A DNA stretch of 39,192 nt from Muribaculaceae bacterium (GTDB lineage Bacteria; Bacteroidota; Bacteroidia; Bacteroidales; Muribaculaceae), in NCBI GenBank assembly GCA_016290765.1, contig JAEEVE010000004.1, positions 1 to 39,192 on the forward strand, read 5' to 3'. Position numbers and translations under genes: made by a program. The notes beneath the pieces are model-generated. The model searched no databases, was not told where the DNA came from, and saw nothing but the letters and a program-made list of their open reading frames with translations. Below are positions 1 through 39,192 of this stretch, piece by piece (the first letter of the stretch is position 1; every line of letters starts with the position of its first letter).

Positions 1-7
1 CGTCGCC

Positions 8-1804
8 ATGATGACTCATGCGCATGATGGTAGCGTGCTGGTAGTGGGTGGTGGCACCAGTGGGGTGGCTGCCGCCCTGCAATGTGCTCGCTTGGGGGTT
101 CCCGTGACCTTGGTCGAGGAAACCACTTGGTTGGGTGGCATGCTCACATCGGCAGGCGTGAGTGCCGTGGATGGCAATAATCGCCTGCCAGCTGGCCTGT
201 GGGGCGAGTTGCGTGACGCGCTGGTGCGACATTATGGCTCGCTCGATGCGCTCAAGACGGGGTGGGTGAGCCATGTGATGTTTGAGCCTCATGTGGGTGA
301 CTCCATCTTCAAGGCGTGGTTGGCCCGTGAGCCGCTCATCGTTGTGTATTACTCGAGTCGATTAAAGAAACTCGAACGTGACAGCCAGGGCGAATGGCAT
401 GTCGTGATTGCCACGCCCCAGGGCGATGAACTTGTACAACCTGCTGTGGTGGTCGATGCTACCGAGCTGGGCGATGTCGCGCGGCAGGCTGGTGTGCCCT
501 ACGATGTGGGGATGGAGTCACGTGCCTCCACGGGCGAGGATATGGCTCCTGAGCGGGCTGTGCCCATTATCCAGGATATGACCTATGTGGCCGTTTTGCA
601 GGATATGGGCCGTGATGCCACGATTCCATGCCCCAAAGGTTATGATTCTACCCGCTACCTCTGCTCGGCAATCAACGAGCGATGCACGTCGCCTAGTCAG
701 CCCGATCGCATGTGGCCAGTCGACAAGATGATTACTTACGGATGCCTACCAAATGGAAAATACATGATCAACTGGCCCATTGAGGGCAATGACTATTATT
801 ATAATGTGGTCGATGCCACACCACTCCAGCGAGAACAGGCTTTGCAGCAAGCTAAGCTTGTTACGCTGGGGTTTGTTTATTATATCCAGCACGAGCTGGG
901 CTATAGCCATTTGGGCATCGCACTCGATGAGTATCCCACGCCCGACCACTTGCCGTGGTATCCCTACTATCGCGAGAGCAGGCGCATTCACGGTTTGGTG
1001 CGATTCACGGCGCAGCACATTACTGCCCCTTATGACCAGGCGATGCCGCTCTATCGCACTACCATTGCTGTGGGCGATTATCCCGTCGATCAGCACCACG
1101 ACCGCTATGATGGCAATGAGCCCTTGCCCGACCTGCACTTTCATCCCGTGCCTTCCTATGGACTGCCGTTAGGCACGCTCATCCCCATTCAGGCCGACAA
1201 CCTCGTGGTGGCCGAGAAGTCTATCTCGGTGTCGAATGTCGTCAACGGCACGACAAGATTGCAGCCTGTGGTGTTGCAGATTGGCACCGCTGCAGGTGCG
1301 CTTGCAGCACTGGCAGTGAAGGGAAATTGCGGCGTGGGGCAGGTACCCGTCAGGAGCGTTCAGCAGGCAGTGCTCGATGCGGGAGGCTATCTGTTGCCCT
1401 ATCTCGACGTCAAGCGTGACGACCCACTGTTTTTATCCTTGCAACGCATGGGAGCCACCGGAATTATCCGTGGCGAGGGACGCACGCAGGGGTGGAGCAA
1501 CGAGACATGGGTATATCCCGAGCAAGATGTCACCGTCGATGAGTTGCGGCGCCTCTATGAATATTTTGGTGTAGAAACACCATGCTTTGGACAGTCGGTT
1601 ACTGGACGCGACATCAAGCGTGCCGTCGGCATCATAGCCCAGAGACTGGGGGTTGCACATGTTCCTCAGCCGCAGGGCTATGATGACGACCACGCCATGA
1701 CTCGTGGCGATTTTGCGATGTGGATTGACCATGTGCTCAATCCCTTTCAACGCATCGCCGTCGACCACAATGGCATCCCTCAGTATAATCCCCAGTCTCC
1801 CTAA
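8..1804 (+). CDS. FAD-dependent oxidoreductase (PF12831-like); 5' end may lie upstream of the window
   Basis: N-terminal Rossmann motif SVLVVGGGTSGVAAALQCARLGVPVTLVEE then WLGGMLTSAGVSAVDG, typical of FAD_oxidored family proteins in Bacteroidota PULs. The frame stays open to the window edge, so the start is uncertain. Confidence 0.85.
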   Translation: MMTHAHDGSVLVVGGGTSGVAAALQCARLGVPVTLVEETTWLGGMLTSAGVSAVDGNNRLPAGLWGELRDALVRHYGSLDALKTGWVSHVMFEPHVGDSIFKAWLAREPLIVVYYSSRLKKLERDSQGEWHVVIATPQGDELVQPAVVVDATELGDVARQAGVPYDVGMESRASTGEDMAPERAVPIIQDMTYVAVLQDMGRDATIPCPKGYDSTRYLCSAINERCTSPSQPDRMWPVDKMITYGCLPNGKYMINWPIEGNDYYYNVVDATPLQREQALQQAKLVTLGFVYYIQHELGYSHLGIALDEYPTPDHLPWYPYYRESRRIHGLVRFTAQHITAPYDQAMPLYRTTIAVGDYPVDQHHDRYDGNEPLPDLHFHPVPSYGLPLGTLIPIQADNLVVAEKSISVSNVVNGTTRLQPVVLQIGTAAGALAALAVKGNCGVGQVPVRSVQQAVLDAGGYLLPYLDVKRDDPLFLSLQRMGATGIIRGEGRTQGWSNETWVYPEQDVTVDELRRLYEYFGVETPCFGQSVTGRDIKRAVGIIAQRLGVAHVPQPQGYDDDHAMTRGDFAMWIDHVLNPFQRIAVDHNGIPQYNPQSP

Positions 1805-1880
1805 CTCCTTAGCTCCCTTTAACTACTTAACTACAATAACTCCTTAACTCCCTTTAACTACTTAACTACTTTAACTACTA
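1803..1880. repeat. Short AT-rich direct repeats (AACTCCTTAACTCCCTTTAACTACTTAACTAC)
   Basis: Two ~32-bp copies with 35-bp period at 1803 and 1838; a related copy at 13324-13352. Confidence 0.8.
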
Positions 1881-1885
1881 TTTAT

Positions 1886-2986
1886 ATGAGCAATCGCAGA
1901 CAATTTTTGAAAAATGTGGCCTTGGCGGGTGCGGCGGCAGCTGCTACAACCTCACTGGGCATGCGCTCGGCCACAGATTCCGAGGTTCGCCAGGCATTGG
2001 AACAGGGTGCCCAAGGGGCTGCCGACCACCTATTGATACGTGACCAAGGCTTGAGAATCACCGGAACCTTTCTCGACGAGATATCACATGACATCCCGCA
2101 TCAGAATTGGGGCCCCAAGGAGTGGGACCAGGATTTCCAGCACATGAAGGCTATCGGCATCGACACGGTCATTATGATTCGGTCGGGCTATCGCAAGTTT
2201 ATCACCTACCCGTCGCCTTACCTGATGAAGAAAGGATGCTACAAGCCCTCGATGGACTTGCTAGAGCTCTTCCTCACGTTGGCCGATAAGTATGGCATGA
2301 AGTTCTACTTCGGCCTTTACGACTCAGGTCGGTACTGGGATACTGGTGACATGAGCTGGGAGGTAGAGGACAACCGTTATGTCATCGACGAGGTATGGCT
2401 GCGCTACGGAGCACGTCACAAGAGTTTCCAGGGATGGTATATCAGTGGTGAGATCAGCCGCCGAACCAAGGGGGCCATCAAGGCCTTCCACGACCTGGGC
2501 AAGCAGTGCAAGGACATCTCGGGCGGGCTGCCTACCTTCATCTCGCCGTGGATTGACGGCAAAAAGGCCGTTGACGCTTCCAAGGGTCAACTCACCAAGG
2601 AAGATGTGGTTTCTGTCGAGCAACACGAGCGCGAGTGGAGTGAAATCTTTGATGGCATACACGATGTCGTCGACGCTTGCGCATTCCAGGACGGTCAGAT
2701 TGACTATGACGAGCTCGACGCGTTCTTCACTGTCAATAAGCGTATGGCCGATAAGTTTGGTATGAAGTGCTGGACCAACGCCGAGTCGTTTGACCGTGAT
2801 ATGCCCATCCGCTTCTTCCCCATTAAGTTCGACAAGTTGCGCATGAAACTCGAGGCAGCCAAGCGTGCTGGCTATGACAAGGCTATCACCTTTGAGTTCA
2901 GCCACTTTATGAGCCCTCAGTCGGCCTATCTCCAGGCAGGTCATCTTTATGACCGCTACAAAGAATACTTTGGCATCAAGGGTTGA
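1886..2986 (+). CDS. DUF4434-like TIM-barrel protein with Tat-like signal
   Basis: N-terminus MSNRRQFLKNVALAGAAAAATTSLG (RRxFLK twin-arginine-like). Body GTFLDEISHDIPHQNWGPKEWDQDFQHMKAIGIDTVIMIRSGY resembles DUF4434. Confidence 0.7.
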   Translation: MSNRRQFLKNVALAGAAAAATTSLGMRSATDSEVRQALEQGAQGAADHLLIRDQGLRITGTFLDEISHDIPHQNWGPKEWDQDFQHMKAIGIDTVIMIRSGYRKFITYPSPYLMKKGCYKPSMDLLELFLTLADKYGMKFYFGLYDSGRYWDTGDMSWEVEDNRYVIDEVWLRYGARHKSFQGWYISGEISRRTKGAIKAFHDLGKQCKDISGGLPTFISPWIDGKKAVDASKGQLTKEDVVSVEQHEREWSEIFDGIHDVVDACAFQDGQIDYDELDAFFTVNKRMADKFGMKCWTNAESFDRDMPIRFFPIKFDKLRMKLEAAKRAGYDKAITFEFSHFMSPQSAYLQAGHLYDRYKEYFGIKG

Positions 2987-3003
2987 ACAAATTGTAGAAT
3001 AAG

Positions 3004-4419
3004 ATGAAAGATTACCATATAGGATATGTGATATTCCTGGCGCTGGTAGCGGCAGGTGGCGGATTCCTCTTTGGCTACGACACTGCGGTGATTAGTGGCA
3101 CCATCGGCCAAGTGACCCAGCTTTATGGGCTAAATGTGCTTCAGCAGGGTTGGTATGTCGGCTGCGCTCTGGTGGGTTCCATCTTGGGCGTGGCTGCTGC
3201 AGGAACGTTGAGCGACCGTTTGGGTCGCAAGACTGCGATGATAGTAGCAGCGACGATGTTCACCCTTTCGGCCGTGGGGTGTGCCTTGTGTAACACCTTC
3301 GACCAGTTGGTGATCTATCGCATCATTGGCGGCGTGGGCATCGGTGTGGCCAGCATTGTCTGCCCCATGTATATTAGCGAGATAGCCATCACGCAATTCC
3401 GTGGGCGACTGGTCTCGACTTACCAATTGGCTATTACCATCGGATTTGTCGCAGCCTATCTCGCCAACTATTTGCTGCTGCAGTGGTCTCACACGGTGGG
3501 TCAGGGTAGTGGCATGTGGCACAAGGTGATGGTCGATGAGGTGTATCGAGGCATGCTGGGTCTGGAAACTGTTCCGGCACTGTTGTTCTTCATTGTCATC
3601 TTCTTGCTCCCTGAGAGCCCACGTTGGCTTATCGTCAGGGGACACAGCGATAGTGCCAAAGGCATCTTCAGCCGCATTTATCGGCGTGAGGCCGATTGTG
3701 AGCGACAGGTGGCCGAGGTGGCAGCAAGTATCCATAGTGAGGAGAAGAGCGATGTTCGCTATCTCTTCAGCCCGGGCATTCGAGTCGCCCTCGTCGCAGG
3801 CTTGTGCATTGCCATCCTGGGACAGTTTATGGGCGTAAACGCTGTGCTCTACTATGGACCCAAAATCTTTGAGGATGCGGGCTTGTCGAGTGGTGACTCG
3901 CTGTTCTACCAGGTGCTGGTGGGCATGGTCAACATGCTCACGACGGTGCTGGCCTTGCTCATCATCGACAAGGTGGGCCGCAAGCAGTTGGTTTACTACG
4001 GTGTCACTGGCATGATTGTGTCGTTGTTGCTCATTGCCACTTATTTCAGCTTTGGAGAGGCGTTGCATTGGTCCAGCATTGTGATGCTGGTGTTCTTCCT
4101 GCTCTATGTCTTCTTCACTGCTGTGTCGATTAGTGCTGTGGTGTGGGTCTTGCTCAGCGAGATGTATCCCACCCGTGTGCGTGGCTTGGCGATGTCGATT
4201 GCGGGCTTCTCGTTGTGGATTGGCACCTATCTGGTGAGCCAGCTCACCCCTTGGTTGCTCGAGACGGCCACGCCTTCGGGCACATTCATCATCTTTGCGG
4301 TGATGTGTCTGCCCTACCTGTTCATCATGTGGCGTTACATTCCCGAGACCGCCGGGCGTTCGCTCGAAGAAATTGAGCGCTACTGGCTCGACCGATTCGC
4401 GACTGGAAAAAATGACTAA
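3004..4419 (+). CDS. MFS sugar porter (sugar:H+ symporter family)
   Basis: Sugar-porter signatures GGFLFGYDTAVISG, DRLGRKTAM, PESPRWL, DKVGRKQL and C-terminal PETAGRSLEEIE; 12-TM-like hydrophobicity. Confidence 0.92.
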   Translation: MKDYHIGYVIFLALVAAGGGFLFGYDTAVISGTIGQVTQLYGLNVLQQGWYVGCALVGSILGVAAAGTLSDRLGRKTAMIVAATMFTLSAVGCALCNTFDQLVIYRIIGGVGIGVASIVCPMYISEIAITQFRGRLVSTYQLAITIGFVAAYLANYLLLQWSHTVGQGSGMWHKVMVDEVYRGMLGLETVPALLFFIVIFLLPESPRWLIVRGHSDSAKGIFSRIYRREADCERQVAEVAASIHSEEKSDVRYLFSPGIRVALVAGLCIAILGQFMGVNAVLYYGPKIFEDAGLSSGDSLFYQVLVGMVNMLTTVLALLIIDKVGRKQLVYYGVTGMIVSLLLIATYFSFGEALHWSSIVMLVFFLLYVFFTAVSISAVVWVLLSEMYPTRVRGLAMSIAGFSLWIGTYLVSQLTPWLLETATPSGTFIIFAVMCLPYLFIMWRYIPETAGRSLEEIERYWLDRFATGKND

Positions 4420-4431
4420 AAACGATATACT

Positions 4432-5604
4432 ATGATTGATTTTAAACAACTGGCCGAGCAATACAAGCACGAGTTGCTTGACTCGGTAATGCCCTTTTGG
4501 GTTGAGAAGTCGCAAGACCTGGAGTATGGCGGCTACTTCACCTGTCTGGAGCGAGACGGCTCGGTGTTTGACACCGACAAGTTCGTTTGGATGCAAGGGC
4601 GTGAAGTGTGGATGCTCTCCACGCTATACAACAAGGTTGAGCGACGGCAGGAGTGGCTTGACGCGGCTATCCAGGGAGCCGAGTTCATGCGTCGCTATGC
4701 TCACGATGGCTCGCTCAACTGGTATTTCTCGCTCACGCGGGAAGGCGAGCCGCTAGTCGAGCCTTACAACATCTTTTCTTACACGTTTGCCACCATGGCG
4801 TTCGGCCAACTCGCCCTCGCCACGGGCAACGAGGAGTATGCTCGCATCGCACGCGATACCTTCAACATCATCTTGAGTCGCGTCGACAATCCCAAGGGCC
4901 GATGGAACAAGGCGCATGCTGGCACGCGGCCCATGAAGAACTTTGCCTTGCCCATGATCCTGTGCAACCTCGCGTTGGAGATTGAGCCGCTGCTCGATCC
5001 CGCCTTCCTGCAGCGTTGCATCGACAACTGCATCCATGAGGTAATGGACGTTTTTGTGCGTCCCGAACTAGGTGGGCTGGTTGTTGAGAATGTGGCGCTC
5101 GACGGGTCGCTGGTCGACTCGATGGATGGCCGGCACATGAATCCTGGTCACGCCATCGAGGCCATGTGGTTCATTATGGACCTGGGCAAACGTCTGGGCA
5201 ACCCCGACCTCATTGAGCGTGCCAAGGACACTGCCCTGCGCATGGCCGAGTATGGTTGGGACAAGCAATATGGTGGCATCTTCTACTTCATGGACCTCAA
5301 GGGTCATCCTACTCAGGAACTAGAGTGGGACCAAAAGTTGTGGTGGGTGCACATTGAGACGCTCATTGCCATGATCAAAGGCTATCGCCTGACGGGCGAT
5401 ATGCGCTGCCTTGAGTGGTTTGAGCAGGTACACAATTATGTGTGGACTCATTTCCGTGATGCCGAGTACCCTGAGTGGTTTGGTTACCTTAACCGTCGTG
5501 GCGAGGTGCTACTCACCCTCAAGGGTGGCAAGTGGAAGGGTTGTTTCCATGTACCCCGTGGACTGTATCAGTGCTGGAAAACGCTTGAAGAATTAAATAA
5601 CTAG
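4432..5604 (+). CDS. N-acylglucosamine 2-epimerase (AGE) family protein
   Basis: AGE-like (alpha/alpha)6 motifs: GGYFTCLERDGSVFDTDKFVWMQGREVWMLSTLYN, NPGHAIEAMWFIMD, LWWVHIETLIA, EYPEWFGYLNRRGEV. Confidence 0.88.
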   Translation: MIDFKQLAEQYKHELLDSVMPFWVEKSQDLEYGGYFTCLERDGSVFDTDKFVWMQGREVWMLSTLYNKVERRQEWLDAAIQGAEFMRRYAHDGSLNWYFSLTREGEPLVEPYNIFSYTFATMAFGQLALATGNEEYARIARDTFNIILSRVDNPKGRWNKAHAGTRPMKNFALPMILCNLALEIEPLLDPAFLQRCIDNCIHEVMDVFVRPELGGLVVENVALDGSLVDSMDGRHMNPGHAIEAMWFIMDLGKRLGNPDLIERAKDTALRMAEYGWDKQYGGIFYFMDLKGHPTQELEWDQKLWWVHIETLIAMIKGYRLTGDMRCLEWFEQVHNYVWTHFRDAEYPEWFGYLNRRGEVLLTLKGGKWKGCFHVPRGLYQCWKTLEELNN

Positions 5605-5620
5605 TAAAACATCAGAACAT

Positions 5621-8600
5621 ATGAGACAAACAGTAAATCATGCAATCTGCCAGCGCGCAGCGCGGTCACTGTTGCTGCTGTTGCTCGCCCTGCTGCCATT
5701 GGCAGGCTGGGCGCAGATGGTGCGAGGCACCGTCACCGACCCTGCGGGCGAACCGCTCATCGGCGTGTCGGTCATCGTCAAGGGCAGCAATACGGGTGTG
5801 TCAACCGACATCGACGGCACCTATGCCATCGCGGCACGCAATGGACAGACGCTGGTATTCAGCTATGTGGGCATGACCACCCAGGAGGTGCGGGTGTCGG
5901 CTAGCAAGCACGACATCGTCATGCAAGAGAATGCCTTGAACCTCGATGATGTGGTCGTCGTGGGTTATGGCAAACAGAAAAAATCATCGATCACGGGTGC
6001 CGTCTCGGCCATCAAGGGTGACGAACTGCTAGTGACACCAGCGACTAACATTACCCAGATCTTGGGCGGCCGCGTAGCCGGTATCTCGTCGGTGCAGACC
6101 TCGGGTGAGCCTGGTCAGGACCAGGCGTCGCTGCGCATTCGTGGCTCGATCAACGCCGTGACCTATATCGTCGACGGCATTCCGCGCAGCATCAATGAGG
6201 TCGACCCCAACGACATCGAGAGCGTGTCGGTGCTCAAGGACGCTAGCGCAACGGCCGTCTACGGCCTCAAGTCGAGCGGCGGTGTCATTATTGTCACCAC
6301 CAAGAAGGGTTCGAAACAGTCGCCTACTATCACCTACGATGGACAGATTGGTGGGTCGTACAACGCCAACTTCCCCAAGTTTATGAACGCCAAGGAGTTT
6401 ATGAACTACTATAACATGGCCGACTTGATGGACCAGTTGGCACGTGGTGTCATCACCGACCGCAAGCAGTATGTGCCTCGCTATCCGCAGAGCATGATTG
6501 ACCGTGTGGCCACAGGCGAACTCCGAAACGAGGGCTATGATGATGTAAGCTACATCGACAAGGTCTTTGGCACGGGTACCAACACCAAGCACACCCTGTC
6601 GATGCAGGGCGGCAACGACCGTAGCACCTACTACGGCTCCATTGGCTATATGGGCCAGAAAGGCAACATCGACAACTTCACATACGATCGCTACTCGATG
6701 CGTCTCAACTTGGAGTCCAAGATTGGCAAGTACTGGACCCTGTCGATGGGCGCCAGCGGATTTGTCGCCGACACCAAGACACCGGGCTTTTTCTCGGGCG
6801 GCGCCGACAATGGCTGGTATGAGGTGGGCTACCTCTCCATCGCGCACCAGGCCATCGCCATGCATCCCTATCTTGCCGAGAAACACAATGGGCTGTACAC
6901 CGGCATCATCTCAGCCAACGGCAGCTCGCCCAACAGCCCCCTCGCCGCCATCTACGAGAGCGGCTACAAAAAGACCCATGCCATCAGCCTCAGCACCAAT
7001 GTCGCCCTGCGCTTTGACGTGCCATGGGTCGAGGGCTTGAGCGCCAAGTTTACGGGAGCCTATGACTACAGTAACTCGCGCAATAAGAACCTTGATGAGC
7101 CCTTTGAGGTGGCCAACTACAATGCCAGCCAGCGCACCTTCACCAACACCGTGGGTGCCAAGGGCACAAGCATTCGTGTGGGGCAGGGTATGAACAACTA
7201 TACCCAGCTGTTGGCCGACCTGCAACTCAACTATGACCGCACCTTTGGTGACCACACCCTAGGCTTGCTTGCCCTGATGGAGGTGCGCGACAACAAGAGC
7301 GACGGCATGAGCGCCTATGCCAAGGACTTGAACTTCACTGGCCTGCCCGAGTTGGACTATGGCACGATGGACGCCATTGGCGGCTGGAGCGACCACTCGC
7401 GTGTGGCTGGCTTTGTTTTCCGCGGGCAGTACAACTATGCCGACCGCTATTATGTCGAGTTCAGTGGCCGCTATGACGGCTCCTACAAGTTCTCGGGCAA
7501 CGTCAGCGGCAAGCGCTGGTCGTTCTTCCCCAGTGCCTCGGTGGCATGGCGCATCAGCAAGGAAAGCTTTATGCAGGGCACCAACGACTGGCTCAGCGAC
7601 CTCAAGCTGCGAGTCAGCTATGGTGTCACGGGCGATGACTCGGGCAGTGATGCCTACGCCTTCCTCAGTACCTATGCCTTTGGTAACAAGGTTGCTACCA
7701 ACGAGGCGCTGGTCAACTCGGTCTATTTGGCCTATATCGCCAACCCCGACCTCACCTGGCAGAAGACCAATTCGCTCAACTACGGCTTTGACGCTTCGTT
7801 GTGGGGCGGCAAGCTCGGCTTCGAGGTCGACGCCTTCTACAACTACACTCATGACATGCTCATGTCGATGGGCGGTGACTATCCTGCATCGATGGGCGGC
7901 TTCTATAAGACCTATGCCAACTATGGCAAGATGGATGCCAAGGGCATCGACGTGCTCGTGTCACATCGCAACCGTTTGACCCTAGGGGGCAAGCCTTTCA
8001 GCTATGGTATCACCGCTAATGTGTCGTGGGCCAAGAATCGCTGGTTGCGCTATCCCGACGCGCCCAACACCCCCGAGTGGGCCAAGGTGACGGGTACCAG
8101 TGTCAACGCCTTCTACGGCTGGGTGGCCGATGGTCTATACCGCTCGGAGGAGGAGATTGACCGTTCGGCATGGTTCGGCACGCGTCCCAATGTGGGCGAT
8201 ATCCGCTATGTCGACCTCAACGGTGACGGCAAGATTGACTATCAGGATCGTGGCCGCATCGGTCGTGACTCGCGTCCCGAGGTCACCTATGGCTTGGGCC
8301 TCAGTGCCGAGTGGAACGGATTTGACTTCAACGCGCAGTTTACTGGCGGCGCCAAGTTTGATGTTTCTATGACCGGTACCTACTATAACGGCAATGACGA
8401 CAACACCATATGGACGCAGACCTTCAAGGAGCAGGGCAACTCGCCGTTGTTCCTTGTTACCAATGCCTGGAACATTGACAATCCCAATGGCACCATGCCT
8501 CGACTCACCGCTGGCAACACAGGCCACGGTGGTGACAACGGATTGGCATCGACCTTCTGGTTCCGCAAGGGCGATTACATTCGCCTCAAGTCGTTGCAGC

Positions 8601-8791
8601 TGGGCTACACGCTGCCTCGAGCGCTCACCATGCGCATCGGCATCGAGAAAATTCGTCTCTATGCCCAGGGATGCAACCTGTTTACTATCGATGATCTGCC
8701 CGCAGGGTTCGATCCCGAGTCACCGCAGGTTAACAATGGTTATTACCCACAGCAGCGTACGCTCATGGGCGGTCTCACTATCACTTTCTAA
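5621..8791 (+). CDS. susC: SusC-like TonB-dependent outer membrane transporter
   Basis: Carboxypeptidase-D-like domain (GTVTDPAGEPLIGVSVIVKGSNTGVSTDIDGTYAI), TonB-box-like LDDVVVVGYGKQKKSSITGAVSAI, plug domain VYGLKSSGGVIIVTTKKG, C-terminal beta-barrel; followed immediately by SusD. Confidence 0.97.
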   Translation: MRQTVNHAICQRAARSLLLLLLALLPLAGWAQMVRGTVTDPAGEPLIGVSVIVKGSNTGVSTDIDGTYAIAARNGQTLVFSYVGMTTQEVRVSASKHDIVMQENALNLDDVVVVGYGKQKKSSITGAVSAIKGDELLVTPATNITQILGGRVAGISSVQTSGEPGQDQASLRIRGSINAVTYIVDGIPRSINEVDPNDIESVSVLKDASATAVYGLKSSGGVIIVTTKKGSKQSPTITYDGQIGGSYNANFPKFMNAKEFMNYYNMADLMDQLARGVITDRKQYVPRYPQSMIDRVATGELRNEGYDDVSYIDKVFGTGTNTKHTLSMQGGNDRSTYYGSIGYMGQKGNIDNFTYDRYSMRLNLESKIGKYWTLSMGASGFVADTKTPGFFSGGADNGWYEVGYLSIAHQAIAMHPYLAEKHNGLYTGIISANGSSPNSPLAAIYESGYKKTHAISLSTNVALRFDVPWVEGLSAKFTGAYDYSNSRNKNLDEPFEVANYNASQRTFTNTVGAKGTSIRVGQGMNNYTQLLADLQLNYDRTFGDHTLGLLALMEVRDNKSDGMSAYAKDLNFTGLPELDYGTMDAIGGWSDHSRVAGFVFRGQYNYADRYYVEFSGRYDGSYKFSGNVSGKRWSFFPSASVAWRISKESFMQGTNDWLSDLKLRVSYGVTGDDSGSDAYAFLSTYAFGNKVATNEALVNSVYLAYIANPDLTWQKTNSLNYGFDASLWGGKLGFEVDAFYNYTHDMLMSMGGDYPASMGGFYKTYANYGKMDAKGIDVLVSHRNRLTLGGKPFSYGITANVSWAKNRWLRYPDAPNTPEWAKVTGTSVNAFYGWVADGLYRSEEEIDRSAWFGTRPNVGDIRYVDLNGDGKIDYQDRGRIGRDSRPEVTYGLGLSAEWNGFDFNAQFTGGAKFDVSMTGTYYNGNDDNTIWTQTFKEQGNSPLFLVTNAWNIDNPNGTMPRLTAGNTGHGGDNGLASTFWFRKGDYIRLKSLQLGYTLPRALTMRIGIEKIRLYAQGCNLFTIDDLPAGFDPESPQVNNGYYPQQRTLMGGLTITF

Positions 8792-8803
8792 CACCGAACA
8801 GTC

Positions 8804-10465
8804 ATGAAAACAAGATATCTAGCAAAGGTGACCATCGCCTGGACGATGTTGGCACTTGTCTCGTGCAACAACTATCTGGATCTCGAGCCGACCAATTCGG
8901 TGAGCGACAAGCTCATCTGGACCAGCAAGGCCAACGCTCAATTGGTCGTCAACAATATGTATGAGGACGTTGCCTATCTGGGCAACTACAACACGGGTGA
9001 GTGCTTGGCAGGCATGACCGAGGCACTGACCGATGAGTTCAAGTATGGCGACATGACCTATAATTCGCTGTGCTATATCCCCAGCGAGTTTGCCTATGGT
9101 GGTGCGGCAACCCTCACCACCAGTTATGTGTCAACCTATCTGGGTAGCTGGTCGACGATGTACCGTTATATTGCCCGCGCGAACCAGAGCATCTCCAGCC
9201 TGCGCAAGTATGGCACGATGAGTGACGAAGACAGGGACGAGGTCGAGGCCGAGCTGCGCTTCTTCCGAGCATTCTACTATGCCGAGCTGGCCAAGAAGTA
9301 TCACAAGGTGGTGCTCTATGACGAGGATATGGACAAGTATAAGAAGGACACACCCCTCACCGACGAGCCCCAGGTTTATGAGTTTATCTATCAGGACTTG
9401 AAGTTTGCTGCCGAGCATCTGCCTGTGAGCCTCGCGCCCAATGGCCGTCTTACCAGTGGCGCAGCCTACGCCTTCATGTCGCGTGTGATGCTCTATGCCG
9501 AACGCTGGCAGGATGCGCAAGAAGCCGCCCTGCAGGTGATGCAGATGGGCTATGAGCTGCCTGACGACCTGGGTGCACCATTCACGCCAGGTGGCAAGGG
9601 AGCCATTTTGCAGTATTGCTACAACAAGGAGAGCGTGACTCACTCGTTTGACAACTACTACGCACCAGGTGGTGACAAGGAGTTGCAGAAGAACAGCATC
9701 GATGGTGGCTATGGAACGCCCACACAAGAGATGGTCGAGAGCTTTGAACTCAAGACGGGTGGAAAGCCCAACTGGGAGGCCTGGCATGATGCCGAGGGCG
9801 TAACGGGCACACCGCCCTACGAGCAACTGGAACCACGCTTTGCCTTCACCATCCTCTACAATGGTGCCACATGGAAGGGGCGCACCATCGAGCCCTATGT
9901 GGGCGGTGTGGACGGATATGCGCAGTGGAAGGTCGAGACCAAGCCCGCTGGACGATCGACCACGGGCTACTATCTGCGCAAACTCGTTGATGAAACCCAC
10001 GACTTCAGTGTCGACCAGCGTTGTACCAAGCCCTGGACGGCAATACGCTATGCCGAGGTGCTGCTCAACTATGCCGAGGCATGCTACCGTCTAGGCAAGA
10101 CCGAGCAAGCCCTGGGCGCACTCAATCAGGTACGTACGCGACCCGCTGTTGGGCTGCCACGACTCACAGGCCTGTCGGGCGAGGACCTCATGGCAGCTAT
10201 CCGTCAGGAGCGCAAGGTCGAGCTGGCCTACGAGGGACAGTACTATTGGGACATGCGCCGTTGGAAACTGGCCCAGAGCGCATTCAGCAACTATCGTGTG
10301 CACGGGTTCCGCATCGTGAAGAATGCCGACGAGACGTTCACTTACTATTATGTGGAGTGTGACACCGAGGACCGTCACTTCCCCGCCAAGATGTATACCA
10401 CTCCCTTGCCCGAGAGCGAATTGTCGAGCAACAAGAGTGTTGAACAATTCCCTGAGTGGAACTAA
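8804..10465 (+). CDS. susD: SusD-like surface glycan-binding lipoprotein (RagB/SusD)
   Basis: Lipobox ALVSCNNYLDLEPTNSV; C-terminal RYAEVLLNYAEACYRLGKTEQALGALNQVRTRPAVGLP and ERKVELAYEGQYYWDMRRWK. Confidence 0.96.
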   Translation: MKTRYLAKVTIAWTMLALVSCNNYLDLEPTNSVSDKLIWTSKANAQLVVNNMYEDVAYLGNYNTGECLAGMTEALTDEFKYGDMTYNSLCYIPSEFAYGGAATLTTSYVSTYLGSWSTMYRYIARANQSISSLRKYGTMSDEDRDEVEAELRFFRAFYYAELAKKYHKVVLYDEDMDKYKKDTPLTDEPQVYEFIYQDLKFAAEHLPVSLAPNGRLTSGAAYAFMSRVMLYAERWQDAQEAALQVMQMGYELPDDLGAPFTPGGKGAILQYCYNKESVTHSFDNYYAPGGDKELQKNSIDGGYGTPTQEMVESFELKTGGKPNWEAWHDAEGVTGTPPYEQLEPRFAFTILYNGATWKGRTIEPYVGGVDGYAQWKVETKPAGRSTTGYYLRKLVDETHDFSVDQRCTKPWTAIRYAEVLLNYAEACYRLGKTEQALGALNQVRTRPAVGLPRLTGLSGEDLMAAIRQERKVELAYEGQYYWDMRRWKLAQSAFSNYRVHGFRIVKNADETFTYYYVECDTEDRHFPAKMYTTPLPESELSSNKSVEQFPEWN

Positions 10466-10508
10466 TGTTTAGTTAATAGTTTATAGTTTATAGTTAAGAG
10501 TTGAAACT

Positions 10509-12206
10509 ATGAAAAAAATTAGTTTATATCTCTCAGCGCTTGTGATGCTTGTCGTGACCAATGCTTGTCATGACCCAGAGTATGTGCTGCCCACCGCCGA
10601 CAGGCAGGGCATCACCAGCATCACGGCACTCTTCACAAAGGGCGAATATGCCGAGGTTGAGGCTGCCAAATTGGTGGTGGTCGACCCCGACCAGACCGAC
10701 TTTGTTATCCCCATCCCTTGGTATTATCCCGAGGACAGCGATAACCCCACCACCGAGGCCGACCTGAAGGCAATGCGCGTGAAGGTGGAATTGGACAACA
10801 ACTGTGTCATTTCGCCGGCAATTACCATTCTAGACCTCACGCAGACCAACTACTTCAACTTTACCGACCCACAGGGCGATAGTCGGAAGATATCTATCAG
10901 AGGTGAGCGAACGCACTCCAACAAGTGCGCTGTGCTGGCGTTTACGGTCAATGGCGACCTGGCTTGTATCGTTAACGAAGAGGAAAAGACTATCTCGATT
11001 CCTACCGCCGATGATCTGAGCGACGCTACATTTGAGGCGACACTGTCGCCCCACGCTACCATCAGCCCCGCGCCGGGCACACCCATGGACATGAACGATA
11101 AGCCCACCGTCACCGTCACTGCCGATGACGGAGTGACCAAAGCTACCTACACACTGCTCAAGCTCGTGCCCAACAAGGTGGACAATGGCATTCGTGCAGG
11201 CTCGGGTGTACTCAAGTTCGAAGCCGACTTGGCCCGTATGGCAGGCGTGACCGTTGCCGAAAGCATCCATCCCACGCTGGCTGCCATGGGCCGTTATGTG
11301 GTGGTCGACCTGGGCGATGGCTCAACGCCGTTCTACATCGACAAGAACACGGGCAGCAAGGTGGGCGAAATTACCCTGGGCAGCGCCGATGCCACGGGAT
11401 GTGTCTCGAGCGACGAGGCTGGCAACTTGCTCATCGCCAAGTTCTCGGAGAGTGGTACAACCTTTACCATCTGGAAGAGCGCAGGGGTGGACGAAACACC
11501 GGTCAAGTTACTCGACTATGACAACAACCTCAACCTCACGCTGGGTGACTACCTGCAGGTGGTAGGCGATGTCAATGGCGATGCCTACATCTTGGCTACA
11601 ACAGGTGGGCTTTATGCTCAGCACTTTGTGCGCTGGAAGGTGACAGGTGGTGTCGTCGGTGCGCCCGAGGTCATTGAAATCAATGGTGTGCTGCAGTGGA
11701 ATTTCCGCGACAACAACACCAAGGTGGTTCAACGCACCTTCAATCCTGCCGATGGCTATTTCATGGGACAGTATGCCGACGGCAACGACCCGTTCTACTT
11801 CATCGACGGCACAACCAATACCGTCGTTGGATCGCTAGGACCTGTGGCCGACGGAGCGTCATGGGGCAAGAAGAACGCCATTAGCGACAGCCGCGTCTTC
11901 AACGGCAACAGCTACACGGTGCTCTTCTCGATGGGCTACTGGCCCAACTGGGGCTTGCCAGGCATCTTGTATTTCTTCGACACGAGTTCTACGTCGTTCT
12001 TCAACGGCGCAGCCATCAACCAGGCTTCGGGACTGGTGGGAACGTTCGGCATGACCGACTACGAGTCCATCCCCTATGCTGGTGACTCGCGCTGTTGTGA
12101 CGTGGTGATGATGCCCTCCAAGGATGGTTATTACTTGGATGTCTACTATGTGAGCAATACTCACTTGAGTGTGGGCTGCATCGAGTTTGACTGTATTGAT
12201 AAGTAA
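10509..12206 (+). CDS. DUF5018-like, SusE-position surface lipoprotein with C-terminal propeller-like domain
   Basis: Lipobox VVTNACHDPEY; Ig-like N-terminal region; C-terminal ~330 aa is a paralog of the 13392..14681 protein. Confidence 0.75.
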   Translation: MKKISLYLSALVMLVVTNACHDPEYVLPTADRQGITSITALFTKGEYAEVEAAKLVVVDPDQTDFVIPIPWYYPEDSDNPTTEADLKAMRVKVELDNNCVISPAITILDLTQTNYFNFTDPQGDSRKISIRGERTHSNKCAVLAFTVNGDLACIVNEEEKTISIPTADDLSDATFEATLSPHATISPAPGTPMDMNDKPTVTVTADDGVTKATYTLLKLVPNKVDNGIRAGSGVLKFEADLARMAGVTVAESIHPTLAAMGRYVVVDLGDGSTPFYIDKNTGSKVGEITLGSADATGCVSSDEAGNLLIAKFSESGTTFTIWKSAGVDETPVKLLDYDNNLNLTLGDYLQVVGDVNGDAYILATTGGLYAQHFVRWKVTGGVVGAPEVIEINGVLQWNFRDNNTKVVQRTFNPADGYFMGQYADGNDPFYFIDGTTNTVVGSLGPVADGASWGKKNAISDSRVFNGNSYTVLFSMGYWPNWGLPGILYFFDTSSTSFFNGAAINQASGLVGTFGMTDYESIPYAGDSRCCDVVMMPSKDGYYLDVYYVSNTHLSVGCIEFDCIDK

Positions 12207-12268
12207 AACTATTCGGGTCAGGGAAGTCATTCCTTGAGTTCCCTGACCGATTACTAATAAAGTATAAT

Positions 12269-13285
12269 ATGATGAAATTCAATCGAATACTATTTGTTGC
12301 AGTCGCTCTGTTAGCACTCACTGCTTGTGGCGACGAGAACAAGGCTGTGCAATGGTGGGACTGGACAACTGCAGAACCTGAACCTGGGCCAGACCCCGTG
12401 ATCGAGGATGCCAATCCTGGGCTGATTAAACTAGGATGGGCCAATGTGGGCGATGAGTTTGGCGAACTGCCCAACTATATCAACGTCTACCGTGCTCCCG
12501 AGCAACTGAAAGGCAAGAAGGCGGTGGCTTATGTCGCTGTGGCCGATGTTAACAAAGTGGTGTTCTCGGTTCTAGGAGAGGCTACGGGTTATAACAAGCC
12601 CTCAGACTTCTATCAGGCCAAGAAGGCCGCGGTGATCATCAATGGAGGCTACTTCTGGGACGGAACATCGTTGAGCCTGATGTGGCGCGATGGTGAGCTG
12701 GTGAGCCCCGCCAATCAGGTGAGCAGTCCCGACTGGACCACCACGTTCTACTATCCTGTACATGGCTACTTCGGCAAACTCGCCGACGGCAACTTTGAGA
12801 CGGCATGGACCTATACGACCATTACTGCAACGGGTGCCAACGACAAGACCTACAGCTATCCCACGCAGTTTCCGCTGGAGGCGGGTAGGGTGCCTAGCGC
12901 AACCTTTCCTGAGGGCGGTAAGTTGATGGATTGCGTCACAGCCATTGGTGGTGGACCGGTGCTGCTGCGCGGTGGCGAGGTGTGTAACAACTGGCAAGAT
13001 GAGTACCTAGAAGATATCGGGGCCGACGGCAATGCACCACGCACCGCTATTGGTTATACGGGCACACGCCTCATATACTTCGTGTGCGAGGGACGCAACA
13101 TGACACCCGATGTGCCGGGTTACAGCACGCTTGAGGTGGCTAATATCCTTAAGGATATGGGCTGCACCCAGGCGCTTAACCTCGATGGCGGCGGTTCGAC
13201 GATCATGCTGGTCAACGGCAAACCTGTGATCAAACCCAGCGACGGCACCGAACGCAAGGTGGTTAGTGCCGTGTCGATGAATTAA
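12269..13285 (+). CDS. Phosphodiester glycosidase family (NAGPA-like, PF09992) lipoprotein
   Basis: Lipobox ALTACGDEN; family motifs AVIINGGYF, AIGGGPVLLRGGE, PRTAIGYTG, and LNLDGGGSTIMLVNGKPV near the C-terminus. Confidence 0.88.
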   Translation: MMKFNRILFVAVALLALTACGDENKAVQWWDWTTAEPEPGPDPVIEDANPGLIKLGWANVGDEFGELPNYINVYRAPEQLKGKKAVAYVAVADVNKVVFSVLGEATGYNKPSDFYQAKKAAVIINGGYFWDGTSLSLMWRDGELVSPANQVSSPDWTTTFYYPVHGYFGKLADGNFETAWTYTTITATGANDKTYSYPTQFPLEAGRVPSATFPEGGKLMDCVTAIGGGPVLLRGGEVCNNWQDEYLEDIGADGNAPRTAIGYTGTRLIYFVCEGRNMTPDVPGYSTLEVANILKDMGCTQALNLDGGGSTIMLVNGKPVIKPSDGTERKVVSAVSMN

Positions 13286-13287
13286 AT

Positions 13288-13320
13288 GTAGTCCCCCTAA
13301 CCCCCTAAAGGGGGGACTAC
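13288..13320. other. Strong intergenic hairpin (10-bp perfect stem, 13-nt loop)
   Basis: GTAGTCCCCC (13288-13297) / GGGGGACTAC (13311-13320), just after the NAGPA-like stop codon; no T-tract follows on the + strand. Confidence 0.7.
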
Positions 13321-13391
13321 TACTTAACTCCCTTTAACTACTTTAACTACTAAAATAACCCCATTTGTTTAACTACTAAATTTTTATTAAC

Positions 13392-14681
13392 ATGAAACTA
13401 AAAAGACTATTTATGGTAGGCGCAATCCTGGCAACGATGTTTGCCACGGCAAGCGCTTTGACAGGTGACGCTAATGACGACAATCAGGTCGACATCAGCG
13501 ATGTGAATGCAGTGATCAATATGATGCTGGGCAAGACCGAAATGGTGGCTAATTGCGACGTGAATGGTGACGGCGTGATTGACATCAGCGACGTGAACGC
13601 AGTCATCAACTTGATGCTGGGCAAGGGCGGTGACGAGATCATCGGCATCCGCGAGGGATCGGCAACGCAGCTGTTTGAAGTGGAACTGAAGAGCCTCTAT
13701 GAGGAACTGGATGCCAATGCCATCCATCCCACAGTGGCAGCTATGGGCGACTATGTCGTGGTTTGCTTGGGCGATGGCCGCACACCAGTCTATGTGAACA
13801 AAGCTACCGGCGAGAAGGTCGGCGAAATCGCACTGGGCGAGGCCGAGCCTACGGGCTGCGTGTCGAGCGATGAGAATGGCAACCTGGTGATTGCCAACTT
13901 TGCCGATGGACAAGGTGGAAACTTCTGCTTGTGGAAGACTGCTGATGTCACGGCTGAGCCTGTGAAGATTCTGGAGGCTCCCAACGCTTGGGGCATCACC
14001 CTGGGTGACTATGTGCAGGTGATTGGCAATCTCGACGAGGATGCTGTCATCGTGGCTACCTTCGGCGGTCTCTATGCACAGCACATCGCTCGCTGGATGG
14101 TGACCGGTGGCGTGGTCAATCCTGAGCCTCAGGTTGTTGAGGTTGGCGGCTCGAGCGTCCAGCAAATTTGGAGCCGTGACAATAACTTCAACGTGTCACA
14201 ACGCACTAGCGACCCCGCTGATGGTTACTTCATGGGTCAGTATGCAAGTGGAGTCGACAATTTCTACTTCATTGACGGCGCCACCAATCAAATCGCTGGT
14301 ACGTTGCTGCCTCCTCCAGGTGATATGTCGGGTTGGAAATATGCCAACTGCTACACTTGCACCTTCAACAAGGTCAACTACACTGTCCTCTTCTCCATAG
14401 GTTTCTGGCCCAACTGGGGTCTGCCTGGAGCATTGTACCTCTTCAACACCGACACGGTTGACTACTTTGATGGTGTCAATACTGTCGCCAATGCACCTGG
14501 ACTGGTGGCAACCTGCCTTGTGGGTGATGCCGACTTTGATGTGACACCTTATGCTGCTGATGGCCGTGTAGCCGATGTGAAGCTCACCCCGACCAAGGAT
14601 GGCAAGTATCTCGACCTGGTCTACACGAGCAACACGCACCTGATGGTGGGTTGTGTCGAGTTTGACTGCGTAGCACAATAA
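13392..14681 (+). CDS. Secreted protein: N-terminal dockerin-type repeats + propeller-like domain shared with 10509..12206
   Basis: Signal peptide, then GDANDDNQVDISDVNAVINMMLGK...CDVNGDGVIDISDVNAVINLMLGK; the remainder aligns with the C-terminus of the DUF5018-like lipoprotein (IHPT.AAMG.YVVV.LGDG.TP, GCVSSDE.GNL.IA, GGLYAQH..RW.VTGGVV). Confidence 0.82.
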   Translation: MKLKRLFMVGAILATMFATASALTGDANDDNQVDISDVNAVINMMLGKTEMVANCDVNGDGVIDISDVNAVINLMLGKGGDEIIGIREGSATQLFEVELKSLYEELDANAIHPTVAAMGDYVVVCLGDGRTPVYVNKATGEKVGEIALGEAEPTGCVSSDENGNLVIANFADGQGGNFCLWKTADVTAEPVKILEAPNAWGITLGDYVQVIGNLDEDAVIVATFGGLYAQHIARWMVTGGVVNPEPQVVEVGGSSVQQIWSRDNNFNVSQRTSDPADGYFMGQYASGVDNFYFIDGATNQIAGTLLPPPGDMSGWKYANCYTCTFNKVNYTVLFSIGFWPNWGLPGALYLFNTDTVDYFDGVNTVANAPGLVATCLVGDADFDVTPYAADGRVADVKLTPTKDGKYLDLVYTSNTHLMVGCVEFDCVAQ

Positions 14682-14694
14682 TTCTTTATAAGTC

Positions 14695-14978
14695 ATGGGA
14701 CTGCAGATTTTTCTGGATATTTAGATAATATAGACTTCGTTTCGGCAATTGAAATAAAAAACACCGTCTTTTATTTTGTGTTGCGCTCGGCTTGCACTAA
14801 ATTTAGATAATTTAGGCTGCGCCTCGGCAATAAAAATATAAAACACCGTCTTTTATTTTGTATTGCGCTCGGCTTGCACTAAATTTGGATAATTTAGGCT
14901 GCGCCTCGGCAATAAAAATAAAAAACACCGTCTTTTGTTTTGTATTGCGCTCGGCTTGCACTAAATTTGCAGTCCCAT
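14695..14978. repeat. 284-bp element: three 82-bp direct repeats bounded by imperfect terminal inverted repeats
   Basis: Anchor CTTGCACTAAATTT recurs at 14791, 14873 and 14955 (period 82). Ends ATGGGACTGCAGATTT (14695-14710) and AAATTTGCAGTCCCAT (14963-14978) are inverted repeats with one mismatch. Confidence 0.85.
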
Positions 14979-14994
14979 TTTTAAAAAAGTTCTG

Positions 14995-16368
14995 ATGAAA
15001 CAGTTCCGCTTTATCTTTTTCCTGATGGCAATGATGGCCGTCTGCACCGCCTGCGGTGGAGACGACCCCATTCCTACACCCGAACCTACTCCCGAACCAG
15101 GACCTACACCAACTGTTGCCGAGAAACCACGATATATGTGGATTGACGCTAGTGCCAACTTCCCTGTGTTTGCCGACCGCCGGGACAACATCCGCCGTGA
15201 CCTCACGCTGGCCTACCAGTCGGGCATCACAGATGTGGTGGTCGATGTGCGGCCTACCGAGGGCGATGTTCTCTTTAACTGCAGCGTCATACCCACGGTT
15301 ACCAAGTTGCCGTCGTGGAGTGGGGGGCGCTACCAGATGTATAACCGAGCGGCATCGTGGGACTACCTCCAGGCATTTATCGATATCGGACATGAAATCG
15401 GTCTCAAAGTCCATGCCGGTGTCAATATGATGGTCGGAGGGTGCCAGTATGCCTACGGGCTGGGTCAGCAGGGCGCAGTGTTCCGCGACGCCGACAAGCG
15501 TGACTGGGTCACAACGCTCAACACCAAGACGGGACTGGCCAACGAGATGGACCTGGATAGCTATGGCACGAAGTTCTTCAACCCGGCCCACGACGAGGTG
15601 CAGCGCTATCTGCTGACGATGTTGCGCGACCTGGCGCAGTACAACCTGGATGGAATCGTGCTGGACCGTTGCCGATATGACGAGTTCCTGAGCGACTTCA
15701 GCGATGTCTCGCGACAGAAGTTTGAGCAGTATCTGGGACACGAGGTCGACAACTGGCCTGCCAGTGTGATGGCACCGGGCATGGCTGTAACGCCAATTCC
15801 CAGCAATACACCCACTTATTTCAAGGATTGGCTGGCGTTCCGAGCTAAGGTAATCCATGACTTTATACTGCGAGCACGAGATGCTATCAAGGGAACGAAC
15901 AACAAGATTCAGTTTGCCGTCTATGTTGGAGCGTGGTATTCTACCTACTATGACATGGGTGTGAATTGGGCCAGTAGCAAGTATGACCCCTCGGTCGACT
16001 ATCCGCGATGGGCGAATGCTGACTACAAGAAGTATGGCTTCGCACAGAACCTGGATTTCCTGTTGTTGGGCGCATACGCCTCGGTAAGCAATATCTATGG
16101 TTCGGGCGAGTGGTCTTGCGAGGGCTTCTGCCGACAGGCAAAACCGCTATTGGCTGGTGATGTGAAGTTTGCCGCAGGACCCGATGTGGGCAATCCCACG
16201 GGGTGGCCCGAAGGAGGACAGTTTACCGCCGTGACGCAGTCGGTCGATGCTTGCATCAACAATGCCGACGGATACTTTATCTTCGACATGGTTCATGTGC
16301 GGCAGTTTGGCTATTGGGATGCCATCAAGCTGGGTGTGGACAAATACCTGAAAACACTTGATGATTAA
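14995..16368 (+). CDS. GHL10-like / alpha-amylase-like TIM-barrel lipoprotein
   Basis: Lipobox MAVCTACGGDDPIPTPEPTPEPGPTPT (Pro/Glu linker) then RYMWIDASANFPVFADRRDNIRRDLTLAYQSGITDVVVDVRPTEGDVLF and YNLDGIVLDRCRYDEFLSDFSD. Confidence 0.75.
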   Translation: MKQFRFIFFLMAMMAVCTACGGDDPIPTPEPTPEPGPTPTVAEKPRYMWIDASANFPVFADRRDNIRRDLTLAYQSGITDVVVDVRPTEGDVLFNCSVIPTVTKLPSWSGGRYQMYNRAASWDYLQAFIDIGHEIGLKVHAGVNMMVGGCQYAYGLGQQGAVFRDADKRDWVTTLNTKTGLANEMDLDSYGTKFFNPAHDEVQRYLLTMLRDLAQYNLDGIVLDRCRYDEFLSDFSDVSRQKFEQYLGHEVDNWPASVMAPGMAVTPIPSNTPTYFKDWLAFRAKVIHDFILRARDAIKGTNNKIQFAVYVGAWYSTYYDMGVNWASSKYDPSVDYPRWANADYKKYGFAQNLDFLLLGAYASVSNIYGSGEWSCEGFCRQAKPLLAGDVKFAAGPDVGNPTGWPEGGQFTAVTQSVDACINNADGYFIFDMVHVRQFGYWDAIKLGVDKYLKTLDD

Positions 16369-16381
16369 AACCATATAAACG

Positions 16382-17872
16382 ATGAAGCGGTTTGTTGTTA
16401 TATCGCTGCTCCTGGCTGTGGCTTCGTTCACGGCCAGGAGTTTGACTTGGGGAGATGTCAATCGAGATGGCGCGCTAGACATCAGCGACGTCAATGTCAT
16501 CATCAATGTGATGCTGGGCAAGAGTGGCAACATCAATGCCGATCTTACCCGCGATGGCAGGGTAGATGTGAGTGATGTAAATGCAGTAATCAATCTCTTG
16601 CTGGGCAAGCTGCCCACTCACAACGAGAAACCGCGATATATGTGGATTGACGCCAGTGCCAACTTCCCCGTCTTTGCCGACAGCCAGGAGAACATCCGCC
16701 GTGACCTGACTTTGGCTGGCAGGGCGGGCATTACCGATGTCGTGGTCGATGTGCGACCCACCGAGGGCGATGTGCTGTTCGATTGCAGCGTGATGGACAA
16801 GGTGACCAAACTGCCTTATTGGGATGGCCCTTATTACCGCATGTATAACCGCCAAGCCACGTGGGACTACCTGCAGGCATTCATCGACATCGGTCACGAC
16901 CTGGGGCTGCGTGTCCATGCAGGCATCAACACAATGGTGGGGGGATATGAGTATTACTATGGCATGGGTCGCCAGGGCATTGTGTTCCGCGACGAGAGCA
17001 AGCGCGACTGGGTCACCGTACTCAACACTAGCGACGGACTGGTCAATGCGATGGACTCGGAAGACCATCATGCCAAGTTCTTCAATCCAGCCAACCCCGA
17101 GGTGCAGCAATACTTGCTCACCATGCTAGCCGACCTAGCGCAGTATCCGTTGGACGGCATCGTGTTGGACCGTTGCCGCTATGACGAGTTCCTGAGCGAT
17201 TTCAGCGACGAGTCGCGCCAGCAGTTTGAGCAGTATCTAGGGCACTCGATCAGCAACTGGCCTGCCAGCGTCATGACACCTGGCATGGCTGTGTCGCCCA
17301 TCCCCTATTTCGCGCCCACTTATTTCAAGCAATGGATGGCATTCCGTGCCAAGGTGATTCATGACTTTGTCATCAAGGCACGCGACGTGGTTCATCAGCA
17401 AAACCCCAAGATTCAGTTTGCACTCTATGTGGGCGCATGGTACTCGACCTACTACGATGTGGGCGTGAACTGGGCGAGCAACAAGTATAACACTGCCAGT
17501 TATTATCCACGCTGGGCCAACAGCGACTATAAGAACTATGGCCTGGCGCAGGAGTTGGACTTCTTGCTGTTGGGTGCCTATGCCAGCACTGAGAGCATCT
17601 ATGGCACTGGCGAGTGGACTTGTGAGGGCTTCTGTCGACAAGCGCAGAATTTGCTGTGTGGCGATGTGGCGTTTGCGGGCGGTCCCGATGTGGGCAACCC
17701 CACGGGATGGCCCGATGGCGGGCAAGCAGCAGCAGTGACACAGACCATTGACGCTTGTATCAACCATGCCGACGGTTACTTTATCTTCGACATGGTTCAT
17801 GTGCGGCAGTTCAACTACTGGGACGCCATCAGGCAAGGCGTGGACAATTATCTAGACTCATTAGGCATTTGA
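16382..17872 (+). CDS. GHL10-like TIM-barrel protein with N-terminal dockerin-type repeats (paralog of 14995..16368)
   Basis: Signal peptide then GDVNRDGALDISDVNVIINVMLGK...ADLTRDGRVDVSDVNAVINLLLGK; catalytic region is a close paralog of the preceding gene from EKPRYMWIDASANFPVFAD onward. Confidence 0.8.
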   Translation: MKRFVVISLLLAVASFTARSLTWGDVNRDGALDISDVNVIINVMLGKSGNINADLTRDGRVDVSDVNAVINLLLGKLPTHNEKPRYMWIDASANFPVFADSQENIRRDLTLAGRAGITDVVVDVRPTEGDVLFDCSVMDKVTKLPYWDGPYYRMYNRQATWDYLQAFIDIGHDLGLRVHAGINTMVGGYEYYYGMGRQGIVFRDESKRDWVTVLNTSDGLVNAMDSEDHHAKFFNPANPEVQQYLLTMLADLAQYPLDGIVLDRCRYDEFLSDFSDESRQQFEQYLGHSISNWPASVMTPGMAVSPIPYFAPTYFKQWMAFRAKVIHDFVIKARDVVHQQNPKIQFALYVGAWYSTYYDVGVNWASNKYNTASYYPRWANSDYKNYGLAQELDFLLLGAYASTESIYGTGEWTCEGFCRQAQNLLCGDVAFAGGPDVGNPTGWPDGGQAAAVTQTIDACINHADGYFIFDMVHVRQFNYWDAIRQGVDNYLDSLGI

Positions 17873-17873
17873 T

Positions 17874-19331
17874 ATGAATCGTATCATCACAACATTATTG
17901 CTTTCATTCTGCATTGTGCATTCTGCATGGTGCATTGAAAAAGGGCTTGCCACACGCACGGTGACGGGTCAGGTGACGTGCGGACACCAGCCATTGTCGG
18001 GCGTGGCTGTGACCGATGGCTACAACATCGTGCACACCGACCAGCAAGGCCGCTATACACTCATCAGCCCAGTTCAGGCAAGGTTTGTTTATATTTCCAC
18101 ACCAGCTGGTTTTAAGCCACCCCTCGACCAGTCGACGATTCCCACATTTTATCAGCGGCTGGCCGATGATAAAATGACTTATGACTTCGGGTTGACACGC
18201 AACCCGCGTGATGACCACCATCACACACTCATCGTCCAGGCCGACGCGCAGGTGACCTCGGTGGGCGACCTGGATCAGTATGAGGCGATGCTCGATGACA
18301 TCCAGGCAACCGTGGCTGGGTTGGGCAACCGTGATGTATTGGGGCTGGATTGTGGTGACATCGTGGGCGACAGCCCTTGGCTGTTTCCCGAGTATATCAA
18401 ACGCGTTGCCAGGCTCAATCTGCCCGTATATCGCGTCATTGGCAATCACGACATGGACTATAACGGCCGTTCGCACGAGACGTCGCATCACACCTACGAG
18501 GACTACTTTGGCCCCGACCACTACAGTTTCAATCGAGGGCTGGTGCACTATGTGGTCATCAACGACAACTTCTACATTGGGCGAGAATACTTCTATATGG
18601 GCTATTGCGACGAGACCACCTTCAGATGGCTGGAGCAGGACTTGCGAGATGTGAAGCCAGGCAATTTGGTGGTAGTGGCGATGCACATACCTACACGGCT
18701 CACGCCACAGCAACAGCCATTTGCCTACCAGTATGGCCCTATTGCCGACCAAATGGTGAATGCAGCTGCATTTCATGAATTGCTCAAGCCCTATCGGGCG
18801 CATATTATCTCGGGGCACATGCACTATAACCTGAACATCGAACATGGCGACAGCCTATATGAGCACAACACTGCGGCAGCGTGTGGCACATGGTGGCGAT
18901 TGCCCGAGTGCCTTGACGGCGCGCCACGAGGATATGCCGTTTATGATTTCGATGGTGACCAGGTCACCTGGTACTACAAGGGTGCGGGATGCGACCGTGA
19001 CTATCAGCTCACGGCCTATCTGCCTGGTGAGGATGACGACCACCCCGACGATGTAGTGGCTAATGTGTGGAATTATGACAGCAAGTGGCGTATCGAGTTG
19101 CTTGAAAATGGCAAGGTGACGGCACAGATGCAGCAATTCACAGGGTATGACCCAAAGTCGCGCATCGACTGTGCCGACCGCAAGAAGGTGGTTTATGAGT
19201 GGATTTCACCCATGCCGACCACTCATCTGTTTCGTGCGTGTCCCAAGGATCGCAATGCCCGCCTGCAGGTGCGTACCACCGACCGTTTTGGGCGCGTCTA
19301 TATGACCGACGCTAAACACCTGGAGAGATGA
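17874..19331 (+). CDS. Calcineurin-like metallophosphoesterase with N-terminal beta domain
   Basis: GLDCGDIVGDSP, YRVIGNHDMDYNG, VVVAMHIPTR and HIISGHMHYN metallophosphoesterase motifs; N-terminal VTGQVTCGHQPLSGVAVTDGYNIVHTDQQGRYTL domain. Confidence 0.9.
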   Translation: MNRIITTLLLSFCIVHSAWCIEKGLATRTVTGQVTCGHQPLSGVAVTDGYNIVHTDQQGRYTLISPVQARFVYISTPAGFKPPLDQSTIPTFYQRLADDKMTYDFGLTRNPRDDHHHTLIVQADAQVTSVGDLDQYEAMLDDIQATVAGLGNRDVLGLDCGDIVGDSPWLFPEYIKRVARLNLPVYRVIGNHDMDYNGRSHETSHHTYEDYFGPDHYSFNRGLVHYVVINDNFYIGREYFYMGYCDETTFRWLEQDLRDVKPGNLVVVAMHIPTRLTPQQQPFAYQYGPIADQMVNAAAFHELLKPYRAHIISGHMHYNLNIEHGDSLYEHNTAAACGTWWRLPECLDGAPRGYAVYDFDGDQVTWYYKGAGCDRDYQLTAYLPGEDDDHPDDVVANVWNYDSKWRIELLENGKVTAQMQQFTGYDPKSRIDCADRKKVVYEWISPMPTTHLFRACPKDRNARLQVRTTDRFGRVYMTDAKHLER

Positions 19332-20734
19332 AACCATTGACCGAACGATCATTAGCCTTGGATGCCCTGAGAGGCTATGCCATCATCACCATGGTCCTGA
19401 GCGCGACTGTGGTAGGAGGCATCCTGCCCGGATGGATGTATCATTGTCAGGAACCACCACCCGCTCATGCCTACGATGCCACTATTGCCGGCGTGACCTG
19501 GGTTGACCTGGTGTTCCCTGCGTTCCTCTTCGCCATGGGGGCAGCATTGCCGTTCTCGCTGGGAAAGAAGCGTCAACGGGGTGCATCCATGCTCTCGCTA
19601 GTGGCGCAGGTTGTGTGGAGAGCAATCTTGCTTACTTATTTTGCCATCTTGGTGCAGCACTTCTATCCCTATGTCACCAGTGGTGGCCAGCAGTCGCCGC
19701 GACATTGGCTCATGGCACTGGCATGTTTTGCGGGGATGTTTGCCATGTTCACACGGCTGCCCAAGCGGTGGCCAGCATGGCTGCGGCACACCATCCAGCC
19801 AGCTGCGCTTTTGCTAGGACTGGTGGCGATGCTCTCGATGCATTATCCCGATGGCACTGGATTTGACCCACATCGCAGCAACATCATCCTCCTCATCATG
19901 GCCAATGTAGCCTTGTGGGGCTCATTACTCTATTTGTTTACCATGGGCCGCGAGCACCTACGATGGCTTCTCCTGCTCATGTTGGCGGCGTTGTTCTTGT
20001 CGTCGACTGTATCGGGCAGTTGGGTCCAGGCGGTACTCAAGTGGACACCTCTCGACTGGTTTTACCAGCCTTGGATGCTCAAGTATCTGCTGATTGTGAT
20101 ACCCGCGGCAAAGGCGGGTGAACTGATGTGCAGCATCCCACCAGCGCAGCGCTCAACCAGCAGGACAAATGTTTTTTCAACGATAGCAATCTTACTGGTG
20201 TGTCTGGCGTTGGTGTTAACCAATCTGACGCTACTCTACATGCGACAAGTGGTGCTCAATATGGCCGTTAGTGCTGCATTGTTGATGGTGGGATGGCTTG
20301 TGCTGCGGCGCGGACAAGGTTATGTGGTGTTGTGGAGACACTTATTTGGTTTGGCTGCTGCAATGTTGGTACTGGGACTGATTCTCGAGCCCTTTGAAGG
20401 AGGTATAAAGAAAGACCCGCCCTCGTTCAGTTACCTGCTGGTGATGGGAGCCCTGTCGTGTTTGCTGCTCATCGCCTTTAGTGTCATCTGTGATGCGTGG
20501 CGGTGTCACAGGGCGACGAAATTCTTGTACAGAGCAGGACAGAACCCGATGGTGGCTTATGTGGCGGGCGACCTCTGTGTGATTCCATTGTTGCAGTTGA
20601 CCCATATTTGGCCATTTTTTACTATTTTTGCAACCTCGTCCTGGTTGGGATTCCTGCAAGGCGTGATTCTCACCTCACTTGCTGTGTTGGTGACAATGTT
20701 GTTCACTCGCCTGGGATGCCTGTGGCGCACTTAA
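19328..20734 (+). CDS. nagX: DUF5009 / NagX-like (HGSNAT-like) multi-pass membrane protein
   Basis: ERSLALDALRGYAIITMVLSATVVGGILPGWMYHCQEPP...TWVDLVFPAFLFAMGAALPFSL typical of the family; start overlaps the upstream stop (ATGA). Confidence 0.82.
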   Translation: MKPLTERSLALDALRGYAIITMVLSATVVGGILPGWMYHCQEPPPAHAYDATIAGVTWVDLVFPAFLFAMGAALPFSLGKKRQRGASMLSLVAQVVWRAILLTYFAILVQHFYPYVTSGGQQSPRHWLMALACFAGMFAMFTRLPKRWPAWLRHTIQPAALLLGLVAMLSMHYPDGTGFDPHRSNIILLIMANVALWGSLLYLFTMGREHLRWLLLLMLAALFLSSTVSGSWVQAVLKWTPLDWFYQPWMLKYLLIVIPAAKAGELMCSIPPAQRSTSRTNVFSTIAILLVCLALVLTNLTLLYMRQVVLNMAVSAALLMVGWLVLRRGQGYVVLWRHLFGLAAAMLVLGLILEPFEGGIKKDPPSFSYLLVMGALSCLLLIAFSVICDAWRCHRATKFLYRAGQNPMVAYVAGDLCVIPLLQLTHIWPFFTIFATSSWLGFLQGVILTSLAVLVTMLFTRLGCLWRT

Positions 20735-20747
20735 AATAATTGGAACA

Positions 20748-23078
20748 ATGAAACGTAACATTACAGCCTTATTGCTTTTATTGTGCATTGTGTATGATGC
20801 ATTGTGCGTTGGGGTAGTGGCCGACTTTGAGGTGATACCCATGCCGCAGCAAGTAACCCGCATCCAGTGTGCTACACCCTTTGTCCTCGACGGCACAGTG
20901 GCCGTGGTGGCACCCGACGACCCTGTGATGCATCGCAATGCACAGTTCCTGTGCGACTATGTCAAGCAAAGCACGGGCATAGAGCTTTTAGGAATCAGGG
21001 GTCAGGGCGCTAGTGCGCCATCAGGAACAATCGTGCTGCTCTCCGACCTGAAGGACGACAACCCTGAGGCATACCGACTAAGCGTGACAGGCAATGAGGT
21101 GACCATTCGTGGCGCCTCACCAGCTGCTGTATTTCATGGCATCATGACGTTGCGCAAGGCGTTACCTGTAGGGCATTTCGACCAGGTGCAGTTGCCACAA
21201 GTCGAGGTCAGCGACGCACCGCGCTTTCCCTATCGTGCCGCCCATCTGGATGTGTGCCGACACTTCTGGACCATGGACGAGGTGAAGACTTTCATCGACA
21301 TGCTGGCCCTGCACAACATCAACAACTTCCATTGGCACCTGACCGATGACCAGGGCTGGCGCATTGAAATCAAGAAATATCCCCGACTCACCCAGGTGGG
21401 CGCCTGGCGTGACTCTACGGTCATCGGGCGCAACCCTGGCAAGTGGCAACACGAGCGCCACGGGGGATACTACACCCAGGATGAGGCACGTGAGATAGTG
21501 CGCTATGCTGCCGAGCGACACATCAATGTGGTGCCCGAAATAGAGATGCCGGGGCACACACAGGCCATTCTGGCCAGTTATCCCGAACTGGGCTGCACAG
21601 GGCAAGACTTCGGGGTGTGGACCTGCTGGGGCGTGACGCCCGAGGTGATTTGCCCAGGCAATGATGCTACGATGCAGCTCATCGAGGATGTGCTCAACGA
21701 GGTGATGGACATCTTTCCGTCACCAGTCATCTGCATTGGCGGCGACGAGTGCCCCAAGGATCGCTGGCGCGAGTGCCCCAAGTGTCAAGAACGAATACGC
21801 ACCGAGTGCATCAAGCCGAGGGGAAAATATACCGCCGAGGATCAGCTGCAGGGCTATGTCACGAGATTTGCCTGCAAGGTGGTGACCGACCGCGGACGTT
21901 CGCCTGAGGGTTGGGACGAAATCCTAGAGTGCGATGTGCCCGAGCAGGCTATTGTGATGTCGTGGCGCGGCGAGGCGGGAGCCATCGAGGGCGCGCGTCG
22001 AGGCAACCGCGTTGTCCAGGCGCCCAATACGCACATGTACTTTGACTTTTATCAGTCGCGTGACATGGCGGCCGAGCCCTTTGCTATCGGGGGATATATC
22101 CCTGTCGAGAAGGTCTATAGCTTTGACCCTGTGCCACAAGAACTCACGCCCGAGCAGGGAAAACTCATCATGGGGTGCCAGGCCAACCTGTGGACCGAGT
22201 ACATCACGACCTTTAGCTACGTGCAGTACATGGTACTGCCGCGCATGGCGGCGTTGGCCGAGGTGCAGTGGACACCGGTCGATCGCAAGGACTATCAGTC
22301 TTTCTTGCGTCGCATACCGCATCTGATGGAGTTATACAACCTGCTGGGATGGAACTATGCCCGTCACCTGTGTGGCGTGACCACGACCTATACGCCTGTA
22401 CCACAGCGCAAGGCACTCAAGATTGAGATGTCGTCGCTCCAGGGCAACGACATCCGCTACACACTTGACGGCAGTGAGCCCACCCAAGCTTCGAGCCAAT
22501 ATACACAGCCATTCTATATTACCGACAATGCGGTGTTGCGCTCGCGTACCATGGGCCCGCTGGGTTATCCTGAGCGCATCAACAATGACACTATCCGCGT
22601 GAACAAAGCAACGTTTTGTGACATCAAGCTCAACACGCAACCCAATGAGAATTACACCTTTGCTGGAGCACCAACACTGGTCGACGGGCTACATGGAGCC
22701 AACAGCTATCGCACAGGGCTGTGGCTGGGGTTCTGTGGGAATGACTTGGACGCAACGATCGACCTGGCCCGGAAGCAAAAGATCAGCGAGGTGGCGTTTA
22801 ATGCCGATGTGTTTCAATGCGACGGTGTGGTCGACGCTCGGGGCATCGAGGTCTATGTCTCGACCGATGGCGAGCGTTTCAAGCAAGTCATCGCGCAAGA
22901 CTATTCTGAGATCGTGCAGAGCGAGGAATTTGTCATCAAGCGCCACACGGCTCACTTCAAGCCCGTCAAGGCCCGTTATGTGCGCGTGGTCATCAAGAGC
23001 GAGAAATGCTTGCCCTCATGGCATGCTTTCGCAGCCAGTAACGGCTTCCTCTTCGTCGACGAAATCGAAGTGTATTAG
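20748..23078 (+). CDS. GH20 beta-N-acetylhexosaminidase with C-terminal chitobiase-C-like and F5/8-like domains
   Basis: NNFHWHLTDDQGWRIEIKKYPRLTQVGAWR, EIEMPGHTQA, ICIGGDECPKDRW (catalytic D-E), ANLWTEYI; C-terminal YTLDGSEPTQAS then discoidin-like region. Confidence 0.95.
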   Translation: MKRNITALLLLLCIVYDALCVGVVADFEVIPMPQQVTRIQCATPFVLDGTVAVVAPDDPVMHRNAQFLCDYVKQSTGIELLGIRGQGASAPSGTIVLLSDLKDDNPEAYRLSVTGNEVTIRGASPAAVFHGIMTLRKALPVGHFDQVQLPQVEVSDAPRFPYRAAHLDVCRHFWTMDEVKTFIDMLALHNINNFHWHLTDDQGWRIEIKKYPRLTQVGAWRDSTVIGRNPGKWQHERHGGYYTQDEAREIVRYAAERHINVVPEIEMPGHTQAILASYPELGCTGQDFGVWTCWGVTPEVICPGNDATMQLIEDVLNEVMDIFPSPVICIGGDECPKDRWRECPKCQERIRTECIKPRGKYTAEDQLQGYVTRFACKVVTDRGRSPEGWDEILECDVPEQAIVMSWRGEAGAIEGARRGNRVVQAPNTHMYFDFYQSRDMAAEPFAIGGYIPVEKVYSFDPVPQELTPEQGKLIMGCQANLWTEYITTFSYVQYMVLPRMAALAEVQWTPVDRKDYQSFLRRIPHLMELYNLLGWNYARHLCGVTTTYTPVPQRKALKIEMSSLQGNDIRYTLDGSEPTQASSQYTQPFYITDNAVLRSRTMGPLGYPERINNDTIRVNKATFCDIKLNTQPNENYTFAGAPTLVDGLHGANSYRTGLWLGFCGNDLDATIDLARKQKISEVAFNADVFQCDGVVDARGIEVYVSTDGERFKQVIAQDYSEIVQSEEFVIKRHTAHFKPVKARYVRVVIKSEKCLPSWHAFAASNGFLFVDEIEVY

Positions 23079-23083
23079 AATAA

Positions 23084-23128
23084 CAATCTAGACAATCTAG
23101 TCTATCTAGAAAATCTAGTCTATCTAGT
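23084..23128. repeat. CTAG-rich short tandem repeat
   Basis: AATCTAGACAATCTAGTCTATCTAGAAAATCTAGTCTATCTAG: five CTAG tetramers within about 43 bp, between GH20 and maf. Confidence 0.85.
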
Positions 23129-23139
23129 TATAATCATTT

Positions 23140-23709
23140 ATGCTCGAACAATATGACGTGGTGCTGGCGAGCAAGTCGCCGCGCCGACAGCAGCTGCTCA
23201 GGGACCTGGGCATTGAATTTAGAGTCGAACTGATTGAAGGAATTCAGGAAAGTTATCCCGATACAATGCCTGCCGACGAGGTCGCGCAGTTCCTGGCTGT
23301 GCAGAAGGCAAAGCCCTATATATTGAAAAACAATGAGTTGCTCATCACGGCCGACACGATTGTCGTGCTTGACGGCAAAGTGCTGGGCAAGCCTGCCGAT
23401 GCCGCCGAGGCACATCGCATGCTACGCGCACTCAGCGGAAAGGGGCATCATGTGATTACGGGAGTGTGTGTCACCACGCCAACCAGCCAACAATCGTTTG
23501 CCGATGTCACCGAGGTAGAGTTTGCCGAACTAACCGATGAGGAAATCGACTATTACATTGAGCATTACCGCCCCATGGACAAGGCGGGTGCCTATGGTAT
23601 TCAGGAATGGATTGGCTATATGGGCGTGAAACGCATCAACGGATGCTTCTACAACGTCATGGGCCTACCTGTACCACGCCTCTACGCCCTGCTCAAGTCG
23701 TTGTCTTAG
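23140..23709 (+). CDS. maf: Maf family nucleotide pyrophosphatase
   Basis: VVLASKSPRRQQLLRDLGIEF, ADTIVVLDGKVLGKP, KAGAYGIQEWIGYMGVKRINGCFYNVMGLPV. Confidence 0.96.
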   Translation: MLEQYDVVLASKSPRRQQLLRDLGIEFRVELIEGIQESYPDTMPADEVAQFLAVQKAKPYILKNNELLITADTIVVLDGKVLGKPADAAEAHRMLRALSGKGHHVITGVCVTTPTSQQSFADVTEVEFAELTDEEIDYYIEHYRPMDKAGAYGIQEWIGYMGVKRINGCFYNVMGLPVPRLYALLKSLS

Positions 23710-24860
23710 AATCTAATACCACCAAGGAAAGAGAAAGTCATGTAGGTGTTGAACAAGTGGCTGTTTTTGTTCTTATAACGGTGGTAGTCGGCATAGCCTT
23801 GCATGCCCGCAAAGAACTGCTTGTGATTGTAGACGAGCCCCATGCGGCCACGCAGATTGAGCGAGAATGCACCGGGTTTCTCTTCCAAGATATTATGACG
23901 ATAGCCGATGTAGGGTGTGGCGGTCATGTTGAGCAACCACTTGCGGCCTAGCACCCAGTTGTGGCCGTAACCCACGAGAAGGCAGTAGTCGTTGTAAAGG
24001 ATGCGGGGTGGGGCTGAAGGGTCGGGTATGTAGGACTGAGCCTGTTCGGACATCTGATCGACATTGAACTTGACATCATAGTGCTGCAGACTAAAGCCTG
24101 CGAGCCAAGACCCAGCACTGCGCTTCTGGTACTTGGAGTAACAATAGGCGGCTGCTTGGGCATAGCGGCGGTTGTTAAAGAAGTAGTAGGCAGTGAGGCC
24201 CATCGCCTTGCGGTCTAGTCCGGATTGCCTGATCTTGTGGCGGCCATCGTCGCTGTTTTCGTGCTTGTAGATGACATTCATGTCGTTGCGGTTCTCCCAA
24301 TAATAGGCATCGGCAGTGAAACGGGCGCAGGTAAACGAGAAGTCGGCCTTCTTGGACGACTTTCCGCCGCCAGTGAGGCTGAACGAGTAGCCCACGCTTA
24401 CTGCCATGAACGACAGCGACACACCGATGTTAGACACGAGGTTGCTACCCATAATCATCTTGACGTCGCTGAAAGGCTTGCCGATGTAGCGGTCCATCCA
24501 GTTCTCGCTCTTGAGGATGAGTTTCCAGTTCTTGCCCGTGCTGACGACATAAGCGCTGTCGTAGCTGTTGAAGGCGCGGTCGCCCCACATGTAGGTCTTG
24601 TAACAGAACATGAGGAATTTGGGATAGCCCATCGTTGAGTCGTTGAAGTTGATCTTGCCATGCTTCATGGCACGCCACCAGTACCCGCTGTTGCGGGTGG
24701 TGTCGTAAGGCGCGTTGAGCCGGTCATCGATGCGTTGCTGGATGCCGGCCTTGATGCGCTGAACCTTGTTGAGATGTACAGTGGTGTCGGCGCTGTCCTG
24801 GCCATAGCACAGCAACGGCATGCAAAGCATGAACGCCAATATCAAGCAATTGCGAAACAT
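23706..24860 (-). CDS. DUF4421-like outer membrane protein
   Basis: Signal peptide; SVSLSFMAVSVGYSFSLTG; beta-rich sequence with terminal aromatic-X-Phe (GGIRF). Confidence 0.72.
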   Translation of the reverse strand: MFRNCLILAFMLCMPLLCYGQDSADTTVHLNKVQRIKAGIQQRIDDRLNAPYDTTRNSGYWWRAMKHGKINFNDSTMGYPKFLMFCYKTYMWGDRAFNSYDSAYVVSTGKNWKLILKSENWMDRYIGKPFSDVKMIMGSNLVSNIGVSLSFMAVSVGYSFSLTGGGKSSKKADFSFTCARFTADAYYWENRNDMNVIYKHENSDDGRHKIRQSGLDRKAMGLTAYYFFNNRRYAQAAAYCYSKYQKRSAGSWLAGFSLQHYDVKFNVDQMSEQAQSYIPDPSAPPRILYNDYCLLVGYGHNWVLGRKWLLNMTATPYIGYRHNILEEKPGAFSLNLRGRMGLVYNHKQFFAGMQGYADYHRYKNKNSHLFNTYMTFSFLGGIRF

Positions 24861-24877
24861 AGTGATGTGCTGGGGAG

Positions 24878-25735
24878 TTAGAAGTCGCTGAAGAACCTGG
24901 GACGGATGAGCAAACCGATGCGCAGACGGCAGTGGTACTTGTTGTAGTCGAGCATGTTCTCGCCATAACCGTCATAGAAATGCAACATCAAGAACTGGTT
25001 GTCCTTCTCGCGGATGCGGAAACCGACGTTAACAATGGTGTTGAAGCTGAAGTTCCAACCTTGACGCTTGACAAAGGTCACGTCGGCCACCCAACGCTTG
25101 TTGGTGGAAAGGAACTGCGCACCAGCCTGGAAAATGCCACTGTATTTGAGAATGTCCTTGTTCTGCTGGCCATCGATGATGGGAATCCACGCCTTGGCAT
25201 GCACCATCAGACGAGGGTCAATAAATACCGAACCGGCAAACGAGATTTTGTTCCAACTGCGTGACGCCTCACCGTCTCGGCCATTAGACTCATGCTCGAG
25301 CATAATGGTGGCATTGCCGAGCACCTTGTCATTATGAGTGATAAGGCCTTGGATACCGATGCCCGGGTTGAAGTTCAGGTCGTGGAACGGCAGCGACTCC
25401 TCAAAGACGTTCCACATGGCCTTCTGTGAGTAGCTCAAGAAGATGTGGCTGTGGAAGGGAAGGACCGACTTGGTGAGGCGCTGGCGGAAGCTAATCTGGA
25501 ACTTCACGTCGCTGTTAAACTCGGTGGGCTTCTGGTTCAGTGCCGTACCGCCAACAAAATAGTTGTCCTTGTAGATGCCAAAGAACGGTTGACTGTCGAA
25601 CACACGAGCGAGACTGTCGGCATTAATCTTCTCTGATACACCGATAGGGATATTGGTGATTTGCGCACCCATGGTGTAGGGAATCGCAAACAAAGCTCCT
25701 AAGAAAAGAGTTCTTAAAAAAAGTTTCATTTTCAT
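24878..25735 (-). CDS. pldA: Outer membrane phospholipase A (OMPLA/PldA family)
   Basis: Catalytic-region match EHESNGRDGEASRSWNK (cf. OMPLA HDSNGRSDPTSRSWNR), SYSQKAMWN, LPFHDLNFNPGI, ILKYSGIFQAG and YDGYGENMLDYNKYHCRLRIGL. Confidence 0.88.
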   Translation of the reverse strand: MKMKLFLRTLFLGALFAIPYTMGAQITNIPIGVSEKINADSLARVFDSQPFFGIYKDNYFVGGTALNQKPTEFNSDVKFQISFRQRLTKSVLPFHSHIFLSYSQKAMWNVFEESLPFHDLNFNPGIGIQGLITHNDKVLGNATIMLEHESNGRDGEASRSWNKISFAGSVFIDPRLMVHAKAWIPIIDGQQNKDILKYSGIFQAGAQFLSTNKRWVADVTFVKRQGWNFSFNTIVNVGFRIREKDNQFLMLHFYDGYGENMLDYNKYHCRLRIGLLIRPRFFSDF

Positions 25736-25749
25736 TGTCGTTTTATTTG

Positions 25750-26796
25750 TTATACCACAGTGAAATTTACAACATCAATATTATTGTATTTGGCTATTAT
25801 TCTGTCGTTCAGCCAGATAAGGATGTCGCCATAAACCTCGGCCTCGCCGTTTGGCAGATTTTTCTCGTAGAACTCAAAACTGAGCATATAGTAATCATCA
25901 CCATAGGCAATTAACTCTTCGGCAAAGGAGAATATGACTTTTTCCTGACGTCCTGAATGAATGCGTTTCGGGACACCATCAATCCACATGATGGCCATGT
26001 CGTGGCCCTCTTCGTTTGTTTCAAAACCGCAAGCATAGATGTGGCCATTCAGTTGAATCACCGAACTCACGTGGCCAAGTGGTAAGTCAATCTCTGGGGC
26101 AGGTGGGTTAAAGATGCGTGGAAGCACTTGCAGTTGCTGGTCAACCCAGATGCAAGGCTCATGCCCCACGTGACCGCCCACGATGGTGTGGACGGTGTCG
26201 TAGGCATGGATGCACGTTGCATGGCCGCTTAGGTCGGGACTGGGTTTAGGGAGAATGGCCTTGGCAAAGCGACCTTTATACTCATAGTAGAGCACGGCAT
26301 CATTGGGGTCATCGCCATGATATTCCATTCCCGCAAGGTAGCACTTGCCATTGCTCACCGTCAGGCACTTGCCCGAAGGGCTGAAATTCTCACAGTCATC
26401 AATTGGGAAGATGCCACTGTTTTTCAAAATGTAGGGGTGGGCATAGAGGTAGATGTAATAGTCCCACTTGGCTATGCCCTGCGTTTCGTGGCTCACATTT
26501 TCTATAAAATCGATGTGAAGCGTGTTCCATTTGCCATTTTTCCAGTAACCTACTTTGCCCTTGGAGTTTTTCCCCGAGACAAAATAGTCATCACCGTCGC
26601 TGATAATTTCAGAGGCATATTCGCAGTCGGGAAGCTCCTTTATCTTGTCGCCCATCAGGTCGTAGATGTGACCTTCCGCGGTGAGTACATATACCTGGCG
26701 CTCGCCACGGCGCTTCACGGTTGGCTCGTCATGTGAACAAGCCGAGAGTAGCACCCCTACACAAAGAATAAAAACTACAGAGAGTTTGCTCTTCAT
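25750..26796 (-). CDS. Hypothetical lipoprotein, propeller-like repeats
   Basis: Lipobox GVLLSACSHDEP; repeated Y.L....I/Y.W.NG/DG segments; no family recognised. Confidence 0.6.
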   Translation of the reverse strand: MKSKLSVVFILCVGVLLSACSHDEPTVKRRGERQVYVLTAEGHIYDLMGDKIKELPDCEYASEIISDGDDYFVSGKNSKGKVGYWKNGKWNTLHIDFIENVSHETQGIAKWDYYIYLYAHPYILKNSGIFPIDDCENFSPSGKCLTVSNGKCYLAGMEYHGDDPNDAVLYYEYKGRFAKAILPKPSPDLSGHATCIHAYDTVHTIVGGHVGHEPCIWVDQQLQVLPRIFNPPAPEIDLPLGHVSSVIQLNGHIYACGFETNEEGHDMAIMWIDGVPKRIHSGRQEKVIFSFAEELIAYGDDYYMLSFEFYEKNLPNGEAEVYGDILIWLNDRIIAKYNNIDVVNFTVV

Positions 26797-26829
26797 AAAT
26801 CTTTAATGGAGGATTAAAATAAATAAAAT

Positions 26830-28200
26830 CTATCTTGTAGCTCCACCCAGGGCGATGTAAAGTTCGATAATGGCCTGGGCGGCATCGTACATGTTCTTTG
26901 CCTCACTGATTTGGGCGTTCAGCAAGCTTTCCTGTGCCGTGAGCACCTCAAGATAACTCGCCTTGCCGTTGTCCATGAGTTCGTGCGTGCCGTTGAAGGC
27001 ATCGTGCAGCACCTCAACCTGGCGGTGATACAAGCTATATTTCTCGATAGATGCTTGGTAGTCGGCAAGCGCCTCGTTCACATCATTACCCGCGTCAATC
27101 ACCGTCTGCACATAATTGTTGCGCATGTTCTCTTGATTAAGCTTGGCAATTTCTAGGTTACCCTTCAACTGCCCGCGGGCAAAGATGGGCTGCGTGAGCG
27201 AACCGACAATGTTGAGCAAGATTTTGCCTGGGTTGACGAGGGCGCCACCACCACTGTTGGTCCAGCCAGCCGCTCCCGATAGCGAGATGCCAGGGTAGAA
27301 TGCCGAACGGGCAACCTGCATGTTATAGAAGGCCTCCTCCATGGCATGATCGGCCAGGCGAATGTCGGGACGATTTTGAAGCATCTGCGCTGAAATGCCC
27401 TCGTTGGCCAGTTGAGGCATGGAATAACTGCCCCAGGGACTGCGGTCGATATGCTGGGGCGACATCGCCAAGAGTTGGCAAAGGGCATTTTCCACACTGC
27501 GGATGTTGCGCCTCACATCCACCATCTGCGTCTTGACGTTCATGCACGACGATTCCTGTTGGTTGACGGCGGTAGAGTAGATCTTGCCGTTTTCCCACAG
27601 AACCTTTTGAGCCTCTAAAGAGGCACCCCACAGGCTATCGGTTTGGATCAGAATTTCGTACTGGCGGTCCAACAACTGAAGCAGACAATACTGCTGGGCG
27701 ACGGCCGAAATCAGGTTGGTGCGCACAAGGTCCTCGCGTGCCTGGGCTTGCATGATCACGGCCTGCGCGGCCCGCTTCTTGTTGGTGTAGGAGCCAATCG
27801 TGCCCAAGTCCCAATTGGCTTGTAAGGGCACATTGTAGGTCTCTGTCGTGTTGCCATTGAAATGCGAGATAGTTCCCGAGGGGGAGAAAAACAGCGATGG
27901 CAGGATTGCCTTCTTCGCCATCTGCAACGAAATCTCGCTCTGCTTGATGGCAATGCGCGCCGAGTTGATGTCAGTATTGCGCTCTAGCGCACACTCGATG
28001 AGCTGCTGCAACAGCGGGTCGGTGAAGAATTCTCGCCACGACAGTGGGGCGGGGACATTGGCGCCCAGCGTGTCGGTGGTGTTGATACCGAGGACATCGG
28101 CTGGTATCGTGGGATCGGACTCATATTTGTTGTACAAGCCACAACTCCCGACCACGAGGCACAGGATGCCTATGCTGATGATAACTTTTATCCTTTTCAT
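26830..28200 (-). CDS. Outer membrane factor of RND efflux system (NodT/TolC-like lipoprotein)
   Basis: Lipobox VVGSCGLYNKYE; WREFFTDPLLQQLIECALERNTDINSARIAIKQSE and RPDIRLADHAMEEAFYNMQVARSAFYPGISLSGAAGW. Confidence 0.94.
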   Translation of the reverse strand: MKRIKVIISIGILCLVVGSCGLYNKYESDPTIPADVLGINTTDTLGANVPAPLSWREFFTDPLLQQLIECALERNTDINSARIAIKQSEISLQMAKKAILPSLFFSPSGTISHFNGNTTETYNVPLQANWDLGTIGSYTNKKRAAQAVIMQAQAREDLVRTNLISAVAQQYCLLQLLDRQYEILIQTDSLWGASLEAQKVLWENGKIYSTAVNQQESSCMNVKTQMVDVRRNIRSVENALCQLLAMSPQHIDRSPWGSYSMPQLANEGISAQMLQNRPDIRLADHAMEEAFYNMQVARSAFYPGISLSGAAGWTNSGGGALVNPGKILLNIVGSLTQPIFARGQLKGNLEIAKLNQENMRNNYVQTVIDAGNDVNEALADYQASIEKYSLYHRQVEVLHDAFNGTHELMDNGKASYLEVLTAQESLLNAQISEAKNMYDAAQAIIELYIALGGATR

Positions 28201-28204
28201 TTCG

Positions 28205-31200
28205 CTATTCGGTTGTTATCTCGGTTTCACTTGTTTCTTTCACGGTTTTGCCTTGATACTTCTCATGCAACTTCTGGAACACGATGAAGAAGGCTGGGAC
28301 AACAAAGAGCAGGGCGAGAGTACCGACGGCCATACCGGCGGTGACGCCGAGGGCAAGCACTCGGTTACCATTGGCACCGGCGCCACCGGCGATGATGAGC
28401 GGAATCATACCCGCAATCATCGTGACTACGGTCATCAAGATGGGACGCAGACGCTCCTCGCAGGCGGCAAATGCAGCATCGCGGATGCTCATGCCTTGTT
28501 CGCGACGCTCTGAGGCAAACTCGGTGATGAGGATGGCGGTCTTCGCCAATAGACCGATCAGCATGATCACACCCGTCTGCAAGTAGATGTTGTTCTCCAT
28601 GCCAGGCAGATGCAGTAGCGAGACCAGCCAGATGGCGCCAAACGAGCCCATCAGACCGAAGGGCACGCTCAGCAGCACGGCCATCGGGGTGAACCATGAG
28701 TTGTAGAGTGATGCAAGAATCAGGTAAATGAGGATGGCGCAGATGCAGTAGATGAGTGCCGTGGCGTTAGAGCCCGCCGCTTCCTCCACCTCGCGCGACA
28801 TGCCACCATATTCGTAGCTGTAGCCGTTAGGCATCGACTCTTTGAACACTTCGGCAATGGCCTTGTGAGCATCGCCCTCCGAGTATCCGCTGGCGGTCAT
28901 CACACCGCAAGTGATGCTTTGGAATAGGTTGAAGTGATCGACCGAGGCCGAGCCGACAATCTCATACAAATTGACAAACTCCGAGATGGGAGCCATCTTG
29001 CCACCTTGCACACGCACAAAGATGTTATTGAGCGACGAGGGGTCAAGACGATATTCAGGCGCAGCGTTGGCCATGATGCGATACACCTTGCCAAACTGGT
29101 TGAAGTTGCCTACATAAGAGCCACCGCAATAGGCACCCAGGGTGCGGAGCACAGAAGCGGGTGTCACACCAGCGCGGTCGCACTGCGTAGCGTCGACTTC
29201 GACCTGATATTTCGGAAAACGCTCTGAATAGGTCGACATGGCCATCATGATTTCTGGACGCTCGTTCAGCTTGGTTAGGAATTGGGTCGCGTCGATGTTG
29301 AAGTCCGACATCGGGCGGTCCTGCATGTCTTGCAGCACCAGGTTCACACTGCTGTTCGAGCCGTAGCCTGGCACCTGTGGCATCTGGAATGGGATAACCC
29401 GGGCATTCTTGATGTCCTTGCAGTCCATGGCGAAGCGAGCGTAGACCAGCATGATGTTGTGGTTCATACCCGGACGGTCATCCCAGTTCTTCAAGCGGAT
29501 GATGAGCGTGGCATAGCAGCTGCCCGAACGACCGGCCATCATGCCATAACCACTCACCACAGCGTAGCTCTCCAACTCGGGAATCTTCTTCACACGCTCC
29601 TCGACCATCTTCACAATCTCTTGGGTCTCATGCAGGGTGCAGCCCTCTGGAGCACGAACCTCGGCAAAGAACACGCCCTGGTCTTCTTGCGGCACAAGAC
29701 CACTGGGAAGACCGCGCATGAAGATGACGAGCAGCACAGCAGCGATGGCGAGCAAGATGCCCGCGATCACCGGGCGCTTGATAAAGCGGCTCACGCTCTT
29801 GGTATATTTCCTCAGGATGGCGTTATAGCTGGCAGTGTAGGCCTTGGTGACATAGTAGTTCAGGTTCTTCTTCTCCTTGCCGTCCTTGGAATAGCGCATC
29901 ATGATGGCGCAAAGGGCAGGACACAGCGTCAAAGCCGATACACACGACAGACCCACAGCCGATGCCAGCGTGACACCGAACTGCGTGAAGAACGAGCCCG
30001 AAGTACCCGGCATGAAGGCCACTGGGATAAACACAGCCATGAAGACCAAGGTACACGAGATGACGGCGACTGACACATCGTTCATAGCCTGACGCGTCGC
30101 CTCACGGGCATCGGTGATGCCACCCTCCATCTTCGCCATGACCGCCTCAACAACCACAATGGCGTCATCCACCACGGTACCGATAGCCAGCACAAGGGCG
30201 AATAGCGTCAAAATGTTCAGCGAGAAGCCTGCTAGCGACACGATGGCGAAGGTTCCCAACAACGACACGATGATCGAAATGGACGGGATAACCGTCGCCT
30301 TGAAGCTCTGCAGGAAGAAGTACACCACAAGGATCACGAGGATGATAGCGATGACTAGTGTCTCCACCACATTGTGGATGGCAGCGAACAGGAAGTCGTC
30401 ACTGGTTTCCAAGATCAAAAACTCTAGCCCGGCAGGCATTGTCGGCTTCAGGTCTTCATAGAGCTTGTTGATGCGGGCGTTCACCTCGGTAGCGTTGGCG
30501 CCCGGTGCCTGGAACACCATGTAGATGGTGCCCGGCTTACCGTCGATGTTCGATGTGAAGTTGTAGCTCACGGCTCCAATCTCCACTTCGGCCACGTCGC
30601 TCAGGTGTAGCAGGTGACCGCTGTCGCTGGTGCGCAGCACAATGTCGTTGAACTCCTCGACGGTCTTCAGCGTACCTTTGTACTCCATCGAGTACTGATA
30701 GGCGTTCTCCGACTGCTCACCCAGCGAACCCGTGGCGGCAACGAAGCTCTGACCGCCAATGGCGGCGAATACGTCGTTGGGCTCCAGACCATACTGCGCC
30801 ATCACATCGGGTTTGAGCCAGATGCGCAGGGCGTAAGTGTTACCCAATGCCAACACGTCGCCTACACCGGTAATACGCATCAGACGCGGACGAATGTTGA
30901 TGTCGATGTAGTTGGCAATAAAGTCGGCATCATACTTGCCGTCCACGCTCTTCAGTGCGCCGATGTGCAGGATGTTACTCTGCTGTTTCATCACTTGCAC
31001 ACCCACCTTGGTCACCTCCGAGGGCAGCAAGGCGGTTGCGCGGCTGACGCGGTTCTGGACATTCACTGCGGCCAGGTCGGGGTCGGTGCCTTGTTCAAAA
31101 AAGACTTGAATCGAGACATCGCCCGATGCCGAGGCCGAACTGGTGATATAGGTCATACCCGGCACACCGTTGATGTTCTCTTCCAGCGGCTGAATCACCG

Positions 31201-31381
31201 ACTTCATGATGGTGTTCGCGTCGGCGCCGGTGTACGATGTCGATACGCGCACCGTCGGTGGTGCAATGTTGGGGTATTGCTCAATGGGCAGCGTGCTCAT
31301 GCAGATGACGCCCACCAGCGTGATGACAATCGCTATCGCGCATGCCATCACATATTTGTTGATGAAGATATTATTCTTCAT
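28205..31381 (-). CDS. RND multidrug efflux permease (HAE1/AcrB family)
   Basis: INKYVMACAIAIVITLVGVICMSTLPIEQYPNIAPPTVRVSTSYTGADA and TM4 motif AIGTVVDDAIVVVEAVMAKMEGG; 1058 aa. Confidence 0.97.
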   Translation of the reverse strand: MKNNIFINKYVMACAIAIVITLVGVICMSTLPIEQYPNIAPPTVRVSTSYTGADANTIMKSVIQPLEENINGVPGMTYITSSASASGDVSIQVFFEQGTDPDLAAVNVQNRVSRATALLPSEVTKVGVQVMKQQSNILHIGALKSVDGKYDADFIANYIDINIRPRLMRITGVGDVLALGNTYALRIWLKPDVMAQYGLEPNDVFAAIGGQSFVAATGSLGEQSENAYQYSMEYKGTLKTVEEFNDIVLRTSDSGHLLHLSDVAEVEIGAVSYNFTSNIDGKPGTIYMVFQAPGANATEVNARINKLYEDLKPTMPAGLEFLILETSDDFLFAAIHNVVETLVIAIILVILVVYFFLQSFKATVIPSISIIVSLLGTFAIVSLAGFSLNILTLFALVLAIGTVVDDAIVVVEAVMAKMEGGITDAREATRQAMNDVSVAVISCTLVFMAVFIPVAFMPGTSGSFFTQFGVTLASAVGLSCVSALTLCPALCAIMMRYSKDGKEKKNLNYYVTKAYTASYNAILRKYTKSVSRFIKRPVIAGILLAIAAVLLVIFMRGLPSGLVPQEDQGVFFAEVRAPEGCTLHETQEIVKMVEERVKKIPELESYAVVSGYGMMAGRSGSCYATLIIRLKNWDDRPGMNHNIMLVYARFAMDCKDIKNARVIPFQMPQVPGYGSNSSVNLVLQDMQDRPMSDFNIDATQFLTKLNERPEIMMAMSTYSERFPKYQVEVDATQCDRAGVTPASVLRTLGAYCGGSYVGNFNQFGKVYRIMANAAPEYRLDPSSLNNIFVRVQGGKMAPISEFVNLYEIVGSASVDHFNLFQSITCGVMTASGYSEGDAHKAIAEVFKESMPNGYSYEYGGMSREVEEAAGSNATALIYCICAILIYLILASLYNSWFTPMAVLLSVPFGLMGSFGAIWLVSLLHLPGMENNIYLQTGVIMLIGLLAKTAILITEFASERREQGMSIRDAAFAACEERLRPILMTVVTMIAGMIPLIIAGGAGANGNRVLALGVTAGMAVGTLALLFVVPAFFIVFQKLHEKYQGKTVKETSETEITTE

Positions 31382-31384
31382 GGT

Positions 31385-32560
31385 TTAGTCTTCCTTTTTG
31401 GCTGCGGTTGGGAAAAGGACTTGCTGACCTTCCTGCAAGTTGTTGGCGCCGACGGTCACGATGCGGTCGCCCACATTCAGGCCCTCTTTCACAATCAGGT
31501 CCTTGCCGTTGCCGGCGTCGGTCGTGATCACGGTGACGGCGGTAACCGTGCTGTCGGACTTCACTTTATAGACTAGCGACTTGTCTTGCAGACGCACCAA
31601 AGCATTCTGCGGAATCACCATCACATCCTTGCTGCTCAGTGGCAGAATCACGGTGCCTTGGATGCCCGAGTACAGATGGCCGTCAGGGTTGGGGAACGTG
31701 GCTTTGCAGGCTAGCGAACCCGTTGCAGCGTCCACCACGCCCGTGATGCTGGAGATGCGGCCCTTTTGTGGATACTCGGTGCCGTTCTTCATCACAAAGG
31801 TCACATCGGGCAACTCAGCAAGGTATCGGTCCTTGTCGCTACGAGTGGCACCTGAAGAGATGCCCGCCTCGAGAATCGATTCGGGAACCGAGAACCAAGC
31901 CTCCATCTGTTGGTTGCCGCTGACGATGGTCAATTGGGTCATTGGAGTCACCTGATCACCAGCATGGACAGTAATCTCACCCACGATGCCCGAAACCGGT
32001 GAGGTTAGCGTGCAGAAACCCAAGTTCACTCGAGCACGGCTCACGGCTGCTTGCGCCTGGGTAACCGAGGCCTTAGCCTGGCCGACCGACGCTTGCGCCT
32101 GACGGTAGGTGTTCAGCGAGTTCTCGAGCGTGTAATTGCTCACAATCTTTTTGTCAAACAGGTTCTTGTTGCTGTCATACTCCAGTTTCGCACTGTTGGC
32201 TTGTGCCTGCGCAGCCGCCAGATTGGCCTGCGCAGCCTGGAGGTTGGCTTGCGCCGATTGCAGCTCGTTTTGAGCATTGCGAGAGTCAATGACAAACAGC
32301 GTCTGTCCGCGCCTCACTTGCTGACCTTCGGTCACGCAGATGCGCATCAGTTGGCCGCTCACTTGGGGCGAGATGGTCACATCGGCCTGGCCCTTCATCT
32401 TGGCACTGAATTTCACGGGTATCTCGATGTCCGACTTCGTGATGGTCATCGTCTCAAACGATGTCTGCGTCTCCTTGGGTATGTCTACTCCACATGTCGC
32501 CACACACACCGCCATGAACATCACCGCGCTCAACTTTAAAAATTGACTTTTTCCTAACAT
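31385..32560 (-). CDS. RND periplasmic adaptor (membrane fusion protein, AcrA-like)
   Basis: Lipobox CVATCGVDIP; PQVSGQLMRICVTEGQQVRRGQTLFVID, coiled-coil AQANLQAAQANLAAAQAQANSA, TSPVSGIVGEITVHAGDQV. Confidence 0.95.
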   Translation of the reverse strand: MLGKSQFLKLSAVMFMAVCVATCGVDIPKETQTSFETMTITKSDIEIPVKFSAKMKGQADVTISPQVSGQLMRICVTEGQQVRRGQTLFVIDSRNAQNELQSAQANLQAAQANLAAAQAQANSAKLEYDSNKNLFDKKIVSNYTLENSLNTYRQAQASVGQAKASVTQAQAAVSRARVNLGFCTLTSPVSGIVGEITVHAGDQVTPMTQLTIVSGNQQMEAWFSVPESILEAGISSGATRSDKDRYLAELPDVTFVMKNGTEYPQKGRISSITGVVDAATGSLACKATFPNPDGHLYSGIQGTVILPLSSKDVMVIPQNALVRLQDKSLVYKVKSDSTVTAVTVITTDAGNGKDLIVKEGLNVGDRIVTVGANNLQEGQQVLFPTAAKKED

Positions 32561-32833
32561 AATTATTGTATTCTTTTAAAAAATCAAATTAAAAAAGGCT
32601 CATTTCTTGCCTAGTAGTCGAAATGTGACATATAATGATAAACTGCCAACCTGCGGCAAGCAGTTATGCTATTAAATACTGTCCCACAAGAATAATGAGT
32701 GGGCGGTATTGATTGTAATATGTTAAAAATCAGATTATTAAGTAGATTTGTTCTTTTGAGAGTCATTTGCCTGTCAATATGGGTAACTTGGTGATAACCA
32801 TGCCGAATAATTCGGTTAAATGCAAATATTGTG

Positions 32834-32841
32834 CAAAGATA
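32834..32841 (-). promoter_or_regulatory. Candidate -7 element (TATCTTTG) upstream of the RND operon
   Basis: CAAAGATA on + is TATCTTTG on -, matching the Bacteroidota TAnnTTTG element; no clear -33 TTG at the expected spacing. Confidence 0.4.
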
Positions 32842-32915
32842 AATATTATTTTTTTAATAAAAGGTGTTATTGACTTTTTTTTGAAAAGGAATTCTCGTTA
32901 TTTTTAACATATTCC

Positions 32916-34025
32916 TTAGTTTAGCACTGCAGTGAAGTGGGCGGGTGGGGTGAGCGGCTCGCTGGTGGGTTGGGGCGTGTCGGTGATGTGGAAGATGCCG
33001 CGGCGGCCGTGTCGCTCGCCCAGTACGCTGCAAACCAGCCCCATGGTGCACCGCAGATTGACCTCGACGCATGGGTCGAGACCGATGGTGCCATCGGCAC
33101 GGCGATAAAGCATCATATCCACACCCAGGTGTCCGTCATACTCGGGCGCAATCAGCGCGGTGATGACCTGTTGCAAGGCCGTCACCGCGTCGTCTAGGGC
33201 GGGATAGAGGGCTGCGATGCGATCGTGCAGTGCCTGGCGGGTGTCGACAACGCCACCAGCATACTGGTGGTGGAAGTCGCTCTCAAAGACCGAGTAACCC
33301 ACCAACTCGACCCTGCCGTCACGGCACAGCCACTCGGTGGCAAGATCCTGAATCTTGTCTAGCGCCTCTTCGCACAGCAGCGACCCTTGCCGCCGCAGGC
33401 CACCTTGGCACCATTGCCACAAGTGCTCGTCTTCCATGCTCAACACGCGGTAAACGCCCTGTCCGCTGCCCGACCAGGGCAACTTCAGGTAGCATCCCGG
33501 ATGCTCGCTAGCCCAACGCTTGACTTGCTCCAGTGTGGTGAGTTCGACCGGGGTGGGGCAGTAGTCGATGCCTGTGAGCTGCTGCAGCCGCTCATTCATG
33601 GCGATGGTGGTGCGGCGGTGCGACAAGCGATGCACCGCCTCGATGCGTTCGGTGCTGGGCAACAGCCCTTCGGGCACGCCCCAGCGCTGCAGCGTGCGCC
33701 GTGTGGCGCGGCTCCACCCCCATGGCACCAGGTGCGCTTCGGTCAAGTTGGGCAGTTCCTCGGGCGTGATGATGTCAACCCCCAATCCCTGTGCTAGCAG
33801 CCACTCGCGATCTTTCTTGTGAACATCATGCGATGTCATTGTGCATTGTGCATTGTGCATTGTGCATTGGTCGGGGCACAGCACACGGTCGCCCGGCTGT
33901 GCCAGCCATGCCGGCAGCAGCCGCAGGTCGTGCCGCAGCTGTGCCGCTCGTGGTGGGGCAGTGTAGTTCAGCCCCCCATTGGCCAGCGCCAAGTCATTCT
34001 CGGGATTGAAATAATAAATGTCCAC
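32916..34025 (-). CDS. Conserved hypothetical, ATP-grasp-like; start corrected to GTG at 34025
   Basis: VDIYYFNPENDLALANGGLNYTAPPRAAQLRHDLRLLPAWLA; ATP-grasp-like KLPWSGSGQGVYRV and LGVDMMLYRRADGTIGLDPCVEVNLR. The ORF-track start at 34127 runs through a terminator hairpin and promoter, so the GTG is preferred. Confidence 0.65.
   Translation of the reverse strand: MDIYYFNPENDLALANGGLNYTAPPRAAQLRHDLRLLPAWLAQPGDRVLCPDQCTMHNAQCTMTSHDVHKKDREWLLAQGLGVDIITPEELPNLTEAHLVPWGWSRATRRTLQRWGVPEGLLPSTERIEAVHRLSHRRTTIAMNERLQQLTGIDYCPTPVELTTLEQVKRWASEHPGCYLKLPWSGSGQGVYRVLSMEDEHLWQWCQGGLRRQGSLLCEEALDKIQDLATEWLCRDGRVELVGYSVFESDFHHQYAGGVVDTRQALHDRIAALYPALDDAVTALQQVITALIAPEYDGHLGVDMMLYRRADGTIGLDPCVEVNLRCTMGLVCSVLGERHGRRGIFHITDTPQPTSEPLTPPAHFTAVLN
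33836..33870. repeat. Heptamer microsatellite (ATTGTGC)n inside the ATP-grasp-like CDS
   Basis: GTCATTGTGCATTGTGCATTGTGCATTGTGCATTGG read directly; encodes DQCTMHNAQCTMTSHD on the - strand. Confidence 0.9.
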
Positions 34026-34043
34026 AGCACATATTTTTCGCTG

Positions 34044-34074
34044 CGAAAGTAGTGATTGTCGCCCGAATGTGCAA
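34044..34074 (-). promoter_or_regulatory. Promoter for 32916..34025: TTGC-N19-TACTTTCG
   Basis: TTGC (34074-34071) and TACTTTCG (34051-34044) on - strand, 19-nt spacer, close to TTTG-N19-TAnnTTTG; leads into the GTG at 34025. Confidence 0.55.
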
Positions 34075-34120
34075 GAAAAATTTCGCCAAATCTCATTTCT
34101 TTCACAAGATTTGGCGAAAT
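34075..34120 (-). terminator. Rho-independent terminator for 34154..36250
   Basis: Perfect 14-bp inverted repeat ATTTCGCCAAATCT (34080-34093) / AGATTTGGCGAAAT (34107-34120) with 13-nt loop, followed on the - strand by TTTTTCTTGC. Confidence 0.82.
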
Positions 34121-34153
34121 CCTTCATCCCCCCTTTAGGGGGCTAGGTGGACA

Positions 34154-36250
34154 TCAGTATCCCAGCAGCGTCAGTTCGGCCAGCTGGAAGACGTAGTAGG
34201 CGCTGTTCCACTTGTCCTTGCCGCCAATCTCGATGACCTCAAACCGATAGTACTTGTACGCCTTCGTCACGCCGTTGAACTCGAAGGTGTAGTCGGTAGA
34301 GTTGCTGGTGCCCAGCCCGGAGCCGTCGGTCACATGAGCCAGCTGGGTCCACGACTCGCTCTCGCTGTTGCGGCCATAGATCTTCCAATTCTTCGGATTG
34401 CGGGTATAGAAATTGTAGGTGTCATTGCCCGGAGTCATCTTATAGCTGGTGGGGGTGAATGCGGTGTTGCTCTTGAGGTCAATCCAGATGGTTTCCCATG
34501 CCCCAGAGCGATTCTCCACGCACCACTTGGTGTTGCGGTTGCCGTCCACCAGCTTGGCATATCCCTCGTTGCCCTCATTGTCCAGGGCGTTGTGGGGGAT
34601 GTTGTAGCCGATGGCGGTGAGCGTCTGAGGGGTGGGGTCGGTGGGTGGCGTGACCGGTGTCGTCTTGCCCAGCATCAGGTTGATGACGGCGTTGACGTCG
34701 GCGATGTCGACATTGCCGTCACCCGTCACGTCGCCAGCCTCGGTCGGCGATGTCTTGCCCAGCATCATGTTGATGACGGCATTCACGTCGGCGATATCCA
34801 CTTTGCCGTCGCCGTTCAAGTCACCTGGGATGTTTATCTCCGGTGGATCGAGGGGGGCTAATATCTCAATAGCCGTGTAACTGTGGTATTTGTAAGAACT
34901 GCCATGCACCATGCCATTCGTATAAACGAGATACATCTTGCCACCATCATTATAGCTGATTGCGAAACTGTTTCCGCTCTCCACTTCCGCATAGTTGATG
35001 TCAGCCTCATCACCTGTGCCATTCATATAGAACCCCCTCATATAACATTGGCGGGCACGGTTATAAATCTTGTAGCCAGTCGACTCGGTGCCCACAAAAC
35101 ACCACAGGTAATTGTCGTCGTTTGACGGCGATGACGAGGCTCCTACATAGTTGCTGTTTGGGTTGTTGATCAGATAGACGTCGGGACTCTTGATATGATA
35201 CCAGTGGGTCGACCATGCCGATGGGTCGGTTGTGGGCACAAACGGCAAGCCCTGGGGGGTGGGGTCGGCCACCTTTGTGCCGGTGAGCTGCAACTCGGCC
35301 AATTGGAAGATGTAATTGTTGTCGCTCGTGCTCTTGCCATTGATTTGCCGCACCTCAAAGCGGAAGTAGCGGTAACCCTGGGTGATTCCCGTGAGAGGGA
35401 ATGTGTAGTCGGTGGTGTTCTTAGCCTCCAGGCCGCCACCATTGGTCACATGCGCTATCTCAGTCCAATCGTCATTTTTAAAGACCTTGCCATAGAGGAT
35501 CCACTCCTTGGGATTGCGGTTGGGGTTCGTTTGGGTGTCGTTGCCTGTCGTTAAGATATAGCCGTTGGGGATAAACCACACGTCACTCTCAAAGTCCATC
35601 CAGATGGTCTCCCAGGCACCGGAGTTGTTCACCACACACCACTTGGTGCTCTTGTCCTGGTCAACCAACTTTTTGTAGCCCTCAGGTCCAACATTCTCCA
35701 AGGTGTTGTGAGGGACATTATAATCGGTCGCTGTGAGTGTCTCGTAGGGCAACTCGGTGGGCGGTGTCGGTGGCTCAATCGTCACCTCTATAGATGTGAA
35801 AGTGTCAACTTTTCCATTAGTGCCAGAAAAACAGTTATTATCACTGTCGTAATAGACATACATCTTTTGGGTCACTTGACCATATCGATCGTTATAGTAG
35901 ATGTAGAAATTGTTGCCGCTGGCCATCTCGACATAGCTGAGCTCATAATCGCCAGGCGAGCCGCTTACATAAAGGCCATTCATATAGGCCCGAGCGCCGC
36001 GGTTGTAAATCGTGTAGCCAGTCGACGAGGTGCCCACAAAGCACCACAGATAATAGTCATCGGTCGAGGCGGTCGTCGAGGGATATACATCGTCCCAACT
36101 CGCATGATTGGAGTACATATAATGAGTGCCGGTCTTGATTTGATACCATTTGGTCGTCGAGGCCGACGGGTCGGTCGTGGGCTCAAACGGCAACGACCAT
36201 GCGCTTGCTGCCACCAGTAGCATCGCAAAGAGAGATAAAAACTTTTTCAT
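34154..36250 (-). CDS. Secreted multidomain protein: unassigned ~130-aa module x2, discoidin-like x2, dockerin-type repeat pair; start corrected to 36250
   Basis: Signal peptide MKKFLSLFAMLLVAASAWS begins at 36250; the ORF-track extension to 36394 crosses a promoter and terminator. Discoidin-like ...KLVDQDKSTKWCVVNNSGAWETIWMDFESDVWFIPNGY..., dockerin GDLNGDGKVDIADVNAVINMMLGK...GDVTGDGNVDIADVNAVINLMLGK. Confidence 0.8.
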   Translation of the reverse strand: MKKFLSLFAMLLVAASAWSLPFEPTTDPSASTTKWYQIKTGTHYMYSNHASWDDVYPSTTASTDDYYLWCFVGTSSTGYTIYNRGARAYMNGLYVSGSPGDYELSYVEMASGNNFYIYYNDRYGQVTQKMYVYYDSDNNCFSGTNGKVDTFTSIEVTIEPPTPPTELPYETLTATDYNVPHNTLENVGPEGYKKLVDQDKSTKWCVVNNSGAWETIWMDFESDVWFIPNGYILTTGNDTQTNPNRNPKEWILYGKVFKNDDWTEIAHVTNGGGLEAKNTTDYTFPLTGITQGYRYFRFEVRQINGKSTSDNNYIFQLAELQLTGTKVADPTPQGLPFVPTTDPSAWSTHWYHIKSPDVYLINNPNSNYVGASSSPSNDDNYLWCFVGTESTGYKIYNRARQCYMRGFYMNGTGDEADINYAEVESGNSFAISYNDGGKMYLVYTNGMVHGSSYKYHSYTAIEILAPLDPPEINIPGDLNGDGKVDIADVNAVINMMLGKTSPTEAGDVTGDGNVDIADVNAVINLMLGKTTPVTPPTDPTPQTLTAIGYNIPHNALDNEGNEGYAKLVDGNRNTKWCVENRSGAWETIWIDLKSNTAFTPTSYKMTPGNDTYNFYTRNPKNWKIYGRNSESESWTQLAHVTDGSGLGTSNSTDYTFEFNGVTKAYKYYRFEVIEIGGKDKWNSAYYVFQLAELTLLGY

Positions 36251-36301
36251 GCTTGTAATGATATTTGAGTTAGATATAAACAATTTTGCCAATTTTGGGT
36301 G

Positions 36302-36332
36302 CAAAATTAAATAAATTGGCTCAGATTGCCAA
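36302..36332 (-). promoter_or_regulatory. Promoter for 34154..36250: TTGG-N19-TAATTTTG
   Basis: TTGG (36332-36329) and TAATTTTG (36309-36302) on - strand, 19-nt spacer, matching the Bacteroidota TTG-N19-21-TAnnTTTG pattern. Confidence 0.6.
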
Positions 36333-36342
36333 GAGATTGTTA

Positions 36343-36396
36343 AAAAAAGTTGGTTGCACTTTTGTCTTTTTAGTTGCAAAAGGCAAAAGTGCAACC
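36343..36396 (-). terminator. Rho-independent terminator for 36411..38897
   Basis: 13-bp perfect stem GGTTGCACTTTTG (36352-36364) / CAAAAGTGCAACC (36384-36396), extended inward by CTTTT/AAAAG; - strand continues AACTTTTTTTAAC. Confidence 0.8.
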
Positions 36397-36410
36397 GCTG
36401 TTATCTACTA

Positions 36411-38897
36411 TCAATATCCCACCAGCGTCAGCTCGCCGAGCTGGAAGATGTAGTAGTTGCTGTTCCAGATATCACAGCCGCCAATGTCGATGACCTCGAA
36501 GCGGTAGAACTTGTACGCCTGCGTGATGCCGTTGAACTGGAACGTATAGTCAGTGGTGTTGGCGGTACCCAATCCGGCACCGTCGGTCACATGCACCAGC
36601 TCAGTCCACGACTCGCTCTCGCTGTTACGGCCATAAATCTTCCAGTTCTTTGGGTTGCGGGCAATGAATGATTGGGTGTCGTTGCCCGTGGTCATGATGT
36701 AACTGGTGGGCCTGAAGGCGACATCGCACTTGAGGTCAATCCAGATGGTCTCCCAGGCCCCTGACGGATTGACCACGCACCACTTGGTTTCTCTGTTGCC
36801 ATCTACGAGCTTTGTATAATTCTCATCGGCGTTATTGTTGGTATTGCCGGGAGCGTTATAGCCCGTGGCCGTAAGCGACTGCGCGGTGGGCTCGGTAGGC
36901 GGGGGTGTAGGTGTCGTCTTGCCCAGCATGATGTTAATCACCGCGTTCACGTCGCTGATGTCGACATTGCCGTCGCCCGTTACGTCGCCGGCCGCGGTCT
37001 GCGTCGTTTTGCCCAGCATCATGTTGATGACCGCGTTCACGTCGCTGATGTCGACCTGGCCGTCACCGTTCAGATCACCTGGGATGGGTGGTTCAGGAGC
37101 ATCCACATACGTGCCGAGAAGCTTTAACTCGGCCAGTTGGAAAATGTATTTGTTATTTGCCTCTTGTCCTCTGATCTGCCGCACCTCAAAGCGAAAGTAT
37201 CGATAGCCCTTGGTGGCGCCCGTGATATCGAAGGAGTACTCGGTGGAGGACATAGTGCCCAAACCGGCTTGCCTGCCATCGGTCACATACACCAACTCCG
37301 TCCAGTCATCATCTTCAAAGGTCTTGCCATAAATGACCCACTCCTTGGGGTTGCGGTTGTTGTGCGACCCGGTATCGTTGCCCGTCGTCAAGGTGTAGCC
37401 CTTGGGGATGAACCACACGTCACTCTCAAAGTCCATCCAGATGGTCTCCCAACCATCGGAGTTGTTTACCACACACCACTTGGTGCTCTTGTTCTGGTCA
37501 ATCAACTTGGCATACCCTTCGTCGCCCTCATTGTCCAGGTCATTGTGGGGGATGTGGAAATCAATGGGAGCAAGCGTGTTGTAAGGGACGGTGACAAGTG
37601 GCGCAGTCACTACCTCTGACGCCGTAAAGCTGCCATTCTCAGACCCAGTAACCGCATACTCTGAACCAGATTGGTAAGAAAGATATCTTTTATGTGAATT
37701 AAGATCACTAAAGCAGATATAGAAGAAACTGCCATCGTTGTTCCATTCAACATAGTCAATATCAGGATTATCACAGCTACCTGTGGTAAAGTCGCCTTGA
37801 GCCATGTAGCGCTGGCGTCCACGGTTGTAAATGTAAATTATGGAGCTGTCCGCCTCGTCGCGCACAAAGCAAAACAAGTAAGCGTCATCGGTTGACGGGG
37901 ACGATGTCGCCATGACACGTTCTTCATCCCAATTGAAGTACAGATAGCAGTTGTCTTGAGTTTTGATCTGATACCATTTGGTTGTCGATGCGGTCGGATG
38001 AGGAGTCGGCGTCACGTCGGTCCCCTCGCCCTCCAAAGCAAGGGTAGGAAACGAAATTTGAACCCATTCGCTTTCGCCATTGGCATAGATACTCTTAAGG
38101 CGAACGTCATACTTCACACCGTTAGCAAGTGCATCGAGAGCGATGGTCTTCTCGGTAACAGTACCTGCTGAAGTCCACTCCTCGTAGGCAGCCTTTTTGT
38201 ACTCAATGCCCCAAGTAGTCTCGTTGCCACCAGCCTCCCAAGTGATGGTAGCGCTGTGGGTTGTGATGTCACTAACTGCCAGGTTCTTTGGCTTGCGGTA
38301 AACTACGACACCGATAGGATCGTAAGTGAAGGTGGTCTTTGGCAAGAAATTGCGTTGGGTAGCAGTAATAAACTCGAAACCGCTGTAACTGTAGCCGCTG
38401 ACTGATGCACCAGTGACACTTGCTCCAAAGAAGGTAGCAGCCTTCCAAGAGCCGGGCGAAGTTTCATAGACAGAAATGAGCAGGTTGCCGCCACCATAGT
38501 TGTAGTCTTGGGCGAACTCAATTTCCATAGTCTCGTTAGTGCCATCAAGTGGGCCTTCATATACAAGGGTGGCACCTGAAATATCGAGGAAATCGTTAGA
38601 TGCAAACGTGGCTTGTGAAACCTCACTAAGGTAAATCTGGAAGTTCCCCCCCCAAGGTGCAGCAGCAGGAGTAGCAAGATACCATGTTATCTTTGAGATG
38701 GTGCCATAAACCATATTGCTCAGGTCATCGGCTGGCATAATCATCTGGCACTTGTTGTAAGCGTCAGCATAGAGGCCATAAACAGGAACGAAACCGTCCG
38801 TTGCACCACCATCATAAACGGTCAGTGTCTCCTGGGCAATAGCAGGCATAAATGCCGCCATTACCCACAAAACTAATAAGAGTAGAATCTTTTTCAT
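36411..38897 (-). CDS. Secreted multidomain protein: N-terminal beta domain, FnIII-like, ~130-aa module, discoidin-like x2, dockerin-type repeat pair
   Basis: Signal peptide MKKILLLLVLWVMAAFMPAIAQ; FnIII-like PKNLAVSDITTHSATITWEAGGNETTWGIEYKKA; dockerin GDLNGDGQVDISDVNAVINMMLGK...GDVTGDGNVDISDVNAVINIMLGK; two discoidin-like repeats. Confidence 0.82.
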   Translation of the reverse strand: MKKILLLLVLWVMAAFMPAIAQETLTVYDGGATDGFVPVYGLYADAYNKCQMIMPADDLSNMVYGTISKITWYLATPAAAPWGGNFQIYLSEVSQATFASNDFLDISGATLVYEGPLDGTNETMEIEFAQDYNYGGGNLLISVYETSPGSWKAATFFGASVTGASVSGYSYSGFEFITATQRNFLPKTTFTYDPIGVVVYRKPKNLAVSDITTHSATITWEAGGNETTWGIEYKKAAYEEWTSAGTVTEKTIALDALANGVKYDVRLKSIYANGESEWVQISFPTLALEGEGTDVTPTPHPTASTTKWYQIKTQDNCYLYFNWDEERVMATSSPSTDDAYLFCFVRDEADSSIIYIYNRGRQRYMAQGDFTTGSCDNPDIDYVEWNNDGSFFYICFSDLNSHKRYLSYQSGSEYAVTGSENGSFTASEVVTAPLVTVPYNTLAPIDFHIPHNDLDNEGDEGYAKLIDQNKSTKWCVVNNSDGWETIWMDFESDVWFIPKGYTLTTGNDTGSHNNRNPKEWVIYGKTFEDDDWTELVYVTDGRQAGLGTMSSTEYSFDITGATKGYRYFRFEVRQIRGQEANNKYIFQLAELKLLGTYVDAPEPPIPGDLNGDGQVDISDVNAVINMMLGKTTQTAAGDVTGDGNVDISDVNAVINIMLGKTTPTPPPTEPTAQSLTATGYNAPGNTNNNADENYTKLVDGNRETKWCVVNPSGAWETIWIDLKCDVAFRPTSYIMTTGNDTQSFIARNPKNWKIYGRNSESESWTELVHVTDGAGLGTANTTDYTFQFNGITQAYKFYRFEVIDIGGCDIWNSNYYIFQLGELTLVGY

Positions 38898-39192
38898 AAT
38901 GTATCAATCGCGTTTTTAGACTAAAAAGACAAAAAGAACAAAATGTTTCGCGTGCTTCGCGTTTTTTCCCAAATCTCGCTGAGTGTCATCACACACTCCT
39001 CCGGCACAGTGTTGTGTCGAGTGGCAATGCCTACGGCACCGCACGCTGAGCTTCGCTCAACACGTGCTTTGCCATCTCCCCGAGCGCTTCGCGGTTCGCG
39101 CCACCTCCCCTAGCTTAGGGGAAGACCTCAGCTGCTCCCCCTCTAAGTTAGACCAATGGTGCGAGCCGAACGCAAAACGAGAGCTTGCTCGC

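Follow-up and report, generated by a model that had tools for sequence, protein, structure and literature searches.

Cohesin-dockerin pairing is known from the clostridial cellulosome, where, as in the type I and type II systems of C. thermocellum, paired-repeat dockerins on secreted proteins dock to cohesin-fold domains of multi-cohesin proteins and separate cohesin proteins reside at the cell surface through SLH domains. A second arrangement is found in Ruminococcus albus and R. bromii, which have many dockerins and few cohesins, and in R. albus a cohesin is thought to anchor dockerin proteins to the surface (PMC6118326). In the Bacteroidota, proteins of polysaccharide utilization loci (PULs) such as SusD, SusE/F and surface glycosidases are surface lipoproteins, yet dockerins have also been reported in rumen Bacteroidota and in their PULs (PMC7480376, PMC6071333, PMC5742341), with a role that is stated not to be defined (PMC7480376). 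A distinct cohesin group in cow rumen is cited in PMC5742341 (Bensoussan 2017). In the passages of these reports that we consulted, none names a cohesin receptor linked to the type IX secretion system (T9SS) or paralogue pairs differing in lipobox and dockerin. Here we describe a rumen Muribaculaceae bacterium in which two unrelated proteins of one SusC/D locus each occur in a lipid-anchored and a dockerin-bearing version, and whose genome also encodes candidate cohesin receptors with a T9SS-type C-terminal tail, which suggests a cellulosome-like way of holding about 100 proteins on the outer surface of a Gram-negative cell.

Results

The window analysed is the whole 39,192-nucleotide stretch of contig JAEEVE010000004.1 (assembly GCA_016290765.1). 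Its locus, on the forward strand, has the tandem susC/susD and glycan-active genes of a PUL and opens with a SusC-like TonB-dependent transporter (5621..8791; CarbopepD_reg_2 and Plug domains) and a SusD-like lipoprotein (8804..10465; SusD_RagB and a type II signal call). These are followed by a DUF5018 lipoprotein (P0001, 10509..12206; PF16410, 354.9 bits) with a signal ending in VVTNAC followed by HDPEY, and by a NAGPA phosphodiester glycosidase (12269..13285; PF09992, 89 bits), also called as a lipoprotein (LTAC followed by GDE). The next gene (P0002, 13392..14681) encodes the DUF5018 C-terminal part (PF16410), a predicted beta-propeller, but here a type I signal is followed directly by a dockerin (PF00404, 33.6 bits against a curated cut-off of 22.9; 38.6 bits in the genome search) at 13464..13616 with two DxNxDGxVDISDVN-type repeats. 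P0001 and P0002 share 55% identity over 345 aa (residues 227-563 and 85-427). The second pair comprises a GHL10/DUF4985 lipoprotein (P0003, 14995..16368; PF02638, PF16373), with VCTAC followed by GGDDP and a Pro/Glu linker, and a GHL10/DUF4985 protein (P0004, 16382..17872; PF02638, PF16373) with a type I signal and an N-terminal dockerin at 16451..16603 (PF00404, 29.1 bits; 32.6 bits in the genome search). They share 75% identity over 420 aa, with homology resuming at EKPRYMWIDASANFPVFAD. The rest of the locus (17874..23078) encodes a metallophosphoesterase, DUF5009 and GH20.

The observation made in the first-pass annotation, that two families in this locus each exist as a lipid-anchored and a dockerin-bearing paralogue, is thus confirmed. 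The two families are unrelated, one being a beta-propeller by fold search and the other GHL10/DUF4985 by Pfam. The AF2 model of P0002 left its dockerin, covered by few sequences, at low confidence, and only the propeller of that model is used here. A search of solved structures gave only a dockerin-region match with P0004 and only a weak match with P0001. The arrangement is not a chance occurrence, since four further Muribaculaceae records (L162-L165) carry the same two pairs in the same order and keep the order of the rest of the locus, while ten more distant loci have no dockerin copy; the dockerin GHL10 copies form one supported group.

The scale of the observation requires correction, however, as the pairs are part of about 100 dockerin ORFs in this 2.87 Mb genome. 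Of 102 dockerins, 70 lie at the extreme C-terminus, 10 near the N-terminus and about 19 are internal. Two internal dockerins (34673-34828 and 36927-37082) lie in the same window, in reverse-strand proteins at 34154..36394, whose real start is probably an internal ATG, and 36411..38897, in both cases between F5/8 type C domains. The first-pass annotation had named beforehand, as a finding that would count against it, a generic EF-hand on intracellular proteins; this is contradicted, as 76 of 81 dockerin ORFs with a visible N-terminus are called with a Sec signal (79 of 81 by an earlier caller). Tabulation of 68 dockerins per repeat showed D1, D5 and D12 to be near-invariant, with N, T or D at position N3, and two-fold symmetric conservation outside the calcium ligands, N14, N18, G22 and K23 being near-invariant in both repeats. 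Dockerin sequence is nearly uniform within a species, differs between species and is shared by cargo and scaffoldin-like proteins; distinct dockerin types for cargo and scaffoldin, as in the type I/II division of C. thermocellum, were not seen. Contigs C134, C251 and C50 carry dockerins of another species' type and, given 5% contamination, may be binning contaminants; they were not counted as support.

Dockerin, lipobox and T9SS tail behave as alternatives. A lipobox was called in 3 of 76 exported dockerin ORFs, all three doubtful by eye, against 69 of 223 other exported ORFs (p=3e-7), and a T9SS-like tail was found in none of about 94 dockerin ORFs except two, both of which also carry a cohesin. 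These signal-peptide and tail calls come from our own scripts; an initial lipobox rule that missed the window's own lipoproteins (VTNAC, VCTAC) led to the same conclusion as the looser rule used here. Non-dockerin homologues of some C-terminal-dockerin proteins end in T9SS-like tails. The commonest cargo families, among the first 25 of 57 listed, are LRR, C10 peptidases and FGE-sulfatase-like proteins, with some GH13/CBM26 and GH53, so that cellulases do not dominate the cargo.

The Pfam cohesin model (PF00963) returned no hit in this genome, which alone would have suggested dockerins without cohesins. This reading was rejected when a profile built from relatives identified cohesin-like domains in this genome (C88, E=9.5e-23; C120, E=6.9e-20) and in 60 of 61 same-genus genomes. 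The best PDB sequence matches of this profile are cellulosomal cohesins (5n5p, 6kgc and 6kg8, E about 3e-8 to 5e-8). An AF2 model of the C88 segment has a pLDDT of 89.5 and its first 23 Foldseek hits are all cohesins, with TM by target of about 0.6-0.8 for single-domain hits, giving a predicted cohesin fold. Members in relatives do pass the Pfam cut-off of 24.1 bits, among them L109 and L112 (47.4 and 45.7 bits). Cohesin proteins end either in a dockerin (22, none with the tail) or, mostly, in a T9SS-like tail. TIGR04183 and PF18962 hit these presumed tails only below or near the cut-off (TIGR04183, 15.8 bits against 23); the model shows a 7-strand C-terminal domain and the proteins have G[VI]YIV..K.V endings. 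T9SS machinery is represented by a PorU sortase (NF033707, 928 bits), with two further copies over the cut-off. Relatives also have scaffoldin-like proteins of the form SP-(cohesin)n-dockerin, with n from 1 to 6, whereas no multi-cohesin scaffoldin was found in the assembled 83.5% of the window's own genome. Across 150 family genomes cohesin and dockerin co-occur (32/7/24/87, p=3e-11; outside the genus p=1e-7), although one family genome, G296, has at least 33 dockerins and no profile-detected cohesin.

Discussion

The first-pass annotation inferred a directly anchored set of proteins and a parallel set that assembles on an unknown receptor or is released, possibly a non-canonical, cellulosome-like assembly, and this interpretation is partly supported. 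The inference of a receptor is strengthened by cohesin domains on proteins with T9SS-type tails, a candidate receptor class, in the same genome and genus, and by the behaviour of dockerin, lipobox and T9SS tail as alternatives, but for want of a multi-cohesin scaffoldin in the assembled part of this genome, simple cell-surface anchoring of the R. albus kind fits this species better than a cellulosome, and any multi-enzyme complex would be conjectural. Similarity to R. albus and R. bromii also lies in the large excess of dockerins over cohesins (in genome G415, 138 matches to the dockerin-cohesin profile, nearly all to its dockerin part, and 2 cohesins), the present case differing in its Bacteroidota host, its T9SS-type tails and its N-terminal dockerins in place of lipoboxes. 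The clostridial cellulosome shares paired-repeat dockerins on secreted proteins, cohesin-fold domains, separate cohesin proteins, here only inferred to be at the cell surface, and, in relatives, multi-cohesin proteins with a C-terminal dockerin. Here, however, the host is Gram-negative, surface attachment would rely on T9SS-type tails instead of SLH domains, the dockerin alternates with a lipobox, one dockerin type serves cargo and scaffoldin-like proteins, and cargo is mostly proteases, LRR, FGE-sulfatase-like and amylase proteins. With the surface lipoproteins of other Bacteroidota PULs the locus shares its layout and lipid-anchored copies, but differs in the second, dockerin-bearing copy of two components.

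The explanation we favour, with moderate confidence, is that in this Muribaculaceae genus the dockerin is a calcium-dependent, non-covalent surface-anchoring tag which takes the place of a lipobox at the N-terminus or of a T9SS sorting tail at the C-terminus. It would dock onto cohesin domains carried by BspA-LRR proteins of the form LRR-dockerin-cohesin-CTD, which would be exported by the type IX system and attached to the outer membrane by its sortase. In this view an old duplication in the locus gave each of two functions, a beta-propeller ligand-binding protein and a GHL10 glycosidase-like enzyme, a second copy whose lipid anchor was exchanged for a dockerin, so that one copy would sit in the membrane next to SusC/D and the other on the cohesin network further out, a network that in some related species would include multi-cohesin scaffoldin-like proteins. 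Our analysis demonstrates the duplication, the exchange of anchor, the exclusivity of the three anchors, the presence of cohesins and their fold (the latter from a model) and the presence of a T9SS sortase, while calcium-dependent binding, surface location, the cargo's route across the outer membrane and the purpose of the second copy are inferred. The explanation does not account for how cargo with neither lipobox nor T9SS tail crosses the outer membrane, and homogenized dockerins could reflect gene conversion or module shuffling rather than a shared partner.

It remains possible, though unlikely, that the dockerin-like module binds no cohesin in trans but is a calcium-stabilized structural or linker module, or folds back on a neighbouring domain, the dockerin copies then being soluble periplasmic or released enzymes. 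The internal dockerins, some placed between F5/8 domains as if linkers, the absence of a lipobox or T9SS tail on the cargo, and the dockerin directly preceding the cohesin in the anchor proteins, which makes a contact within one chain possible, are consistent with this. The symmetric conservation outside the calcium ligands, the co-occurrence with cohesins, the species-specific but genome-wide sequence type and the exchange against true anchors at both protein ends argue against it. That the copies are an accident of promiscuous dockerin spread by module shuffling, without selection for a second location, appears very unlikely: dockerins are indeed very numerous in the genus and attached to many families, but both lipoprotein and dockerin copies are kept in five genomes with gene order intact and the catalytic parts stay 75% identical.

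Also unlikely is that export is the main role and anchoring secondary, the dockerin being itself a sorting signal or the cargo being carried through T9SS bound to a cohesin-CTD partner. The lack of any recognized outer-membrane export signal on the cargo, the extreme C-terminal position of most dockerins, as in T9SS tails, and the presence of the sortase would be compatible with such a role, whereas the N-terminal and internal dockerins are unlike T9SS tails and there is no direct evidence for piggyback export. In the more speculative form of this idea, which we consider improbable but not excluded, dockerin cargo with only a Sec signal binds cohesin-CTD proteins in the periplasm and crosses the outer membrane with them, so that one T9SS signal serves many proteins. 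This would be a new protein export route in Bacteroidota, with dockerins as adaptor tags.

Dockerins in Bacteroidota have been counted for years without a role or a partner, partly because the Pfam cohesin model misses the partner in genomes like this one. The candidate receptor identified here, LRR-dockerin-cohesin with a T9SS-type tail, often encoded by two genes side by side, and the natural lipobox/dockerin paralogue pairs, in which the same enzyme is found with two anchors, make the question directly testable, and raise that of how proteins without a lipobox or T9SS tail reach the surface. If the proposed explanation is true, Gram-negative gut bacteria have a surface-display system built from cohesin-dockerin docking and type IX secretion, used in one genus for roughly 40 to over 100 proteins.

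Paired lipid-anchored and dockerin-bearing proteins

Two pairs of related ORFs were read in the window, and the observation recorded in the first-pass annotation, that two unrelated families each occur as a lipid-anchored and a dockerin-bearing paralogue, was confirmed. P0001 (10509-12206) and P0002 (13392-14681) share 55% identity over 345 aa, while P0003 (14995-16368) and P0004 (16382-17872) share 75% identity over 420 aa. P0001 and P0003 carry lipoprotein signals, whereas P0002 and P0004 carry a type I signal followed directly by a Dockerin_1 domain scoring above the Pfam cut-off. The two families are unrelated: the DUF5018 C-terminal region is predicted by structure modelling to be a beta-propeller, for which the nearest solved structure is a Bacteroides DUF4623 protein, followed by others including the BtuG and XusB surface lipoproteins, while the second family is GHL10/DUF4985. 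The locus also encodes SusC/SusD, a NAGPA phosphodiester glycosidase, GH20, DUF4434, a GlcNAc-epimerase-like protein and a sugar transporter, although an amino-sugar or phospho-linked glycan as substrate is no more than a guess. Further along the window, at 34154-38897 (-), two neighbouring proteins carry an internal dockerin between F5/8 type C (DUF5000-like) domains.

The closest loci were found in rumen Muribaculaceae MAGs and in MAGs labelled Porphyromonadaceae/Bacteroidales (loci L162-L165), all four of which keep both the lipoprotein and the dockerin copy of both families in the same order. Ten more distant loci, from other Muribaculaceae, Bacteroidaceae, Prevotella, Pedobacter and Chitinophagaceae, have no dockerin copy in the stretch examined. 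In a tree of the GHL10 catalytic part the five dockerin copies form one group (100/99) and the five lipoprotein copies another (97/96), the two being sisters to each other. Thus one duplication before these species split was followed by an anchor swap, a conclusion which for DUF5018 draws on the presence pattern only. In another Muribaculaceae genome (L172:6181-9060) a best match to the GHL10 copy is the C-terminal part of a 960-aa ORF whose N-terminal region resembles that of neighbouring DUF5018-propeller proteins.

Dockerins across the genome and the family

The genome containing the window, a 2.87 Mb MAG of 83.5% completeness and 5% contamination, holds about 100 dockerin ORFs, of which 70 end within a few residues of the second repeat, 10 have the dockerin near the N-terminus, mostly right behind the signal, and 19 have an internal dockerin. 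The cargo includes BspA-type LRR proteins, C10 and M6 peptidases, FGE-sulfatase-like proteins, GH13+CBM26, GH53, CotH and F5/8 proteins. In a sample of 150 genomes of the family, all ten genomes of the same genus have at least 40 dockerin matches. One other genome, G296 (genus g187), has at least 33 but no cohesin was found in it with the family profile described below, suggesting either a different partner or an incomplete genome; the remainder have 0-9. A single-contig genome of the same genus, G495, has 36 over the cut-off.

Using a signal-peptide rule that calls the known lipoproteins of the window correctly, 3 of 76 exported dockerin ORFs score as lipoproteins, all of them doubtful by eye, against 69 of 223 other exported ORFs from the same contigs (p=3e-7). 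T9SS-like tails occur on 30 ORFs, and only two of these have a dockerin, namely the two that also carry a cohesin. These calls rest on scripts rather than on trained predictors. In addition, several non-dockerin homologues of proteins with a C-terminal dockerin end in a T9SS-like tail instead. Dockerin, lipobox and T9SS tail thus look like interchangeable anchors.

Candidate cohesin receptors

The Pfam cohesin model PF00963 finds no cohesin in this genome, but does so in 92 of 296 genomes of the order and in some of the family; other Bacteroidales families have many PF00963 cohesins, some on very long ORFs of 5,000-8,000 aa (for example in genome G198, contig C35, and genome G094, contigs C2 and C23). 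A profile built from 21 cohesin-like domains of the family finds four matches in the window's own genome and matches in 60 of 61 genomes of the same genus. The best PDB sequence hits of this profile are cellulosomal cohesins, and the dockerin-cohesin-tail segment encoded on contig C88 models at pLDDT 89.5, with its first 23 Foldseek matches being cohesins. The architectures fall mainly into two classes: SP-(cohesin)n-dockerin with n=1, 2, 3 or 6, and proteins with a cohesin followed by a T9SS-like tail, often LRR-dockerin-cohesin-tail. Genes of the two classes are often adjacent, and two LRR-dockerin-cohesin-tail genes lie side by side in genomes G415, G495 and G452. In the window's own genome contig C120 has one complete copy plus a 173-aa beginning of a second at the contig end, while C88 has a copy whose beginning is missing; the two pieces cover complementary parts of the homologues, so the same pair is plausible. 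The T9SS sortase is present at 928 bits with two further copies over the cut-off, the genome having one PorU-type sortase and two further long homologues in tandem (contigs C89 and C165). The putative T9SS tails, however, reach TIGR04183/PF18962 only weakly, which is a real limit to their assignment.

Beyond the calcium ligands, N14, N18, G22 and K23 of the dockerin are near-invariant in both repeats, the two-fold symmetry expected of a dual-mode binder. The dockerin type is close to uniform within a genome and differs between species, with DVNAVIN.MLGK in the genome of the window, DVTALINxILG in G415 and G495, and DVT.IYNYLLNG in G353 and G428, and scaffoldin-like proteins carry the type of their species' cargo. 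This fits a shared, species-specific partner, although gene conversion is an alternative. Dockerins of another species' type lie on the small contigs C134, C251 and C50 (loci L009, L010 and L013) of the window's MAG; dockerin type may serve as a marker of binning contamination. Cohesin profile and dockerin co-occur across genomes of the family (32/7/24/87, p=3e-11; outside the genus p=1e-7), in counts that ignore phylogeny.

Relation to earlier work and proposed mechanism

Dockerins in rumen Bacteroidota and their PULs have already been reported (PMC7480376; PMC6071333; PMC5742341), with PMC7480376 stating that their role is not defined, and surface anchoring by a single cohesin has been proposed for R. 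albus in the Hungate1000 paper (PMC6118326). A literature search on cohesin, dockerin and type IX secretion returned one study reporting no cellulosomal components in its Bacteroidetes genome and another listing dockerins in Bacteroidota without a T9SS link; any novelty of a T9SS-linked cohesin receptor or of lipobox/dockerin paralogue pairs is limited to the literature searched.

The first-pass inference of a directly anchored set and a parallel set assembling on a receptor or being released is partly supported. The duplication, the exchange of anchors and the presence of cohesin-like domains and a T9SS sortase in the same genome follow from the analysis itself, while the binding of dockerin to cohesin and the surface location of both are inferred. 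Carriage of the cargo across the outer membrane with the cohesin protein through T9SS would be the most novel route, though an unlikely one on present evidence, and the observations above do not account for how the cargo makes this crossing. Most likely the dockerin copies are held on the cell surface by docking to T9SS-displayed cohesins, which would give the locus a membrane-embedded and a peripheral copy of two functions.
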